Positions 1 through 64,000 of a DNA stretch of 64,000 nt are shown here, piece by piece. Under the pieces are notes generated by a model, which saw only the letters and a list, made by a program, of their open reading frames with translations, did not search any database and was not told the DNA's origin. Position 1 is the stretch's first letter. The number at the start of each line of letters is the position of its first letter. The stretch is from positions 62,001 through 126,000 of the forward strand of contig NZ_JAAOEN010000009.1 of assembly GCF_011320225.1 (NCBI RefSeq), read 5' to 3'. The position numbers were made by a program, and so were the translations under genes. This stretch comes from Phytoactinopolyspora limicola. Its GTDB lineage: Bacteria; Actinomycetota; Actinomycetes; Jiangellales; Jiangellaceae.

Positions 1-1176
1 GTGCCAGCTGCCATCGGTCGCAAGCGTGAAGCGCCCCCTCTGGAGTCCAGACAGGGTCAGGGTTCCGTCGGCCTCGGCGGCGAGTTGCACCGAATGACCG
101 GAATCGCGCATGATCCACCAGCCGTCAACGGCCTGCGCTGCTGTTGTGTCGTCGACACGGACGGGCGCGGGGGCGTCGGGGATCTCCGCGGCGATCCTGG
201 CGACCTTCTGCGCGATCACGCCGGGATTCACGGCGGAGTTGTTCGAGAGGACGACGACGCCGAGATCGTGATCGGGGAAGTAGTAGAGCTGCGACCGGTA
301 TCCGACGACTGCGCCAGCGTGGCCGATGACACGCTCGCTACCGAGGGCCGCATGATAGAGGCCATACGTGTACGGGCCGACGCTCCCGTCGGGGAACGTC
401 GGATTGCCACCGAACAGGGCGTCACGGATGTCCTGGCCGAGAACGTCGCCGGTCCGCAGAAAGCGGAACCAAGGGCCCAGCTCGCTCACGCTGGTGGCGA
501 GTCCGCCGTCACCGACCGCGCACTCCTCGCTGTCGGCTCTGCGGAAACCGTCGCCGACGCTCTCGTAGCCATATGCGAACTGTGGCAGTACCGCCCTGCT
601 GTCCTCTCGGAACGCCGTGTGGCTCATCCCCAGCGGTGCGAAGATGCGCTCGGTGGCGAACTCGCCGAGAGTGCGTCCGGTGAGGCGATGTACCAGGGAG
701 GCCACGAGCACGTAACCGGTGTTGGAGTAGCTGAATTCGGAGCCGGGAGCGAAGTTGAGGGTTTCCAGGCCCGAGATGAACGCGAGAGCCTGGTCCTGCG
801 TGATCCTGGTGAGGGGTCGACCGGCGATCTCGGCCAGCGCTAGCCATTCCGGCAGCCCACCGGTGTGCAACAGGCACTGAGCGATGGTGACCGGCGTCGT
901 CAGACGCAGCTCAGGCAGATGGGAGCGGATGTCGTCCCCGAGGTCGAGGAGCCCGTCGCGGGCGAGCAGCAGTACCGCGGTGGCGGTGAAGTGTTTGCTC
1001 GTCGACGCGATGTCGAAGCGCGTGTGCTCGTCGATCGGCACCCCGAATTCCACCGAGGCGAGCCCGGCAGCCGCGTGGCCGACCAGGGAGCCTCCTCGGT
1101 AGACGCCGACGGCGAGACCCGGACCGGTGGGGGCGGAGGAGCGAATGACGAGCTGAGCGATGGCGGTGCTGTCCAT
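1..1176 (-). CDS. Beta-lactamase-fold serine hydrolase (class C/PBP-like), C-terminus beyond window
   Basis: The minus-strand frame is open from an ATG at 1176 to the window edge (392 codons, no stop), so the C-terminus is missing. The serine beta-lactamase/DD-peptidase signatures are visible: SxxK as S58-T-S-K61 in a DIASTSKHF context, Y150-S-N152 in FSYSNTGYV, and a late HAGAVVGYRSQ box that matches the KTG-equivalent HxG of esterase/peptidase members. Family knowledge makes it a serine hydrolase acting on esters, beta-lactams or peptidoglycan peptides; the substrate cannot be told. No signal peptide is seen from this start, so it may be cytosolic. No operon partner is in view, and the next gene upstream is transposase debris. 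Confidence 0.85.
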   Translation of the reverse strand, partial: MDSTAIAQLVIRSSAPTGPGLAVGVYRGGSLVGHAAAGLASVEFGVPIDEHTRFDIASTSKHFTATAVLLLARDGLLDLGDDIRSHLPELRLTTPVTIAQCLLHTGGLPEWLALAEIAGRPLTRITQDQALAFISGLETLNFAPGSEFSYSNTGYVLVASLVHRLTGRTLGEFATERIFAPLGMSHTAFREDSRAVLPQFAYGYESVGDGFRRADSEECAVGDGGLATSVSELGPWFRFLRTGDVLGQDIRDALFGGNPTFPDGSVGPYTYGLYHAALGSERVIGHAGAVVGYRSQLYYFPDHDLGVVVLSNNSAVNPGVIAQKVARIAAEIPDAPAPVRVDDTTAAQAVDGWWIMRDSGHSVQLAAEADGTLTLSGLQRGRFTLATDGSWH

Positions 1177-1382
1177 GTCGGAAGTCTGCCGAACGGGAAC
1201 ACCTCCTGCCTCGTCGGGAGCGGCAAAGTGGGAGCGTCCGGTTTGGCCTCCGCGACACCTGGCGTCGGCCGCAGTGGTCGCTGAGCAAGGCGAGCCAGCC
1301 CCTTCAAGAGTGCTGATTCAGATGTCAGCCGGATGCTCCTGGCTGGTCGCTCGTACCCCGTTGCTCCCTCAGGACATCGTGA

Positions 1383-2024
1383 TCACGGGCAGGTTTCGTG
1401 ACGCCGTGGGCTGCCGTCTGGGGTTGGCTGAGTGACGGTGGAGGGTTTTCGGTGTGACAGGGGAGGGTTCTCCTCGCTATAGAGCCTGTTGTTTTTTGGG
1501 AAGGGTGGCTGGTCGATGGTGTGGCGTTTGCCGTCGGCGATGAGCCGGTCGGGGCCCGCAGCGGTGAGGTTGTCATCGCAGTCGTAGCCGGCGTCGGCGA
1601 TGATGGTTCCCACCTGGCGCAGGTCCTCGCGGCCGGTGCGGTCGGCGAGGGCCTGAGCGGTGGCACTGACCTCGTTCATAGCCGGGATGAGCTGTTCGAC
1701 GTCGTTGGCGTCGGTGGTGGCGCGGACGGTGAAGATGGACCCGTCGTCGCTGTTGGTGATCTGGCAGTTGTAGCCCTGGATCCAGCCGTTGCGGGTCTTG
1801 AGCAGCCGCGAGTCGGGGTCGGTCAGGTTCGCCGTGTACCGCTCGCCGCTGGTGGTTTCGTCCGTGCTGGCGGCCTGGTTGTTGGTCGCTGCCGCGGCTT
1901 GGCCGGCCTCGTAGGCGGCGCGGGCTTTGCGCACGTGGCTGCGCTCATCCGGCGGGAGCGGGTCCGTGCCGGTGTAGGACCGTTGCGCGCGACGCGCCCG
2001 GAGGTCGGCGAGACCATTCGATAT
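1383..2024 (-). pseudogene. IS1182-type DDE transposase remnant
   Basis: An open frame on the minus strand has no convincing start: it opens just after a stop at 2025-2027. It carries a transposase middle section with 'SRLLKTRNGWIQGYN', 'TTDANDVEQL' and 'IADAGYDCDDN', typical of IS1182/DUF4096-related DDE transposases. The N-terminal domain is absent, and after the second catalytic region the C-terminus turns into unrelated proline- and serine-rich sequence. It is therefore a fragment about 210 codons long, cut at both ends. No terminal inverted repeats could be matched by eye. It marks an old insertion between the serine hydrolase and the oxidoreductase. Confidence 0.75.
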
Positions 2025-2143
2025 TCAGATGCGGATGAACATCTGGACGATCGCCCTGCCGCCACTGTCATCGGCAGACCTGGCACTGCCAACTACTGCC
2101 AATCAGCGGGAAGCGGCGGAGCAGAGGCCGCGATGGGGCGTTC

Positions 2144-3016
2144 TCAGTCCGGATCGAGACCGAGCAACCGCTTGGTAGCTGGCACCACTTCCGCGCCGAA
2201 CCGGTGGAGCTGCTCGCCCGGGCTTCCGCCGAACACGAGCAGGTCGGCCCGGTGCTCGGTGACCAGGACCGCCAGTTCATCGGCCCATTGCCGCACCGGA
2301 CCACGCAGGTATCCCGCAGACGACCCTTCGGTGATCTCGCCGGCGACGTTGAACACCCGGCGAATGGACGACGGGTCGCGGCCCGCGTCCGCGGCGGACT
2401 GGTCGATGCGGTCGTTCATCTCGGGGAGACGATCGAGCACGCCCTCGTCCAGCGACGGCACCCAGCCGTCCGCGATCCGTCCCAGCTGCCGCAACGACCG
2501 TGGGCCCATCGCGCCGACCCAGATGGCGATGTCATGCGCCGCCGGTGGCCCGGAGTGGACCCCGCGCAGATGGTAGTAATCACCCTCGAAGCGCAACCCC
2601 CGCTCACCGCTCCAGATCCGGCGGATCACCTCGATGCCCTCGGCCAGCTGGTCCACCGACTCACCGGCCGTGCGGCGCTCACCGCCGTAGCCGTCGATGG
2701 CATCCCAGAAGGCGCCGGCTCCCAGGCCCAGCTCGAAGCGGCCACCGGACAGCGCGTCCAGCGACGCCGCCGACTTCGCCAGCACGGCGGGCGGCCGCAG
2801 CGGCAGGCAGGCGACGTCCGGGAAGACCTTGAGCGTCGTCGTCGTTGCCAGAATGGCGCTCATCAGTGCGAACGTGTCGTGGAAGCGCCGCTGGTAGGGG
2901 TGATCCTGAATGCCGACGTACTCCAACCCGAGCCGCTCGGCGTCCCGGGCGTGATCCAGCAGTGGCTCGGCGGCGTTGGGTACCAGGAAATACCCGAAAC
3001 TCGGCGCATGAGGCAT
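2144..3016 (-). CDS. LLM-class (luciferase-like) F420/flavin-dependent oxidoreductase
   Basis: This 290-residue protein fits the usual length of single-domain luciferase-like monooxygenases. Family marks are an N-terminal 'SFGYFLVPNAAEPLLDHARDAERLGLEYVGIQDHPYQ', here quoted in parts as SFGYFLVPN and ERLGLEYVGIQDHPY, then 'LDALSGGRFELGLGAG' in the barrel centre and 'WVGAMGPRSLRQLGRIADGW' late. In actinobacteria such proteins usually use F420H2 or FMN for hydride transfer to small organic substrates; the substrate here is unknown. It starts with ATG at 3016 and is monocistronic. Mobile-element debris on both sides suggests the gene sits in a rearranged segment. Confidence 0.85.
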   Translation of the reverse strand: MPHAPSFGYFLVPNAAEPLLDHARDAERLGLEYVGIQDHPYQRRFHDTFALMSAILATTTTLKVFPDVACLPLRPPAVLAKSAASLDALSGGRFELGLGAGAFWDAIDGYGGERRTAGESVDQLAEGIEVIRRIWSGERGLRFEGDYYHLRGVHSGPPAAHDIAIWVGAMGPRSLRQLGRIADGWVPSLDEGVLDRLPEMNDRIDQSAADAGRDPSSIRRVFNVAGEITEGSSAGYLRGPVRQWADELAVLVTEHRADLLVFGGSPGEQLHRFGAEVVPATKRLLGLDPD

Positions 3017-3119
3017 ACGGTCACCGTATAGGGGACCGGGTTCTCAGATCGAGGGTCACCACCTTGGCTGCCGCGTTCTGCCAGTTGTAGAGCGTGAGCT
3101 CCGGGACGTAGCGGCGCAA

Positions 3120-3246
3120 CCAGTCGAACGCCCGCCGCGACGAGGCGGCCGGTCCAGCACTGCGAGACACCGTATGTGCGGGCGACCTCGGGCTGGGACG
3201 AGCCGGCGAGAACGGCCGTGATGACCATGCGTCGCTTCGACACAAC
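3120..3246 (-). pseudogene. IS481-type transposase N-terminal HTH remnant
   Basis: The minus-strand frame reads 'SKRRMVITAVLAGSSQPEVARTYGVSQCW' followed by 'RLVAAG'. This is the helix-turn-helix of IS481-family transposases, usually 'ITAVxxGxSxxEVArxYGVSxxWvxrLvaRY'. The frame then runs into unrelated sequence, and no DDE catalytic core follows. The tandem repeats just upstream at 3287-3351 fit the same element family. It is a dead fragment. Confidence 0.6.
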
Positions 3247-3286
3247 CCAGCGTCGGACTCGAAGGTGCGACGACGTCGTCAGCCAT

Positions 3287-3351
3287 GCCGATGACCCGAG
3301 ACACACCTATGCCGACGTCCTGAGACACCCCATTCCGATGTCGCGAGACCG
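3287..3351. repeat. Three degenerate 23-24 bp tandem repeats (IS481-like terminal array)
   Basis: Copies at about 3287-3304, 3311-3328 and 3334-3351 share the core CCGAyGwCCyGAGACaC with small changes. Similar repeated 'CCGATGTCCTGAGACA' units are known upstream of IS481-type transposase genes, and a fragment of such a gene starts at 3246 on the minus strand. The array is probably the surviving end of that element. Confidence 0.5.
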
Positions 3352-3488
3352 CACACTGTCATCCCGACCGATCGGTCCTGGTCAACCACGGGTTGCCAGG
3401 ACCTTTCTGGTAGGGGATGTGACAAGCCCATCGAAAACCCCCTCGCGACGCACAACACGCTTCGGCGTCGTCGAATCCGTGGGGCCTG

Positions 3489-3665
3489 GAACCGCTGTTG
3501 GATGTGGCCGAGCTGGCGGAGTATCTGGGTGTGCCGGTGTCGACGGTGTACGACTGGCGCACCCACGGCAAGGGCCCGCGCGGGCACCGGTTCGGCGAGC
3601 GGGTGTGAAGTTCGCGGTGTCGGACGTGCAGGCGTGGATCGAGCAGCGGCGAGACCCGGAACCTC
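3489..3665 (+). pseudogene. Frameshifted excisionase/AlpA-type helix-turn-helix gene
   Basis: One frame reads 'LLDVAELAEYLGVPVSTVYDW' then 'RTHGKGPRGHRFGERV' and stops at TGA 3606-3608. The next frame continues with 'VKFAVSDVQAWIEQRRDPEP'. Together these make a complete MerR/excisionase-type HTH protein ('hvk(f)avsDvqaWieqrrd' is its usual C-terminal strand), so a one-base indel near 3603 has broken it. Such proteins normally sit beside tyrosine integrases; none remains here. The start cannot be fixed. A sequencing indel is the alternative to real decay. Confidence 0.65.
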
Positions 3666-3730
3666 CGCGCACGTCGGATGCGGGGTGGGCCGATCAGCAG
3701 GATCGAGTCCTCCACCCGACGCCCGCCCAC

Positions 3731-3765
3731 TCCAATCATAGACCGACTGTCGGTCTATGATTGGA
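3731..3765. promoter_or_regulatory. Perfect 35-bp palindrome, probable TetR operator
   Basis: Two 17-base arms (TCCAATCATAGACCGAC and its exact complement) are separated by a single T at 3748. The palindrome lies 34 bases before the SDR gene start and two genes ahead of the TetR gene at 4604. The inner ATAGACCGAC-T-GTCGGTCTAT core has the size and symmetry of TetR-family operators. It most likely lets the downstream TetR protein repress its own operon. Confidence 0.7.
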
Positions 3766-3798
3766 GCGTGGTGGCTTGTTCGATGGCGAGGAGTTGCG

Positions 3799-4587
3799 AT
3801 GAGAGTGTTGATCACGGGAGGAACCGGGGTCCTCGGACGGGAGCTGACGAGTCGGCTCCGCGATCACGCGGAGGTGCGGATCTTGAGTCGCTCGCACCGC
3901 TCTGAGCAGGGGTTCGTGCAAGGCGACCTGGAAACCGGCGAGGGTCTAGCCGAGGCCACCGCGGGGGTGGACGTGATCGCGCACCTGGCAAGCGCGGCGG
4001 ACTACCGGCGGCCGCAGCGCGATGTGAAGCAGACCCGCCGACTCGTGGCGACCCTGACCAGCGCGCGCCCGCACCTGGTGTACGCCTCGATCGTCGGCGT
4101 CGACAAAGTACCGATTGGGTTCTTCCGGGCGAAGCTGGAGTCCGAGCGGGTGATCGAGGCGTCTGGGATGCCGTGGACGGTGGTGCGGGCGACCGAGTTC
4201 CACGACCTCATTCTGCGGTACCTGAGGCCGATGGCGAAGGGACCGGTGGCCGTCGTCCCCAGACGGGCGATACTTCAGCCGGTCGAGGTCGGTGAGGTCG
4301 CCGACCGGCTCGCGGAGCTCGTCATCGGTCCACCCGTGGGTCGGGCGCGCGACCTCGGCGGACCTCAGGTCGAGACGATGGAGGAGCTGATGCGCACGTA
4401 CCTGGAGGTCGCGGGCCGCCGTCGTCGGGTGCTCGCGATCCCGTTGCCGGGCCGGCTCGGCGCCATGGCCGGCGTGGGCGGTTCCATGGTCGTCGCCGAC
4501 GGCGATCGCGGCCGGCTGACCTTCGCGGAGCATCTTCGCGCCCGCGTCGCGACCGACGGCTCCATATCCCATCGCTACCACGACTGA
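3799..4587 (+). CDS. Atypical SDR / NmrA-like NAD(P)-binding oxidoreductase
   Basis: The product has 262 residues. The Rossmann glycine motif GGTGVLG is at residues 7-13, followed by 'VLGRELTSRLRDHAEVRILSR'. The family is the extended/atypical SDRs (NmrA, NAD(P)H-binding), which act as reductases, epimerases or redox sensors; no catalytic YxxxK is evident, which favours the NmrA-like group. The ATG at 3799 is chosen because GGCGAGGAG ends 5 bases before it. The upstream ATG at 3757 lies inside the operator palindrome and would add an unrelated 14-residue tail. It is co-transcribed with the TetR gene 16 bases downstream. Confidence 0.85.
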   Translation: MRVLITGGTGVLGRELTSRLRDHAEVRILSRSHRSEQGFVQGDLETGEGLAEATAGVDVIAHLASAADYRRPQRDVKQTRRLVATLTSARPHLVYASIVGVDKVPIGFFRAKLESERVIEASGMPWTVVRATEFHDLILRYLRPMAKGPVAVVPRRAILQPVEVGEVADRLAELVIGPPVGRARDLGGPQVETMEELMRTYLEVAGRRRRVLAIPLPGRLGAMAGVGGSMVVADGDRGRLTFAEHLRARVATDGSISHRYHD

Positions 4588-4603
4588 CGACGGGGCCGAA
4601 GGT

Positions 4604-5299
4604 ATGGCACGCACGGTGGACGTGGCCGCTCACGAGAGGCGCCGCAACGAGTTCCTGGACGCCGCTCAGCGGCTCATCGAGTCCCGCGGATATGAGCGAA
4701 TGAGCGTCCAGGACGTGCTGCACGAGACGGGCGCCTCGCGGGGAGCGTTCTATCACTACTTTCAGGCCAAGCAGGAACTCCTGTCGGCCGTGGTCGACCG
4801 GTTCGCCGACGGCATAGCTGCGTTGCTCGAGCCCATCGCGGCAGACTCGGCGCTGAGTCCGATGGACCAGTTACGCGGGGTCTTCGCCGAGCTCTCGGCA
4901 CGCGGAGGCCGAGAGAACGACGAACTTCGGGCCACGCTGGGAGTCTGGTATTCGGACAGCAACGTCCTTGTCAGGCAGCGATTCCGCACGGCGATCATCG
5001 ACCGGCTCGCCCGCCTGCTGACGCCCGTCGTTGCCCGGGGGGTACGGGAGGGCGTCTTCACGGTCCCTGACCCCGAGCAGGCCGGCCTGATCCTGGCCAC
5101 CATGCTCCAAGACCTCAACGACGCACTCGCCGACCAGCTCTTCGTGCCCGGATCCACCCCTATCGCCCCCAGCGCCGTCGAACACATAGTTGCTGCCCAT
5201 TCGTGGGCCCTGGAACGGATCCTCGGCCTGCCCGACGGCTCGACGGCACTTATCAACACGTCGGCGCTGCTGTCGGTGGCCGACGTTGGCCGCTCGTAA
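4604..5299 (+). CDS. TetR/AcrR-family transcriptional regulator
   Basis: The product has 231 residues. The N-terminal HTH is clear: 'RRNEFLDAAQRLIESRGYERMSVQDVL' then 'TGASRGAFYHYFQAKQELL' (residues about 8-58). The ligand-binding domain is typical in length, with no recognisable ligand signature. It follows the SDR gene by 16 bases, so the two form one operon, and the palindrome at 3731-3765 is its likely binding site. The arrangement suggests ligand-induced expression of the SDR enzyme with autorepression. Confidence 0.9.
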   Translation: MARTVDVAAHERRRNEFLDAAQRLIESRGYERMSVQDVLHETGASRGAFYHYFQAKQELLSAVVDRFADGIAALLEPIAADSALSPMDQLRGVFAELSARGGRENDELRATLGVWYSDSNVLVRQRFRTAIIDRLARLLTPVVARGVREGVFTVPDPEQAGLILATMLQDLNDALADQLFVPGSTPIAPSAVEHIVAAHSWALERILGLPDGSTALINTSALLSVADVGRS

Positions 5300-5450
5300 A
5301 GGCTTCCGGGGTTTGAGAATCACCCACAGCATCGCCGACGCCCACCGGCGTGTAAACGTAGTGTCCTGCACGTCGAGCGCCCAGGCGCACGCTTCGCAGG
5401 ACGCTACGTGAGCGTTGCTCGCGTGACCGCTGGACCAGCAACAAGGGAGG

Positions 5451-6659
5451 TCAGATCAGGGAATCCACCTGAGCGGGGGACAGTGCGTGGTCGATGACCA
5501 TGACTGCGGCACCGATAATGCCGGCACGGTCGCCGGTGTGTGATTCGACGATCCGCAAGTGCTGTGTGGCGAGTGGAAGTGAGCGCCGATAGACCACCTC
5601 GCGGATTCCGGCGACGAGTTGCTCACCGGCCAAGGAAAGGGAGCCGCCGACGACAATCAACGACGGGTTGAACAGGCTGACGGCCGCGGCGAGCACGTCG
5701 CCGATGTCCCTGCCGGCCTGGCGCAGGAGCTGGAGGGCCTGGAGCGAGCCGGCCTTGGCGAGTGCGGCGACGTCGCGGCTGGAGCTGGCGTCGATGCCCC
5801 GTTCGCTTAGTTGTGCTGCGATGGCGGCACCGCTGGCGACCGCCTCGAGGCAGCCCTCGTTGCCGCAGTGGCATGGGACGTTGGCGCCACGCGGTACCTG
5901 CACATGCCCCATGTCCCCGGCGGCTCCCTGTGCGCCTCGATGTAGTCGGCCATCGCTGATCAGGCCGCTGCCGATGCCGGTAGCCACTTTGACCAGCATC
6001 ATGTGCGGCGAGTTGCTCCAGTGGCTGAAGTGTTCGCCGAGGGCCATGATGTTCACGTCGTTGTCAACGAGGACGGCGACACCGAATACGTCGCGGAGGT
6101 AGCCTTGCACGTCGTAGCCGTCCCAGCCTGGCATGATGGGCGGGTTGACCGGGCGGCCCGTCGAGTGCTCCACCGGTCCGGGTAGGCCGATCCCGACCCC
6201 TAGCAGCTGGGGAAGGCGGCCGGATTCTTCGAGTAGCCGTAGTCCGCTGGTTGCGACCCAGTCGAGGACCTTCTCCGGACCTGTGGTCACGTCGAGTTTC
6301 GTGCGAGCCTCAGCCAAGGTGGTGCCGGCGAGGTCGGTGACGGCGAGCCGGGTGTGAGTGGCGCCGATGTCGGCGGCGAGGACAACCCGGGCGCTGGGGT
6401 TGAAGGTGAACTGGGTGGGTGGGCGCCCGCCCGTGGAGGCGGCCTTGCTCGCGGGGCCGATGAGGTTGCTGTTCAGCAGGGCGTCCACCCGCTGGGTGAT
6501 GGTGGATCGGGCCAATCCGGTCTCAGTAGCAAGCTGGGCCCGGGTACGTGGCAGTCCGTCTCTTAGTAGCTGGAGCAGCATGCCGGCGCCGGGGGTGCCC
6601 CTGGCGGCTACAGCGGCCGCCAGGGGCTGTTTTGCTGTTTCATGGACGCTTTCGAGCAT
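5451..6659 (-). CDS. ROK-family transcriptional repressor (first of a pair)
   Basis: The product has 402 residues. A winged-helix HTH occupies residues about 27-65 ('RTRAQLATETGLARSTITQRV'). A sugar-kinase-like ROK domain follows, with the phosphate-binding motif DIGATH at 97-102, 'GIGLPGPVEHSTGRPV' and the zinc signature C263-x-C265-x4-C270 in 'CHCGNEGCLEAVASG'. ROK repressors of the NagC/XylR type release DNA on binding a sugar or sugar phosphate. It diverges from the Gfo/Idh-ABC operon over a 109-base gap and probably controls it. It is a close paralogue of the ROK protein at 19075-20328, sharing 'RPxxPPIMPGWDG' and 'VDNDVNIMALGEHF'-type stretches. Confidence 0.92.
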   Translation of the reverse strand: MLESVHETAKQPLAAAVAARGTPGAGMLLQLLRDGLPRTRAQLATETGLARSTITQRVDALLNSNLIGPASKAASTGGRPPTQFTFNPSARVVLAADIGATHTRLAVTDLAGTTLAEARTKLDVTTGPEKVLDWVATSGLRLLEESGRLPQLLGVGIGLPGPVEHSTGRPVNPPIMPGWDGYDVQGYLRDVFGVAVLVDNDVNIMALGEHFSHWSNSPHMMLVKVATGIGSGLISDGRLHRGAQGAAGDMGHVQVPRGANVPCHCGNEGCLEAVASGAAIAAQLSERGIDASSSRDVAALAKAGSLQALQLLRQAGRDIGDVLAAAVSLFNPSLIVVGGSLSLAGEQLVAGIREVVYRRSLPLATQHLRIVESHTGDRAGIIGAAVMVIDHALSPAQVDSLI

Positions 6660-6721
6660 GGAACTAGTGAAACATGCGCGTGTTCATCACGCGATCTGTT
6701 CATTATTCGGTAACAGGTGGG

Positions 6722-6761
6722 CAACTTTTGCTTGACGAAGGATCAAAAGTGCCTTTACGGT
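6722..6761 (+). promoter_or_regulatory. Promoter/operator of the sugar dehydrogenase-ABC operon
   Basis: A -35-like TTGACG (6732-6737) and a -10-like TACGGT (6756-6761) are 18 bases apart. The 16 bases at 6722-6737 are identical to 20382-20397, in the other ROK-flanked promoter. ACTTTTG (6724-6730) and CAAAAGT (6744-6750) form a perfect 7-base inverted repeat around the -35, as expected for a repressor site. The likely binder is the divergent ROK protein. Confidence 0.6.
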
Positions 6762-6768
6762 CCTCTGC

Positions 6769-7911
6769 ATGAGTAGGACGCAGATCACAGAGGACGACGT
6801 TGCCCGTCTGCGTACCAGCCCGACACCCACCTATCGGGCCGCCATCGTTGGTACTGGATTCATGGGCCGGGTCCATGCGCAAGCCGTCCATACGGCCGGG
6901 GGACGCGTCGTCGGGATCGTCGGATCAAGTGTTGACCAGGCCAAGACAGCCTTGCCAGAGATGTACTCCGACCTGGCTTTTAGCTCACTGAACGAGGCAC
7001 TGGAGTCGCAGCACGTCGACGTCGTCCACGTATGTACACCGAACCACCTGCATGAATCAGTGGTCCTCGCGGCGGTCGACGCCGGTAAACACGTTGTCTG
7101 CGAGAAGCCCCTGTCCACCTCCGCGGAATCCGCCGCATTGATGACAGCCGCGGCCAGAGATGCACAGCGGGTAGCGACGGTGCCATTCGTCTATCGATTT
7201 CATCCGATGGTCCGCGAGGCACGCGAGAGGGTGCGGGCCGGTGACATCGGTACCGTGTTCCTCGCCCACGGCGGGTACCTCCAGGATTGGCTGCTGCGTC
7301 CCAGCGATGACAACTGGCGCGTCGATCCAAGCCTCGGCGGCCCCACCCGCGCGTTCGGTGATATCGGGTCGCACTGGTGTGACCTCCTGGAGTTCGTCAC
7401 CGGAGACCGGATCGTTCAAGTGTCGGCGCAGCTGTCGACGGTGAACGAGCATCGTGGTGACGGCGCTCCCCGCCTGGTGTCGACCGAGGACATCGTCGTC
7501 GTCCAGTTCACCACCGCCGCCGGCGTCATTGGGTCCGTGGTGATCAGCCAGGTATCCGCTGGGCGTAAGAACCGCCTCGTACTGGAGATTTCCGGCTCCA
7601 CGTCATCGCTTGCGTTCGATCAGGAGAACGCCGAATTCCTGTGGCGCGGCGGCCGGGCGAGCAGCAGTGTGCTGGTCCGTGATCCGGAGACTCTGACCCC
7701 CGCCGCCGCCCGCTATGCGCGTATTCCGTCCGGCCATCCGCAGGGTTATCAGGATTGTTTCAATTCGTTCGTCTCCGATACGCGTTCCGCGATGGGCGGG
7801 AGCTGGCCGGACGGCTTGCCTACCTTCGACGATGGTCTGCGCGCCGCGAAGATCGCCGACGCGGTCGTCGCTTCCGCACGTGAGCACACCTGGGTGGAGG
7901 TGGGGATGTGA
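6769..7911 (+). CDS. Gfo/Idh/MocA-family NAD(P)-dependent sugar oxidoreductase
   Basis: The product has 380 residues, the usual length. The Rossmann motif GTGFMG is at 28-33 ('YRAAIVGTGFMGRVHAQAV') and the family's EKP signature is in 'HVVCEKPLSTS' (112-116). A later 'GDIGSHWCDLLEFVTG' carries the catalytic-region Asp/His. Members oxidise or reduce sugars, inositols and glycosides at one hydroxyl. It is the first gene of a six- or seven-gene operon, with a 4-base overlap to the ABC ATPase, so it probably acts on the imported sugar. The xylose-isomerase-like epimerase and ThuA protein downstream fit a keto-sugar pathway. Confidence 0.9.
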   Translation: MSRTQITEDDVARLRTSPTPTYRAAIVGTGFMGRVHAQAVHTAGGRVVGIVGSSVDQAKTALPEMYSDLAFSSLNEALESQHVDVVHVCTPNHLHESVVLAAVDAGKHVVCEKPLSTSAESAALMTAAARDAQRVATVPFVYRFHPMVREARERVRAGDIGTVFLAHGGYLQDWLLRPSDDNWRVDPSLGGPTRAFGDIGSHWCDLLEFVTGDRIVQVSAQLSTVNEHRGDGAPRLVSTEDIVVVQFTTAAGVIGSVVISQVSAGRKNRLVLEISGSTSSLAFDQENAEFLWRGGRASSSVLVRDPETLTPAAARYARIPSGHPQGYQDCFNSFVSDTRSAMGGSWPDGLPTFDDGLRAAKIADAVVASAREHTWVEVGM

Positions 7912-9467
7912 GCGCGAACCTGGCCAGTGAACCCGCGGAAGGCAGACCCGTCGACGGCACGGCCACCGATCAGCCGTTGGTGCGGGTACGTGGGATCGAC
8001 AAATCTTTCCTCGGCGTGCAGGTGCTGTTCGGGATCGATCTCGACGTACGTGCCGGTGAGGTACATGCGCTGGTCGGGGAGAACGGTGCCGGCAAATCGA
8101 CGCTGATGAAGATCCTGGCCGGGGTCTATCAGCCGGACAACGGGCGGATCGAACTCGATGGACAGGAGGTCCGGTTCGAGCATCCATTACAGGCGCAGCA
8201 CGCCGGAGTGTCCACGGTTTTCCAGGAGTTCAACCTGCTGCCGGAACGTACGGTGGCGGAGAACGTGTTCCTTGGCCGCGAGCCCAGGACACGTGGCCTG
8301 GTCGACGCCGCCCGCATGAATGCCGACACCGCTGCCCTTCTGGCTGATCTGGGGTTGTCGTGGCTGACCCCACAGACTCGGGTGCACTCGCTCTCGGTCG
8401 CTGGCCAGCAGATCGTCGAGATCGTCAAAGCGCTTTCCTACGACGCCCGGATCATCTCCATGGATGAGCCCACCGCCGCGTTGGCCGACGAAGAAGTGGA
8501 CGTGCTCTACCGGCTGATCGGCACCTTGCGCGAGCGTGGAGTGGCCGTCCTGTACGTGTCGCACCGGCTGAAAGAGATCTTCGACCTGTCCGATCGAGTG
8601 ACGATCCTTAAGGACGGTTCGCTGGTCGACACCGTCGACACGACGCAGATCACCTCCGACGAGCTGGTCAAGCTCATGGTCGGCCGGCCGATCTCGAGCT
8701 TCTTCCCGGACCGGCTGGATGGCACCACCGTCGGCGACGTCCAACTGCAGATCCGGGGCGGCGGTAATACCCAGCTCGACGGAATCGATCTGGACCTCCG
8801 GGCAGGTGAAATCACCGCGCTCGCCGGACTGCAGGGCAGCGGGCGAACCGAGATCGCCCAGGCACTGTTCGGGATCGACCGCTTCACCCGAGGTGAGGTG
8901 CGCCTGGACGGGCGCCCGGTGAACATCCGCTCGCCGCGGCAGGCGGTCCGGGCGGGCCTGGCACTGGTCACCGAAGACCGGAAGGCCGAGGGTTTGGTGC
9001 TGAACCAGTCGGTGCTGGCCAACGCGCGGTTGGTACTCGACGCGGTGACACCCAGGCAGGCGGCGCGGGGCGCCCGGAGGGTGCCCGGCATCTTGTCGTC
9101 GCTGGACCTCGTCGCCCGCGGCAACAACCAAGAGGTGCGCTTTCTGTCCGGCGGCAATCAGCAGAAGGTAGTGCTGGCCAAGTGGCTGGCTACCGAGCCG
9201 TCGGTGATGCTCCTCGACGAACCGACCCGAGGTATCGACGTCGGCGCCAAACAACGTGTGTACACGCTCATGCGGGAACTCGCCGCCAACGGCGTGGCGA
9301 TCTTGATGATCTCGTCGGAACTACCCGAAGTGATCGGCATGGCCGACCGGATCGTCGTCCTCAAAGACGGCCGCATCGTGGGCGAGCTGCCCGCTGGGGC
9401 CGACGAAGAATCCGTCATGGGCCTAGCCACCGGTCACACGGAAGAATCGGGGGAGCGGGAGCGATGA
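7908..9467 (+). CDS. Sugar ABC transporter ATP-binding protein (ribose/xylose type, two NBDs)
   Basis: The product has 519 residues. The first nucleotide-binding domain has Walker A GENGAGKS at 58-65 and 'SVAGQQIVEIVKALS' as its signature. The second has a degenerate Walker A ('GLQGSGRTEI') but a clear 'FLSGGNQQKVVLAKWL' and 'LLDEPTRGIDVGAKQ'. This asymmetric tandem layout is the RbsA/XylG/MglA class that powers pentose, hexose and inositol import. The GTG start at 7908 overlaps the previous stop (GTGA), and the 3' end overlaps the permease (ATGA), which indicates tight translational coupling. Confidence 0.95.
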   Translation: MSANLASEPAEGRPVDGTATDQPLVRVRGIDKSFLGVQVLFGIDLDVRAGEVHALVGENGAGKSTLMKILAGVYQPDNGRIELDGQEVRFEHPLQAQHAGVSTVFQEFNLLPERTVAENVFLGREPRTRGLVDAARMNADTAALLADLGLSWLTPQTRVHSLSVAGQQIVEIVKALSYDARIISMDEPTAALADEEVDVLYRLIGTLRERGVAVLYVSHRLKEIFDLSDRVTILKDGSLVDTVDTTQITSDELVKLMVGRPISSFFPDRLDGTTVGDVQLQIRGGGNTQLDGIDLDLRAGEITALAGLQGSGRTEIAQALFGIDRFTRGEVRLDGRPVNIRSPRQAVRAGLALVTEDRKAEGLVLNQSVLANARLVLDAVTPRQAARGARRVPGILSSLDLVARGNNQEVRFLSGGNQQKVVLAKWLATEPSVMLLDEPTRGIDVGAKQRVYTLMRELAANGVAILMISSELPEVIGMADRIVVLKDGRIVGELPAGADEESVMGLATGHTEESGERER

Positions 9468-10603
9468 CCCAGAGCGTCGACGTATCGCAGCGTCCAGCCA
9501 GGTCTACCTGGCGTCTTGGGCCGACCGAGTTGGTCTTCGTGGCCTTGTTCGCCATCCTGGCGATCAGCGCGGTTCTTGTCGGAATGCGCGGATCGAACCT
9601 GTTCAGCACCGGCAACCTCGTCGACATGTTGACCAGGTCCAGCCTCTTAGGGTTCATCGCGATCGGCCAGACATTCGCCATCCTGTGCCGCTCCCTCGAC
9701 CTCTCCGTCGGCTACGTCGTGGCGCTGACCAGCTTGATCGCGGCGACGACGATGGCGGGGCAAGCCGACCGGATCGTTTTGGGCGTAGTGGCCGTGTTGG
9801 TGATTTCCGCGTTGATCGGACTGGCGAACGGTCTGATCATCACGGTGCTGAAGGTCAACCCGTTCATCACCACACTGGGCATGGGGCTGATCATCAAGGG
9901 TTATCTGGACACCCAGTACCAGGGGCCGGCCGGAGACGTGCCGAGAGAGTTCCAGCAGTTCGGTTACACCCGCCTGGGGTTTCTTCCGTTGTCAACCGCG
10001 GTGATGCTGGTCATCGCGGTGGCGGGAATCCTGTTCCTGCGTAAGAGCCGCACCGGATACCACATGTTCGCGGTAGGTGGTAACGCCGAGGTCGCGAGGA
10101 TGTCGGGGATCCGGACCGGCCGGGTGATGATCACCGCCCACGTGTTGTGCTCGTTGTGTGCGGGTATGGCGGGCCTCCTCATCGCCGCCCGCTTCGGAAC
10201 CGGAAGTTCGCTCGTCTACAACAGCCTGTACGAGCTCGACTCCATCGCGGCCGTGGTGCTGGGCGGGACTCTGTTGCTCGGTGGGCGAGGCGGCATCGCC
10301 GGGACCATCGGCGGCGTGCTGATCCTCGCCGTACTGGACACGGTGTTCAACATCATGCAGGTGGACCCGTTCTTCAAGGACGTACTTCGGGGTGTGATCA
10401 TCATCGCCGCCGTCGCCATCTACGCCCGTCGCCAGCTTGATCGCCGGGCTCGAAGAGATCGGTTCAACGGCGACGGCGGAGGCGGGGGCGGGGCCGGCCG
10501 CGATGACGGCGGCGGAGGCGGGAGCGATCCGCCGGTGCCGCCAGCCACACCCGTCCCGGCGGGTTCAGGTACGGCCCGGACCGCACAAGGGGGCGACACA
10601 TGA
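9464..10603 (+). CDS. Sugar ABC transporter permease 1 (RbsC/BPD_transp_2 type)
   Basis: The product has 379 residues. Hydrophobic helices run through residues about 25-330 with the class signature 'IAIGQTFAILCRSLDLSVGYVVALTSL' region and 'VVLGGTLLLGGRGGIAGTIGG'. The ATG at 9464 overlaps the ATPase stop. A longer open frame starting at 9182 runs inside the ATPase gene and is rejected as a start. Unusually for this family, the C-terminus ends in a roughly 50-residue glycine-, aspartate- and proline-rich cytoplasmic or periplasmic tail. The 3' end overlaps permease 2 by 4 bases. Confidence 0.93.
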   Translation: MTQSVDVSQRPARSTWRLGPTELVFVALFAILAISAVLVGMRGSNLFSTGNLVDMLTRSSLLGFIAIGQTFAILCRSLDLSVGYVVALTSLIAATTMAGQADRIVLGVVAVLVISALIGLANGLIITVLKVNPFITTLGMGLIIKGYLDTQYQGPAGDVPREFQQFGYTRLGFLPLSTAVMLVIAVAGILFLRKSRTGYHMFAVGGNAEVARMSGIRTGRVMITAHVLCSLCAGMAGLLIAARFGTGSSLVYNSLYELDSIAAVVLGGTLLLGGRGGIAGTIGGVLILAVLDTVFNIMQVDPFFKDVLRGVIIIAAVAIYARRQLDRRARRDRFNGDGGGGGGAGRDDGGGGGSDPPVPPATPVPAGSGTARTAQGGDT

Positions 10604-11646
10604 CGAATGTGACGCTCACCCGGCGCGGCGACCAAGCCCGCACGGCTGCCGGCCGGCTGTTCGGCGGCGGTAGCGGCACCGTGTTCGCGCTGCTCCTATT
10701 GATCTGTGTGGTCATTTCTTTCGTCAACGTGACCTTCTTCGAGCCGCCGTCGTTGATGGCGTTCGCCAAGACCGTGGCGCCTTTGGTGCTGCTGGCCATC
10801 GGCCAGTACTTCGTCATCGTCTCCGGCGAGCTTGATCTTTCGGTGGGATCGCTCGTTGGCGCCCAGGTGGTTATCGCTGCCCGGCTCATCGATGGGGAAG
10901 AGAGCCGTACCATTCCGGTGCTGCTTCTAATGATCGCCTTTGGTGCCCTCGTGGGGTTGATCAACGGACTGATCACCACGCTGCTCAAGGTGCAGTCGTT
11001 GATCACGACGCTCGGGATGATGCTCGTCCTGTTCGGCGCGGTCCGGCTCTGGACGGGAGGAGCCCCCACCGGTGCGTTGTCGGAGGCATTCCGGCAGCCT
11101 GGGCGTGGTGGGATCGACCTACCGGTGGTGCGCCAACTGCCGTGGGCGCTAGTCATTCTGGTGGTGTTCGTTGTCGCCGCGATCGCGTTGATGCGCAGCT
11201 CATACGGTAAGACGCTGATCGCCACTGGCGACAACGAACGTGCCGCGGCCTATTCCGGGGCCCGGGTGTGGCAGGTGCGCACCACCGCCTTCGTTCTGTC
11301 CAGTGTCATGGCCACGTTCGCCGCCGTACTCATCGGCGGATTCGCCGGTGTGACGGCGCAAGTGGGACAGGGACTGGAGTTCTCGGCTATCACGGCGGTG
11401 GTCCTGGGCGGGGTGGTGTTGGGTGGCGGCCGCGGCACCGTCATCGGCGCGATGGGTGGTGCGCTCACTCTCCAGGCGCTGTTCACCCTGTTCAACCAGC
11501 TGGCCTTGCCATCAACCATCAGACCGGCAGCTCAAGGCGTGATCATCATCGCCGCGGTTGCCTATGCCGCACGGGAGCGGTCCCGTCCCGTCGCGTCTAC
11601 CGAACCAGCCCTTTCCCGAGATAGCGAGAGTCGTTCCACAACCTAG
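10600..11646 (+). CDS. Sugar ABC transporter permease 2 (RbsC type)
   Basis: The product has 348 residues, a second BPD_transp_2 permease with 'AIGQYFVIVSGELDLSVGSLVGAQ' (quoted in parts: AIGQYFVIVSGELDLSVG) and 'ITAVVLGGVVLGGGRGTVIGA'. It is paralogous to permease 1, and the two probably form a heterodimeric channel, a common arrangement in actinobacterial ribose-type systems. It starts at the ATGA overlap with permease 1 and ends 12 bases before the binding protein gene. Confidence 0.93.
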   Translation: MTNVTLTRRGDQARTAAGRLFGGGSGTVFALLLLICVVISFVNVTFFEPPSLMAFAKTVAPLVLLAIGQYFVIVSGELDLSVGSLVGAQVVIAARLIDGEESRTIPVLLLMIAFGALVGLINGLITTLLKVQSLITTLGMMLVLFGAVRLWTGGAPTGALSEAFRQPGRGGIDLPVVRQLPWALVILVVFVVAAIALMRSSYGKTLIATGDNERAAAYSGARVWQVRTTAFVLSSVMATFAAVLIGGFAGVTAQVGQGLEFSAITAVVLGGVVLGGGRGTVIGAMGGALTLQALFTLFNQLALPSTIRPAAQGVIIIAAVAYAARERSRPVASTEPALSRDSESRSTT

Positions 11647-11658
11647 AGGAGGCACCAG

Positions 11659-12942
11659 ATGCGCAAGTCCCGCGTATTACTAGCCGGCGCCGCGGCAGTG
11701 GCACTGGCATTGTCCGCCTGTTCAACAGACGATCCGGACGACGCGGCCGACCCGGGGGATGACGTCGCCGCTGAGGCCGACGCCGACGCCGGCGACGACG
11801 AACCGGACGACGACGCCGGTGATGGCGATGCCGACGACGCCGGCGATGACGACCAGCGCGAGGACGACGACTGGTTCGTCCGCGCCGACTACGAGCGGCA
11901 GCTGGCGCAGCGTGACATAGAACCCGAGGGCCCGGCGGATCAGCCGTGGCTGCAGGCGATCGACCCCGACTGGACCGACACGTCGGAGTTCGCGGCGGAG
12001 ACCGGCGACAACACCTTGTGTTTCTCCAACGCCTCGGTCAGCAACCCGTGGCGGGTGACGGGGTGGATCACGATGCAGCAGCAGGTGGAGGTCTACCAGG
12101 ACAGCGGTGACATCGGTGAGTTCCGCGTCTCCGACGCCGCGGATGATGACAACCAGCAGATCTCGGACATCCAGACCTTCATCGATGCTGGCGACTGCGA
12201 TGCGTTGATCATCTCCCCATCGACGACCGCCACCCTTACGCCAGCGGTCCAGGCCGCCTGTGACAGCGGCGTTCCGGTGATCGTGTTCGACCGCGGTGTC
12301 AACACCGACTGCATGGTGACCTTCATCCATCCGATCGGCGGATACGCCTACGGTGCCGACGCGGCGGAGTTCCTCGTTGACAACCTGGAGCCAGGGGCGT
12401 CGGTCCTGGCGCTACGCATTCTGCCCGGAGTTGATGTCCTCGAGCACCGCTGGGCGGCTGCTCAGGAGATCTTCGGTGCTAGTGAGCTGAACGTGCTGGG
12501 CTTTGAGTTCACCGGCGGAGATGGCGCACAGATCAAGGATCAAGTCACGCAGTACCTGCAGCGAGGCAACGTCGACGGCATCTGGATGGACGCCGGTGAC
12601 GGCTCCGTCGCCGCCATCGAGGCGTTTGAGGACACCGGAAACGACTACCCGGTGATCGCGGGTGAGGACGAGCTGAGCTTCATGCGCAAGTGGCAGGAGA
12701 CCGGACTCACCGCCGTCGCGCCGGTGTACTCGAACTTCCAATGGCGTACGCCGGTCGAAGCGGCCGTCAAGATCTGGAACGGCGAAGAAGTACCCAGCGA
12801 GTGGGTGCTGCCTCAGGAGCCGATCACCGAAGCGGATCGCGACGAGTTCCTCGACCGCAATGCCGACATGCCAAGCCTGCACTACGCCAAGTTCGGGGGC
12901 GAGGACCTGCCGGGCTTCCCGGACGTGTGGCAGGACCGGTAG
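11659..12942 (+). CDS. Sugar ABC transporter substrate-binding lipoprotein
   Basis: The product has 427 residues. A lipoprotein signal peptide ends in lipobox L18-S-A-C21. The next 50 residues form a very acidic Asp/Glu/Ala/Gly linker, and then comes a Peripla_BP_4 (RbsB-like) fold with 'VSNPWRVTGWITMQQQVE', 'DCDALIISPS' and 'GVPVIVFDRGV'. It captures the sugar outside the membrane for the two permeases. AGAGGAGGC lies just before the ATG. The acidic linker could hold the domain away from a charged cell wall, which is inference. An epimerase gene follows. Confidence 0.93.
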   Translation: MRKSRVLLAGAAAVALALSACSTDDPDDAADPGDDVAAEADADAGDDEPDDDAGDGDADDAGDDDQREDDDWFVRADYERQLAQRDIEPEGPADQPWLQAIDPDWTDTSEFAAETGDNTLCFSNASVSNPWRVTGWITMQQQVEVYQDSGDIGEFRVSDAADDDNQQISDIQTFIDAGDCDALIISPSTTATLTPAVQAACDSGVPVIVFDRGVNTDCMVTFIHPIGGYAYGADAAEFLVDNLEPGASVLALRILPGVDVLEHRWAAAQEIFGASELNVLGFEFTGGDGAQIKDQVTQYLQRGNVDGIWMDAGDGSVAAIEAFEDTGNDYPVIAGEDELSFMRKWQETGLTAVAPVYSNFQWRTPVEAAVKIWNGEEVPSEWVLPQEPITEADRDEFLDRNADMPSLHYAKFGGEDLPGFPDVWQDR

Positions 12943-12970
12943 CGAGCGCTGGATGGCCAGGAGGGCAAGC

Positions 12971-13825
12971 GTGACGAGGAAGCTTGGTGTCAACACGTGG
13001 GTATGGACGTCCCCGCTGACCGACCAGCGGCTGGCCGAACTGGCTCCGCGGATCGCCGAGTGGGGGTTCGACGTCATCGAGTTGCCGGTGGAGAACGCCG
13101 GTGACTGGCACCCGGATCGCGCCGCCAAGCTCCTGGACTCCCTCGGCTTGTCCGCCAGCGTCGTCCTGGTCATGGGACAGGGTCGTGAGCTGGTGGCGGC
13201 CGACCGGGGAACGGTCGCCACCACTCGCGACTACCTATGTCACGTGATCGACGTCGCGGTTGCCGTGGGCTCGCCGGTGATCGCTGGTCCGGCTTACACC
13301 TCCGTTGGCCGGACCTGGCGAATGGACGCCGCTGACCGCGGCAAGTGTTATGCCGAGCTGCGCGACGGACTGGCGCCGGTGGTCGATCACGCGATCCAGG
13401 CAGGTGTAAGCGTTGCCATCGAGCCACTCAATCGATACGAGACCAGCCTGATCAACACCGTCGACCAAGCACTCGAAGCCCTCGACGGACTGCCGGTCGC
13501 GGGCTGTGGGCTGGCGTTGGACGTTTACCACATGAATATCGAAGAGCGCGATGTACCGGCGGCGATCCGGCGCGCGTCGGGACGGATCGCGCACGTCCAG
13601 GTATGCGCCAACGACCGGGGGGCACCCGGGGCGGACCATCTGGACTGGCCGGGCATCGTGGCCGCGATCGACGCCGCGGAGTACAAGGGGCCGCTGGTCA
13701 TCGAATCCTTCACCGCGGAGAACGAGACCATCGCGACCGCGGCGTCGATCTGGCGGCCCCTAGCCGCGAGTCAAGATGCGCTCGCCGTCGAAGGCCTGTC
13801 GTTTCTGAAGGGAGTGATGCGCTAG
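12971..13825 (+). CDS. Sugar phosphate isomerase/epimerase (xylose isomerase-like TIM barrel)
   Basis: The product has 284 residues. 'GVNTWVWTSPLTDQRLAELAPRIAEWGFDVIELPVEN' (in parts) opens an AP-endonuclease-2/xylose-isomerase-like barrel. Metal-ligand positions appear as E in 'SVAIEPLNRYET', D in 'CGLALDVYHMNIEE', H in 'IAHVQVCANDRGAPG' and E in 'LVIESFTAEN'. This matches D-tagatose/D-psicose 3-epimerase and inosose-type enzymes. The GTG at 12971 is preferred because AGGAGGG ends 5 bases before it; an ATG at 12953 lacks a ribosome site. It belongs to the ABC/Gfo operon and probably isomerises the imported keto-sugar. Confidence 0.88.
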   Translation: MTRKLGVNTWVWTSPLTDQRLAELAPRIAEWGFDVIELPVENAGDWHPDRAAKLLDSLGLSASVVLVMGQGRELVAADRGTVATTRDYLCHVIDVAVAVGSPVIAGPAYTSVGRTWRMDAADRGKCYAELRDGLAPVVDHAIQAGVSVAIEPLNRYETSLINTVDQALEALDGLPVAGCGLALDVYHMNIEERDVPAAIRRASGRIAHVQVCANDRGAPGADHLDWPGIVAAIDAAEYKGPLVIESFTAENETIATAASIWRPLAASQDALAVEGLSFLKGVMR

Positions 13826-13939
13826 CCGTCACCGGACTTGGACCGCCGGCCTGCATTCCGTGCGGGCTTCGACCACATCAGAAGCTCTTGAGAGATCGCC
13901 GGTCGGTTATGCCCGGGGTCTCGGCTTGGAGGGACTTGC

Positions 13940-16900
13940 ATGAACGTGGCCCGACATCGATGGTGGAAACGGCCGCTGGCCGGCACCGTCACCGCAGCAC
14001 TGGGGTTGTCGCTACTTGCTACCGCCCAGTCGGTGGCGCACGAGCATCCGGACGAGCACGACCAGCACGGCGAAGCACACGTATTGATCTTTACCGCGAC
14101 GGCCGCGGGACCGTGGCACGATCACGCGATCGAGTACGGCACACCGATCGTGCAGAACGCGCTCGAAGACGTGGGCATCACGTCGGTGGCGACGGACGAC
14201 CCTGCCATCTTCACCGACGAAGACCTCGCCCAGTTCGACGGCCTGGTGATGTTCCACACCAACGGCGACCCGTGGAACGACGAGCAGAAGGCCGCCATGG
14301 AGCGGTATCAACAGGCCGGCAACGGCATCGCCGCGGTCCACAACGCCACCGACATGCGTGGCAACTACCAGTGGTGGGACGATCTCGTCGGCACGCTGAT
14401 GCCTGGGCATGCCGACAACAACCCGGCCGAAAACGGTCTCCAAGCGACCGTGCAGGTGGAAGACAGCACACACCCGTCGACGGCGCACCTCGAAGGCTTC
14501 GAGTGGGTCCGCAATGACGAGTGGTACAACTTCTCCACCAACGTCCGCGGCGACGCGCACGTCCTCTTGTCGATCGACGAGACCACATACAACCCCGGGC
14601 AGCACGCCATGGGTTACGACCACCCGCTCGCCTGGTGCAAGATGTACGACGGCGGCCGGGCCTGGGCCACGGCACTCGGACACTTCCCCGCGCACTACGA
14701 CGAGCCGGAAGTGGTCCAGCACATGGTCGGCGGCATCCAATGGATCGCCGGCGCTGCCGAAGGCGACTGCGGCGGTACGGTGTGGGACTCGTTCGACAAG
14801 GTGTCGCTCGACACCGACACCAGCGCACCATTCGGTATGGACATCGCCCCGGACGGGCGGGTGTTCTTCACCGAGCTGGTCCGCGGCCAGATCCGGGTGT
14901 TCAACCCGGAGACACACACCACCACCACCGCGCTCACCATTCCGGTCTACTCCGGCGGTGAGGACGGCATGAAGTCGATTGTGCTCGACCCGGACTTCGA
15001 GGAGAACGGCTGGCTGTACGTCTACTACGCGCCGGTCAGCAATCAGTCGGTCTACGTCAACCGGCTCTCGCGATTCACCGTTGGGGAAGGTAACGTCATC
15101 GACCCCGATTCCGAATCGGTGGTCATCGAGATTCCCAAGCAGCGCTTCGATCAGCCGGGGCACACCGGCGGTGGGCTGGGCTTCGACCCGGACGGCAACC
15201 TGTTGCTATCGGTGGGCGACGACATCAACCCGCATACCGAACCGTCGCCGTCGTCGGCCCCGTTGTCGACCATTGAGGGGACCTTCCACGACGCGCGGGA
15301 GACCTCGGCGAACACCGCTGACCTGCGGGGTAAGCTGCTGCGGATCACGCCGCAGCCCGACGGCGGGTACACCGTGCCGGACGGCAACATGTTCAACAGT
15401 GGCCGGTTCGACGACCTGTTCCCGGACGGGGTCTACGACCCTGAGCTGGCGCTGCCCGAGATCTATGCGATGGGCTTCCGCAACCCGTTCCGGTTCGCGG
15501 TGGACCCGGTGACCGGACACATCGGTCTGGCGGACTACGGGCCGGACTGCAACAACCTGAACAACTGCGGCAACTACGGCCCGACGGGGATGGTCTCGTG
15601 GGCACTGATCACCGAGCCGGGTAACTACGGCTGGCCGATGTGCCACGGCGACAAACGGCCCTACCGCGACGTGGACTACACCACGAACCCGCGCACCTTC
15701 GGCGAGCTGTTCGACTGTGACAACCCGGTCAACGACTCACCGCGGAACACCGGCCTGCAAGAGCTGCCGCCGGTGGTCATGAACGACATGGTCTACGGCT
15801 ACCAGATGTCCACCGTGCCGGAGATCATCCCGCAGGGCGGCGGGCTGGCGCCGATGGGCGGGCCGTTCTACCAGTTCGACCCGGACAACGAGTCGGAGAC
15901 CAAGTTCCCCGAGTACTACAGCGGTAAGCCGTTCTACTACGAGTGGTCGAAGAACCGCCTGTACTCGATGATCGTCGACCACAACGCGGACGAGGGGGAG
16001 CGGCTACAGAAGATCAACCACTTCCTGCCACCTCCGGAGCAGCAGTGGCTGGCCCCCATCGAGCTGAAATTCGGCGCCGACGGCTCGTTGTACGTGCTCG
16101 AGTGGGGCGGCGGCTTCGGCCGGCACAACCCCGACTCCGGCCTGTACCGGATCGACTACGTGCCGGACGGCCGGTCGCCGATCGCGGTGGCCGAGGCGAC
16201 GCCGGACTCCGGGCACAGCCCGCTGGAAGTGGAATTCTCCAGCGAGAAGAGCCACGACCCCGAAGGTGGCGAACTCACCTACGAGTGGGACTTCGAGAAC
16301 GACGGTGAGACCGACACCACTGAGCCCAACCCCACCTACACCTACACAGAGGACGGCGTGTACAGCGCCCGGCTGACGGTGACCAACGAGAACGGCATGA
16401 CCGGTGTCGCGGTGGCCACCATCACCGTCGGCAACACCCGGCCGGATGTCGAGTTCACCTGGCCACCGGACGGCGGGTTCTTCGAGTGGGGCGACGAGAT
16501 CAGCTGGGATCTCAGCGTCAGTGACCCCGAGGACGAGGAGATCGTCGCGGAGAACGCGGTTGTCCAGCCGGCCATCGGCCATGACGACCACGCCCACTCA
16601 TTCGATCCGATCCAAGGGCTGACCGGTTCGATCACGGCTGGGCTGAGTGGGCACTCGAGAACGGACAATGCGTTCTACGTACTCGACGGCCGCTACACCG
16701 ATCAGGGCACTGACACCGCGCCGCCACTCGTGGGGTCGCAGACGGTGGTGCTGCAGCCGAAGTTCAAGCAGGCTGAGCACTTCACCTCCTCCGATGGCAT
16801 CACCACGTCGAGCAACAACGACGTCGAGGCCGGCAACGAGGTCATCTCGGGCAGCGGCGGTGCATGGGCGGCGTACGACCCGGTGAACCTCACCAACATC

Positions 16901-18904
16901 GACTCGATCGCGCTGAGGGTGGCCTCGGCGGCCGGTGGCGCCGTCGAGCTGCGCCGGGACGCACCGGACGGCGACCTGCTCGGTACGGCCGAGGTTCCGG
17001 CCACCGGCGGGTTGTCTCGGTTCGTCGACGTCGCGGTGGAGCTCGACGACCCAGGGGAGACGTTCGTCCTCTACCTCGTCTTCCCGGACCCGTCGGACGT
17101 GCGGGTGAACTTCTTCGAGGCCGTGGGCAAGGGGATCTCACCGGAGTCCCGGCCGGAGGTCCGGATCACCTCACCTGACGGGAGCGAACAGCTCGAAGCA
17201 GGTGAGGTCGAGATCACGGCTGAGGCCAGCGACGCGGAGAACGAGATCACCCAGGTCGAGTTCTTCGTCGACGGCGACTCGATCGGCGTCGACGGGTCCG
17301 CGCCGTACACGGTCACGTGGAACGCCGAGGAGGAGAAAGTCTACCAGCTGACGGCGGTGGCGACCAATAACCTCGGTCTGACCACGACGTCGAGGATCGT
17401 GCGTGCTCAGGTGGGCGAGTTGTTCGGCGACTTCGAGACCTTCGCCAACACCACGGCGGAGTTCGAGCGGCTGGGCGGCAACCAGTGGGCCGTCACCGCC
17501 AACGGCGCGAACATGTGGCAGGCGACCGACCAGTACGGGTCGCTGTACTTGCCGTCGGCAGCGGGCACTCGCTGGGCCGCGACGGTCAAGATCGAGAGTC
17601 AGCAGAACACCAACAACTCGGCGAAGGCCGGTCTCATCGTCCGCAACGACGTCACGTCGCCCGGCACCTCGCCGGGATACGCGGCGATGACGATGCGGGC
17701 CGGAAACGCCTACGAGTGGCTGCGGGATACGACCGGCAACGGCCAGCTCAATGCCAGTGACGGCGGTGGGCAGCACGAGTATCCGGCGTGGGTGCGTATC
17801 GTCCGCGACGGAGACACCTACACCGCATACCGGAGTTCCGACGGGGAGAACTTCATCCAGGTCGGACCGTCCGAGGTGCTCCCCGGCGCCGCCGACATCC
17901 AGGACATCGGCATGGTGGTCACGGCGCACAACGCCAACCAGACCAGCCGGGCGGTGTTCTCGGACTTCGAGCTCGACCTTGACCCGCAGGACCCGGATGA
18001 TCCGGATGATCCGGAGCTGGAGTGCCCGGACGACGACCCGGACGGCGGTGTGCGGGCACCATCGGACGAGTTCGACGGCGACGCGCTCGACGGCTGCCGC
18101 TGGAGTGTCTTGCGTACCGCCCCGGGCACGGAGGTCACCCAGGTGGACGGACAGCTCGTGCTGCCGGTCACCAACGGCGACATCAACGAGAGCGAGCCTG
18201 GCCCGATCAGCTACCTCGGCCAGCCGGCTCTCGAGGGTGAGTGGGAGATCGAGACCCGGCTCACGCTCGAGCACACTCGGGAATGGCAATATGGCGGCTT
18301 GATGCTGCACGCGGACGACGACAACTACGTCCGGGTGAGCTACACCGCCAGCTCGGCCACCAACCGGTTCCTCGAGTTCCAGTCCGAGACCAACGGTTCA
18401 CGGACGTGGCACGCCAACAACGTCGCGGTCCCCGGTGACCCCGACACGGTGCACCTGCGCCTGGCCAGCGACGGCTCGGAACTCACCGCGGCTTACTCGG
18501 TTGATGGTGAGGACTGGACGGACCTGGACGGCGCGGCTGTGGTGAAGGAGGACGCCACGGTCGGCTTGGTCGCGGCAGGTGACACCGGCGCGATCGAGGT
18601 GGACGCCTACGTCGACTACTTCCGGGTAGCTGGCGAGGACGACGAGGACGTCACCTACGAGGCGGTGCAGGCCATCCTCGATGAGCTTCACGAGGAAGGT
18701 GCGGTTCAGCGGCGTTCGTACAACAAGCTGCGCACGCAGCTGTCCATCGCCGAGCGCGCGGCAAACCGGGGCAAGATCAGCGAGGCCGAGCAGGCTCTCG
18801 ACCGGTTCATCTCGTTCGCCGAAGAGGTCGACGACGAGGAGGTCACGGCGCAGCTGATCGATCTGGCTGAAGCGCTACGCACGCAGCTCCACGCTAGTGG
18901 ATGA
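13940..18904 (+). CDS. Secreted multidomain ThuA / sugar dehydrogenase / PKD / CBM / FIMAH protein
   Basis: The product has 1654 residues with a Sec signal peptide (about 1-34). Approximate domains are: ThuA-like 45-275; glucose/sorbosone dehydrogenase-like beta-propeller 283-740 ('FGMDIAPDGRVFFTELVRG', 'GHTGGGLGFDPDGNLL', 'YGWPMCHGDKRPY'); PKD 745-835; CBM6-like region 943-1064; bacterial Ig-like 1072-1157; two concanavalin-A/DUF1349-like domains 1160-1343 and 1372-1566 joined by a DPDDPDDPE linker; and a C-terminal FIMAH helical domain about 1571-1650. ThuA proteins are tied to keto-disaccharide metabolism. The protein probably oxidises and binds an extracellular glycan whose product the ABC system imports. 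It lies 114 bases after the epimerase gene. Confidence 0.85.
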   Translation: MNVARHRWWKRPLAGTVTAALGLSLLATAQSVAHEHPDEHDQHGEAHVLIFTATAAGPWHDHAIEYGTPIVQNALEDVGITSVATDDPAIFTDEDLAQFDGLVMFHTNGDPWNDEQKAAMERYQQAGNGIAAVHNATDMRGNYQWWDDLVGTLMPGHADNNPAENGLQATVQVEDSTHPSTAHLEGFEWVRNDEWYNFSTNVRGDAHVLLSIDETTYNPGQHAMGYDHPLAWCKMYDGGRAWATALGHFPAHYDEPEVVQHMVGGIQWIAGAAEGDCGGTVWDSFDKVSLDTDTSAPFGMDIAPDGRVFFTELVRGQIRVFNPETHTTTTALTIPVYSGGEDGMKSIVLDPDFEENGWLYVYYAPVSNQSVYVNRLSRFTVGEGNVIDPDSESVVIEIPKQRFDQPGHTGGGLGFDPDGNLLLSVGDDINPHTEPSPSSAPLSTIEGTFHDARETSANTADLRGKLLRITPQPDGGYTVPDGNMFNSGRFDDLFPDGVYDPELALPEIYAMGFRNPFRFAVDPVTGHIGLADYGPDCNNLNNCGNYGPTGMVSWALITEPGNYGWPMCHGDKRPYRDVDYTTNPRTFGELFDCDNPVNDSPRNTGLQELPPVVMNDMVYGYQMSTVPEIIPQGGGLAPMGGPFYQFDPDNESETKFPEYYSGKPFYYEWSKNRLYSMIVDHNADEGERLQKINHFLPPPEQQWLAPIELKFGADGSLYVLEWGGGFGRHNPDSGLYRIDYVPDGRSPIAVAEATPDSGHSPLEVEFSSEKSHDPEGGELTYEWDFENDGETDTTEPNPTYTYTEDGVYSARLTVTNENGMTGVAVATITVGNTRPDVEFTWPPDGGFFEWGDEISWDLSVSDPEDEEIVAENAVVQPAIGHDDHAHSFDPIQGLTGSITAGLSGHSRTDNAFYVLDGRYTDQGTDTAPPLVGSQTVVLQPKFKQAEHFTSSDGITTSSNNDVEAGNEVISGSGGAWAAYDPVNLTNIDSIALRVASAAGGAVELRRDAPDGDLLGTAEVPATGGLSRFVDVAVELDDPGETFVLYLVFPDPSDVRVNFFEAVGKGISPESRPEVRITSPDGSEQLEAGEVEITAEASDAENEITQVEFFVDGDSIGVDGSAPYTVTWNAEEEKVYQLTAVATNNLGLTTTSRIVRAQVGELFGDFETFANTTAEFERLGGNQWAVTANGANMWQATDQYGSLYLPSAAGTRWAATVKIESQQNTNNSAKAGLIVRNDVTSPGTSPGYAAMTMRAGNAYEWLRDTTGNGQLNASDGGGQHEYPAWVRIVRDGDTYTAYRSSDGENFIQVGPSEVLPGAADIQDIGMVVTAHNANQTSRAVFSDFELDLDPQDPDDPDDPELECPDDDPDGGVRAPSDEFDGDALDGCRWSVLRTAPGTEVTQVDGQLVLPVTNGDINESEPGPISYLGQPALEGEWEIETRLTLEHTREWQYGGLMLHADDDNYVRVSYTASSATNRFLEFQSETNGSRTWHANNVAVPGDPDTVHLRLASDGSELTAAYSVDGEDWTDLDGAAVVKEDATVGLVAAGDTGAIEVDAYVDYFRVAGEDDEDVTYEAVQAILDELHEEGAVQRRSYNKLRTQLSIAERAANRGKISEAEQALDRFISFAEEVDDEEVTAQLIDLAEALRTQLHASG

Positions 18905-18979
18905 GTGAGTAGCCGAGGGTCGTCCGGCTGTTCTGGATGGCCTGACTGTTGAGGATGGCCTGAGGGTCGTCGGACAACA

Positions 18980-19022
18980 CGCCGGGGTCGGCATCGCATC
19001 TGTGTGGTGCCGACCCCCGGCG
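18980..19022. terminator. Hairpin between converging genes
   Basis: CGCCGGGGTCGGCA (18980-18993) pairs with TGCCGACCCCCGGCG (19008-19022) apart from one bulged C, around a 14-base loop. It sits between the stop of the ThuA protein (18904) and that of the second ROK gene (19075), with no U-tract. It could act as a two-way terminator, as GC-rich hairpins without U-runs often do in actinobacteria. Confidence 0.55.
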
Positions 19023-19074
19023 TTGGGTGGTGCGGCGACCCAGAGGCCGCACCGCACTAACCGGCTTCTTGAAC

Positions 19075-20328
19075 TCAGGTGGTGTGAAGGAGGCTGTCGA
19101 TGTGCTCGGGAGCCAGGACATGTTCGACCACCTCGACGGCGGCACCGATGACGCTGCCGCGTTCGCCGGTGTGTGAGCGGACTATCCGCAGGTGTTGGGT
19201 AGCGAGGGGGAGCGAGCGGCCGTATACGACCTCGCGCACACCGGCGAGTAAACCTTCTCCGGCTTCGGCGATGGGGCCGCCGATGACTATGACGGAGGGA
19301 TTGAGGAGGCTGACGACGGAGGCGAGGACTTCGCCGAGAGTACGGCCGGCGTCACGGACAAGTGTCAACGTCTCGACCGAGCCCGAGCGGGCTAGCCGTA
19401 CGACATCGTTGCTGGTCTCGGCCTCCACGCCCCGGGCTCGTAGTTTCGAGGCGATGGCGTCGCCGCTGGCCACGGCCTCGAGACAGCCGGTGTTGCCGCA
19501 GTGGCAGACCGCTTCCTCGCCGTGGGGGACGTTCAGGTGGCCGAGGTCACCGGCGGCGCCCTGAGCGCCGCGCCGAAGAGCGCCATCGATGATGATGCCG
19601 CTGCCTATGCCAGTGGCGACTTTGACGAAGACGAGGTTGTCGATATCCGGGTAGTTGCTGAAGTGTTCGCCGACCGCCATGATGTTGACGTCGTTGTCGA
19701 CGACAACCGTCGTCAGCCCCAGCTCCGACTTCAGGTACGAGCGGACGTCGAAGCCGTCCCAACCGGGCATGATCGGGGGGCTGATCGGCCGGCCGGTGGC
19801 GTACTCGACCGGACCTGGCAGGCCGACACCGATACCGGCTACCTCGGATATGTCGCGGCCGACCTCTCGGATCAGTCGCTGGCCGTGTTCAACAACCCAG
19901 GCCAACACGTCCTGGGGGCCGCGGTCAACGCCGAGGTCGGCGCGGTGGTCGGTCAGAACGGTCGCACCGAGGTCTGTCACGGCGATGCGGGCATGGGTGG
20001 CGCCGATATCAGCGGCCAGCACGATACGTGCGGACGGATTGAATGCGAACTGTGCTGGTGGTCGACCTCCGGTTGACCTGGCCTCGCCGGCCGGCCCCAC
20101 GAGCCGGCTGCTGAGCAGCGTGTCAACCCGCTGGGCAACAGTTGATCGCGCAAGACCAGTGGCGTCGGCTATCTCGGAGCGAGTGCGGGGGGCGCCGTCG
20201 CGGAGCATGCGTAGTAGCCACGCGGCGCCGGCTGACAACGATGGTTGTGCCACGGCTGCCCGCTGTGCATCGTCGACCGGAGGTACGCCGTCTGCGGTCG
20301 GCCACACGCTGTTGACCACGCTTCCCAT
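19075..20328 (-). CDS. ROK-family transcriptional repressor (second of a pair)
   Basis: The product has 417 residues with the same build as the protein at 5451-6659. The HTH is 'RTRSEIADATGLARSTVAQRV', the nucleotide/sugar motif is 'DIGATHARIAVTDLG', then 'RPISPPIMPGWDGFDV' and the zinc motif 'CHCGNTGCLEAVASGDAI'. The two proteins are alike along their whole length, so they are duplicates bracketing the sugar locus. It diverges from the epimerase at 20510 across a 181-base gap holding the box shared with the first ROK promoter. It may bind the same site or a related sugar ligand. Confidence 0.92.
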   Translation of the reverse strand: MGSVVNSVWPTADGVPPVDDAQRAAVAQPSLSAGAAWLLRMLRDGAPRTRSEIADATGLARSTVAQRVDTLLSSRLVGPAGEARSTGGRPPAQFAFNPSARIVLAADIGATHARIAVTDLGATVLTDHRADLGVDRGPQDVLAWVVEHGQRLIREVGRDISEVAGIGVGLPGPVEYATGRPISPPIMPGWDGFDVRSYLKSELGLTTVVVDNDVNIMAVGEHFSNYPDIDNLVFVKVATGIGSGIIIDGALRRGAQGAAGDLGHLNVPHGEEAVCHCGNTGCLEAVASGDAIASKLRARGVEAETSNDVVRLARSGSVETLTLVRDAGRTLGEVLASVVSLLNPSVIVIGGPIAEAGEGLLAGVREVVYGRSLPLATQHLRIVRSHTGERGSVIGAAVEVVEHVLAPEHIDSLLHTT

Positions 20329-20381
20329 TCAAGCACACCGGTTCTTGAAGCACGGGGAACGGTAGTCATATTACAGCTATA

Positions 20382-20420
20382 CAACTTTTGCTTGACGTCT
20401 GTTGAAAGCCCCCATAGCGT
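20382..20420 (+). promoter_or_regulatory. Promoter/operator of the second epimerase gene
   Basis: TTGACG (20392-20397) and TAGCGT (20415-20420) are 17 bases apart, a good actinobacterial housekeeping promoter. The 16 bases at 20382-20397 match 6722-6737 exactly, including the -35. An 89-base leader follows to the ATG at 20510. The inverted half seen at the first site is only weakly kept here (TGAAAGC). Confidence 0.6.
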
Positions 20421-20509
20421 CCAGTTTGAGGTCGTGGCCGCAGACCACGCCTAAGGCGCCACGGAGGTGCCGGGGTGGTGGTGGCCACGCACGAAGAGGA
20501 GGGCGACTA

Positions 20510-21517
20510 ATGATCCGGCCGATCACGTTGTTTACCGGTCAATGGGCAGACCTGCCGTTCGAGGAGATGTGCCGGCTGGCGTCGGAGTGGGGGTACGACG
20601 GGTTGGAGATCGCCTGCTGGGGTGATCATTTGGACGTGTGGCGGGTGGCTGAGGACGACTCGTATGCCCGCGATAAGTTGGACACGCTGGAGAAATACAA
20701 CCTGAGGGTCTGGGCGATCTCAAATCACTTGAAGGGTCAGGCGGTCTGTGATGACCCGATCGATGAGCGGCATCGCAATATTCTGCCGGACCGGATCTGG
20801 GGTGATGGCGATCCCGAAGGTGTGCGGGTTCGGGCGGCGGAGGAGATGAAAACAACGGCGGTGGCCGCGGCCCGGCTGGGCGTGGACACGGTGGTCGGAT
20901 TCACCGGCTCGGCGATCTGGAAGTATGTCGCGATGTTCCCGCCGGTGTCGGCGGACATGATCGAGGCCGGGTACCGGGACTTCGCGGATCGGTGGAATCC
21001 GATTCTCGACGTATTTGATGCCGAGGGAGTGCGGTTTGCCCATGAGGTGCATCCGTCGGAGATCGCGTATGACTACTGGTCGACGGTGGCGACGCTAGAA
21101 GCGATCGGCCATCGACCGGCCTTCGGGTTGAACTGGGATCCGTCGCACATGGTGTGGCAAAACATCGATCCGGTGAGCTTCCTATGGGACTTCCGGGACC
21201 GGATTTATCACGTGGACTGCAAGGACACGAAGATGCAGACCGGTAACGGCCGAAACGGCCGGTTGGGGTCGCATCTGCCGTGGGCGGATCCCCGGCGGGG
21301 CTGGGATTTCGTGTCAATGGGACACGGCGATGTGCCATGGGAGCAGGCGTTCCGGATGTTGAACGCCATCAGGTACGACGGCCCGATCTCGGTGGAGTGG
21401 GAAGACGCTGGTATGGACCGGCTGGTGGGCGCTCCGGAGGCGTTGGAGTTTGCCCGCCGGATCGCGTTCGATTCCCCCGAGGCGGCATTCGATTCGGCGT
21501 TTAGCACCGGCGGCTAA
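20510..21517 (+). CDS. Sugar phosphate isomerase/epimerase (inosose dehydratase/ThuB-neighbour type)
   Basis: The product has 335 residues and starts '[20 protein letters not shown]', a xylose-isomerase-like barrel. Candidate metal ligands are E in '[14 protein letters not shown]', D in '[16 protein letters not shown]', H/D in '[11 protein letters not shown]' and E in '[11 protein letters not shown]'. Proteins of this exact type often accompany Gfo/Idh dehydrogenases and act on 3-keto-sugars or inososes. AGAGGAGGGCG ends a few bases before the ATG; the reading frame is open upstream but lacks a start with a ribosome site. It is monocistronic and probably co-regulated with the ABC operon through the shared box. 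Confidence 0.88.
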
Positions 21518-21597
21518 GTCCCGTAGTCCGGCTATACCGCCCATGTAGTGGCCACATCTAGGGTGGTGCCTCCTGCTCCGCTGACCAGGAAGGCACG

Positions 21598-22059
21598 ATG
21601 AGTAGAGAATATCGGACCCCCGAGTCGTTCGAGCAAAGCGCGCGGCTGAGTCCGCTCGCCGTGGCGTCGTTCATCCTTGGTATTGGGATGGTGGCGTGTT
21701 ACAGCGCCGGGCTCGGGCTGTCGGGAACGTCCAGGGTGTCGCTCATGTCGCTGGCGCCCGCGCTGGGTGTGCTGGCGGTGCTCTTCGGCCACCTGGCCAG
21801 GGGGCAGATCCGCATGCGTGGAAACCGGGGCAAGGGTCTCGCCCTTGGTGGGCTCGTTCTCGGCTACGGTCTCATCGCGCTTTTCGCATTGAACCTCGCG
21901 ATCAGGGACGAGGTGTTCCGAATCCTGTTCGTGTTTATCGCCGGTATTGTCTTCGGCCTCGTGGTCCGAAAACTGTTCGTCGGCAGTAGCCCCCGACCGC
22001 TGGATGAGCACGCATCTGGCGATCCGGCGGGCGCGGAAACTAGATTAGATCGGGATTAG
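21598..22059 (+). CDS. DUF4190-type small membrane protein
   Basis: The product has 153 residues. 'LSPLAVASFILGIGMVACYSAGLGL' opens a hydrophobic pair of helices, then 'APALGVLAVLFGHLARGQIR' and 'GLALGGLVLGYGLIALFAL'. The 'FGHxArgqIr...GrGlAlaGLvlGY' pattern is that of DUF4190. An extra C-terminal helix ('ILFVFIAGIVFGLVV') and a charged tail follow. Its function is unknown. The ATG at 21598 is preceded by CAGGAAGG. It stands alone between the sugar locus and the DUF4287 gene. Confidence 0.75.
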   Translation: MSREYRTPESFEQSARLSPLAVASFILGIGMVACYSAGLGLSGTSRVSLMSLAPALGVLAVLFGHLARGQIRMRGNRGKGLALGGLVLGYGLIALFALNLAIRDEVFRILFVFIAGIVFGLVVRKLFVGSSPRPLDEHASGDPAGAETRLDRD

Positions 22060-22101
22060 CAGCACGATAGAGACACCCCGTGCGGCGTGCGGCTCCCTCC
22101 A

Positions 22102-22165
22102 CGCACCTTGTACTCCAGGCGCCCGATTCCGGTCCCAATCCGGCGCCCTATTCGCGCGGTTTCCT
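22102..22165. repeat. Copy of an intergenic repeat also at 60808-60868
   Basis: About 58 bases around CCAGGCGCCCGA...CCGGCGCCC(C)TATTCGCGCGG resemble 60808-60868, differing by a handful of substitutions and one base in the C-run. In both places the repeat covers the 3' end of a minus-strand gene, here the last codons and stop of the DUF4287 gene. Confidence 0.6.
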
Positions 22166-22444
22166 CGTCGCTTTTCCGTCGAGCCAGAGCGTGTCAGATT
22201 CATCTCGGTGTGAACCGGTTGTGCCGACATGTTTGCTGTCGATTTTTGGACCCTTCTTAATGACCTGTACGAGCGCCATGCCGTGTCCGCGTCCGAGCCC
22301 GTAGTCGTCTTTGAGCCATTCGAGGATCACCGCGGCCTTGACGTCGGGTGCGTCGTAGCCCCGGCTTTTGGCGATGTCGATGAGCTGGCGTGGGGTCAGC
22401 CCGGTCTTGTCTTCGATGCTGTCAAGGTATGCCTGGAAAGACAT
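22148..22444 (-). CDS. DUF4287 domain protein
   Basis: The product has 98 residues. 'MSFQAYLDSIEDKTGLTPRQ' followed by 'LIDIAKSRGYDAPDVKAAVILEWLKDDYGLGRGHGMALVQVIK' (in parts) is the DUF4287 fold, a small helical protein common in actinobacteria and often fused to or beside DUF5655 proteins. Its function is unknown. The last residues (TRKPRE) are encoded by the intergenic repeat, so the C-terminus may have been changed by it. The start has AAGGGG close upstream. Confidence 0.8.
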   Translation of the reverse strand: MSFQAYLDSIEDKTGLTPRQLIDIAKSRGYDAPDVKAAVILEWLKDDYGLGRGHGMALVQVIKKGPKIDSKHVGTTGSHRDESDTLWLDGKATRKPRE

Positions 22445-22480
22445 CTGATTACCCCTTCTTCGTTTCAGCTGGAGTCGTCT

Positions 22481-22512
22481 TGTGGTGGGTCCTGTGGTGG
22501 GTCCTGTGGTGG
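22481..22512. repeat. 12-bp tandem repeat, 2.7 copies
   Basis: TGTGGTGGGTCC occurs at 22481-22492 and 22493-22504, then as a partial copy. It lies upstream of the DUF4287 start and of the TetR promoter. No function is visible. Confidence 0.7.
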
Positions 22513-22608
22513 TCAGGCTGGGGGATGGTGTCAGGTGCCGGCCGGAGCCGGCAGGGTGGGGTCGTTTCCCGCCGGGGGAACCGTAGGGCCACAGGTCCTT
22601 CCGCGTAG

Positions 22609-22650
22609 GGTACTGATCGGTACCAACATTGTACGGTACTGTTCGGTACT
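22609..22650. promoter_or_regulatory. TetR operator cluster upstream of the second TetR gene
   Basis: GGTACTGATCGGTACC (22609-22624) and GTACGGTACTGTTCGGTACT (22631-22650) are built from CGGTAC/GTACC half-sites. The second box differs at one base from 24100-24119 in front of the DUF998 gene. This pairing of sites at both ends of the divergon suggests one regulator, the TetR protein at 22693. Confidence 0.65.
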
Positions 22651-22692
22651 TAGGCCAAGGTGTTGTTCCGCAAATCCGAATGTGAGGTCAAG

Positions 22693-23316
22693 ATGGATGC
22701 GGCGAGGTTGGCGCAGAAGCGAGAGTTCATCCTCGAACGAGCGCTAGACGTGTTCGTTGCGCACGGCTATGTGGGGACTACCACCGATCAGCTTGCCGCG
22801 GCCGCGTCCGTATCGAAGCAGACGCTCTACAAGGAGTTCGGCGACAAGGAAGGTGTGTTCGCGGCGCTGATCCAGTTTGCCTGCGATCGCGTCGACGATC
22901 CCTTTGCCCCGCTGGTGGATCAGATGCGGGACATCGCATCGGCGGACGAAGCCATCGAGCTGATGGCGACGCAGTTCACCGGCTCCATCATGTCGCCGAA
23001 CGTACAGCAACTGCGCCGTCTGGTGATCGCCGAGGCGACCCGGTTCCCGCATCTCGGGTTGCTGTACTGGGAGGAAGGTTTCCTGCGCGTTGTGAACTCT
23101 GTTGCGCGCTGCCTGTCGATTCTCGCGGAACGGGAGCTGCTCTACATTCCGGACGCGCACCTCGCGGCGCACCATTTTGCCGGGATGCTTCTGTGGATTC
23201 CGAGCAATCAGCGGATGTTCGCCGTATCGATGCCGGTCGACGAGTCAAAGCTGGTCGAGACCATCACCGCGGGTGGCCGGGCCTTCCTCCGCGCGTACCG
23301 GCCGGAGGCGGGCTGA
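22693..23316 (+). CDS. TetR/AcrR-family transcriptional regulator
   Basis: The product has 207 residues from the ATG at 22693; a GTG at 22660 would add 11 residues and enters the operator-proximal region. The HTH reads 'REFILERALDVFVAHGYVGTTTDQLAA' then 'ASVSKQTLYKEFGDKEGVFAALI'. The C-terminal domain has the TetR_C_7 (AefR-like) look, with 'VQQLRRLVIAEATRFPHLGLLYWEEG'. It ends 3 bases before the converging DUF998 gene. The duplicated operator suggests that it represses itself and that membrane protein. Confidence 0.9.
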   Translation: MDAARLAQKREFILERALDVFVAHGYVGTTTDQLAAAASVSKQTLYKEFGDKEGVFAALIQFACDRVDDPFAPLVDQMRDIASADEAIELMATQFTGSIMSPNVQQLRRLVIAEATRFPHLGLLYWEEGFLRVVNSVARCLSILAERELLYIPDAHLAAHHFAGMLLWIPSNQRMFAVSMPVDESKLVETITAGGRAFLRAYRPEAG

Positions 23317-23319
23317 CCA

Positions 23320-24015
23320 CTACTCCGTTGTCGCGGCCGCCGGATCGGGTGCCGATGGCCGTCCGCTCCTGACCGCCGAAGCGACGGCAGACAGCCAGGT
23401 GAACGAGACTGTTCCAGCGGCGAGGTAGAAGACACCTGGCGTGTCGGTAGATGCGACTGTGCCGAGAATGATGAGTAGTGGTGTCACGACGCCTGCGATG
23501 AGGCAGATGTTGCGCCAAGTGTGGAGCGTCTTGTCGAAGTGTCGGGCTAAGACGAAGCACGCCGCGATCAGGGTCAGGAACGCGGCGAAGAATCCCAGGC
23601 TATGAAGGCCACCTGTCGTGCTCATGGCATCGGGCGCCCCTTCCGGCGCGCCTTCCGGGAACCCGAACGCGGGGTCGGGTGGGAAAAGCCCGGCGATGAT
23701 CATTCCGATCCCAAAGACACCGACGAGTGATGGTCCCCATGTGCCGCCCCGTGAGCCAGCCAGGCGTCGGCGCAAACCCAGTGCGCACAGAACGGCGAGC
23801 AGTCCGCAGAGGATGAAGTTCGCTGACTGCACCCACCCGAAGTCACCGTTCTGCAGGGAACTGACGGCATGTTGTGTGATGTCGAAGCCGGGCCGCGCGA
23901 TCATCTGCACTGCTGCGACCGCAAGGAATAGGGGCGCGATGGCGACGCCGCACTGGAGCAAGATCCGGGTGCGTTGTGGGTCGGTGGTCATGGTTGGGGG
24001 ATTGGCGACATGCAT
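23320..24015 (-). CDS. DUF998 family membrane protein
   Basis: The product has 231 residues with about six hydrophobic helices. 'RPGFDITQHAVSSLQNGDFGWVQ' and 'GMIIAGLFPPDPAFGFPEGAPEGAP' are DUF998 signatures; the family is uncharacterised and often TetR-controlled. The ATG at 24015 has GAGGAG 5 bases upstream on its strand; a second ATG at 23991 is possible. The operator 24100-24119 lies 85 bases upstream. The gene converges on its probable regulator with almost no gap. Confidence 0.85.
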   Translation of the reverse strand: MHVANPPTMTTDPQRTRILLQCGVAIAPLFLAVAAVQMIARPGFDITQHAVSSLQNGDFGWVQSANFILCGLLAVLCALGLRRRLAGSRGGTWGPSLVGVFGIGMIIAGLFPPDPAFGFPEGAPEGAPDAMSTTGGLHSLGFFAAFLTLIAACFVLARHFDKTLHTWRNICLIAGVVTPLLIILGTVASTDTPGVFYLAAGTVSFTWLSAVASAVRSGRPSAPDPAAATTE

Positions 24016-24099
24016 GAGGCTCCTCGCGCCGGAGTTCGGTCTTGCGATCGATAGGAAGCAAGAGGGACGCGGGCTAGATCACTGGCCTGCGACTGCATG

Positions 24100-24119
24100 G
24101 TACGGTACTGTTCCGTACT
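24100..24119. promoter_or_regulatory. TetR operator upstream of the DUF998 gene
   Basis: GTACGGTACTGTTCCGTACT matches 22631-22650 at 19 of 20 bases and is itself symmetric (GTACGG...CCGTAC). Its location 85 bases upstream of the minus-strand DUF998 start is right for a promoter operator. Confidence 0.65.
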
Positions 24120-24251
24120 GCACCGAGTCAAGTAGCGGCACTGCGTCCGGCGGCTGGCCGCCGCTGCGGAGACGGTCGAGGAGGCGCCGCCGCGCGATCC
24201 CGCTGCTCGTGCCGACGGAGCGGCACGAGCAGCGGGATCGGCCAGGTAGCG

Positions 24252-24653
24252 CTACGCGACAGCGGTTCCTTCGAGTTCGACCATTTGGCCGGGGATCGCA
24301 AGGCGGGTGACCCCGAGCATCGTGGTCGTGGGGGCAACGCCGGCGGCTCCCAGCCGACTGGCGAGGATGCCGTAGTGCGGGAACAGCGCGTCGACGTCGG
24401 TGGTGTAGACGTTGAGGCGGACAAGGTTCGCCAGCGACATGCCGGCCTCGCCTAGCACGGCTTCGAGGTTGTCGACGGCCAGCGCGAGCTGCGCCGCCAT
24501 GTCCCCGTCGTGTTGGGGACGGCCCTCCTTGCTCATCGCGGTCTGGCCCGAGATGTACAAGGTCCGGGTCTCCCCAGAGACGACCTCCCCCTGGTTGAAC
24601 CCCATCTCCAGCGACCACGTCACCGGGTTGACTGCTGTTCGATCCATTGCCAT
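24252..24653 (-). CDS. RidA-family protein (enamine/imine deaminase fold)
   Basis: The product has 133 residues from an internal ATG at 24653 (another ATG is at 24647; the frame is open to 24713, but the added residues look unrelated). 'VVSGETRTLYISGQTAMSKEG', 'DMAAQLALAVDNLEAVLGEAGMSLANLVRLNVYTTD' and the final 'PGQMVELEGTAVA' are YjgF/YER057c/UK114 marks. The usual catalytic Arg/Glu positions appear as R in 'LVRLNVYTTD' and E in 'MVELEGTAVA'. RidA proteins destroy reactive enamines. It is divergent from the WYL regulator at 24773 and is probably controlled by it. Confidence 0.88.
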   Translation of the reverse strand: MAMDRTAVNPVTWSLEMGFNQGEVVSGETRTLYISGQTAMSKEGRPQHDGDMAAQLALAVDNLEAVLGEAGMSLANLVRLNVYTTDVDALFPHYGILASRLGAAGVAPTTTMLGVTRLAIPGQMVELEGTAVA

Positions 24654-24772
24654 TCCAATCGTTGGGCTGTGTGCGCCCGGCGGTTCGGTAGCCGCCGTCT
24701 TCGACGCTCGCAAAGCCAGCCTTCCAAGGAATCACGACATCTTGTGTCATGTTTTTTGGTAAGTATGAATCT

Positions 24773-25747
24773 ATGCGTGCGGATCGGTTGGTCTCGCTGG
24801 TGCTGCTGCTGCGCCAGCGCGGGCGGATGACCGCGGACGAGCTGGCCAGCGAGCTGGAAGTGTCCGCACGCACCGTGCTGCGCGATATTGACGCGCTGTC
24901 CACGGCGGGCGTTCCCGTCTATGCCGACCGAGGCCGACACGGCGGGTTCTCGCTGCTGCCCGGCTTCCGCACCGAACTCACCGGCCTGAATCACGACGAA
25001 GCCCTCGCGCTGCTCACAGCCGGATCCGGACGCGGCGAGAAGGTCTTCGGCCTCAGTACGGCGCTGGCCTCCGCGATGCGCAAAGTGGTCGACGCGCTGC
25101 CCGAAGGTCATCGAGCAAGCCTGGACGACGCCGCCAAGCGTTTCCTGGTCGAACCGGAGATCGACCTGCTCTCACGGCGACCGGTCACCGAGGACGTGGC
25201 GAGTGGGGTGATGAGCGAGGTCCGCCATGCGGTGCTCACCGGACACAAGCTCCGCTTCGACTACGCCGCACCCAACAAGGAGCCTCGCTCACACACCGTT
25301 GACCCCATCGGTCTGGTCACTGTCCGCGACCGCACCTACTTGCTGGCCACCAAGTCCGGAGAAGATCGAACCTACCGGCTGTCGCGGATGCTGACCGCCG
25401 AGGAACTTGCCGAACTGGCGGAGCGTCCCGCGCAGATCGACCTCGACCGGATCTGGGCCGAACGCAGCGCCCAGTTCCTCTCCGAGAATCACCTCGCAGT
25501 GCTCGTCAGAGTTAAGCCGTCACGCCGAGAAGAACTGCTGAACACAGCCCGGGCTGTCCGCGCCGAGGAACCAGAAGCGGACGGCTGGGTCCGACTCGAC
25601 GTAACGTTCGAGGATCTGCGACACGCGGTATGGGCGATCTGGCAACTGGATACCGCCGCCGAAGTTCTCGCGCCAGACTCGTTGCGTACCGCCCTGCATG
25701 ACCGTGCGAAAACCCTCGCCGCCCGGTACGAGGTATCCGACGATTGA
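24773..25747 (+). CDS. WYL-domain (YafY-type) transcriptional regulator
   Basis: The product has 324 residues. 'MRADRLVSLVLLLRQRGRMT' then 'ADELASELEVSARTVLRDIDALSTAGVPVYADRG' is the HTH_11/DeoR-like domain, and 'LRFDYAAPNKEPRSHTVDPIGLV' to 'GEDRTYRLSRML' is the WYL sensing domain. WYL domains bind nucleic acids or small ligands and often control defence or catabolic genes. The ATG at 24773 is preferred over 24749, which would lie in the promoter; no strong ribosome site is seen, so the transcript may be leaderless. It is divergent from the RidA gene. Confidence 0.87.
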   Translation: MRADRLVSLVLLLRQRGRMTADELASELEVSARTVLRDIDALSTAGVPVYADRGRHGGFSLLPGFRTELTGLNHDEALALLTAGSGRGEKVFGLSTALASAMRKVVDALPEGHRASLDDAAKRFLVEPEIDLLSRRPVTEDVASGVMSEVRHAVLTGHKLRFDYAAPNKEPRSHTVDPIGLVTVRDRTYLLATKSGEDRTYRLSRMLTAEELAELAERPAQIDLDRIWAERSAQFLSENHLAVLVRVKPSRREELLNTARAVRAEEPEADGWVRLDVTFEDLRHAVWAIWQLDTAAEVLAPDSLRTALHDRAKTLAARYEVSDD

Positions 25748-25791
25748 GTCGCGCGCCCTAGACTATTGGCGGAAGCTCTTAGCCCGGCTGT

Positions 25792-28365
25792 TCATGCGCT
25801 GGGCATGCTTTCCAGGCGGTCCCGCACGTCGGCCGCCTCGGGGGAGCCGAGTTGCTCGAAGATGGCCGGGGCGTCGGTCCAGCATTGCCGAGCGTCGCCG
25901 GTGGCCCCCTCGGCGGCGTGGAGCGCACCGAGCCCGTCGAGCGCGCGAGCCTGCTCGAACGTGTCGCCACTCTTCGTGCTGATCGCGTGCGCGTCACTAT
26001 GGCGGCTGCGCGCCTGGGTGTACTCGCCGGTGCGTCGAAGGTTGGTTCCGAGGTTGTTGAGGACGCTAGCCTCCAGGTGTAGATCGCCGATCTCCCGGCT
26101 GAGCCGCAACGCCTCGAGGTAGTGCTGCTGCGCGCCGTCGTGGTCGCCGTCGGCGGAGAGGATGTTGCCGATGTTGTCGAGGCTGTAGGCGATGGTGGGG
26201 GAGATGTTCAGCGACTGTGCGATATCGAGTCCGCGACGGGCCGACTTCAGGGCGTCGTCGCGACGTCCGAGCAGGAGCTGGACTTCGGAGACGTTGGTCA
26301 GGCCCGATGCCTGCATGTACTTGTCGCCGATCTCCAGAGCCTTGTCGAGTGCCTTCGCGTGGTAGTCGACGGCTTCCTCGAGCCGACCCGCGCGTCGATG
26401 CACGATCGCGATGTTGTCCAGGGAGTTCGCTTCGCCATGAGCGCTTCCAGCCGCCCGGCTCAGCTCCAACGAACGATGGAACCGGTCGATACCGTCGGAC
26501 AGCCGCCCGAGATGCACATCGATGATCGCGAGTGCGTTGACCGCCGAGCTGGCGCCATATGGGTCGCCCATGTTCTCGAAGGTGTCGGCCGCGCGGTTCA
26601 GATGGTCCGCGGCGGTATCCCATTCGGTGAGCCGGACCAGGATCTGTCCGAGATCGAGGTTGGCCCGAGCCTCGCTGACCTGGTTTCCCCGCGAGACGGC
26701 CGTATCCAGGGCGATCCGATGCACCAACCGCGCCTCGCCGTAGCGTCCGAACCGGTTGAGCCACCACGCCAGCCCATCGGACAGATGGATCGCGAGATCT
26801 GGCTCGCCTAGCTCGGCTCCTTGGCTCGCCAGAGTCAGGATGTTCCCAATGTTGGCGCCGAGCCACTGCCGGCCCGACTCTTCGTCCACCTCGGCAACGG
26901 TGACTCCCGGGGGAGCGTCCCGGTTCCTGGGACCCATGAGCGCGTAGGTGGCGCGGTAAGCGGCCCACACCATGGCGACGTGGTGCTCGCACAGCCGGTG
27001 TAGCGCAGCCGCCCGTTCGGCCGGACGATCTTCGTCGTACGAGCGGTCCAGGGCGTGGATCTGGACCAACGAGTGCAGCGAGTATCGCGCTGGTCGAGGC
27101 CGGGTCACGACGTGGTGTTTGACGAGTTCGGCCAGATGTGTGGCCGTCCGGGCGGTGTCGGTGTCGGTGAGTTCAGCGATGGCGGCTTCGTCGAGGTCGG
27201 CACAGGGCTGGGTGGCCAGCAGGCGCAGCGTGCTCTGGGCTCCTCGGGACAACGCGGCATACGACAGCTCGAAGGTTGCTTGTACGGCGTCGTCCAGGCG
27301 GAGGCCGCGGCGACGAGTGCGTAGCGGTTCGACGTGGTCGGCGAGCTTCCAGCCCGGGCGGGCCGCAACCCGGGTCGCGGTGAGCCCAACGGCTAGCGGA
27401 AGGAAGCCCGACGCCGTCACCAGTTCGGTTGCCGAGGCGATGTCGGCGTTGACGACGTCGGCGCCGGCCACCTCCCGCAGCAGCGCTACCGACTCCTCGA
27501 GACTGAACACCTCAAGGGGGATGCGGACCGCACTTACCGCCTCGCTGAGAGTGGTGCGGCTGGTAAGCAGCATGACCGTCCCAGGCACGTTCTGCATGAG
27601 TGGCTGGACCTGATGGGCACCGGCCGCGTCATCGAGGACGACGACGCGGCGACGGAGCATCAAGTGCTCCCGAAAGAGTGCCTGCCGGCGGGCGAGACCG
27701 ACCGGTATCTCTCTGCCGGGCACGTCCAGCAGCCGCAAGAACGCATCGAGCACCGACGCCGGGTCGGCCGCTGGATGGTCAGGGTGAAAACCACGGAGGT
27801 CCGCGTAGAGGACACCGTCGGCATGGCCCGCTTCGACGAGGGCACGCGCCGCCCTGATGGCCAGTTGGGTCTTGCCGCTGCCTGGCATCCCTTCGATGGA
27901 GAACACAGGTGAGGCGTGCGGGTCGGCAGCGAGGATGGCCGCGAGCGCGTCGTCGCGGCCGATGAAGCTATCGATCTGCGTCGGCAGTTCGGCGTAGGCG
28001 GTGACCACGGTTGCCGCGTCGGCGTGGCTCTGCGCGACGCGGCACGCTTGCGCCCACCGTGCCGCCTCGGCGTCGTCGGCACCAAGCGCGCGGACGATGT
28101 CGACGACGAGATCGATGTCGAGTCGGCGCCGGTTGGTGCGGAAGCAGTCGTAGACGGTGGCCCGGGCGGGCTTCTGCTCACTGGCAGGCACGCCCCGGGC
28201 AGCGCGTTGCTGGCCGACCCGGCGGGCGATCTCCGCATACGACGGATGCCCGGCGGCTGAGCGCATGGACCGAAGCCCATCGGCGATGGCTCCAAGCGTT
28301 CGAGACTGACCAGGGACGCGGTGTTCCCCGCCCGGGGGTTCGGACGCGTCCTGCTGTTCGTTCAC
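25792..28365 (-). CDS. HTH / NB-ARC ATPase / TPR regulator
   Basis: The product has 857 residues. An N-terminal XRE-like HTH region ('SYAEIARRVGQQRAARGV', 'ATVYDCFRTNRRRLDIDLVV') covers about 20-100. The NB-ARC ATPase follows, with P-loop GMPGSGKT near 158-165, 'RRRVVVLDDAAGA' as Walker B and 'TVMLLTSRTTLSE'. From about residue 550 there are at least seven TPR repeats ('ASSAVNALAIIDVHLGRLSDGIDRF'-type, here in part). These AfsR/STAND-like proteins act as switchable regulators in actinobacteria; the N-terminal BTAD/OmpR part of true AfsR is absent. The target is unknown. No neighbour is co-oriented. Confidence 0.87.
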   Translation of the reverse strand: MNEQQDASEPPGGEHRVPGQSRTLGAIADGLRSMRSAAGHPSYAEIARRVGQQRAARGVPASEQKPARATVYDCFRTNRRRLDIDLVVDIVRALGADDAEAARWAQACRVAQSHADAATVVTAYAELPTQIDSFIGRDDALAAILAADPHASPVFSIEGMPGSGKTQLAIRAARALVEAGHADGVLYADLRGFHPDHPAADPASVLDAFLRLLDVPGREIPVGLARRQALFREHLMLRRRVVVLDDAAGAHQVQPLMQNVPGTVMLLTSRTTLSEAVSAVRIPLEVFSLEESVALLREVAGADVVNADIASATELVTASGFLPLAVGLTATRVAARPGWKLADHVEPLRTRRRGLRLDDAVQATFELSYAALSRGAQSTLRLLATQPCADLDEAAIAELTDTDTARTATHLAELVKHHVVTRPRPARYSLHSLVQIHALDRSYDEDRPAERAAALHRLCEHHVAMVWAAYRATYALMGPRNRDAPPGVTVAEVDEESGRQWLGANIGNILTLASQGAELGEPDLAIHLSDGLAWWLNRFGRYGEARLVHRIALDTAVSRGNQVSEARANLDLGQILVRLTEWDTAADHLNRAADTFENMGDPYGASSAVNALAIIDVHLGRLSDGIDRFHRSLELSRAAGSAHGEANSLDNIAIVHRRAGRLEEAVDYHAKALDKALEIGDKYMQASGLTNVSEVQLLLGRRDDALKSARRGLDIAQSLNISPTIAYSLDNIGNILSADGDHDGAQQHYLEALRLSREIGDLHLEASVLNNLGTNLRRTGEYTQARSRHSDAHAISTKSGDTFEQARALDGLGALHAAEGATGDARQCWTDAPAIFEQLGSPEAADVRDRLESMPSA

Positions 28366-28704
28366 CGAAAGTCCCAGTCCTTCGCTTGGCCCGACGTAGC
28401 AACGATCATCAGCCTAGCGGGAGAGGACCGCTCGGTAGGTCTTTCCATGCTCGGAACCGGCGTCGCCTGGACGGAAGTTTCCGCTGCTCACCGGAGTAGC
28501 AGTCGCCTGGTCACCCGGCAGCGGAGAAGAATTAGGGTGCCGCCTCCACCCGGTGGGAGCGGGCGACGGCTGTGAGCCACGACGGTTCCAATTCTGTATC
28601 GGGGCTGGCGATCAAAGTCGATTCGTCATACGCTGTATTACGTAACTACAGGTGAGTGAGACGGCTTCTTTGGCTACGAAGCTTCAGTCCTCCCCATCGA
28701 AGGT
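28366..28704. other. Intergenic region, 339 bases, no gene recognised
   Basis: It lies between two divergent genes, the NB-ARC regulator and the toxin-like gene, so it must hold both promoters. No convincing -35/-10 pair, repeat or small gene was found. Confidence 0.5.
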
Positions 28705-29026
28705 GTGGACTGGAGCGAAAGATGTGATCACCTTCGGACCCGGTCGATGCGCCATCCCGGCGACATCGACCTCGCACCGGAGTGGGCGACGGAGGCCGCT
28801 CTTGACGAGGAACGTCTCGTCCTAGCGCCAGACCCATCAAGTAAAAGCGGAACGTCCATCCGGATTGTGGGCTACAGTCCATCGGCGAACCGGATCTTGG
28901 TCGTCATCTTGGTCCCCAAGGACATCGATGCCTTGGAGGACGGGGAGTACTGGGGGGGGGGCGACGGCTTGGGCGGCCGACTCGCGAACGATGAGGCTCT
29001 ACTACGGGGAAGGAGGCCGGACATGA
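28705..29026 (+). pseudogene. Toxin-like gene, frameshifted at a 10-G tract
   Basis: 'HPGDIDLAPEWATEAALDEE' followed by 'RLVLAPDPSSKSGTSIRIVGYSPSANRILVVILVPKD' (in parts) resembles a small actinobacterial BrnT-like toxin family. The protein should then read '(W)WGATAW.A.S...LY'. With the ten Gs at 28952-28961 the frame instead gives 'YWGGGDGLGG' and runs on into the next gene. Removing one G yields 'YWGGATAWAADSRTMRLYY' and a TGA at 29024-29026 that overlaps the antitoxin ATG (ATGA). The ancestral gene was thus a 4-base-overlapping TA pair. The current allele encodes a 245-residue fusion (28705-29442). It could be slippage-controlled or a sequencing error. Confidence 0.7.
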
Positions 29027-29442
29027 CAGATTCGATCAAGAAGATCCTTGCGGACGAAGCCGACCAGGCCGAGGCTAACGCCACGGTCGATGATGCGCTG
29101 TATGTCCGCAACCGCCATAAGGCTAAGGACCCCTCACAGGTCTACTCGCTTCGAATCCCGGTCCATCGGCTGGAGGAACTCCGAGCGGTTGCACAGAAGA
29201 GCCACCTGGCCCCGTCTGTTTTGATGCGCCGTTGGGTGCTCGAGCGCCTCGACGAGGAACGAGACGGCGATCGCCGGTCGCGGAACGCGGGACTAGAACC
29301 CGATTCGCCAGGCATGATCGTCATGACTGAAGAGGAGTTCGCTGAGCAAGTGGGTTCTATCGCCAGCCGGGTCATCGACAGGATCGTGGAGCCACTACTG
29401 CAACAGCGACTCGAAGAGATGGAGCAGCGGAGAGCGTTTTAG
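29023..29442 (+). CDS. BrnA/CopG-like ribbon-helix-helix antitoxin
   Basis: The product has 139 residues from the ATG at 29023, with AGGAGG at 29011-29016, an ideal ribosome site. It should therefore be made independently even though the frame is now continuous with the toxin-like gene. 'VYSLRIPVHRLEELRAVAQK' then 'SHLAPSVLMRRWVLERLDEE' resembles RHH antitoxins that bind their own promoter. A C-terminal extension of about 60 residues contains a helical 'VIDRIVEPLLQQRLEEMEQ'. Its likely partner is the gene just upstream. That it neutralises a toxin is inferred from layout only. Confidence 0.7.
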   Translation: MTDSIKKILADEADQAEANATVDDALYVRNRHKAKDPSQVYSLRIPVHRLEELRAVAQKSHLAPSVLMRRWVLERLDEERDGDRRSRNAGLEPDSPGMIVMTEEEFAEQVGSIASRVIDRIVEPLLQQRLEEMEQRRAF

Positions 29443-30097
29443 TGCCAGGGAAGAAGTCGGCCACTGCCGTCCCACGCGCTCCTGCGCAAGAGCGGGTGTG
29501 ACGTTTCGATCGATTGGTGTGCGGCTGCGTCGTCGCCCGCGGTTCTAGCCGAGTCTGTTCTTCGACGCGTCCCACTCCGTCATCCGTTTCGCTGACACTC
29601 GAGCGCAGCAGTAGGTCGTGCACATTGGTCTTGCGAGAACCGGATCAGCGACTACTGCATGGCGTGCTCCAGCGACTCCAGGTCCTTCTCGGCGACCAGC
29701 GTCTCGCCATACTCAGGGTCGAAGGACATCAGGCATTGGACGCTGTCGACTGGGGCGACGCCAAGAACTCCTCGACTTCGCGGGGGCGGACGTGACCTTC
29801 GGGCACCTCGCGATGCTCGAGACGCGCAGAGGCCGCGGCGGCCCTGAGAGCCCACCGCCGGATTGCAGTCGCGTCAACCCTGCGCGTCGCCATCATCCCT
29901 CCTGTGATCGACCAGAACTATCGAGTCTAGGGCGCGCGGCAGCACACCGGTCGCGTCCTGGCAGAGTCGAGGCGCGACGATATGATGCGGTTTCAGAGCG
30001 ACCTCAAGCCGACAGGTAGGAACTCCTGTTGGCAAACAAGGCCAGTATGGGCGAGGTGCCCCTTGCGTAATGACGAAGTACTGGATTCCGACATCTC
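29443..30097. other. 655-base gene-poor stretch
   Basis: Apart from the doubtful minus-strand small frames at 29652-29896, nothing coding could be supported. Open frames here lack sensible composition and show no domain motif. Confidence 0.45.
29652..29896 (-). pseudogene. Possible broken small gene
   Basis: A strong AGGAGGG precedes ATGATG (29896), which opens a 55-codon frame ('TRRVDATAIRRWALRAAAAS', then 'REVPEGHVRPREVEEFLAS') ending at TGA 29731-29729. A second 25-codon frame starts on the overlapping ATG ('MSFDPEYGETLVAEKDLESL') and ends at 29652. The pieces could be one ~80-residue protein split by an indel, or two tiny genes. The ribosome site is the best evidence; no family is recognised. 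Confidence 0.3.
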
Positions 30098-30614
30098 TTG
30101 TGTAACTCAGGAGATTGTGGCTCAACTTGGTCCGCACCGGCAGAGCTCTTGAGCGAGATCGAAGCTTGCGGTGGGCCTGAGGGTTTCGCAGATGCCCTGA
30201 GTAATCACTGGCGTGCCTGGCAGCGCACAACGGCGCCTTACAAGACCCAAGTGATCTATGAGGCAGCCCAACTACTCGTTGCGGCCTCAGTCCGCGACTG
30301 CAGCGACCTTGAGGCGGTATTGAGGGACGAAGCGGTTCATCAGCAACTGAAGAAGAGCTGGCTCAGCTTGCCCGGGCAGCGCAGCGGGTTGACCTGGCGG
30401 TACTTCCTCATGAACACAGGGATGCCCGGCATCAAAGGCGGACCGGATGATCACACGGTGGCCGTCCCGAGCGGTCGGGCGAGATGTGACGCCACCTGAC
30501 GCAGAGCGAATCTTGACTGGTGCAGCCGAGCGGCTGCCTGTTGAGACGCGCTTACTTGATCACGCTGTCTGGCACGACGAGCGCCGAAGGCCTAACCGGC
30601 GGCGTCAGGGCTAG
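30098..30614 (+). pseudogene. Conserved hypothetical gene, frameshifted
   Basis: The first frame reads 'EACGGPEGFADALSNHWRAW' to 'LKKSWLSLPGQRSGLTWRYF' and 'LMNTGMPGIK', then drifts into nonsense ending at 30499. Dropping one G at 30437-30438 continues as 'ADRMITRWPSRAVGRDVTPP' to 'DHAVWHDERRRPNRRRQG' and a TAG at 30612-30614. The 'LPGqgSGltwRYFlMnaGvPGiKaDRM' pattern is familiar from a helix-hairpin-helix-like orphan family of actinobacteria whose function I do not know. The real start is unclear: only a TTG opens the frame at 30098. Confidence 0.6.
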
Positions 30615-30968
30615 TCGCGGCGAAGTGACTCACCATTCATGAGGTTCGAAGCCGTGCTTGCGTCGGCGTGCTGTCGTCGCTCTCGCGTCCAGTGGCCCAC
30701 TGCCTTGAACTTTCGTGGAGCTTCGAGCCAATAAGCGCAGGCGTCGTGAAGACAGGGCTCGGACTTCGTGCTGAGGAACATCGCCATCCATCGCGGACGC
30801 GAGGAGACTGTGCCCATCCGTCACATGGTGTGTGCTCCTGACGCCTTGACGCGGTGGTTTGGCGCGAGGTGGAGAGGGCAGAAGGCGAGCCGTCATTTCG
30901 TCAGGGAAGGGAGAACCTGCCACCCCTGAAGGGCGCCCATTGTCGGGGATCGGTGCGAGGCTAGGGGA
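30615..30968. other. 354-base stretch without a supported gene
   Basis: It precedes the winged-helix gene and should hold its promoter. Minus-strand open frames here show no domain motif and no ribosome site. Nothing else was seen. Confidence 0.45.
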
Positions 30969-32084
30969 GTGAATGCCTCCGCCGACCTTTCCGTCACTTG
31001 GAGCCAGGCGCTGGCCTGGCGGTTGGAGCGACACATGCTTGACCCAGTGGGCTCCGAGCCGGTAGCTGAGGTGGTCCGACGGCTCGGTGCGGTGCTGTCG
31101 ATGGATGAATCCCTTGCTGAGCTTGCCGTGAGAACCCGTCGCGCGACATCGCGCTCCGGCGAGCTAGCGGAGGCGCTGGCGGACGGAAATGTCATCAAGG
31201 TGTTCGCGTTCCGCGGTTCGATGCACTACCTCTCGCCCGAGGAGGGCGGCATCTACCTCGCACTCCGATCGGCGGGGCGGCAGTGGGAGCTGCCGAGCTG
31301 GGTCGAGCACTACCGGCTCACGCCGTCGGACTGGCCCGATTTCCGGGCGGCCGTGCGCGAGGCGCTCAGCGATGGGCCGTTGACGCTTGCTGAGCTCGGG
31401 GATGTGCTGGCGAGCCAGCGCGCTTACCGGCACCTGAAGCCGGTCTTCGACAAGGGCGCGGGCACCCTGGTCAAGCCGCTGACCTGGCAGGGTGACATGA
31501 GCATCGGGCCGCCCCGCGACCGGCAGCACACCTTCCAGCGCCTCGACACCAACCCGAGGTGGGCGGGTGTGCCTGACCTCGACGACGCTGGTCCTCGAGC
31601 CATCATGGCGTACCTGCGCACCTACGGGCCGGCGACCTTCGACCACATCCACTACTGGCTCGGGGAGGGTTTAAGCGCCGGCCGCAAACGGCTCAACCGG
31701 TGGCTGACGGAAGTTCGCGACCAGCTGGTCGCGGTCGACGTCGAGGGCACCACCGCGTTCGTTCTCGGTGCGGACGCCGACTCCGTCGGTGCCGCGCGCC
31801 CGTCGCAGGCGGTGCGGTTGCTTCCCGGTCATGACCAGTGGGTCATGGGGCCTGGTACTAAGGATGTCCACGTCACCCCGCTGTCCCGACGGGACCCGGT
31901 GACACGCAAGGCCAATGTGGTGATCGTCGGCGGAGTCGTTTGCGGGACATGGAGGCGGAAGGGCGACGAGGTCATTGTCGTCTGGCTCGACGGGCGGCCG
32001 CTACCTGAACAAGCCATCAAGGAGGAGGTTGCGCGGCTGGCCGGCATCGTCGGCCGTGATCTGCAGCCGACATTCGGCTCATAG
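30969..32084 (+). CDS. Winged-helix DNA-binding domain protein (HTH_42/DUF1006 type)
   Basis: The product has 371 residues, the family's usual length. 'VTWSQALAWRLERHMLDPVG' opens the protein, and 'GNVIKVFAFRGSMHYLSPEE', 'GPATFDHIHYWLGEGLSAGR' and 'DQWVMGPGTKDVHVTPLSRR' are characteristic of the AlkX/YcaQ-like winged-helix family (PF06224). Related YcaQ proteins are DNA glycosylases that unhook interstrand crosslinks; whether this one is a glycosylase is uncertain. The start is a GTG with AGGGGA immediately upstream. It stands alone in the degraded accessory patch and is intact. Confidence 0.8.
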   Translation: MNASADLSVTWSQALAWRLERHMLDPVGSEPVAEVVRRLGAVLSMDESLAELAVRTRRATSRSGELAEALADGNVIKVFAFRGSMHYLSPEEGGIYLALRSAGRQWELPSWVEHYRLTPSDWPDFRAAVREALSDGPLTLAELGDVLASQRAYRHLKPVFDKGAGTLVKPLTWQGDMSIGPPRDRQHTFQRLDTNPRWAGVPDLDDAGPRAIMAYLRTYGPATFDHIHYWLGEGLSAGRKRLNRWLTEVRDQLVAVDVEGTTAFVLGADADSVGAARPSQAVRLLPGHDQWVMGPGTKDVHVTPLSRRDPVTRKANVVIVGGVVCGTWRRKGDEVIVVWLDGRPLPEQAIKEEVARLAGIVGRDLQPTFGS

Positions 32085-32219
32085 CATCAGCTAGCAGGGA
32101 ATGCTGCTCAAGAGCCGACCTGTCTTCACTACGTCGGCGTCAAGTTCCTGGTCGACGGCTGTCAACGGCCAGCCGGTTCGTGGCGTATGCGGGACGTGGT
32201 TCGTGCTCACGGCTAGGCG

Positions 32220-32663
32220 CTACAGTGCGTTCAACTCGTCGAGGTCGCTGTCGGTGAGTTCGGTCGCGCCATCACGCAGCGCTTGCTCGACCAACGCTGG
32301 GTTGCCGAACGCACTGGCGACGGTGGCCTTGGCGCGTTCGCGACGTGCGATGAAGTCGAGCAGGTCGGCCATGCGGATGCGGCGACGGTTGCCGACGCGA
32401 TAGAAGTCGAGTTCGCCGTTGTCCATGAACTTGAGCAGGTGCGGACGGCTCACGTGTAGGAGGTCTGCGGCCTGGTTCGGCGTCAGGTGCTCATCCGAAG
32501 CCAGGATGGTGACGTCCCGGCCCTTGCGGACCGCAGCGACCAAGTGTTGCATGACGACGGCGAGCGGCGATCCCTGGGGGAGGGTCTCGGCCAGGGCTGC
32601 GACCTGGTTCAAATCGCGGGTATCGACGTCGCTGGCACTCAGCGTTTGGGTTGTGGCGGTCAT
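32220..32663 (-). CDS. Orphan antitoxin with excisionase-type HTH (PIN-system type)
   Basis: The product has 147 residues. The DNA-binding part is 'LTPNQAADLLHVSRPHLLKF' then 'MDNGELDFYRVGNRRRIRMADLLDFI'. The tail ('GNPALVEQALRDGATELTDS') is the usual toxin-binding end of antitoxins paired with PIN-domain VapC-like toxins. Those toxin genes normally overlap the 3' end of the antitoxin gene; none is present in the 135 bases downstream. The ATG at 32663 has AGGA 4 bases ahead; the ATG at 32684 is less well placed. It is an orphan half of a TA system, possibly still able to repress related promoters. Confidence 0.7.
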   Translation of the reverse strand: MTATTQTLSASDVDTRDLNQVAALAETLPQGSPLAVVMQHLVAAVRKGRDVTILASDEHLTPNQAADLLHVSRPHLLKFMDNGELDFYRVGNRRRIRMADLLDFIARRERAKATVASAFGNPALVEQALRDGATELTDSDLDELNAL

Positions 32664-32826
32664 CCATTCCTGCATGCTATGCACGCGCCCGGTCTAATCT
32701 GCCTCAACTGTAGTAGCTGTCATGTCTGTAACATTGTACGGTCATGCTGGATGCCACACACGGGCGCGCCGTGGTGTGTACTTCTAAGAGTGCAATGGCG
32801 GCGAAATGACGCTGCATCTTGTGGGT

Positions 32827-33367
32827 CTACCGTTGGGCGGCTTCGATCTCGTCCCAGATCGCACGGTTGAGCAGGCTGGTCTCGCTGATCGGTGGTATGG
32901 CGGCGTCAAGGAGCCGCATCCTTCGAGATGGTTGATGCGGCGGGCCTCGTTGTTGGCCATTGCTGTGCCGTTGCGCTCCTGAATAAGCACCGCCACGTCC
33001 TCGCCGACTTCTGCTCGTACGGCGGCGTGTGCGATCACCAGGAGTTCGCCTAGATCCTGCTGCTGGCGCATCCGCTCACTCATGGGCATGCGGCACAGTC
33101 GCTGGACCGCGGCCGCCAGCTGTGGAGTCTCGTCGTCGGACAGAACTGTGAGCCGACGCGGTGACGATCTTCTTCCACGCTGCTTCGGCAGCCCCGAACC
33201 GTTGTTCCTCTTGGCGGCACTTGCGGATAACCTGCAGAGTCGACCTGCTCGGGGGCGAGCAGGTCGACTCCGCCTAGCCCTGCGTAAAGGATTCTCGTGG
33301 TGTCCTTGCGCGCGAGGAAAGTGAGGGCGGGACCGGCGTCGACTATCGCGTCCGGACCAGGGTTCAT
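32827..33367 (-). pseudogene. PIN-domain nuclease/toxin gene with three frameshifts
   Basis: The ATG at 33367 overlaps the ImmA/IrrE stop (ATGA). The product can be read only by switching frame three times. 'DAIVDAGPALTFLARKDTTR' and 'GGVDLLAPEQVDS' are in frame one. 'VIRKCRQEEQRFGAAEAAWK' is in the second, 'RLTVLSDDETPQLAAAVQRL' to 'AVLIQERNGTAMANNEARRI' in the third, and 'LLDAAIPPISETSLLNRAIW' in the fourth, ending at TAG 32829-32827. 'IVDAGPALTFLA' is the first acidic strand of PIN-domain RNases. The shifts fall near 33246, 33165 and 32930. Either the toxin arm has decayed or the sequence carries indel errors. Confidence 0.7.
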
Positions 33368-34191
33368 GCGTCGTCCAGCCAGGAGAGGTCGACGCCGGGA
33401 TCGGCTCCGGCGAGGAGGTCGTCCTTGTCAGCGCCGTCATCGCGGGCGGTTGGTTTGATACCGGCCTCGTCGAATTCGGCGGCAAGATCTGTTGGGGCGA
33501 TTCCCCGCACAGACGCAACAGTCTCGAGAGAAACAAGACCTGCGACGTAGCCTTCGATAACGCGAGCGAGCAATTGCTGCGGGGCCCGGCGATGGCGTGA
33601 CTCTGCCTGGAGGCTTCTGTACTGGTCTGCCCAGCCGAAGCGGGCCGCCAGCGTGGGTGTGTAGATCGCAGACCACTCGGTGTGCTGCGGCGCGTTGATA
33701 GCACCCAAAGCGCGCAGTTGGATCGCGGCGACTGCTGGTGAGACCTGGAAGCGCTGGACGAGGTCGGAGAATGCCCTCGTCTCGAGCCGCTCGTTGTGCC
33801 GTTCAAGGAAATGCTGAACGCCCGGTAGGGGTATGAGCACGTGGCGCGCAAAGGATTGCGCACGCTTCTCGACGACGGAGCCTGCTGACAGGACGCCCGG
33901 CTTACCGTTGTCATGGTCCTTGAAGATCAGGTGTCCGAGTTCGTGGGCAAGGGTGCTTCTCCAGCGCATGGGCCTGGTGGAACTGGCAACGGCCACGATG
34001 GTCGCCCCTCGGGCGGGGTCGATCATCGTGAGACCGTGTTCGTTGGAATCGTCGACACCGAATACGGCGACGTCGACATCTTGCGTCTGCTCGATCAGAG
34101 CGACGATGTCTGCGATTGGCGCGATGCCGAGGCCGTTCTCCTCCCGGAACCCCTCTGCGGCGTTTCGAGCGTCTTCTTCGTAGGCGGGCAC
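33364..34191 (-). CDS. ImmA/IrrE-family metalloprotease
   Basis: The product has 275 residues from a GTG at 34191, one base after the XRE stop; a TTG at 34227 would overlap XRE by 35 bases. The zinc motif HELGH lies in 'WRSTLAHELGHLIFKDHDNG', followed by a typical 'VEKRAQSFARHVLIPLPGV'. ImmA/IrrE proteases cleave or inactivate a partner XRE repressor on a damage or phage signal, and such a partner is encoded directly upstream. The C-terminal half carries a second helical region ('QLLARVIEGYVAGLVSLETV'). It is the middle gene of the XRE-ImmA-PIN operon. Confidence 0.85.
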   Translation of the reverse strand: MPAYEEDARNAAEGFREENGLGIAPIADIVALIEQTQDVDVAVFGVDDSNEHGLTMIDPARGATIVAVASSTRPMRWRSTLAHELGHLIFKDHDNGKPGVLSAGSVVEKRAQSFARHVLIPLPGVQHFLERHNERLETRAFSDLVQRFQVSPAVAAIQLRALGAINAPQHTEWSAIYTPTLAARFGWADQYRSLQAESRHRRAPQQLLARVIEGYVAGLVSLETVASVRGIAPTDLAAEFDEAGIKPTARDDGADKDDLLAGADPGVDLSWLDDA

Positions 34192-34192
34192 G

Positions 34193-34528
34193 TCAGCTGA
34201 TCCCGTACTCGTCCAGGTAGGCGTCAAGTTCGAGGAGGTGCACGAGTTCGCGGCGCAGCCCGCTCATGTCGCTGCCGTTCTCTGCACGGGCGAAGCAGAT
34301 GACCCGGTCACGCACCGCTGAGTGTTCGGAGATCTCAGAGACCGAACAGCCGATGGAGCCTGCGATGAGGATGATCTCGCTCATCTTCGGAATGCGTTCA
34401 CCGGATTCGATACGCGACAGAGTGGACTGGCTAAGTCCGGTCTTATGCGCCAAGGCGCGCTGCGATATGCCGATCCGCTCGCGAGCGCTTTCGATCCGGG
34501 CACCGACGGAGGCGAAGGTAGCGGCCAT
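34193..34528 (-). CDS. XRE-family helix-turn-helix repressor
   Basis: The product has 111 residues from the ATG at 34528. 'RIESARERIGISQRALAHKT' then 'GLSQSTLSRIESGERIPKMSE' is a Cro/C1 HTH, and the C-terminal ~50 residues are helical. The GTG at 34537 is rejected because AAGGAGA (34545-34539) would be only one base away, while it is well spaced to the ATG. A perfect inverted repeat at 34529-34557 encloses that ribosome site, so the protein probably shuts off its own translation initiation region or promoter. It is the first gene of the XRE-ImmA-PIN operon. Confidence 0.87.
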   Translation of the reverse strand: MAATFASVGARIESARERIGISQRALAHKTGLSQSTLSRIESGERIPKMSEIILIAGSIGCSVSEISEHSAVRDRVICFARAENGSDMSGLRRELVHLLELDAYLDEYGIS

Positions 34529-34557
34529 CTGAATCACTCTCCTTTACTGTGATTCAG
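34529..34557. promoter_or_regulatory. XRE operator around the ribosome site
   Basis: CTGAATCAC (34529-34537) and GTGATTCAG (34549-34557) form a perfect 9-base inverted repeat with an 11-base spacer that contains the Shine-Dalgarno (AAGGAGA on the minus strand). Binding here would block the operon start, giving classic XRE autorepression relieved by ImmA. Confidence 0.65.
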
Positions 34558-34801
34558 TATAGTTCGAGTTGGGCCGAGAAAGAAGTCGTCAGCCCTCGAT
34601 CTGCGCCATCTCATGGACGTGTCGCCCCGCGAACGGCCCGGCCGACCTTGGTCGCCGACGGGACGTAGCCTGACGAGTTCGACGAGCCGATGAAGTACCC
34701 GGGGCAGGCTCGAAGGGCTGGGCAGGTGGCGGAGCAGTCCTTGATCTTCTCGGACAGACCCTAGTCACGACAGTCCGTTGGTTCGGAGTTGCTCGGCGGT
34801 G

Positions 34802-35497
34802 TCATAGGTCTGCCACGGATTCGGCGGTAGCTGGCGGGGTGCCGACGGCGGTCATGGGAATGTCGGCGGCGGCTTCCGTGGTGAGATGTGCGTTGCTGAT
34901 GCCGTCGAGGCGGAACCAGCGGATCGCCTCTCGGCTTCGGCAATGCCCGACGAGGTACCACTGTCCTCGTGTCCCGGCGAGAAGTACCGGGTCGACGCGG
35001 CGGGTGGTCTGCTTCCCCCGCCCGTCGCGGTAGCGCATCACTAGGACGCGCTGTTCGTGCAGTGCTTGCTCGACCGTGCGGCGGGTGCGAGCGTCACCCG
35101 GCGTGTCGAGGTGGTCGATCCATACCCGGTCGTTGAGTGCGGTGGCGCGTTCTCGCGCGCGGGTGTCCATGACGCTCAGGGCCTTCACCAGCGCTGCCCG
35201 GGCGTAACCGTCGAAAGGTTGTCCGCGGTGAGCGGCGACGGCGGCGGCGAGTCCGGACACCTCGGCGTCGGTGAAGTTCACCGGCGGCAGGGTCGCGGCA
35301 GCATCGACCACGTAACCCCCGCCTGGTCCAGGACGCGCCCACACGGGGAAGCCGCCGAGTTGGAGCGTCGATATGTCTCGTTTGACCGTGCGGGTGCTGA
35401 CCTCGAAGATCTCGGCGAGGCGTTCGGCGGTACGCCCGGTTGGTCCGGCACGCCGCAACTCCTCACGCAGTGCGTAGAGACGGTCGGTTCGACTCAT
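34802..35497 (-). CDS. WYL-domain (YafY-type) transcriptional regulator
   Basis: The product has 231 residues. 'MSRTDRLYALREELRRAGPT' then 'AERLAEIFEVSTRTVKRDIS' is the DeoR-like HTH. 'RVLVMRYRDGRGKQTTRRVD' to 'GQWYLVGHCRSREAIRWFRL' is the WYL domain. The ATG at 35497 is chosen because an in-frame extension to 35548 would begin inside the start of the divergent hydrolase gene. It is shorter than the other WYL protein in this window because it lacks the C-terminal WCX extension. It probably regulates the divergent hydrolase through the 49-base gap. Confidence 0.87.
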   Translation of the reverse strand: MSRTDRLYALREELRRAGPTGRTAERLAEIFEVSTRTVKRDISTLQLGGFPVWARPGPGGGYVVDAAATLPPVNFTDAEVSGLAAAVAAHRGQPFDGYARAALVKALSVMDTRARERATALNDRVWIDHLDTPGDARTRRTVEQALHEQRVLVMRYRDGRGKQTTRRVDPVLLAGTRGQWYLVGHCRSREAIRWFRLDGISNAHLTTEAAADIPMTAVGTPPATAESVADL

Positions 35498-35546
35498 CGA
35501 TAAATAGTGACATACCGGTGACATTCTTGGGTGAGACGATGCAGTC

Positions 35547-36236
35547 ATGACTAGTCCACGCGATTCGATTCTCTTCCTCAGCGGCGCGGGTCTTCCGGCT
35601 TGGATCTGGGACGACGTCCGCCGCGATCTAGGCGACGGATACGAGACTCAGGTCGCTTCCCGGCCCGACGGATCCAAGGCCCGGCTGCGTGACTATGCCG
35701 AGGCCGCCATTGGCAGTGCCCCGGCGGGTGAGTTCACGATCGTCGCGCATTCGGCCGGCGGCCTGATCGGTGCCGAGATCACCCGGCTCGTGCCCGACCG
35801 GGTCAGCGCGTTCCTCGGGGTCAGCGCAGTGATACCAGCGCCGGGTGGATCGTTCATCTCCGCCATGCCGGCACCCAACAGGTGGGTGCTGAGTGTTGCG
35901 ATGCGGCTGGCCGGGACCCGGCCACCGGATTCGGCGATCCGGCGTGGTCTCGCCCATGGCCTCACCGACGAGGTCACCGATCGCATCATCGCCGACTTCC
36001 ACTCGGAGTCGCCTCATCTCTACCGCGACCGGATCGGGCGTGGGGCGTGGAGCGGCTGGCGCGGTTATGTACACACGACCGGCGACCGCGAGCTGCCACT
36101 GAAGCTGCAACAACGATGCGCGCAACGATTGGGCGCAGGATGGCACGATGACCTCGCGACCGGACACCTTCCGATGATCGAAGACCCGAAGGCCGTGGCA
36201 GGTCTCATCACCCGGTTCCTCGACGCGCGATCATGA
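35547..36236 (+). CDS. Alpha/beta hydrolase
   Basis: The product has 229 residues. 'SILFLSGAGLPAWIWDDVRR' and the nucleophile elbow 'IVAHSAGGLIGAEI' (AHSAGG) mark a small alpha/beta hydrolase. The charge relay ends with 'ATGHLPMIEDPKAVAGLI', where the His sits. It resembles esterases of the methyl-ketone or AB_hydrolase_6 group, with no visible signal peptide. Divergent transcription from the WYL gene suggests inducible expression. The substrate is unknown. Confidence 0.87.
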   Translation: MTSPRDSILFLSGAGLPAWIWDDVRRDLGDGYETQVASRPDGSKARLRDYAEAAIGSAPAGEFTIVAHSAGGLIGAEITRLVPDRVSAFLGVSAVIPAPGGSFISAMPAPNRWVLSVAMRLAGTRPPDSAIRRGLAHGLTDEVTDRIIADFHSESPHLYRDRIGRGAWSGWRGYVHTTGDRELPLKLQQRCAQRLGAGWHDDLATGHLPMIEDPKAVAGLITRFLDARS

Positions 36237-36386
36237 CACCCGGTACGGCGCTGACTCGACACGCCATGCCATGCCATCTCCCTGACTAGTGCCGGCCGGT
36301 CCGTTGAGCTATCCACAGTTCCCCATACGCCGGACGTTGAGTCTCCGGGTGCGGCACACGAGCCGCCCCTGGCTAGACTTCGCGCT

Positions 36387-37895
36387 GTGTCCGCAGCACA
36401 CAGCTATTTCGATCACCATTTCCTCGCCGATGTCGGACTCGCCGATCCGCCCGGGCCCGAGGCGCCCAGCGCATCGGCGACGCTGGCGGCCGTCTATGGT
36501 GTGGCCTGGTCCGAGCGTGTCGCCCAGCTGCTCGACGCCTGCGGCACCGGGGTGGCCACGGGCCTCGGTGAGCTGGATCTCTGGCCGGCCGAAGACTGGT
36601 TGCCTCCCGGCGGCGTCAACACTTTCGAGTTCATGATGCGGGAGCCGTTTCGGCTCTACGCGCTGATGGGTGATGCGGTAGCGATCGGTTCGACCAGCAG
36701 CGGCGATCAGTGGTGGATCGGCGTGCACGCGCCGGACGGGGAGCACGAGGTGTTCCTCTTCGATCATGAGGTCACCACGCGCCGCGTCGCCGCCGACGGC
36801 GTTGCGACGATGGCCTGGCTGAATCGGTCGATCGCCGACGGCGGCGCGGAGGCCGACGCGTTGATCGAGGCGCTCGGTCGCGGCGCGGTCATGCACGAGC
36901 GCGACGGTGTGCTCGACGTTGTTGAGCCCGGCACCCCATCGGCCACCCAGGTTGCCGACGCGCAGTTCGACGAGGGGCTCGTCGTCGCTGGGTTGTTGCT
37001 CGGAGACGGCGGCGCTCTCGACGCGGCGACGGATCTGGATGTGGCCGCGGCGATGTCGGCGACCGGCCCGGCGGAACCGATCCGGACCCTGTGGCAGCTC
37101 TACTTCACCGGATATGACGAAGCCCTCGGTATGGCGTTGACCGACGCGGCGCGGCACCCCGCACTGGTGGTCCGGGACGCCGCCGGGCTGATCGAGCAGC
37201 TGCTGACCGACCGGCCGATGGCCATCGAGCCTGACCTGCGCGGTATCCGCGAGCAGATCTCCCGGGGAGGACACGTCGCCGGTGCGGTGAACGTCGGCTA
37301 TGTCGCCAGAGACGATGACGGAACCATCGGCGCCGACCGGTTCGCGGCGGGTGACTATTCGGGTGCGTTGGAGGCATTCGAGCGGGTGCCCGACGGAGCG
37401 CGCGGATTCGGCGTGTTGTCCAACATGGGGTACTGCTACCAGCAACTCGGTCGGCATGCCGAAGCCGTCGACATGTTCGAGCGCGCCGTCGGGCTGGAAC
37501 CGAAGGCACACGTCTACCGGGCGGCCGCCTACAGCCATGGCGAGCTGCACCAATGGGCGGCCATGGGGGAGGCCGCCCAGCGTGCGCTCGATCGTGAGGA
37601 GGACAGCTACACCTGGCAGCAGCTCGGTATCGCGAGGCAACAGCTCGATGACCATGCCGGTGCGGCGCAGGCCTACCGTCGGGCGTTGGACGTCGAACCG
37701 GGCAACGGTTACGCGGCGTTCAACCTCGGTCGGGTCCGCTGGCTCAGCGGCGCCGACGGTTTCGCCGAGATGATCGCCCACGGGCTCCGGCAGGCGCCCG
37801 AGCTGCGTGCCGTGCTGGCTACCGACGATTACGCCGACCTCCGGGCGGATCCGGCTGTAGCGCGCCTGCTGGATTCCGTGGCCGACCCCGAGTAG
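36387..37895 (+). CDS. Tetratricopeptide-repeat protein of unknown function
   Basis: The product has 502 residues from a GTG at 36387. The first 150 residues resemble an SMI1/KNR4 immunity-like fold ('FEFMMREPFRLYALMGDAVA', 'GVHAPDGEHEVFLFDHE'); the match is by eye and weak. From about 310 onward there are at least four TPRs ('AAGDYSGALEAFERVPDGAR', 'QLGRHAEAVDMFERAVGLEP', 'QQLDDHAGAAQAYRRALDVE'). No signal peptide or membrane segment is seen. No ribosome site stands out, so the transcript may be leaderless. It has no operon partners. Confidence 0.7.
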   Translation: MSAAHSYFDHHFLADVGLADPPGPEAPSASATLAAVYGVAWSERVAQLLDACGTGVATGLGELDLWPAEDWLPPGGVNTFEFMMREPFRLYALMGDAVAIGSTSSGDQWWIGVHAPDGEHEVFLFDHEVTTRRVAADGVATMAWLNRSIADGGAEADALIEALGRGAVMHERDGVLDVVEPGTPSATQVADAQFDEGLVVAGLLLGDGGALDAATDLDVAAAMSATGPAEPIRTLWQLYFTGYDEALGMALTDAARHPALVVRDAAGLIEQLLTDRPMAIEPDLRGIREQISRGGHVAGAVNVGYVARDDDGTIGADRFAAGDYSGALEAFERVPDGARGFGVLSNMGYCYQQLGRHAEAVDMFERAVGLEPKAHVYRAAAYSHGELHQWAAMGEAAQRALDREEDSYTWQQLGIARQQLDDHAGAAQAYRRALDVEPGNGYAAFNLGRVRWLSGADGFAEMIAHGLRQAPELRAVLATDDYADLRADPAVARLLDSVADPE

Positions 37896-38119
37896 TCGGT
37901 CTCGACGCGCGACCGAGACCGTTCTCGGGTCGAGCGGCCCGCGACGCCGCACCGTCGCCGACGCCGCACCCCCCGATACTAGACACCTGGCCTAAACGTA
38001 GGGCTCTGACCAGCGGAAATCTTGCGGGGAACGCGGCGACTCCCTACATTCACTCCTTGATCGGAGTCATCCGCACCGGTCTCGTCGTGCCCCACAAGGG
38101 CACCCACAAGGGAGACATC

Positions 38120-39844
38120 ATGTCGTGGTCTCATCGACCATCCGTTCTACCAGCGGTGATCGCAACAATGATCACGCTCGTCCTCGTGGTGCTCAGCGGC
38201 GTTCCAGCTGCTAGCCATGCGCCGAGCGGCGAGAGCCCGCCATCCTCGGCCGTCGCCTCGATCGCTGCGGCGGCGAGCATGCCGGTTCAGCCAGCAGCGA
38301 GCTCGGCATTACCCGATCCGTACAAGACAACTGAGTACAACGCGTCGCGACACGAGTACCGGCTTACGATCGATGGGGTCCGGCGGGACGTCGTGGCCTA
38401 TCTTCCGGTCCCGGAGAATCCGATGCTGGCGGTGGTTGACCGCCCCATTATCGTGCTTCTCCATGCTACCGGCGGCAACTACGGCCCGGACTCCTACAAG
38501 GGGATGATGGAGTTCCTGGCGAAGAACGGCTTCGTTGTGGTCGCGCCCACCTGGGACGCACACGCTTACAGCGTCGTCGACCAGAACGCCGACACCGCCT
38601 CCGAGGTGTATGGCTCGCCCGCCCGGGTGATCAAAACGGTCATCGACGACAGCTACCGCCGTTTCGAGGCGCACACCTTCTCCGATCAGGTGGTGCTGAT
38701 GGGGCACAGCGTCGGCGGCGCGGGTGTGGTTCGGGCGGCGGACGCCATCGGCAACACGTGGATCCATGACCGCCGGGTCCGGATCAAGTCCGTTGTCGCC
38801 ATGGCGCCAGCACCGAAGGACCGCGATATGCGCGAACGGCATGCCCTGGCCGGCAAGTCGTCGTCGTTCCTGGTCATGATGGTCGCCAAGGACGAAGACA
38901 TCCACGGCATCGGTAGCCCGGACAGCGTACGCGACACCGGCTTCAAGCTTTACGACGTGGCGGGGTCCGAAGAGAATCTCTCCGCCAACGCAGCAGCGCT
39001 GTACCCCGACAAGGATCTGCTCTTCATCAAGGGCGGATCGCACTCCACGTTCCGCGGCACCGATCCGTCGCTGTCCGGGACTATGTACAGCTACCGGCGT
39101 TTCGCGGCCGCATATGTGAACGCATATCTGCGCCGGCACGTCTACGGCGAGAAGGTGTACGACGCGTATCTTCTTGATGGTGTACGTTCGCCGTCGTCGC
39201 CGGACACCCTCGTGTACCGGCAGGCGCACAGCAGCAAGAACAAGCTGGTGGTGGAGAACTTCCAACGTGGCCAGGGCTCGACTGGGTCTTTCTACGGCGG
39301 CGGCTCCAGCAGCGTCGGCCGGATCATCAGTTCGTCCACCGCGCTGTCCTTCACCCGCGAGAACAGTCACCGGCTGACTGACTCGCCGCACGCTACCCGG
39401 GTCTTGGTGACGACGTGGAACACCGGTGCAACGCCCTACCTCGAGTTCGACTACGCCAATGATCAACGTGTCGACGTCAGCCAATACAAGTACCTCGGGA
39501 TCCGTATCGGGCAGATCCACAATCACCGGCACAACGAGGTGGACACCGGCAAGGACCTATCGGTGCGCCTGCTGACCATGTCGAACGGTAGCCGGGTGCT
39601 CAGTGATGGTGCTCGGATGCATGTGCCCTATCCGTTCCGCGAATGGGTGAGGCCGCAGGGGCAGGGCACGGCCGAAGCGACCAAGAGTGCGATGCACACG
39701 GTGATCATCCCGCTGGATAGCTTCGGCGCGGGCGTGAATCTGAAGAACGTCGACGGTCTGCGGATCTATCTGCCCGGCAAGGGGCAGGTGCAGATCGACA
39801 ACATCGAGTTCTTCGGTGAGCGCACGGTGGTGCCGGTCTACTGA
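38120..39844 (+). CDS. Secreted alpha/beta hydrolase with C-terminal CBM-like domain
   Basis: The product has 574 residues. The ATG at 38120 has AAGGGAGA upstream, and an earlier ATG at 38057 would hide the signal peptide. A Sec signal (hydrophobic 'VIATMITLVLVVLSGVPAAS') precedes a hydrolase domain with oxyanion 'IIVLLHATGGNYGPDSYKG' and nucleophile Ser197 in 'LMGHSVGGAGVVRAA', and a His in 'KGGSHSTFRG'. This is the dienelactone-hydrolase/polyester-hydrolase superfamily. The final ~190 residues ('FSFTREN...VQIDNIEFFGE', in parts) look like a galactose-binding/CBM11-like sandwich. It may be an extracellular polysaccharide or polyester esterase. Confidence 0.8.
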   Translation: MSWSHRPSVLPAVIATMITLVLVVLSGVPAASHAPSGESPPSSAVASIAAAASMPVQPAASSALPDPYKTTEYNASRHEYRLTIDGVRRDVVAYLPVPENPMLAVVDRPIIVLLHATGGNYGPDSYKGMMEFLAKNGFVVVAPTWDAHAYSVVDQNADTASEVYGSPARVIKTVIDDSYRRFEAHTFSDQVVLMGHSVGGAGVVRAADAIGNTWIHDRRVRIKSVVAMAPAPKDRDMRERHALAGKSSSFLVMMVAKDEDIHGIGSPDSVRDTGFKLYDVAGSEENLSANAAALYPDKDLLFIKGGSHSTFRGTDPSLSGTMYSYRRFAAAYVNAYLRRHVYGEKVYDAYLLDGVRSPSSPDTLVYRQAHSSKNKLVVENFQRGQGSTGSFYGGGSSSVGRIISSSTALSFTRENSHRLTDSPHATRVLVTTWNTGATPYLEFDYANDQRVDVSQYKYLGIRIGQIHNHRHNEVDTGKDLSVRLLTMSNGSRVLSDGARMHVPYPFREWVRPQGQGTAEATKSAMHTVIIPLDSFGAGVNLKNVDGLRIYLPGKGQVQIDNIEFFGERTVVPVY

Positions 39845-39860
39845 CAGCTTCCCTCCTGCA

Positions 39861-39907
39861 TGGATGCGAGGCGGTATCAGTCCTGTGGCTGCTCCGCCTC
39901 GCATCCA
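39861..39907. terminator. 14-bp perfect hairpin downstream of the secreted hydrolase
   Basis: TGGATGCGAGGCGG (39861-39874) pairs perfectly with CCGCCTCGCATCCA (39894-39907) across a 19-base loop, 16 bases after the hydrolase stop. It is a probable intrinsic terminator without a U-tract. Confidence 0.6.
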
Positions 39908-39926
39908 TCCCTGCGTGATGTACCTC

Positions 39927-39985
39927 CTGGCTCAGAGTTGCGGATGGCGGCGTATCCGAGGGGTCTATTCGCAACTCTGAGCCAG
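39927..39985. repeat. 15-bp perfect inverted repeat with 29-base loop
   Basis: CTGGCTCAGAGTTGC (39927-39941) and GCAACTCTGAGCCAG (39971-39985) are exact complements. The element lies about 180 bases before the UDP-GlcNAc epimerase start. It could be a second terminator, a leader attenuator or the ends of a tiny mobile repeat. Confidence 0.6.
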
Positions 39986-40164
39986 CAGGCGCACGGGACT
40001 GTGGTGTGCGTCACAACAACTCGTCCGTGCTGACTTCTCCTCCACGCGTCTAGGTACAAGTAGTCGCCCGGCGTACACACCGGACGACGAGCCGCCCGGC
40101 ACGATTCCCGAGCGGTTCCGGGGGGCGCGTATCCACGAGTTGAGCGTGCGGATGGGGGAGTCAG

Positions 40165-41370
40165 ATGCGTGGAGGAAAGCGCCGGGTGCTGGTGGCATAC
40201 GGCACCCGGCCGGAGGCGATCAAGCTGGCGCCGGTGGTGCGGGAGATCAGCCGCAGTCCATGGCTCGAGCCGGTGGTGGCGGTGTCCGGCCAGCATCGCG
40301 AGATGCTTGACCAGGTCAACGAACTCTTCGGGATCACCCCAGACATCGATCTGGACATCATCGCGCCCGGGCAGACGCTGACTCAGGTGACCAATCGAGC
40401 CCTGGACGGCTACTCGAACTACGTGGCAGCCGGTGAGTTCGACGCGGCGATCGTTCAGGGGGACACGACGACGGCGTTCGCGGCGGCGCTCGCGGCGTTC
40501 TACGCCCAGACTCACGTGGTCCACGTCGAGGCGGGACTACGCACCGGGCATATGTACTCCCCGTTCCCCGAGGAGATCAACCGGCGGCTGATCAGCCAGA
40601 TGGCCACCCTCCACTTGGCGCCCACCGGGATGAGCCGGGACAACCTGCTCGCCGAAGGGGTCGATGCCGGCGACATCACGGTGACCGGAAACACCGTGAT
40701 CGACGCGTTGACGCACGCGGCCGGGCTGCGTCGCCCCATCGGTAACGTGGAGGTGGACGGGGCGATCAGTGCCGGTCGGCCCATTTTGCTGGTGACGGCG
40801 CACCGGCGGGAATCGTGGGACACCGGGCTGGCGGCGATCGGGAACGCGGTCGCAGCGGTGGCCCGGGCCCACCCGGAAGTCCTGGTAGCCGTCCCGGTTC
40901 ATGCGAACCCGATAGTGCGTGAACGGTTGTTGCCGCCGATGGAAGGTATCCCGAACGTCGAGGTTCTCGAGCCTCTGTCCTACGGGCCGTTCTCTCATCT
41001 GCTCAGCCGGAGCGCGGTGGTTCTGACCGACTCCGGAGGCATCCAGGAGGAAGCACCCACGTTCGGGGTGCCGGTCCTGGTCACCCGGAACACCACCGAG
41101 CGGCCGGAAGCCGTCCAGGCTGGGACGGCCCGGCTGGTGGGGACCCAGTCCGGGGGGATCTTCAGCGCCGTGTCGAGAGCTCTCAGCCGGCCGGCGGCGG
41201 GGGCGCGATCCGCGGACGGCGCAGCCGCCATGGCGCCGGCCAACCCGTTCGGTGATGGCAAAGCCGCCGTGCGGACTAGAGCAGCGGTTGAGGCGTTGTT
41301 CGGCGTCGGACAGAGGCGGCCGGAGTTCACCCTGCCTGAACCGGTCTTGGCCGAGGCATACGCATCGTGA
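40165..41370 (+). CDS. wecB: UDP-N-acetylglucosamine 2-epimerase (non-hydrolysing)
   Basis: The product has 401 residues, the family length. Signatures are 'VLVAYGTRPEAIKLAPVV' (GTRPEAIK), 'VQGDTTTAFAAALAAFY', 'VVHVEAGLRTGHMYSPFPEE' (in the order HVEAGLRT...PFPEE), 'LVTAHRRESWDTG' and 'LTDSGGIQEEAPTFGVPVLV'. The enzyme interconverts UDP-GlcNAc and UDP-ManNAc in the cytosol, supplying ManNAc for surface glycans. It is the first gene of the exosortase operon, 39 bases ahead of the LPQTG mini-gene, which suggests that a ManNAc-containing glycan is part of this system. Confidence 0.93.
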   Translation: MRGGKRRVLVAYGTRPEAIKLAPVVREISRSPWLEPVVAVSGQHREMLDQVNELFGITPDIDLDIIAPGQTLTQVTNRALDGYSNYVAAGEFDAAIVQGDTTTAFAAALAAFYAQTHVVHVEAGLRTGHMYSPFPEEINRRLISQMATLHLAPTGMSRDNLLAEGVDAGDITVTGNTVIDALTHAAGLRRPIGNVEVDGAISAGRPILLVTAHRRESWDTGLAAIGNAVAAVARAHPEVLVAVPVHANPIVRERLLPPMEGIPNVEVLEPLSYGPFSHLLSRSAVVLTDSGGIQEEAPTFGVPVLVTRNTTERPEAVQAGTARLVGTQSGGIFSAVSRALSRPAAGARSADGAAAMAPANPFGDGKAAVRTRAAVEALFGVGQRRPEFTLPEPVLAEAYAS

Positions 41371-41409
41371 CCCGCCGGAACAGACTCCACGAGGGTTAAG
41401 GAGATACGC

Positions 41410-41574
41410 ATGTACGGGAACAATCCGCTGCCGCAAACCGGCTTCGCCGCCGGGCCGCTCGCGTTGCTGTTCAACGGTGCCAGCCTGATCGTTTATGTGC
41501 TGCTGGGGATGGCGCTGGTGGTGGCCGGCTTCGTGCTGATGCGCACCTACACCCATCAGCGTTCGGAGGCGTGA
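41410..41574 (+). CDS. 54-residue LPQTG/transmembrane mini-protein
   Basis: AAGGAGAT sits just before the ATG at 41410. The product starts MYGNNP and then has LPQTGF at residues 7-12, a single hydrophobic helix (about 20-45, including 'LIVYVLLGMALVVAGFVL') and a short tail ending MRTYTHQRSEA. It looks like a cell-wall sorting signal without a protein in front of it, and has no N-terminal signal peptide of its own. The exosortase GTG follows 4 bases after its stop, so the two are translationally coupled. It may be a membrane subunit or cofactor of the exosortase or glycosyltransferase; nothing similar comes to mind as characterised. Confidence 0.75.
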   Translation: MYGNNPLPQTGFAAGPLALLFNGASLIVYVLLGMALVVAGFVLMRTYTHQRSEA

Positions 41575-41578
41575 GACC

Positions 41579-42199
41579 GTGTCCGCCGCCACGACGCCGT
41601 CCCCGTCCCCGTCGCCATCGCCCGCCCGCCGGCGCCGCAAAGACCAGCCCGGACCGCTGATGGTGGCCGCTCGCCGGTTAATCGCGCTGATGCTCCTGGT
41701 GCTGGCGGTCTGGGCGATAGTGAACGAACAGGCCTTCCGCGCGGGTGAAGCTTGGGCGGTCTCCCACATCCTGGATGGCATCTTCGGGGTCAACAGCATG
41801 GCCGTCGCCGGTGAGCCGCTGTTCGTCTTTCAGGGGCGGGCGGGGAACGAACTCGGCTGGTCCGGTCTGCGGATCACGATGCAATGCACGGTACTGCTGT
41901 TCTTGGTGCCGACCCTGTTCGTCGCCGCGATGGCGTTGAACGGGCGCCGCGTCCCGGGCCGCCGGATTCTGCTCGCCACCACCGCGGCCGTCGGGCTACT
42001 GGTGGTGGCCAACCTCGCCCGCTGCGTGATGATCGCTCTCGCCATGAACCAGTGGGGCCGGGCCGGATACGAGTGGACCCACGTGTTGGTGGGCAGCATC
42101 GTGATGCTGGCCGCGGCGCTGGTTGCCGTGCTGGTCTTCGTCCGGCTGGGTTTCTTCGGCCGTCGTGACCGCCCGGGCCGGAGGGTGCAGCCGGCATGA
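41579..42199 (+). CDS. Exosortase/archaeosortase-family transpeptidase
   Basis: The product has 206 residues with four or five membrane helices. After a Pro/Ser and RRRRK N-terminus come hydrophobic spans at about 28-48, 98-119, 130-156 and 168-190. The catalytic triad of the family is in place and in order: Cys103 in 'ITMQCTVLLFLVP', Arg148 in 'VVANLARCVMIAL' and His168 in 'YEWTHVLVGS'. Exosortases cleave C-terminal sorting signals of secreted proteins at the membrane. The substrates are likely the three paralogues at 43701-46097. It starts at GTG 41579 and overlaps the glycosyltransferase by 4 bases. The protein is shorter than EpsH-type exosortases, as expected for the compact actinobacterial branch. 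Confidence 0.82.
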   Translation: MSAATTPSPSPSPSPARRRRKDQPGPLMVAARRLIALMLLVLAVWAIVNEQAFRAGEAWAVSHILDGIFGVNSMAVAGEPLFVFQGRAGNELGWSGLRITMQCTVLLFLVPTLFVAAMALNGRRVPGRRILLATTAAVGLLVVANLARCVMIALAMNQWGRAGYEWTHVLVGSIVMLAAALVAVLVFVRLGFFGRRDRPGRRVQPA

Positions 42200-43527
42200 T
42201 CCTCGGGGTTTTCAACGTCGCCGCGACGCTGGTCATCTGCCTTGCGGCCGGGTACTTCATCCTCACCATGGGAGCGGGGATCGCCACCCTGCGTCGGCAC
42301 GACACCCGGCTGCACGTCCAGGGGCAGGCGTCGTACGGCAAACCCCACGAGGACGCACCAAGCGAGTTGTATGTGTATTTCCTGGTGCCGTGTTTGAACG
42401 AGGCGGAGGTCATCGGCGGGACCGTCGCTGGGCTGATCGGCAATCCGAACGCGACGGTTGTGGTGGTCGACGACGGATCCGACGACGCCACCAGCGACGT
42501 CGCCCTGTCCCACGGCATTGGCGAAGTACAAGTGGTGCGTCGCAACCTCCCCGACGCGCGCAAAGGGAAAGGAGAGGCGCTGAACGCCGGGCTGGCCCGG
42601 ATCCGCGAACTGGTCAGCTACCGCGAACAGGACGAGAACCGGGTGATCGTGTGTGTGATGGACGCCGACGGCCGGCTCTCGGACAAGGCCCTCTCGTACG
42701 TTTTGCCGCTGTTCGACGAGGACGACGTCGGCGGCGTGCAGCTGGCGGTCCGGATCCGCAACCGGCACAACTTTCTCACCCGATTCCAGGACTTCCAGTT
42801 CTGGTCGATGTCGGCGGTCACCCAGTTCGGCCGGGAACGTACCGGCACCGTCAGCCTGGGCGGCAACGGCCAGTTCACCCGGCTCGTCGCGCTGAACCAG
42901 GTGGGGGAGAAGCCGTGGTCGAACTCGCTCACCGAAGACCTGGACCTGGCCGTGACCTTGGCGTTGCGCGGGTGGCGGTTGTCCACTACTCCGTTCGCCT
43001 CCGTTGACCAGCAGGGTGTGGACAAACTCGGGCTGCTGATCAAGCAGCGCACCCGGTGGTATCAGGGGCACATGCTCACCGCCCGGCGGCTGCCGGAGAT
43101 CTGGCGATCCCGGAAGTTGTCGCACGGCTCGGCGTTGGAGATGTCCGCCTACATCATGGTGCCGTGGCTGCTCGACCTGCCGTGGTCGATCCTGTACCAG
43201 TTCTGCATTCTCGGGCTGGCGGCCAACCACCAGGTGATGTTCGGGTTCGCGGACGGCCCGATCGGCCTGGTGTCGATCATCGTCGGCTGGTATGCGCTGG
43301 CGTTCGCGCCGGCTCTAGCGACGGGGTTCGTCTACCTGCGGCGGGACCGCACGGTGGGGTTCTTCCGGGCGATGGCGCTAGGGCACTCCTTCCTGGTGAT
43401 GAACTACGTCTCCTTCATCTGCGCGTGGCGGTCGCTGGCCCGGATCCTGCGGGGCGAGACCAGCTGGGACAAGACGGCCCGAAGCCGGGAACAACTCCCC
43501 GGCGCGGAAGCGGCCGGAACCGCTTAG
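42196..43527 (+). CDS. GT2-family processive-type glycosyltransferase
   Basis: The product has 443 residues. An N-terminal helix (about 5-30) is followed by a GT-A domain with DDG at 92-94 ('VVVVDDGSDDA'), DAD at 156-158 ('VCVMDADGRLS'), EDLD at 247-250 and the QRTRW motif at 284-288 (QxxRW). That combination is the hyaluronan/cellulose/poly-GlcNAc synthase class, using UDP-sugars at the inner membrane face. Three or four C-terminal helices after residue 310 would form the export channel. The ATGA overlap ties it to the exosortase. A dedicated glycosyltransferase with an exosortase suggests that the sorted proteins are glycosylated or attached to a glycan. Confidence 0.88.
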   Translation: MILGVFNVAATLVICLAAGYFILTMGAGIATLRRHDTRLHVQGQASYGKPHEDAPSELYVYFLVPCLNEAEVIGGTVAGLIGNPNATVVVVDDGSDDATSDVALSHGIGEVQVVRRNLPDARKGKGEALNAGLARIRELVSYREQDENRVIVCVMDADGRLSDKALSYVLPLFDEDDVGGVQLAVRIRNRHNFLTRFQDFQFWSMSAVTQFGRERTGTVSLGGNGQFTRLVALNQVGEKPWSNSLTEDLDLAVTLALRGWRLSTTPFASVDQQGVDKLGLLIKQRTRWYQGHMLTARRLPEIWRSRKLSHGSALEMSAYIMVPWLLDLPWSILYQFCILGLAANHQVMFGFADGPIGLVSIIVGWYALAFAPALATGFVYLRRDRTVGFFRAMALGHSFLVMNYVSFICAWRSLARILRGETSWDKTARSREQLPGAEAAGTA

Positions 43528-43700
43528 CGATGGCCGGCCGCGGTGGTGGGAGCAGGGGGAGCCGCGATGAAGGACGTATCGGGCGGCCGTGACCCGCCGG
43601 AGAGGGTGCGCTGGCGGCGCCCCGCTGGACGCTAGCGCCGCCAACGCTCTTCGCTCCGACAGACAACTCGCACCACACGTTGCGACGGAAGGAAGTATTG

Positions 43701-44447
43701 ATGAGACTAGCAACCCGCGCCGCCGCGGCAGCAGCCGTGAGCGCGGTTCTGGTCGGTATGAGCGCGCTGACCGCCAGCGCCGCCGACTTCGCCGGCTCGG
43801 CGACCGCCACGGACACGAACTCGTCGAACCTGTACGAGCACGTCACCCACCCTCCACTGCCTGGTGGCGGGGGTGCGTTGTGGGGAGGCGGTTCGCTGAT
43901 CTTCCCCGCTGAGCAGGACGGATCGTCCGGTGACGGAAACCAGGCGTATCCGTCGGTGGGGGCGATGCTGGAGGCACCGCGTCCGCTCTGCGCCGACGGC
44001 AGTCTTGCCGACGACGGCACGGTGACGGTCACCGTGTCGGTCCAGGTACGCAACGACGGTCCGAGCCAGGGTCGGGCCTACGTCGGCGGTCTGCGTCTCT
44101 ACGCCAACGGCGACGACGTGGTCAACCAGGACATCACCTTCTCGGCGCCGGTCGGACATCAGGAGACGCTGACCGTCTCCGCGCAGGTGCCGGCCGAAGC
44201 TCTGGAGTCCGGGGACATCGGCGTTCACCTGTCGACGGAGACCTACCACCAGCCCAGCGGCACTACCTACAACAGCGGCACCCAGTGGACGGCGGACCAG
44301 TTCAGCGCGACGTACGAGTACGGCGTCGGCGAGGACTGTGCCGACGACATCCCGGCGGTCGCCCCAGCTGTGGCCCTCGGGGCAGGTGTGCTCGCCCTCG
44401 GTGGCTATGGCCTGTTCCGGCGCCGCCAGGAGTCTCAGACCGCCTGA
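43701..44447 (+). CDS. Secreted exosortase substrate candidate 1
   Basis: The product has 248 residues from the ATG at 43701 (GGAAGGAAG upstream; a TTG at 43680 is rejected). The signal peptide runs to about residue 28 ('VLVGMSALTASAADFAGS'). The mature part is a beta-rich domain with 'DGTVTVTVSVQVRNDGPSQG' and 'GHQETLTVSAQVPAEALESG'. The C-terminus has 'EDCADDIPAVAPAVALGAGV' then a hydrophobic stretch and RRRQESQTA, the pattern of a three-part sorting signal. It shares the whole architecture with the next two genes. Its function is unknown, probably a surface-layer or appendage-like coat protein. Confidence 0.75.
   Translation: MRLATRAAAAAAVSAVLVGMSALTASAADFAGSATATDTNSSNLYEHVTHPPLPGGGGALWGGGSLIFPAEQDGSSGDGNQAYPSVGAMLEAPRPLCADGSLADDGTVTVTVSVQVRNDGPSQGRAYVGGLRLYANGDDVVNQDITFSAPVGHQETLTVSAQVPAEALESGDIGVHLSTETYHQPSGTTYNSGTQWTADQFSATYEYGVGEDCADDIPAVAPAVALGAGVLALGGYGLFRRRQESQTA
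44373..44413. repeat. 41-bp stretch identical to 45231-45271
   Basis: The sequence encoding the hydrophobic part of the C-terminal sorting signal is identical over 41 bases between substrate genes 1 and 2, while flanking codons differ. This suggests recent duplication or gene conversion limited to the anchor segment. Confidence 0.75.
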
Positions 44448-44549
44448 CCGCCCCCCGTGAGGACGCGGTGGTGGCGTTCCCCTGGATCAGCACCGGCGCC
44501 ACCACCGCCCCTCAGATGCCGGGTGTCAAAACTCGAAAGGACAGACTCA

Positions 44550-45305
44550 ATGAAAACCATGATGCGGACGGCGGCGGCACTGGCCGCCGGGGCCGTGCTG
44601 GTCGGGGTGAACGTGCTCAGCGCGAGCGCCGCCGACTTCGCCGGAACCCCTACGGCGTCGGACGCCAACCCGGAAGACTACCGGCCGCAGGCCGACTACC
44701 CGTCGCACGCCGCCCTGCCTGGCGGCGCCCAGAGTTTATGGGACGGCGGCGCGGTGGTGTATCCAGCGGACTCGGATGCGTCAGCGGGTGACAACAGCCA
44801 GGTTTATCGCGGCGTCGCGGCCACCTTGGCAGCGCCGCGCCCGGTCTGTGCCGACGGCTCGTTCGCCGATGACGGCACGGTCACCGTGACGGTGAGTGTC
44901 CGGGTGACCAACAACGGGCCGAACGACGGCGTGGGTTACGTGGGCGGACTTGCCACCTACGACGGTGCCGGAACAACGAGCGGTCAGCAAATAGTGGCCG
45001 ACGCCCCCGCCGGACATCAGGAGACACTCACCGTCACCCGGACGGTTCCGGCCGCCGACCTGGCCGCGGGCGAGTTCGGCATCCATTTGTCGACCGAGAC
45101 GTATCACTCGCCAACCGGTACCACGCGCAACACGGGAACCCAGTGGACCGCTGACCAGTTCGTGGCCAGCTACGAGTTCGGTGTCGGTGAGGACTGCGCC
45201 GACGACATCCCGATCGTGGCCCCAGCCGTCGCCCTCGGGGCAGGTGTGCTCGCCCTCGGTGGCTATGGCCTTTTCCGGCGGCACCAGCACAACCACGCTG
45301 CCTGA
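44550..45305 (+). CDS. Secreted exosortase substrate candidate 2
   Basis: The product has 251 residues from the ATG at 44550 (AAAGGA ahead; the frame is open to 44457 but the extra 31 residues lack a start context). The signal peptide is 'ALAAGAVLVGVNVLSASAAD'. The body mirrors the other two: 'DDGTVTVTVSVRVTNNGPND', 'GHQETLTVTRTVPAADLAAG', 'STETYHSPTGTTRNTGTQW'. The end is 'EDCADDIPIVAPAVALGAGV', a hydrophobic helix and RRHQHNHAA. It is 102 bases downstream of substrate 1. Confidence 0.75.
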   Translation: MKTMMRTAAALAAGAVLVGVNVLSASAADFAGTPTASDANPEDYRPQADYPSHAALPGGAQSLWDGGAVVYPADSDASAGDNSQVYRGVAATLAAPRPVCADGSFADDGTVTVTVSVRVTNNGPNDGVGYVGGLATYDGAGTTSGQQIVADAPAGHQETLTVTRTVPAADLAAGEFGIHLSTETYHSPTGTTRNTGTQWTADQFVASYEFGVGEDCADDIPIVAPAVALGAGVLALGGYGLFRRHQHNHAA

Positions 45306-45350
45306 CCGCTCCTACAGCACGAGACCCAAGAATCTGAAAGGACCTCCTTG

Positions 45351-46097
45351 ATGAGAACTATGATGCGGGCGGCAGCGGCACTGGTCGCCGGGACCGCTCT
45401 GGTTGGCATGAGCGCACTCGGTGCAAATGCAGCCGATTTCGCCGGAACACCGACGGCTGTCGACACCGATCCGGACTTGTTGGAGCTGTCGCCCTCTCAC
45501 ACGAGCCTTCCGGGTGGTGGCCAGGACTTATGGGACGGAAACGCCCTGGTGTTCCCGGCCGACCCGGATGCATCGGCGGGCGCGTCGAACCAGGTGTACC
45601 GGACGGTCGCGGCCACGCTGGAGGCGCCGCGTCCGATGTGTGAGGACGGCACGTTCGCCGACGACGGCACGGTAACTGTCACCGTGAGTGTGCACGTGAC
45701 CAACGACGGTCCCAGAGGCGGGGCCGGCTATGTCGGCCGGTTGGGCGTTTACCACGATGACGCGCTGGTGGCGGCCGATCCGATCACCACGGATGCCCCC
45801 GCTGGCCATCAGCAGATGCTGACGGTCACCACCCAGGTGCCAGCGGCCGATCTCGCGGCTGGCGACGTGGCGGTCTTGCTGGCCACCGAGACGTACCACT
45901 CGCAGGACGGGCAGACCGCCAACAACGGGACCCAGTGGACCGCGGAGCAGTTCAGCGCGGCGTACGAGTTCGGTGTTGGTGAGGATTGCGCCGACGACAT
46001 CCCGATCGTGGCCCCAGCTGTGGCGGCCGGTCTTGGCCTGGCCGCGTTGGCCGGGGTCGGCGTGCACCGGATGCGCTCCCGCAACCAGGCCGACTGA
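45351..46097 (+). CDS. Secreted exosortase substrate candidate 3
   Basis: The product has 248 residues from the ATG at 45351 (GAAAGGACC ahead). The signal is 'ALVAGTALVGMSALGANAAD' and the body is the same beta-rich domain with 'DGTVTVTVSVHVTNDGPRGG' and 'GHQQMLTVTTQVPAADLAAG'. The C-terminus keeps 'EDCADDIPIVAPAVAAGLGL', but its hydrophobic part and RMRSRNQAD tail differ from those of copies 1 and 2. The cleavage region is thus more conserved than the anchor, as expected if a protease reads it. It is followed by the acyltransferase after 108 bases. Confidence 0.75.
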   Translation: MRTMMRAAAALVAGTALVGMSALGANAADFAGTPTAVDTDPDLLELSPSHTSLPGGGQDLWDGNALVFPADPDASAGASNQVYRTVAATLEAPRPMCEDGTFADDGTVTVTVSVHVTNDGPRGGAGYVGRLGVYHDDALVAADPITTDAPAGHQQMLTVTTQVPAADLAAGDVAVLLATETYHSQDGQTANNGTQWTAEQFSAAYEFGVGEDCADDIPIVAPAVAAGLGLAALAGVGVHRMRSRNQAD

Positions 46098-46205
46098 CCG
46101 GCCGACTATGACCGCGGTGGCGGCGGGGCTCCGTCCCAATTCGACCCGCCGCCACCGCTTCCATCAGCCAGTGCTGTCCAGCGTGATCCAGGGGGAACAA
46201 GCTCG

Positions 46206-48596
46206 ATGACGGCGGCGGACCAACGCCAAGCACCAGCCCGGACGTACTACGGCGCGATCGACGGACTGCGCGGGGTGACGATCCTGTCCATCCTCGTGTA
46301 CCACACCGGCCTGTACGAGAACGGCCTGTTCGGTGTGGACATGTTCTTCGTGCTGTCCGGCTTCCTGATCACGTTGATGTTGCTGCGCGAGTTCGGCCGC
46401 AACGGGCGGATCTCGCTGCGCCGCTTCTACGTGCGCCGGGCCAAGCGGCTGTTGGTGCCGCTCGTCGTGACTCTGGCGGGGACGGCGTTGATGGTGCTGG
46501 CCTGGGGGCGGTACGAGGAAGTGGAGCGGGCCGGGCAGCAAGGGCTGGCGTCGTTGTTCTACGTCGCCAACTGGGAGCAGATCTATCAGGGGGAGGCGTA
46601 CTGGTCGAGTTTCGGGGTGCCGGGGCCGCTGGCGCACATGTGGTCGCTGGCGGTGACCGAGCAGTTCTATCTGGTGTGGCCGCCGCTGCTGCTCGCGGTG
46701 ACGCTGCTGGCGCGGCGGCGCCTGGTGTTGTGGCTGGGTGTGGCGACGACGGTCTTGTTCCTGGTGGCGTCGCTGGTCCCGATCATGTCCTACGACGGCA
46801 CTAATGCCGACCGCCTCTACCTGGGCACCGACAGCCACGGTATGGGGTTCCTGGCCGGTGGACTGGCCGCGTTGATCCTGGCGCTGGTGCACGGCCATGT
46901 GAACCGGGCAGGTGCGGAACGCCAACATCGGCAGGTGCCGGGCTGGGTGCTCAATGTGTCCGCTGTGGTTCTGGTAGCCAGCATCGTCGTCCTGTCGATT
47001 CGGACGTCGTCGTACCACGAGCCCTGGCTGTACCAGGGTGGTTTCAGCGTGATCGCGCTGCTGGGCGCCGCGCTCACGTTGACCCTGGTGCGCGACGACA
47101 CCGTGATCGGCCGGATCTTCTCGGCCAAGCCGCTGGTGGAGATCGGCAAGATCTCCTACGCGCTGTTCCTGGTGCACGTGCCGATCTTCTGGGCGGTGCA
47201 GAAGAACGCCACCGATCCGAGCCCGACGTCGTTGTTGCTGTACGGCGTGCCGTTGTCCGTTGCGGTGGCCGCGTTCCTGCACCACATCGTCTCCGAACCG
47301 GCCCGGATCCGACGATGGAACCTCACGGGCCGCAGTGTGGTTAGCGTCCTGATGGCCGGTGTGGTGGCGGGCTGGGTCGCGTTGCCGAGTATGGCGCAGA
47401 CGACGGCTGGTGATGGCGACGTCGCGGTGCTGACCCTGGGTGACTCGTTGAGCCACGACTTCTCCGACGCGCTGGCCACCTACTATCCCGACCATTTCAC
47501 GGTCACCGACGGCGGCCTCGGCGGCTGCGGTGTGGCCTCCCCGGAGCTGACCCGCACGCCGCGTTCTGGTGAGCTGGACGTGCCGAACGGCTGCCTGCCG
47601 TGGGAGGAGCGGTGGCGGGACTGGATCCAGACCGCCGAACCCGACGTCATCGTGATCAACCTGGCGTGGGACGGTGTTGAGCAGCTGGTGGACGGTAGCT
47701 GGCTGGGTGCGTGTGACGACGCGTACCGCGACCACTATCGGGAGCGGCTCCAGGTGATGAGTGACCTCGCCGCCCCACCATTGGGTGAACGGTCCGTCCT
47801 GGTGACGAACTCGCGGGTGGACACGCCGGTGAACAGCGCCGCCGAGGCGCGGTGCCATTCGGTGCTGATCGAGGAGTTCGTCGAAGGGCAGGACCGGATC
47901 GATCTGCTGGACCTGAACGGGTTCGTTTGCGACGACGACGCCGGCACCTGCCACGAGACAACACCGGACGGCGCGCTGATGTATAGCGACAAGGTGCACT
48001 TCACCGAGTCGGGCAAGCAGCACATCAGCACGTGGCTGGCCACCGCGGTGAGCGCGGCCGCCGGTGTGGACCCGCCCGGGGAACCCGGCGGCGCCCTGGT
48101 GCGGCGGGCACCGACCCGGCCACCGGCCGCGACCGTCGCGGCGATCGCCGACGTGATCGGGGTCCGCGAGGGCGAGGTGTGTGACGACACTCCGATCAGC
48201 GAGTTCGACACCGTCGACGCGGCCTTCGAGGCCGACCGGACCGGCTACTTCGTCTGCGGCGGCGCACGCTGGCGGGTGCAGATCCACACCTACGCCGACG
48301 ACGCGCTCGCCCACCACGCGGCGAAGAGCCTGATCGAGCAGCTCGGCGACGCCGGCTGGGTCAACGTCGAAACCGGCGACGCCGCCCGCCGGGTGCGGTA
48401 CGACGCGGACAGCGGCCGCGTGATCGGGATGCTGCGCACCAACTTCAACGTCACCGTCGTGGAGCGGACCACCGACGCCGGGCTGGACGTCGCCGACGTG
48501 AAGACCACACCAGCCATCAAACGTCTCGATGGTGTGTGGGCCGAGCTCGAGGCTACCCAGACGAAGGCAGGAGCCCGAGCGCCCGAGCCGCCGTGA
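46206..48596 (+). CDS. OafA/YrhL-type acyltransferase fused to SGNH domain
   Basis: The product has 796 residues. The N-terminal Acyltransferase_3 domain (about 10-370) has ten membrane helices and the motifs 'IDGLRGVTILSILVYHTGLY', 'LFGVDMFFVLSGFLITLMLL' and 'RRFYVRRAKRLLVPLV'. The SGNH domain (about 405-620) shows block I 'VLTLGDSLSHDFSDALA', 'VIVINLAWDGVEQL' and the Ser/His partner block 'YSDKVHFTESGKQH'. Residues about 640-796 form an extra extracellular domain of unknown type. These proteins move acetyl groups across the membrane onto cell-surface polysaccharide, consistent with modification of the glycan made by this locus. The last 44 bases overlap the converging LuxR gene. Confidence 0.88.
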   Translation: MTAADQRQAPARTYYGAIDGLRGVTILSILVYHTGLYENGLFGVDMFFVLSGFLITLMLLREFGRNGRISLRRFYVRRAKRLLVPLVVTLAGTALMVLAWGRYEEVERAGQQGLASLFYVANWEQIYQGEAYWSSFGVPGPLAHMWSLAVTEQFYLVWPPLLLAVTLLARRRLVLWLGVATTVLFLVASLVPIMSYDGTNADRLYLGTDSHGMGFLAGGLAALILALVHGHVNRAGAERQHRQVPGWVLNVSAVVLVASIVVLSIRTSSYHEPWLYQGGFSVIALLGAALTLTLVRDDTVIGRIFSAKPLVEIGKISYALFLVHVPIFWAVQKNATDPSPTSLLLYGVPLSVAVAAFLHHIVSEPARIRRWNLTGRSVVSVLMAGVVAGWVALPSMAQTTAGDGDVAVLTLGDSLSHDFSDALATYYPDHFTVTDGGLGGCGVASPELTRTPRSGELDVPNGCLPWEERWRDWIQTAEPDVIVINLAWDGVEQLVDGSWLGACDDAYRDHYRERLQVMSDLAAPPLGERSVLVTNSRVDTPVNSAAEARCHSVLIEEFVEGQDRIDLLDLNGFVCDDDAGTCHETTPDGALMYSDKVHFTESGKQHISTWLATAVSAAAGVDPPGEPGGALVRRAPTRPPAATVAAIADVIGVREGEVCDDTPISEFDTVDAAFEADRTGYFVCGGARWRVQIHTYADDALAHHAAKSLIEQLGDAGWVNVETGDAARRVRYDADSGRVIGMLRTNFNVTVVERTTDAGLDVADVKTTPAIKRLDGVWAELEATQTKAGARAPEPP

Positions 48597-51114
48597 TCGC
48601 TTCGTGCCGGTTCCGCGCATGCAGCTTGCGGTAGATGCTCCGAGTGGTGGACTTCAGCGTGTTCACCGACACGAACAGGGTTGTGGCGATTCTCGGCAGC
48701 GTCGCATCGGATACGAGTGCGGTCAGCACCTCCAGTTCCCGGTCGGACAACTCCGGGATGCCTTCGTGATTGGCCCGGTCCAGCGTCGCGATCTCCGCGT
48801 TCAGCCCCGGCAGGTGGCTGGACGGTGGGGGAGAGAGATGCCCGGCGATGACGGCGGCGCAGAGCCGCGGCGCGAGCAAGATAGGCCGTCGGCTGTCGAC
48901 GTGTTGCAGCAGCGCGAGGAGGCTGTGGAAATGCGGCTGGGCATCCTGGCCGAGCCGCAACGCGCATTCCGCCTGCAACGCGTAGAGATCGGCTCGAACG
49001 GTGCGGGGGACGACGCTGTCGCTGGTCAACTCGGCGAGTTCCCGGCTGGCCGGCGCCGCGTCGTCCATGGCCAGCCGGGCCCGGGCCCGGGTCACCACCA
49101 GCATGGCGGTGTGCCCGGGTGGCGCGGTGACGTCGTCCAGCGCGGCGAGTGCCGCCTTCGGGTCCTGTTGTGACAGCCGCACCTGGGCGCGGGCGATCCC
49201 GGCTAGGAAGGCGTTGAACGGGAGCTGATTGGTGGTGTATTCCGGGCCGCACAACAACAGGGCCTGCTCGCCCGGGATCGGGTCGCGGGTCAGCAGGGCG
49301 AGGGTGGACCATGCCAACGCCAGCCGCGCGGCGGGAGGTTCGGCGTCACCCTTCATCCGGTCCAAGGCTTCGTGCAGGATGGCCGCCACGCCCGTGGTGC
49401 GGCCGCGTTCTAGAGCGAGCAGGCCGAAGGTAATGGACAGGTGATCGGTGAACTGGTAGTCGGCCAACCCGCTGTCCTGTACCAGCGCCAGCGCTGAATC
49501 TGCCTCGTGCTGGGCAGCGGCGATCTCTCCCCGCATAACCAGGGTGTAGGCCAGCAGAACAGCACAGTTGGCGCTGAACCAGGTGGCGCGGTTGTTGTGG
49601 GCCATGGTCCGGGCCGAGCGCAGGGCGATCTCGGCGTTGGCCAGGTCGCCTTCGGCCAGCCGCGATGCGCCGATCTGTGCGGTGAGGAAGACGATGCGGG
49701 TGTGGTGTTCGTTGCGTTCGTCGCTCGAAATGGCATTAACAAGGTCGAGTGCGACCCGTTCGTGTTCGTTCGCCCGGTGGATGTCTCCCTCGAACCGGGC
49801 CAGCATCATGTTCAGCCCGTGGTACGTCAACAGCGGACCGCTGAACACGTCGTGGTCGAGCAGTGCGCCGGCTTGCGCTAGCCGGAACCGGAACGCCGCG
49901 ACATCGAAGTTGGGTGGGCGAAGCGACGTGACGGCCGCGATCAGCAGCAGTGCCGGATCGTTGGCGAGGACCTCCTCGCTGACCGCGGCGACCGCCTCGT
50001 TGACGACAGGACCGGTGCGGGCGAACGGGATCAGGTCGCTGCCCCAGCGTTCGCGGAGCACCTCGGCGACGGCGTGGTCGAGGGTGGCGTCGACCAGGTA
50101 CGGGAGAGCCTCCGCGGTGCGGCCGGCCTCGACCAGCATCCGGGCCACCTGGCTGACGACCTCGCCGCGCCGGCCCGGGCGCTTGATGTCGAGACTGGCC
50201 AGCAGGCTCCGCCGCAGTGGTTCGAGCAGCCGCCAGGTTCCCGTCGCTGGCGCGTAGACCACCAGTCCGGTGTCCGCCCAGGCGTCGATGAGCTGGGTCG
50301 GGCTGGTGGGCGGGTTGTCCGGTTCGGTTGGCTGGTCGACCGGTTCGGCGAGTGCGGCGGCGAGGGTAACGGGATCGAATTGTGGTAGGACGGCCGCGTT
50401 GGTGAGCGCCGGGAGTTCCACGGCGGGAACCACCCTGATGACCTCGTCGCGGATGAATCGTTCAACAGCGTCGTTGCGGTGGTGACCACCCGTGTGGGTG
50501 GGGTGGCTACGGCGGGTAGTGTCCCGGTGCTCGCGCAGAGTGGCGTCGACGAGGGCCGGCCAGCCGTCGGTGGTGCGATGCAGCTCCGCCTTCTCATCCG
50601 GGGTGAGCCGCACCCGTCGGACAGCGGCGAGAGCGCTCACCTCCTCGTCGGTGAAGAGGAGGTCCTTGATGGTGACGATCCGGGCGCTGCCGTCGAGCGT
50701 CAGGCCGGAGGTTACCGCCACCAGTGGTGTCCTGGTGGCGACCACTAGCCGTGCGCCGAACCCGCGGACAAGGTTGACCAGTTCGCCCCATGCGTCCGTG
50801 TCGGCGCACTCGGCCTGGTCGAGCAGGATCACCTCAGCGATGTGCTCGCCGCGGGTCAGCCGTTCGGCGCAGCTGGCAACGTCAGCGCTGGAGGTGAGCC
50901 ATGTTGTCCGTTCCGATCCGATCTCCTGGGCGAGCTGATCGAGTAGCACCGACTTGCCGAGACCGGCCGGGCCTTGGAGCACGGTGATGGAGGCGGACGT
51001 GGTGGCCAATGGCTGAAGGAGCCGCCTCCTGGCGAGCAAGCGGGGGGATGTCGCGCTGCCCCGAACCAATACTTCTCCCCCCAGGAAGGCCGTGGCCTGC
51101 CAGGCGCCACGCAT
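48553..51114 (-). CDS. Large ATP-binding LuxR-family regulator (MalT-like) 1
   Basis: The product has 853 residues. The P-loop GPAGLGKS is at 48-55, with a STAND-type ATPase region ('AEVILLDQAECADTDAWGEL' as Walker B surroundings) up to about 330, then TPR-like helices. The C-terminal LuxR HTH is at about 785-845 ('ELSDRELEVLTALVSDATLP' then 'RIATTLFVSVNTLKSTTRSI'). Such LAL/MalT proteins are ATP-driven activators switched by a ligand. It is transcribed away from the second LuxR gene, with 201 bases between their starts. Its 3' end overlaps the acyltransferase, so it may sense or regulate the surface locus, which is inference. Confidence 0.87.
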   Translation of the reverse strand: MRGAWQATAFLGGEVLVRGSATSPRLLARRRLLQPLATTSASITVLQGPAGLGKSVLLDQLAQEIGSERTTWLTSSADVASCAERLTRGEHIAEVILLDQAECADTDAWGELVNLVRGFGARLVVATRTPLVAVTSGLTLDGSARIVTIKDLLFTDEEVSALAAVRRVRLTPDEKAELHRTTDGWPALVDATLREHRDTTRRSHPTHTGGHHRNDAVERFIRDEVIRVVPAVELPALTNAAVLPQFDPVTLAAALAEPVDQPTEPDNPPTSPTQLIDAWADTGLVVYAPATGTWRLLEPLRRSLLASLDIKRPGRRGEVVSQVARMLVEAGRTAEALPYLVDATLDHAVAEVLRERWGSDLIPFARTGPVVNEAVAAVSEEVLANDPALLLIAAVTSLRPPNFDVAAFRFRLAQAGALLDHDVFSGPLLTYHGLNMMLARFEGDIHRANEHERVALDLVNAISSDERNEHHTRIVFLTAQIGASRLAEGDLANAEIALRSARTMAHNNRATWFSANCAVLLAYTLVMRGEIAAAQHEADSALALVQDSGLADYQFTDHLSITFGLLALERGRTTGVAAILHEALDRMKGDAEPPAARLALAWSTLALLTRDPIPGEQALLLCGPEYTTNQLPFNAFLAGIARAQVRLSQQDPKAALAALDDVTAPPGHTAMLVVTRARARLAMDDAAPASRELAELTSDSVVPRTVRADLYALQAECALRLGQDAQPHFHSLLALLQHVDSRRPILLAPRLCAAVIAGHLSPPPSSHLPGLNAEIATLDRANHEGIPELSDRELEVLTALVSDATLPRIATTLFVSVNTLKSTTRSIYRKLHARNRHEAITAARALGLLPSSG

Positions 51115-51174
51115 CGCGGATCAATTGAATCATGGCGGTGGACTGGACCTCTCAGTGGATCACCCCGGCTATCA

Positions 51175-51222
51175 CCCCCTGAACCAGCCCTTTGGGCACC
51201 TGCCTCGTGGCCCCCTGAACCA
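51175..51222. promoter_or_regulatory. 12-bp direct repeat between the two LuxR genes
   Basis: CCCCCTGAACCA occurs at 51175-51186 and again at 51211-51222, spaced 36 bases apart. Direct repeats in a shared divergent promoter are typical of MalT/LuxR activator sites. No -35/-10 could be placed with confidence. Confidence 0.45.
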
Positions 51223-51315
51223 TCCCCGAAAGACCTCGACGATGACATCACGACGGCGCGGTCCCCATGTCGTGGCCAGTGGTAGAGCCAATCGACACAT
51301 TGGGTGGGAGACACA

Positions 51316-54072
51316 ATGACGGAGATTGAGAACGGGGTCGACGTGGTGGGGCGGGACGACGAACTGAACCTGCTCGGCGGCTTGGTGGAGCCGCTGGCGG
51401 CGGGGTCGGGCGGTTCGATCGTCGTCGATGGGCCACCGGGTATCGGCAAAACAGCTGTACTGCGAGCGTTCGTGGCGCGGGTGCAGGCGCAGCCGGCCCC
51501 GGACGACGACACGACGCCGGTGTCGTTCACCACGGCCTCGATGGATGAACAAGAGTGGCCCTACTCTGGGCTGCACCTGGTGCTGTCCGGAATCAGCGCC
51601 GTGATCGACTCGCACCTGCACGACGCACTGATGACCGAACTGCGTGAGCTGTCCGTAGGCCTTGGCGACCACACCAGCGCACATCAGGTGTCGATGCGGC
51701 TGCTGTCGGTGTTCGGCCAGGTGAGCCGGCCCATGTACGTGGTGGTGGACGACGCACATCGGTTGGACTCGTCGTCGCAGCAGGTGCTCGGCTTCGTCGC
51801 CCGGCGGCTCGGTTCGGTGCCGGTGGCCATGGTCTTCGGAGCGGATCTGTCGACCAAGCCGGTTCCTTTCGAGGCGTTGACGAGCCTGTACCTCGGCGGG
51901 CTGAGCGAACCGGGGGCACGGACACTGCTGGAAAACGCCGCTGGAGCGCCGTTGCCGGCCCGGGTCACCCGCCAGATCGTGGCCGAGGTGGGTGGACATC
52001 CCCAAGCGCTGCTCGACGTCGTCGACCGGATCCCGGCCGACCAGCTCACCGGGCGGGTCGAGCTCGACGTATACCTGCCGGACTCACCCGTTGTGCGGCG
52101 GCTGTGCCTGCCCGAGCTCGACCACCTCGGCGAGGCCGAGCGCCGGGTGCTGCTGGTCGCCGCGGCAAGCCAGGACCGGCGCCTGGCGCCACTACTGGAC
52201 GCGTTGCGGGAGCAGGACGAGGCCGTCGTGAAGTGGATGATCGACCACTATCTCGTCAGCGCCGACGGCACCTTCACCTTCCGCCGGCCCGCCATCGCTT
52301 CCGTTATGTGGCGGGCCGCCACCCACTCGCAGCAGCTTTGGGCACACGAGGCGCTGGCCCGGGCATACCGGACCAGCGGCGACGATCAGTGGTTGTGGCA
52401 CAGTGCGCAGACATCTCCCGGCGTCGCCGAGGAACTGGCCGGTGCCCTCTATGCCGCCGCGGGTGCGAGCGCTCGGGCGGCCAAGCTCGAGCAGGCTCGG
52501 GCCTGGGCCCGGCAGGCGGTCCGGTTGACGCCGCCCGGAAAGCGGCGAGCCGAACGGCTGCTGTTCGCCGGTCAGCTCGCCCTGCTCGCGGGGTACTTCG
52601 ACGAGGCGGTCCGGCTCGCGCGGGAACGGTTCAGCGAACCGATGACCGCGCAGCAACGTGGTGACCTCGCCCTGCTGGAGATCCGGGCGCGTCAGCTCGT
52701 GGACGGCGAGGTACCGTCCGGTGTCGTGACCCGGCACGCCGAGGAGCTGGCCGGAACGGACCCGAGCCGGGCCGCGCAGCTGAACCTGGCCGCCGCCCTG
52801 GGGTTCGCCCGGCGCCTGGAGTCCGCCGAAGCGGGCCGTTTCCTGACGCTCGCGCAGCAGGCCGAGAACGTGGACACCACCACCGCCGGGATGCTGCGGT
52901 ACACCGAGGCCGCCGTGGCGTCGCTCCGAGGTGAGCATGACATGTCGATCAAGCTGATCGAGGGGGCCGAACCGCTGGGCGACACCTTTGCCGAGGCCGA
53001 ACGGCACCTGACCCATGTGACCGTCCTGGTTCGAGCCGGCGCGTACGCCGAGGCGCGGCAACTGCTCACCGGCCTCGTCCACGACCCCATTCTGGGCGCG
53101 AGCGCGCTCGTGACGGGGTGGGCGTATGCGGTGCGAACCCTCCTGGAAATCCGCGCCGGTGACATGAATGCGGCTGGGACAGCGGCCAAGGCGTGGGAGA
53201 ACGCCGGTGCTACAGGGTTGTCGAACGCTGTTGTGCCCGCCTGCATGATCCGTGTGCACGCGCTGCTCGGAGAGACCGAGCTGGCGTGGGCCGCCCGCCG
53301 CCGGGCACTCGACCGGGCCCGGCGGCACGGCGACTCGTGGGTGAACGCCTTGGTGGCAGCCGAGACGGGGGCGCTGTTGTTGACTCTGGGCCGGGTCGGT
53401 GAAGCAGTGGCGACCCTTGGTGCGGCGCGTTGCTACGCCGTGGAGCATCCCGATCCGGCGATGTTCGCGACTGAACCGGACTACATCGAGGCCTGTGTCC
53501 GCAACGGCGAACATGAGCGTGCCGTCGCCGCCCTCGAAGTGTTCGAGGAACGGGTCATCGCCGTCCCCACCGCGTGGGCCCACCACACGTTGGCCCGCTG
53601 CGCGGCCCTGGTGAGCGCGCCGGAGCCGTCGGTACCGTTGTTCGAGGAGGCCATCACCACACCCGCTGACGGGGTCTCCCCGGTTGAGCTGGCCCGCACC
53701 ATGATCTGCCTGGGGGAGCGGTTGCGTCGGCTCGGTCACCGGATCGACGCCGGCCGGTGGCTGCGGCAGGCGATGGCCGTGGCTGAGTCCATCGGTGCCA
53801 CGGCGCTCGTCGCACATGCTCAGGAGGAGATACGTGCCACCGGCCAGGGCCCCGTCGTCGATGTGGCCACGATCAGTGGGCTCACCCGCGCGGAACGGCG
53901 GGTGGCCGCTCTTGTCGCGGCCGGGCGGCGCAACCGGGAGATCGCCGCCGAGTTGTACGTATCGGTCCGGACCGTCGAGACCCATCTCGGCCGGATCTAC
54001 CGCAAGACGGGTATCGGTTCGAGGGCCGAGCTCGCCAGTTTGGCCGCGGAGACGGCTGAACCCCGACGTTGA
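51316..54072 (+). CDS. Large ATP-binding LuxR-family regulator (LAL) 2
   Basis: The product has 918 residues from the ATG at 51316, with GGGAG before it (GTG 51304 is possible). 'VVGRDDELNLLGGLV' is the typical LAL opening; P-loop GPPGIGKT is at 39-46, Walker B 'PMYVVVDDAHRLDSSSQQ' follows, and TPR-like helices fill the middle. The C-terminal LuxR HTH is 'LTRAERRVAALVAAGRRNRE' then 'IAAELYVSVRTVETHLGRIY'. It ends 19 bases before the converging ECF sigma gene. It is divergent from LuxR regulator 1, and the two may regulate each other. Confidence 0.88.
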   Translation: MTEIENGVDVVGRDDELNLLGGLVEPLAAGSGGSIVVDGPPGIGKTAVLRAFVARVQAQPAPDDDTTPVSFTTASMDEQEWPYSGLHLVLSGISAVIDSHLHDALMTELRELSVGLGDHTSAHQVSMRLLSVFGQVSRPMYVVVDDAHRLDSSSQQVLGFVARRLGSVPVAMVFGADLSTKPVPFEALTSLYLGGLSEPGARTLLENAAGAPLPARVTRQIVAEVGGHPQALLDVVDRIPADQLTGRVELDVYLPDSPVVRRLCLPELDHLGEAERRVLLVAAASQDRRLAPLLDALREQDEAVVKWMIDHYLVSADGTFTFRRPAIASVMWRAATHSQQLWAHEALARAYRTSGDDQWLWHSAQTSPGVAEELAGALYAAAGASARAAKLEQARAWARQAVRLTPPGKRRAERLLFAGQLALLAGYFDEAVRLARERFSEPMTAQQRGDLALLEIRARQLVDGEVPSGVVTRHAEELAGTDPSRAAQLNLAAALGFARRLESAEAGRFLTLAQQAENVDTTTAGMLRYTEAAVASLRGEHDMSIKLIEGAEPLGDTFAEAERHLTHVTVLVRAGAYAEARQLLTGLVHDPILGASALVTGWAYAVRTLLEIRAGDMNAAGTAAKAWENAGATGLSNAVVPACMIRVHALLGETELAWAARRRALDRARRHGDSWVNALVAAETGALLLTLGRVGEAVATLGAARCYAVEHPDPAMFATEPDYIEACVRNGEHERAVAALEVFEERVIAVPTAWAHHTLARCAALVSAPEPSVPLFEEAITTPADGVSPVELARTMICLGERLRRLGHRIDAGRWLRQAMAVAESIGATALVAHAQEEIRATGQGPVVDVATISGLTRAERRVAALVAAGRRNREIAAELYVSVRTVETHLGRIYRKTGIGSRAELASLAAETAEPRR

Positions 54073-54091
54073 GATCCGTCAGACGGGGACC

Positions 54092-54634
54092 TTAGCCTTG
54101 CTGGGCCTGGAACTCCGCGCGCAGCGCCTGGCGGGCCCGGCTGGCCAGGCTGGACACCGCGTTCGCGTTGAGCGACATCTGTTCGGCCAGCTCGGCGGGT
54201 GTATACCGGTCCACCTCCGTGAGCCACAGGACGCCGCGCCACCGCGACGGTAGCGCCGCCAGGGCCGCGGCCGCGGCGTCGCCCTGCGGGTTGGGGTGGG
54301 CCGGCGCGAGGTGGGGTTCCAGTTGGGCGGGGTCGTCGACGTAGATGGTATGGGTATTCCGACGGGTGTATCGGTAGGCAAGCCGGCGCACCGCGGCCAT
54401 CACGTAGCCCACGTACGAGTCCGACGGGCCATGGCCGGAACTTATCGCCTTCAGCATCGAATACATGGCGTCGTGGACGATGTCCTCGGCGACGATCGGG
54501 TCTCGGACGATCCGGCACGCCACCCGTTGTGCCTGCGGCGCGACCCTCCGATAGAGCGCGGCGAACGCGGCTTCGTCCCCGGCTCGTATGCGTTTGAGTA
54601 GTGCTGTCGAATCTTCGCTCTCCACCCCATTCAT
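54092..54634 (-). CDS. RNA polymerase ECF-type sigma factor
   Basis: The product has 180 residues. Region 2 reads 'LYRRVAPQAQRVACRIVRDP' then 'IVAEDIVHDAMYSMLKAISS', and 'YVMAAVRRLAYRYTRRNTHT' follows. Region 4 is 'ALAALPSRWRGVLWLTEVDR' with 'YTPAELAEQMSLNANAVSSL'. The ATG at 54634 is used; a GTG at 54646 would add 4 residues. It diverges from the membrane protein gene at 54879, which may encode its anti-sigma factor. Both probably answer an envelope signal. Confidence 0.87.
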   Translation of the reverse strand: MNGVESEDSTALLKRIRAGDEAAFAALYRRVAPQAQRVACRIVRDPIVAEDIVHDAMYSMLKAISSGHGPSDSYVGYVMAAVRRLAYRYTRRNTHTIYVDDPAQLEPHLAPAHPNPQGDAAAAALAALPSRWRGVLWLTEVDRYTPAELAEQMSLNANAVSSLASRARQALRAEFQAQQG

Positions 54635-54878
54635 CACGATCACCACACTTGTGGTGGGGGCCGTGGGGGCGCGTCGAGGTGAGCCACATCATCAACTCGG
54701 GGCGACGTGTGTACGTACCCAGCAAATAGGGCATATGGGGTATATCAGGAAATCGACCGCAATGGGCGGGTCGACAACCGATCTCGCGTTATCTCCGTAC
54801 ACCTAATGACAGGAGAAATCGAGCTCGAGGCGCTATTTGCTCAGCGCCCCTGTCTGCCGACAACCAAGAAAGGCAGGC
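54635..54878. promoter_or_regulatory. Divergent promoter region of the sigma factor and its partner
   Basis: These 244 bases separate two divergent starts. AAGAAAGGCAGG precedes the ATG at 54879. A -35/-10 pair of ECF type could not be placed with confidence. Nothing else was seen. Confidence 0.4.
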
Positions 54879-55745
54879 ATGATGAACAGCGACATTACCC
54901 GCCTGGACGATGGTCCCAGGCGTGCACGCGTCTTCTGGATCGGTGGAGTGGGTGCACTCGCCGCTCTCGCGACCGCCACCGCCTTCGCGCTTCCAGGAGC
55001 TGCGGGCAACGACGACGCCACCGCCACCGCTGCTGGTCAGGAGCATCCGTTTGGTGCTGTGGACATGGCCGACGACGAACTCGCGGCCGCCTACGAGCGG
55101 TGTACCGAAGGTTGGGACGAACTTCCGGAATACGACGACGGCGACCCAGAGATCGACGACGGCATCGACTTCTCCGACGTCGATTGGACCAAGGTCGAGC
55201 CCTCGTTCGGTGTCCGCGCGGCGGACGTGCCGTCCGACTGGGAGTACAACAGCTGGATCGTGGCGCGTGAAGGTGCCAGCTATGCCGTCTTCACTCCGGG
55301 CCCGGATGGCGACGAGTGCTCCGGGACGGCAATCGAGTTCGATCCGGGGGATGCGGAGAAAGACCTGTTGTGGACACCGGTGGAGCAGCAAAGCGCCGAT
55401 GGCGGACGGTACATCTCGTCTGTTGCGCGGGTGACGGTCCAGATCGGCGACGGGGCGGAGCAGGATGCCTTCATGCGCGACGGCTTCTGGTTCGTGCCGG
55501 TATCGACGGAACCGGACTGGGATGATGCAGACCTCGAGTTCGGGGATGACTACGACGGTCCCATGGATGTCTTCCCCGGATACGTCCTACGGGGGTATGA
55601 CGCCTCAGGCCAGCTGACCTACGACTCGTCGACCTACAACGAGTCCGCCGCGTTCGACGCCTGCGAGGAGGAAGCCCTCAACGCGGATAACCCCCAATAC
55701 GACGACGTCTTCGACGACTGCATGCTCCACGAATGGGGTTTCTGA
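54879..55745 (+). CDS. Membrane-anchored extracellular protein, paralogue A (candidate anti-sigma)
   Basis: The product has 288 residues from the ATG at 54879. A 15-residue cytoplasmic start, one helix ('VFWIGGVGALAALATATAFA', about 19-39) and an acidic extracellular domain follow. 'MADDELAAAYERC', 'PSFGVRAADV', 'DGFWFVPV' and 'GYVLRGYDASGQLTYDSST' have clear counterparts in paralogue B at 55864-56802. No HTH or ZAS zinc motif is seen in the short cytoplasmic part, so an anti-sigma role is only suggested by position next to the sigma gene. The function is unknown. Confidence 0.65.
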   Translation: MMNSDITRLDDGPRRARVFWIGGVGALAALATATAFALPGAAGNDDATATAAGQEHPFGAVDMADDELAAAYERCTEGWDELPEYDDGDPEIDDGIDFSDVDWTKVEPSFGVRAADVPSDWEYNSWIVAREGASYAVFTPGPDGDECSGTAIEFDPGDAEKDLLWTPVEQQSADGGRYISSVARVTVQIGDGAEQDAFMRDGFWFVPVSTEPDWDDADLEFGDDYDGPMDVFPGYVLRGYDASGQLTYDSSTYNESAAFDACEEEALNADNPQYDDVFDDCMLHEWGF

Positions 55746-55863
55746 GGCAGGTTCACCCTGCCACGTAACCCACAGGTCGCCCCGCGTCCAACGGAGGACG
55801 CGGGGCGACCCGTGGGTTGAGGTCTGAACGGACGGTTCACGCGGAGAGTGCGGTGGTGGTGGT

Positions 55864-56802
55864 TCAGTCGACGCTCCACACAACGCCCTCGCGGCAAGTC
55901 TCCGGATCCGGCTCAGGCATGATGCCGTTGCCCGGATATACGAGGACGAACCCCGTCTCCGGATCTCTGACACACTCGTCCGACATTACGGAGTCGGTGG
56001 AGGAGTCGAACACCAGATTGCCCGCGGCATCGTAGCCCCGCACGACATGCCCGGCTGGAAGGTCCATGTGGGGGTACGGCTCGCTGTCGAGCTCGTCCGA
56101 CTCACCCATCTCGTCGACCTCGTCGTCTGGGGAGTCCGGATCCGCATCCGCGGGGTAGAACCAGAACCCGTTGAACGTGATGGCGTTCCGCTCCGGGCCG
56201 TCAGCCTCCTGCACCGTAACGTGGGTGACCGGCGCCGCATACCGCCCCTGCCCCAGGTCGTCCAGCTCGACGAGGGCCGTCAGATTGTCCTGGCCACCGG
56301 GGTGCGCACTGAAATACATGGCATACCACGACTCGTCCACGGCGCCGCTAGGATACAACTCGCAGACCCACCATGTGTCGCCATCCTGGGCGAGCAGCCA
56401 CGTCGAGACGTCCCGGCGCTCAGCTCCGGCCGCGGCGCGCACGCCGAACATCGGCTGCGCGCCTTCGATCTCCGCTCGTTCGAAGTTGGGCTGCTGGTCG
56501 CGACATGCTGCGAAGTTGTCGGCGAGTTCCGCGTCGTTCATCTCGACGAGGGGCACCGTTTCGTCCGCTGGGCCGTTGGCAGGGTCGAGGCTCGGGCTGG
56601 AGAGCTGGACGTTCGGTAGTGCCACGGCCGCGCCCACCGCGACGATGCCCAACGCGACGGTCCCCGACGACCACATCGTGATGCGTCGGCGCCGAAGACC
56701 GCGTTGGCCGCGGTGGAGGTCGTCCGCGCTGGTGGACGTCATCGGTGGTTCGCTGAAGTCGAGGTTCCGGAAGGTCTGGGTGAGGTCGGCGTCGTTAGTC
56801 AT
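55864..56802 (-). CDS. Membrane-anchored extracellular protein, paralogue B (candidate anti-sigma)
   Basis: The product has 312 residues. A ~40-residue cytoplasmic region ('LTQTFRNLDFSEPPMTSTSA', 'RGQRGLRRRR') precedes a helix ('SGTVALGIVAVGAAVAL') and an extracellular domain with 'MNDAELADNFAAC', 'PMFGVRAAAG', 'NGFWFYPA' and 'GHVVRGYDAAGNLVFDSST', matching paralogue A. Its start overlaps the SigE stop by 8 bases, so the two are coupled. The longer cytoplasmic tail could bind the sigma factor. It converges on paralogue A. Confidence 0.7.
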   Translation of the reverse strand: MTNDADLTQTFRNLDFSEPPMTSTSADDLHRGQRGLRRRRITMWSSGTVALGIVAVGAAVALPNVQLSSPSLDPANGPADETVPLVEMNDAELADNFAACRDQQPNFERAEIEGAQPMFGVRAAAGAERRDVSTWLLAQDGDTWWVCELYPSGAVDESWYAMYFSAHPGGQDNLTALVELDDLGQGRYAAPVTHVTVQEADGPERNAITFNGFWFYPADADPDSPDDEVDEMGESDELDSEPYPHMDLPAGHVVRGYDAAGNLVFDSSTDSVMSDECVRDPETGFVLVYPGNGIMPEPDPETCREGVVWSVD

Positions 56803-57316
56803 CGCACATCTGCCCCTCTGTGTCGGCGGGTCCGAGTGCGGCTCGCAGGCCCACCACCGCGCGGGCGGTCTGGCTTTTCACCGTGCCGGGAGAGCAACGT
56901 AGGTCGTCCGCAGTCTCGTCGACCGAGAGGCCGTACCAATACCGCAGGACGACGGTGGCCCGCTGCCGTGCGGGTAACCCCTTCAGTGCGGCCAGAAGTG
57001 CATCGCTGTCTTCCAGCGGAAGGGACTCCGGTGCGGCCATGTCGAAGCCGTCGAGACCAACCTTCTCCCGCCGCCACGGCCGCCGCTTCTCGTCCAGGAA
57101 CGCTCGGACGATGATCCGGCGGACATAGGCGTCTTCGGCGCCGTCCCGACGAACCCGGCGCCAGGCGATGTAGAGCTTGACCAGGGCCGTTTGCACCAGG
57201 TCTTCGGCCATGTGCCAGTCGCCGCAGATGACGTACGCGGTCCGCCGCAGATGATGCCGGCGCGCGTCGACGTACGTGGTGAATTCGTCATCCCGGGTTG
57301 ATCTTCGTGTGGCCAC
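56795..57316 (-). CDS. SigE-family ECF sigma factor
   Basis: The product has 173 residues from a GTG at 57316, the length typical of actinobacterial SigE-family sigma factors; a longer frame to 57412 adds 32 odd residues. Region 2 is 'DEFTTYVDARRHHLRRTAYV' then 'ICGDWHMAEDLVQTALVKLY', and region 4 is 'LPARQRATVVLRYWYGLSVD' with 'ETADDLRCSPGTVKSQTARA'. It is co-transcribed with the membrane protein downstream (8-base overlap). Together they look like a sigma/anti-sigma pair for an extracytoplasmic stress. Confidence 0.9.
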   Translation of the reverse strand: MATRRSTRDDEFTTYVDARRHHLRRTAYVICGDWHMAEDLVQTALVKLYIAWRRVRRDGAEDAYVRRIIVRAFLDEKRRPWRREKVGLDGFDMAAPESLPLEDSDALLAALKGLPARQRATVVLRYWYGLSVDETADDLRCSPGTVKSQTARAVVGLRAALGPADTEGQMCDD

Positions 57317-57804
57317 GGCCCACGCCCCATCCGCGTTGCAGGTTGTCCCTAGATAAACGGAGGTGAGGCGAATTTGGTTGTCGGGCCGGCGAGGTTTTCC
57401 GGACGACGCCACATCCGATCGGCGTAGTGCTCCAGTCGTCGATCGTGGTCTTCATGGCTGCCCCTATTGGCGCGGTCCGCGTTGCGACGTTGGTGCTGTT
57501 GCTGATCATGAGCGAGTTTTCCCCCTCATATGGGGTGTAGGTCGCACATGATCAAGCCAAGCTCAGCATCATCGAGCGGTGGCCGCTCCATATCCGGCAC
57601 CGACACGACCAAGATCTACGGCTGGAGTACTAGTGCGACACACTAGTGTCGCCCGCTGGCCTTGGCTGTTGGGTGTGAGCCGATCAAGGCCATCGATGTC
57701 ATGATGAGAACCAGCGGCGAGCGCAACGTTTCAGGCATCTTTCCCTGGCCGAGTGTGCACGCCGAGATTCATTTCAGCGACACGACGTGGCCGGCTCTTT
57801 GGGG
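57317..57804. other. 488-base intergenic region
   Basis: It lies upstream of the SigE gene and downstream of the SHOCT gene on the same strand. GCGACAC and GTGTCGC at 57635-57652 form a short perfect inverted repeat with an ACTA spacer, a possible small operator. No gene could be supported. Confidence 0.5.
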
Positions 57805-58197
57805 TCAAGCGGCGAGGAGCTTGGCCTTCTGTGCGTCGAATTCTTCGTTGGTGATGACGTTGGCATCGCGTAGTTGGGCGAGTTTGGTCAATTCGTCTGC
57901 TGTGCTGGGGCCAGTACTGGCGGCATCGCGCACATAGGAACGGAATGCCTCTTCTCGCTGTTGGTGTATTTGGAAACCGCGCTCGGTCATTCCGGTTCCG
58001 CGGGCGATGATGTAGATGAGTACGCCGAGCAACGGCACGATCATGATCAACAGGGCCCACAGCGCTTTGGCCCAGCCAGACAGATCCTTGCTGCGCACGA
58101 TGTCGGCGAAGACCGAGAACAGCACCCATAACCAGGCGATGAACAGGAAAAACCAGAGCATGGTCCAGAACAGGTTGAGCAGTGGGTAGTTGTCCAT
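57805..58197 (-). CDS. PLDc_N-type membrane protein with SHOCT domain
   Basis: The product has 130 residues from the ATG at 58197, with GGAGGAGC 4 bases upstream. Two helices ('LNLFWTMLWFFLFIAWLWVL', then 'GWAKALWALLIMIVPLLGVL') form the phospholipase-D-N-like segment 'LFSVFADIVRSKDLSGWAKALW' (quoted in part). A short cytoplasmic helix ends in the SHOCT motif 'LTKLAQLRDANVITNEEFDA'. Such proteins are common small membrane proteins of unknown function, perhaps stress-linked oligomers. A frame open to 58278 is not used. Confidence 0.82.
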   Translation of the reverse strand: MDNYPLLNLFWTMLWFFLFIAWLWVLFSVFADIVRSKDLSGWAKALWALLIMIVPLLGVLIYIIARGTGMTERGFQIHQQREEAFRSYVRDAASTGPSTADELTKLAQLRDANVITNEEFDAQKAKLLAA

Positions 58198-58575
58198 CTG
58201 AGCTCCTCCGGTGGCAATCGACGTGATTCCCTCAAGCTCGTGCGCCGCGCAACTGCACGCGGATCGTGCCGGGCCCACACCCTAGACTGGCTCATAATAC
58301 CGCCGGGAAGAGTCATAACGAGCGAGGACAGGCCGGTCGAATTGGACGACCGCTATGCTGCTCGGGTGGCCGAATGACTTTGCTCGAGATCGGCTGTGGG
58401 TGGAGTCAATTGTTATTTCTTTCGAGCGAGGGGCGTGGCATTTGTCTAGTCCGGTCGAGATCTGCGGCCGCACGGCCGGCGGGAACTTGAATACGTATGG
58501 CCTACCGGAAAACACGTCATCACGTCACGTAGGGGATGGTTTCGACGCTTCCCGTCGCGGGTGGGGAGTTGTGTG
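58198..58575. other. Divergent intergenic region, 378 bases
   Basis: It separates the SHOCT gene (minus) and the PLC-like gene (plus) and must hold both promoters. TATTAT on the minus strand at 58299-58294 could be a -10. No gene or repeat was seen. Confidence 0.45.
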
Positions 58576-60690
58576 ATGCGTTCGACTGCCATCGTCCGGG
58601 TGCTGATCATTGTCGGGACAGTGCTGGCGGCGTTGGGCCTGATCGCCGGACACATGAACCGTCACCTGCTCGACGGCCCGACCTTCGCCGGCCACGTCGA
58701 CCAGATCCGTACCGACGCCGCGGTCTCGGGTTTGTTAGGTGAGTCGATCTCGACTCAGATCGTCGGCGCGAACCCTGATCTCGTTGCCGTCAGGCCGCTG
58801 ATCGACGATGTGGCCACCCGGGTAGCGGGCAGCGACGTGTGGTCCGGCCCGACCCGCCTGGCCGCACAGGCGGCTCACCGTGTGCTGACCGACGGTGACC
58901 CCAGTCCGGTCGTGTTGCGCATCGCCGACACCGGCGGGGTGGCCACAGCTGTGCTGGCTGCGGTGGCTCCTGAACGAGCAACGGCGGTCACTGGTGTGTC
59001 GGTGACCCTGCTGAACGTCGGTGACCAGGGGTTGGGGAGGGCACCGTTCGAGACGCTTCGGCTGGCTGGGGTGCTGGCGTGGGTGTTCCCGCTGGCCGCT
59101 TTGGCGAGTTTCGGGGCGGCGTTGCTGTTGTCCCGTCGCCGTTGGCGTACGGGGGCGGCGATCGGCCGGGCGTTGGTTGGGGGAGCCGTTGTTGTCGGCC
59201 TGTTGCTCGCCATCGGTGGATTCGCGGTCCGCCGTCTCGACGATGGGGTGATCAGCGGTGCCGTGACGAGAGCGGCATGGGGCGAGGTCATGAACCCGAT
59301 GTGGTGGGGTGTCGCCGTCCTGGCGGCAGTGGGTTCGACGATGGTCCTCGCCTGCGAACCGTCAGGACCGCGGGCGCTGGCCCGCCTCGCCGCCCGAGCC
59401 CGGGCCGCCCTGCTGGGGCGGCCGAGTAAGCCGGTCGGCGTCGTCACGCGGGCCCTGATCGCCGGCCTCGTCGGCGTCGCCGCGCTGCTCGACCCACTCG
59501 GCCTGGTCGAGTTGGCGATCATGGCGGGCGGCGTCGTACTGGTGCTGTTCGCGATCTCCCAGATCGCGAGCCTGGCCCGCGCGTCGCGGGCTGACGCGGA
59601 AGCTGAGTCGGGGGAGTCGGAGCAGCCCGCACAGCAGACCACACGATGGGCGATCCCACGTCCCGCCGCACTGATCGTGGTGGCCCTCGCCGGATTGGCT
59701 GTGGTGGCCGGTGGCATCGCCCAGGGCCGCCCAGGCGGTCCAGTCGAGCTCATGACCAGCGGCAGCGGGCTTGTCTGCAACGGCCACGCGGAGCTGTGCG
59801 ACCGCGGGTTCGACGAGGTCGCCTACGCGGCGACACACAACTCGATGTCCGCGGTGACCGAGCCGCGCTGGTTCCTGCCGGAGCAATCCGACCGGATCCC
59901 GGTCCAGCTCGACCAAGGGGTCCGGGCGCTGCTGATCGACGTCTGGTCAGGGCATCAGGCGGGCGAGATCGTACGAACCGCGCCGGGTAGCCACGACGAG
60001 GCGTTGCGGGTCGCCGAGGACAAACTCGGCCCGGACGTCGTCGCGGCGGCGTTGCGGGTGGCCGACGCGATCGCGGGTGAGGTCGAGGGTCCGGAGAAGC
60101 GGTTCCTGTGCCACGGTCTGTGCGAGACCGGCTCTACGCCGTTCATCGACAACTTGGTGCAGATTCGAGACTGGATGCTGGCCCACCCCGACGAGGTCGT
60201 CACACTCTTCATCCAGGACGAGACGGAGGCTTCGCTGATCGCCGCGGACATCGAAGCAGCCGGCCTGCTGCCGCTGGTGTATGAGCCGGTCCTGGGGGAG
60301 CCGTGGCCGACCCTCGCCGAGATGATCACCTCCGGGCAGCGCCTCGTCGTCATGCTCGAAGAAGGTTCTGGTGGTCCAGATGCGCCGTGGCTGGTCAACG
60401 GTTTCGAGCACACCCAGGACACACCATTCGTCTTTCCGACCGTCGAATCGTTCAGCTGTGAACTGAACCGGGGCCCGGCCGACGCGCCATTGTTCTTGCT
60501 TAATCATTGGCTGGCCGGTTTCACCTCGCTCGTCAGCGACGCCCAACTGGTCAACGGCCGTGACGTCCTGCTGCCGCGCGCCGAGACATGCCGCGCCGAA
60601 CGGGGGCAGATCCCCAACTTCGTCGCGGTCGACTTCGTCACCCTCGGCGACGTCTTCGAGGTGGTCGACGTACTGAACGGCGTCGACTGA
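58576..60690 (+). CDS. Membrane protein with PI-PLC X-like phosphodiesterase domain
   Basis: The product has 704 residues from the ATG at 58576 (GGGGAG 7 bases ahead; GTG 58561 is possible). The N-terminal ~400 residues hold about seven helices and an extracellular loop after the first. The C-terminal domain carries 'DEVAYAATHNSMSAVTEPRW' with His421 and 'FLCHGLCETGSTPFIDNLVQ' with His513, the two-histidine pattern of phosphatidylinositol-specific phospholipase C, here as an extracellular domain. It may cleave phosphoinositides or glycerophosphodiesters at the cell surface. Bacterial PI-PLC is normally soluble; the large membrane part is unusual. Confidence 0.78.
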   Translation: MRSTAIVRVLIIVGTVLAALGLIAGHMNRHLLDGPTFAGHVDQIRTDAAVSGLLGESISTQIVGANPDLVAVRPLIDDVATRVAGSDVWSGPTRLAAQAAHRVLTDGDPSPVVLRIADTGGVATAVLAAVAPERATAVTGVSVTLLNVGDQGLGRAPFETLRLAGVLAWVFPLAALASFGAALLLSRRRWRTGAAIGRALVGGAVVVGLLLAIGGFAVRRLDDGVISGAVTRAAWGEVMNPMWWGVAVLAAVGSTMVLACEPSGPRALARLAARARAALLGRPSKPVGVVTRALIAGLVGVAALLDPLGLVELAIMAGGVVLVLFAISQIASLARASRADAEAESGESEQPAQQTTRWAIPRPAALIVVALAGLAVVAGGIAQGRPGGPVELMTSGSGLVCNGHAELCDRGFDEVAYAATHNSMSAVTEPRWFLPEQSDRIPVQLDQGVRALLIDVWSGHQAGEIVRTAPGSHDEALRVAEDKLGPDVVAAALRVADAIAGEVEGPEKRFLCHGLCETGSTPFIDNLVQIRDWMLAHPDEVVTLFIQDETEASLIAADIEAAGLLPLVYEPVLGEPWPTLAEMITSGQRLVVMLEEGSGGPDAPWLVNGFEHTQDTPFVFPTVESFSCELNRGPADAPLFLLNHWLAGFTSLVSDAQLVNGRDVLLPRAETCRAERGQIPNFVAVDFVTLGDVFEVVDVLNGVD

Positions 60691-60693
60691 GTT

Positions 60694-60869
60694 AGAACCC
60701 GCGCGAATAGGGAGTCGCCGGGCTCGCGTGCCCGGCCATGCGGGTTTGCTTGGCACTACCAGCGTTCATCGTCAGTCGACGCACAACCCCAGTGCGACTC
60801 CTTCCTCGGCCTTGCTATCCAGGCGCCCGACCCCGCTCGCTATCCGGCGCCCCTATTCGCGCGGGTTCT
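60694..60869. repeat. Intergenic repeat with 19-bp inverted ends
   Basis: AGAACCCGCGCGAATAGGG (60694-60712) and its exact complement (60851-60869) bracket the whole gap between two converging genes. The right half from 60808 resembles 22102-22165. It looks like a small palindromic repeat or a two-way terminator present in several copies in the genome. Confidence 0.6.
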
Positions 60870-61840
60870 TAATCCTCGACGACGTTGACCAGGGGCTCCG
60901 GCGGGGGCAGGCTCGGCAGCCCGTGTCGGTCCATGATCTGCGCGTACTGGCCGCTCGTGGCGAGTTCATCGATGGCCGCCGCAAGTGCATCGGCCAGGCC
61001 GTGGTCTTGCCCGACGATGAACGTCGACGTGCTGAGGCCGGTCAGCGGGCCGCCCCAGTCGAGTTCCGGGTGCTCGTCGATGGTGGTGATGCCGGCCAGT
61101 TCCCCCGCGGGGATGGCGTCGACGTTGCCGGCGATGACCTCGTCGATGGTGTCGTCTTCACCAGGGGTGTAGGTGACCAGCTCGATCGGGTCTCCGTTGG
61201 CCTGACAGAGCCCTTCGATCTCCGCGAGATAACCAGCGGACCCACGTGAAGCGTGCTCGCCGTCGTAGCGGCCGATCTCCAGCCCGCACAGGTCGGCGGG
61301 GTCGTCGCCGATGCTCACCCCGCCGGCCAGCAGGAAGCGGTTCTCGTACTGCGTGAACCCCACCATGTCGGCGTGGTCGACGGGGAAGTTCCGCGGCGAC
61401 GCCACCAGCAGATAGACGGCGGGCAGGCCGTCGAGATACGCCTCGTTGAGCTCGTCACCTTGCTCGAAGTCGTGCGGCTTCGTGTCGAGTCCGAGTAGGT
61501 CTGCAGCGGCCCGCACGAGGTCAGGGAGTGCGCCGTCGACCGTGTCGTCCGCGACGTCCAGATATCTGGGCGAGCGCATGTCCTCCGGCGGCACCCCCAA
61601 CGCGATCGTCGTCGCGTCGAAGTTGTCGGGCAGCAGGCTGGCCAGCGACCCATAGGTGTCCGGGGTCGGTTCGGGTGTGACGTCGGCTGGCTCGGGCACA
61701 GCCGGGGTCGCCGCCGGCCCGGACGCGGTGGCGTCCGGCGCGGGATCCGGGGTGTCGTCGTCGGCGGAGCACGCCGTCACCGCGACGGTGAGCAGCAGGC
61801 CGATGATGCAGAGACGGGAGCGGGGGCGGGCGCGGGACAA
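60869..61840 (-). CDS. Orphan amino-acid-type solute-binding lipoprotein (SBP_bac_3)
   Basis: The product has 323 residues. The lipobox is in 'LLLTVAVTACSAD' (Cys24), followed by a Pro/Asp/Thr linker to about 65. The body reads 'LGVPPEDMRSPRYLDVADDT', 'LPDLVRAAADLLGLDTKPHD' and 'VGQDHGLADALAAAIDELAT', the arrangement of polar amino acid/polyamine-binding proteins. No permease or ATPase is nearby, so it either serves a distant transporter or works as a sensor. The last codons and the stop are part of the intergenic repeat. Confidence 0.8.
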   Translation of the reverse strand: MSRARPRSRLCIIGLLLTVAVTACSADDDTPDPAPDATASGPAATPAVPEPADVTPEPTPDTYGSLASLLPDNFDATTIALGVPPEDMRSPRYLDVADDTVDGALPDLVRAAADLLGLDTKPHDFEQGDELNEAYLDGLPAVYLLVASPRNFPVDHADMVGFTQYENRFLLAGGVSIGDDPADLCGLEIGRYDGEHASRGSAGYLAEIEGLCQANGDPIELVTYTPGEDDTIDEVIAGNVDAIPAGELAGITTIDEHPELDWGGPLTGLSTSTFIVGQDHGLADALAAAIDELATSGQYAQIMDRHGLPSLPPPEPLVNVVED

Positions 61841-61946
61841 CGGTGGCCTTTCGGAGATCCGGGTCTAAGAGTCGCGCCGGTGCTCCGGATGAGAGCACGG
61901 CACGGGCTCGCCGGAGTCTATCCAATCGTGGGTGGCAGGGAGTTGG

Positions 61947-63407
61947 TTATGCCCCTGGTATACGAGGGCCGGCCGCACGTTGGTCGTCCAGCCAGGATTC
62001 GAGGTAGTCCGGGTCGGTGGGGAGTCCCGACGAGAGCACGGTGGCTCCGCCCCGGGTCACGAGCACATCATCCTCGATGCGGATGCCGATGCCGCGGAGA
62101 TACTCCGGTACCCGCTCATCGGTGTCTTGAAAGTACAAGCCCGGCTCGACGGTAAGCACGTAGCCTTCTTCGAGGATGCCGTCCCGATACTTCGACGGCC
62201 GGGACTGCGCACAGTCGTGGACGTCCAATCCGAGCATGTGACCGGACGGCGCCAGTGTCCAACGCCAGTAGAGCATGGAGTCCTTGTACAACGCCTGTTC
62301 GGCGCTGACCGGCAGCACCCCCAGATCGTCGAGCCCATGCGCCAGAACCTCCATACATGCCTGGTGGATCTCGGCGAAGGCGACTCCGGGCCGGATCGCG
62401 TCGATCCCGGCCCGTTGTGCGGTGAGGACGATCTCGTACAGGTCTCGCTGGATGGCCGTGAACCGGCCGGTGACCGGGATGGTGCGGGTGACATCGGCGG
62501 TGTAGAAGTGCCGGTTCTCGACCCCCATGTCCATCAGCAGGAGGTCACCCGGGACGATCTGGCCGTTGTTGCGGGCCCAGTGCAGGATCGTCGCACGCGC
62601 CCCGCTGGCCACGACCGACAGGTAGCCGACGTCGTTGCCGTCGTGGCGGGCGCGCGCCGCGAACAGCCCGTCGACGAGCCGCTCGGACACCGGCCGGTCC
62701 GCGGGAAGGGCGCGAGCGACGTCCTCGAAACCCAGCACCGTCGCGTCGACCGCCGCCTGGAGTTGTTCGAGCTCCCAGTCATCCTTGACCAGCCGCAGTT
62801 CGGCGAGCACCTGGTCGAGTGCGGCATCGTGCACCGGCGCGGAAAGGTCAGGGGGAAGGAACTGGTCCACCGATTCGTCGTACCCGCGCAACACACGAGC
62901 ACGCGAGCTGGTGAGGCGGGTGAGATCGGTGCTCAGGGAGGTGAGGTCGACGGTCGTGATCTGGAGCAGCTCTTCCTTCTCCGCGAGCGAATGCCTGCGC
63001 CCGGTCCACAACTCTCCGTGCTGCGTATCACGGAAGAATTCGCCATTGGTTCGCGACGAACGTCCCCGGGAATACAGGACCGCCGTATGGCCACCGCTGG
63101 CCGGGTAGAACACCAGGACACCGTCGGGGTCGTAGTCTCCGGTCAACCAGGCGAAGTTGCTCGACGGCCGGAACGGATAGGTCGTGCCGTTGGAGCGCGT
63201 CTTCTCCTGGCCGCTGGGCACGACGATCGTCTCGCCGGGAAATGCTTGTGACACCGCTGACCGGCGTTGCGCGTGTGCCACCGGCTGACCATCGTCCGGT
63301 GGCGCCCCGGCGTCGGCCGCGGCATCGCTCCATCCGTCGCGCATGAACTCCATCAGCGCGGGCGGGAGATTGGGCTCGTGAGCACGTACGCTCGGCGCTT
63401 CGGTCAT
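61947..63407 (-). CDS. pepP: Xaa-Pro aminopeptidase (M24B)
   Basis: The product has 486 residues from the ATG at 63407; a longer frame extends to 63851 over the neighbouring gene and is rejected. The N-terminal aminopeptidase-P fold ('NFAWLTGDYDPDGVLVFYPA') precedes the pita-bread domain. The metal ligands are in place: Asp in 'LLMDMGVENRHFYTADVTRT' (both Asp), His in 'SGHMLGLDVHD', Glu in 'VLTVEPGLYFQD' and Glu in 'GIRIEDDVLVT'. The enzyme removes the N-terminal residue before proline. Its ATG overlaps the preceding gene's stop (TGATG), so the two form an operon. Confidence 0.93.
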   Translation of the reverse strand: MTEAPSVRAHEPNLPPALMEFMRDGWSDAAADAGAPPDDGQPVAHAQRRSAVSQAFPGETIVVPSGQEKTRSNGTTYPFRPSSNFAWLTGDYDPDGVLVFYPASGGHTAVLYSRGRSSRTNGEFFRDTQHGELWTGRRHSLAEKEELLQITTVDLTSLSTDLTRLTSSRARVLRGYDESVDQFLPPDLSAPVHDAALDQVLAELRLVKDDWELEQLQAAVDATVLGFEDVARALPADRPVSERLVDGLFAARARHDGNDVGYLSVVASGARATILHWARNNGQIVPGDLLLMDMGVENRHFYTADVTRTIPVTGRFTAIQRDLYEIVLTAQRAGIDAIRPGVAFAEIHQACMEVLAHGLDDLGVLPVSAEQALYKDSMLYWRWTLAPSGHMLGLDVHDCAQSRPSKYRDGILEEGYVLTVEPGLYFQDTDERVPEYLRGIGIRIEDDVLVTRGGATVLSSGLPTDPDYLESWLDDQRAAGPRIPGA

Positions 63408-64000
63408 CACACCGTTCCTGTTCTCGGGTTGGCCGCGGACGCGATGAAATCGGCGACCAGGGCCGCGAACCGCTGTGGGTGTTCCTCCGCGGGGTAGTGG
63501 CCGCAATCGGGCAGGACGACGCCCGTCACGTCGGAGGCCGCCTGGCCGATGCTGGCTTCGACGGCGCCCGCCATCGCTTGGTCTCCGCCAACGGCGAGAA
63601 CGGGAGTAGTCAGGGGCTCTTCGGCGGTGCGCCGGTTCAGCTCGGCGTCGTCGATGGCCGTTCGGTAATAGGCCAGCGCGACCCGAAGGGAACCGGGGCG
63701 CATGTACGCCCGGCGGTACTCCTCCACCACGTCTGGTGGAAGGGGGTGACCGGCGGCCGTGAGCGCCCAGAAGATTCCGAGGTATTCCTGCTCCCGGCCG
63801 GTGATCAGTAGTTCCGGAACGTCGTCCGCTGCGTGGAAGGCGTTGTGCCACCGTGGATAACGTTCGTTGACCAGGGCTGGTGACACGTCCAGGCCGGGAA
63901 GCAACTCTTCCTCGACGACGAGATGGCTGACGTTGTCCCGATAGGCGGCGGCGAGCGCGTACGCCACCGACCCTCCGAAGTCGTGTCCGACGAGTGCGAA
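63407..64000 (-). CDS. Alpha/beta hydrolase, epoxide-hydrolase/dehalogenase-like (partial)
   Basis: This is the C-terminal 197 codons of a protein that begins beyond the window. The last bases read 'FALVGHDFGGSVAYALAAAY', where GHDFGG has Asp as nucleophile, the mark of epoxide hydrolases, haloalkane dehalogenases and fluoroacetate dehalogenases. 'WHNAFHAADDVPELLITGRE', 'YLGIFWALTAAGHPLPPDVV' and the late 'VVLPDCGHYPAEEHPQRFAA' (catalytic His) fit the same family. It is coupled to the aminopeptidase gene by a TGATG overlap. Confidence 0.85.
   Translation of the reverse strand, partial: FALVGHDFGGSVAYALAAAYRDNVSHLVVEEELLPGLDVSPALVNERYPRWHNAFHAADDVPELLITGREQEYLGIFWALTAAGHPLPPDVVEEYRRAYMRPGSLRVALAYYRTAIDDAELNRRTAEEPLTTPVLAVGGDQAMAGAVEASIGQAASDVTGVVLPDCGHYPAEEHPQRFAALVADFIASAANPRTGTV

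Follow-up and report, generated by a model that had tools for sequence, protein, structure and literature searches.

A candidate exosortase locus beside predicted glycan genes in the actinobacterium Phytoactinopolyspora limicola

Does the gene group around an exosortase-like protein in Phytoactinopolyspora limicola form a self-contained system for protein sorting and glycan modification, as a sequence-only reading had proposed? An ORF check of the window, i.e. the whole analysed stretch of 64,000 nucleotides, recovered every gene named in that reading as an open frame at the proposed position (Table 1), including the UDP-GlcNAc 2-epimerase, the 54-residue LPQTG-helix protein, and the exosortase, whose frame shares four bases with that of the GT2 glycosyltransferase. 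Most genes of the set have relatives in loci of Jiangella, Promicromonospora, Cellulosimicrobium, and Oerskovia, and short ORFs with an L[PA]xTG motif plus helix are rare away from the GT2 (among 5804 short ORFs lying over 4 kb from it, four fit, one of them being a genuine mini-protein in locus L027). The grouping thus is more than chance. We consider it fairly probable that the locus combines an exosortase/CTERM protein-sorting module with a coupled, synthase-dependent polysaccharide module. Two parts of the proposal are not supported: that the system is self-contained, because one protein bearing the sorting signal is encoded on another contig, and that the LPQTG mini-protein is a part of the exosortase machinery, because such proteins also accompany GT2 genes in genomes that gave no exosortase match.

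Table 1. Features of the locus, with positions in the window.
Feature	Position	Strand	Evidence
WecB, non-hydrolysing UDP-GlcNAc 2-epimerase (donor sugar supply)	40165..41370	+	TIGR00236 393.9 bits, cut-off 210
Mini-protein, 54 aa, MY...LPQTG + helix + basic tail; GT2-associated family	41410..41574	+	
Exosortase/archaeosortase-family membrane cysteine protease/transpeptidase, C103/R148/H168	41579..42199	+	TIGR04178, PF09721, invariant residues, AF2
GT2 membrane glycosyltransferase; DADG, TED, QRTRW motifs	42196..43527	+	NF053846 below cut-off
Secreted paralogue 1; C-terminal sorting tail, signal peptide recognised by eye	43701..44447	+	
Paralogue 1 tail, last 40 residues: VGEDCADDIPAVAP + helix + RRR	44325..44444	+	
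Secreted paralogue 2	44550..45305	+	
Paralogue 2 C-terminal sorting tail	45183..45302	+	
Secreted paralogue 3	45351..46097	+	
Paralogue 3 C-terminal sorting tail	45975..46094	+	
OafA-type acyltransferase fused to SGNH domain	46206..48596	+	PF01757, PF19040
LuxR-family (MalT-like) regulator, possible regulator of locus	48553..51114	-	PF00196

The assignment to the exosortases holds at the level of the superfamily. In profile scans the protein exceeded the cut-offs of TIGR04178 (38.5 bits, cut-off 23) and PF09721 (25.9 bits, cut-off 25.7), and the Cys, Arg, and His residues proposed to be catalytic occur in this order in a multi-helix membrane protein. Together with N145, they do not vary among 14 aligned exosortases, the one from the window included. 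The AF2 model is helical (mean pLDDT 90.6). Its fold found no match in the PDB at E<=0.001 (best E 0.21), and therefore the exosortase is without a structural template. A six-frame search of the organism's own genome with PF09721 yielded no match at E<=0.001, and a search of a plasmid collection with the exosortase yielded none either. The protein falls below the cut-off of every NCBIfam exosortase type model. The nearest named types are XrtS (94.3 bits, cut-off 145), XrtR (86.2 bits, cut-off 150), and XrtP (49.7 bits, cut-off 200), and eight exosortases from other loci likewise scored below these three cut-offs. Among the literature matches listed, the titles and opening lines of abstracts of open-licence papers contain no description of XrtR, XrtS, or XrtP, nor of the mini-protein.

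The adjoining GT2 is PgaC-like and carries motifs that we take to be those of the processive synthase type. Its nearest named model, the XrtP-associated glycosyltransferase NF053846, was matched with 285.3 bits, below the cut-off of 520, as were two GT2s from other loci. A census of GT2 loci comprised 86 loci, 30 with an exosortase and 56 without a detected one, counted without thinning by species; it omits L012 and L017, which duplicate L025 and L045, as well as L020, which lacks a GT2 match. From a class search begun with an exosortase model, genomes G053 and G060 were set aside because their neighbouring genes (L019, L020), inspected by eye, pointed to another exosortase type, although L019 was kept among the 30. 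In this census 25 of the 30 exosortase loci have a mini-protein at most 4 kb from the GT2, and 9 of the 56 others also have one next to that GT2.

The mini-protein of the window (54 aa, beginning with MYGNNPLPQTGF) has no signal peptide that could be seen. It scored 21.1 bits with NF058583 (LAXTG_small_WW), whose cut-off of 65 is also beyond the best of 14 relatives (40.2 bits), and 10.5 bits with the LPXTG model TIGR01167 (cut-off 15.9). Among these relatives, four reached the latter cut-off (L012 16.7, L022 15.9, L083 18.0, and L229 21.7 bits), one did not (L046, 12.5 bits), and nine had no match among the matches listed. Two explanations compete with a peptide anchored by a housekeeping sortase. 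Tentatively, it could serve the GT2 synthase as a small accessory subunit, by analogy with IcaD/PgaD, with an L[PA]xTG motif that is not processed. Such a subunit would agree with the finding that mini-proteins adjoin several kinds of GT2 and that eight Streptomyces loci encode, near the GT2 start, a small MY-initial protein with a single helix but without L[PA]xTG (only MY starts were sought). It fits less well with the retention of L[PA]xTG in 25 of 25 mini-proteins from exosortase loci and in 9 of 9 others of the GT2 group, as retrieved by a finder trained on motif-bearing examples, and with the presence of PF04203 sortases in 26 of 27 genomes tested, the exception being a MAG. With sortases this widespread, their presence was rejected as a discriminator for which enzyme processes the mini-protein.

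The second explanation, that the mini-protein is a dedicated substrate or subunit of the exosortase, which would read L[PA]xTG like a sortase, appears doubtful. Besides the high frequency in the exosortase loci of the census, it can draw on a pattern search in which 22 of 33 records (two duplicate pairs included) had a mini-protein no more than 2.5 kb away from the exosortase, on strong matches to a mini-protein model in 10 of 12 exosortase genomes versus none of 188 others (five of these 10 genomes had contributed rows to that model), and on locus L016 of a MAG, where mini-protein and exosortase form a single open frame. This fusion could be a single-base error, because in L046 both genes overlap in different frames. 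Moreover, of 17 genomes without a match to the exosortase model, eight carry a mini-protein beside this GT2, and all seven short exosortase-free hits inspected lie beside other GT2 genes (the match in G248 was dropped, as it fell within a frame of 2773 aa). The mini-protein thus is not exosortase-specific. At E<=0.01 the mini-protein model matches 179 of the 200 genomes, and of the weaker, exosortase-free matches only that in G445 was inspected.

The sequence-only reading had also placed a glycan module next to the exosortase, and this proved recurrent. Of the 30 exosortase loci, 24 have WecB no farther than 7 kb from the GT2, and 7, the window among them, have a relative of the OafA-type enzyme no farther than 9 kb away; none of the 56 other loci has the latter. 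The OafA-type protein of the window matches both the Acyl_transf_3 (113 bits) and SGNH (42 bits) families, as had been claimed, and would O-acylate the sugar polymer that the neighbouring genes probably make. Alternatively, the exosortase may only proteolyse the tails, and the glycan genes may be an independent cluster that happens to lie nearby. This is consistent with the occurrence of the GT2 outside exosortase loci (56 of 86). Streptomyces loci with close relatives of the GT2 contain no exosortase match, and in five such genomes (four Streptomyces, one Kitasatospora) there is none anywhere; the exosortase therefore is dispensable for the GT2. Arguing against independence, the exosortase and GT2 genes share bases in the window, all 8 loci of the window's group in the class search begun with an exosortase model have the GT2 beside the exosortase, and a DUF2334-type protein, present in 37 of the 56 loci without exosortase, never shares a locus with the enzyme in this sample (0 of 30). 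We regard this alternative as improbable.

The likely substrates are three secreted paralogues with 59-65% pairwise identity; the fold modelled for the paralogue has low confidence, with a mean pLDDT of 53. All three end in GEDCADDIPxVAP followed by a helix and a basic tail. The shared signal noted earlier is thus real, but its DCADD portion is specific to the paralogues, and only the proline core just before the helix (here IP-x-V-x-P) is common across loci. The DDIPIVAP tail also ends an unrelated protein of about 530 aa encoded on another contig of the same genome, the body of which shares 39% identity across 494 aa with the protein encoded inside the Jiangella exosortase operon. Hence one genome carries the same tail on two bodies unrelated to each other, and the signal is portable. 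PEP-CTERM models gave no match for the paralogues at E<=1 among the matches listed. That the paralogues are instead ordinary sortase substrates with the exosortase as a chance neighbour is very unlikely: the genome does encode four sortases, but the tails lack L[PA]xTG and remain below the LPXTG model cut-off (paralogue 1, 11.2 versus 15.9 bits; paralogues 2 and 3, none among the matches listed), and, whereas nearly every genome tested has sortases, tail matches go with the exosortase.

The tail result across the order is partly circular. How closely the tail follows the enzyme was also assessed in another family. A tail model (A5) with six rows from the own genome and two Jiangella genomes, none from the tested family, was run against 200 genomes of that family, 12 of which carry the exosortase; such genome searches score a limited set of candidates in each genome. 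At E<=1e-4 it matched at least 14 places, all in 5 of the 12 carriers and none in the 188 others among the matches listed; these counts are not independent, because several of the five genomes are closely related (G396 and G397 are Cellulosimicrobium cellulans strains). At E<=0.005, among the matches listed, 9 of 12 carriers and 5 of 188 others were matched, with no tail match in the carriers G398, G417, and G434; the exosortase-negative set includes G465 and G537 (E 1e-4). Tails are thus concentrated in genomes that carry the exosortase. A tripartite tail on unrelated proteins that tracks its enzyme, if incompletely, agrees with a sorting signal, and an actinobacterial exosortase with a non-PEP signal, as first suggested, is upheld. 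The case that would have counted against the proposal, paralogues in a genome that lacks the exosortase, did not occur among 22 genomes surveyed in the order, of which only the organism's own has the paralogue family. The three paralogues are thus candidate substrates on the basis of sequence and co-occurrence, and the exosortase probably trims the common tail from several secreted proteins for their fixation at the cell surface.

From the observed gene content, conserved catalytic residues, tails on unrelated proteins, co-occurrence of tail and exosortase, and adjacency of mini-protein and GT2, we infer the cleavage, covalent transfer, topology, and roles of glycan and acceptor as follows. 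The three paralogues and the unlinked protein would be exported and stalled by their C-terminal helices. Cys103 of the exosortase would cut near the proline core that precedes the helix, and the new C-terminus would most likely be passed to an envelope acceptor. WecB may provide an N-acetylhexosamine donor, from which the GT2 would make and export a polysaccharide or glycolipid; acylated by the OafA-SGNH enzyme, this glycan would be the most likely acceptor or matrix. The mini-protein would belong to the GT2 side, as an N-out, single-pass peptide that is probably anchored by a housekeeping sortase or else is a small GT2 subunit. A bolder extension, to which we give little credence, would make mini-proteins with L[PA]xTG, which often begin with Met-Tyr, a general, unrecognised anchor for GT2-synthase polysaccharides in Actinobacteria. 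The housekeeping sortase would link the mini-protein to peptidoglycan and its short outer peptide would carry or capture the GT2 glycan. The exosortase, where present, would ligate proteins with the IPxVAP tail to this same anchor or glycan, and both enzymes would thus act in series on one wall-bound glycoconjugate. The literature passages at hand name no established acceptor for bacterial exosortases. The exosortase and the IPxVAP tail offer a concrete candidate enzyme-substrate pair in Gram-positive actinobacteria, with glycan genes that may make the acceptor, and the recurrent pair of GT2 and mini-protein opens a testable route to how synthase-made polysaccharides stay on the cell wall.

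The locus can be read as a variant of the scheme that joins an exosortase and CTERM protein to glycosyltransferases, as in the XrtG system of Firmicutes. In Lactiplantibacillus this Gram-positive system consists of a dedicated CTERM protein, the exosortase, and associated glycosyltransferases, according to passages of PMC12854382; WecB, the acyltransferase, the mini-protein, and the IPxVAP tail do not appear in them and are features of the window. The phylum differs, however, and the window exosortase reaches only 12.6 of the 102.75 bits set as the cut-off of the XrtG model TIGR03110. The PEP-CTERM/EpsH system shares the tripartite tail with a proline motif and the link to exopolysaccharide genes, but a passage of PMC1569441 reports none in actinomycetes, and the window has tails without a PEP motif in a host without an outer membrane. 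The newest part of the locus appears to be the GT2-linked L[PA]xTG mini-protein. It resembles the NF058583 proteins in size and layout, although its scores stay below their cut-off and the NF058583 entry gives neither a function nor a GT2 link. For a glycan on a wall-anchored protein, an actinobacterial precedent is the substrate of Actinomyces oris LcpA, presumably GspA, which is a large protein. LcpA, in contrast to the enzymes considered here, is a phosphotransferase that glycosylates a wall-anchored protein, as described in PMC6381275.

Genes related to the LuxR-family gene at the end of the locus occur in 8 of 30 exosortase loci, three of which supplied the queries, versus 1 of 56 others.

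Each gene that the sequence-only reading had proposed for the exosortase locus was found at its position in the window by sequence reading and family scans. The exosortase exceeds both superfamily cut-offs (TIGR04178, 38.5 bits, cut-off 23; PF09721, 25.9 bits, cut-off 25.7) and reaches none of the named types XrtS, XrtR and XrtP (94, 86 and 50 bits; cut-offs 145, 150 and 200), as is likewise true of eight exosortases from other loci. All 14 exosortases that were aligned share the residues E57, T100, C103, N145, R148, H168 and G172. The AlphaFold2 model of the window protein has a mean pLDDT of 90.6; a PDB fold search with this model returned nothing at E<=0.001. The overlapping membrane glycosyltransferase (GT2) carries the motifs DADG, TED and QRTRW and scores 85 bits with the PgaC/IcaA model, far under the cut-off of 422.

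With the window protein as query, the exosortase was detected in one of five genomes of the genus; it occurs in three of 22 genomes of the order and, according to a search with the XrtS model, in 10 of 393 of the class. Two of these ten carriers (G053 and G060), by eye of a different type with PIG-L-like neighbours, were set aside, and GT2 adjoins the exosortase in all eight remaining class loci. From 451 relatives of GT2 in genome_contigs (84,980 species), a scan retained 79 loci; adding the window and the loci found before it gave 86 GT2 loci at different places for comparison. Of these, 30 have an exosortase no more than 6 kb away, and 56 have none in that range. At 24 of the 30 exosortase loci, WecB is found within 7 kb. 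A relative of the OafA-type protein occurs within 9 kb in seven of them, the window being one, and in none of the 56 others. LuxR-family regulators flank exosortase loci, including L012, L013 and L021; related genes were found at 8/30 exosortase loci versus 1/56 others, three of the eight being loci that supplied the queries. The alpha/beta-hydrolase-like protein of the window was not noticed in the related loci read. A secreted protein of locus L083, assigned by Pfam to DUF2334 (L083 and L055 tested), has relatives at none of the 30 exosortase loci and at 37 of the 56 others (within L055-L099). Thus, the DUF2334 protein and the exosortase seem to be alternative partners of GT2.

The surprise of the locus is the LPQTG mini-protein, which had been assigned to the exosortase and here appears to be linked to GT2. 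A mini-protein lies within 4 kb of GT2 in 25/30 exosortase loci versus 9/56 others, and L[PA]xTG is present in all 25 and all nine. A Met-Tyr start (or Val-Tyr from GTG) was assigned to 22/25 versus 1/9, by a script that favours such starts where present. Farther than 4 kb from GT2, the L[PA]xTG-helix pattern was met in 4 of 5804 short ORFs, one being the mini-protein of exosortase locus L027. L016 has no separate mini-protein; it is fused in frame to the exosortase. None was found at L019, L039 and L043, nor at L020, which like L019 has another exosortase-family type, by eye with PIG-L-like, WecB-like and glycosyltransferase genes alongside.

Among 200 genomes of the Promicromonospora family, mini-protein matches at E<=1e-10 occur in 10 of 12 exosortase genomes (5/7 without the five that supplied model rows) versus 0/188 others; weaker matches are frequent (179/200 at E<=0.01), many within long frames. 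In the class, 15/393 genomes match at E<=1e-7: all eight exosortase genomes of the window group, six of which supplied model rows, and seven without exosortase. One of the seven matches falls inside a 2773-aa frame and was discarded; the other six, and that of G445 from the Promicromonospora-family scan, are short and directly adjoin a GT2 of another kind (in L227 and L191, this GT2 was recognised by its resemblance to the rest). Loci of Dactylosporangium and related ones combine mini-protein, GT2, WecB and the DUF2334-type protein. An exosortase model that is positive in the Promicromonospora family found nothing in 17 genomes with mini-protein plus GT2 or GT2-only loci. Since mini-proteins adjoin GT2 genes also where no exosortase is matched, we regard the mini-protein as a partner of GT2, with the exosortase as an addition. 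Sortases were found in 26 of 27 genomes tested, and therefore a sortase could act on the mini-protein; in Actinoplanes work (PMC13251363), the sortase motifs accepted include LAXTG. Eight Streptomyces loci (L028-L030, L032-L035, L057) encode, close to the GT2 start, an MY-initial single-helix small membrane protein without L[PA]xTG (MY starts only were sought).

Features of the window and of related loci
Feature	Location	Strand	Remark
alpha/beta-hydrolase-like protein	window 38057-39844	+	directly upstream of WecB
LuxR-family regulator	window 48553-51114	-	
LuxR-family regulator	window 51304-54072	+	
LPYTG mini-protein sharing an open frame with the exosortase	L016 6614-7312	+	MAG; fusion or sequence error
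L[AP]xTG mini-proteins, ~45-62 aa	L225-L230, L191		no exosortase match; directly adjoin PgaC- or NodC-like GT2 genes
Tandem repeat	L130:13192-13551	-	source genome

The shared C-terminal tail of the three secreted paralogues, a family present in 1/22 genomes of the order, is, judged by its sequence and distribution, a real sorting signal. Among these 22 genomes, tail model A3 at E<=1e-6 matches only the source genome, G014 of the same family and G016 of the same genus as G014, exactly the exosortase carriers (best match elsewhere, 4.4e-4), a result that is partly circular because the matching genomes supplied model rows. A non-circular match is a fourth tail on another contig of the source genome (E 3.3e-7). 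It ends (DPDDIPIVAPAVA...RRRR) a secreted, roughly 530-aa protein that contains a Big_9/cadherin-like domain. The body of this protein does not match the paralogues beyond the tail and shares 39% identity over 494 aa with a protein encoded within a Jiangella exosortase operon. Model A5, built from the source genome and two Jiangella genomes only, was applied to the Promicromonospora family, in which 12 genomes carry the exosortase (exosortase matches at E<1e-27). At E<=1e-4 it found 14 places in five genomes, all among the 12 carriers, and none in the 188 others (hypergeometric estimate ~3e-7, several of the five being close relatives); at E<=0.005, 9/12 versus 5/188 matched. In G434, one of the three carriers missed by A5, a secreted protein ending PIPVA...RRR adjoins GT2. 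Across the GT2 loci, a tail finder was positive at 20/30 exosortase loci versus 11/56 others, and by an uncalibrated reading a proline core precedes the helix in 17/20 versus 0/11 of those flagged (e.g. IPLVAP, VPMVAP, VPLASG, APLFG; L019, L039 and L043 are not counted among the 17). Two further such tails were read by hand at L013 and L018. The common core is x-P-[LIMA]; x is mostly V, I or T, three loci have A, L037 has S and L013 has F.

The locus is a variant of an already known scheme. The nearest published one found is the XrtG system (PMC12854382), in which two glycosyltransferases and a Firmicu-CTERM protein accompany XrtG. Most likely, the tailed proteins would be exported, cleaved by the exosortase at the proline core and transferred to an envelope acceptor linked to a putative glycan made by GT2, which the mini-protein would anchor or assist. 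The LcpA substrate of Actinomyces oris offers a precedent for a glycosylated, wall-anchored actinobacterial protein (PMC6381275).

Three loci (L022, L023 and L040) carry two exosortases; the second one of L022 and L023 adjoins a secreted protein ending PPVPA...RRR, with a Big_9 domain in L022. The low-complexity tandem repeat listed for the source genome, read as (MLTWMRM)n, is probably not coding.
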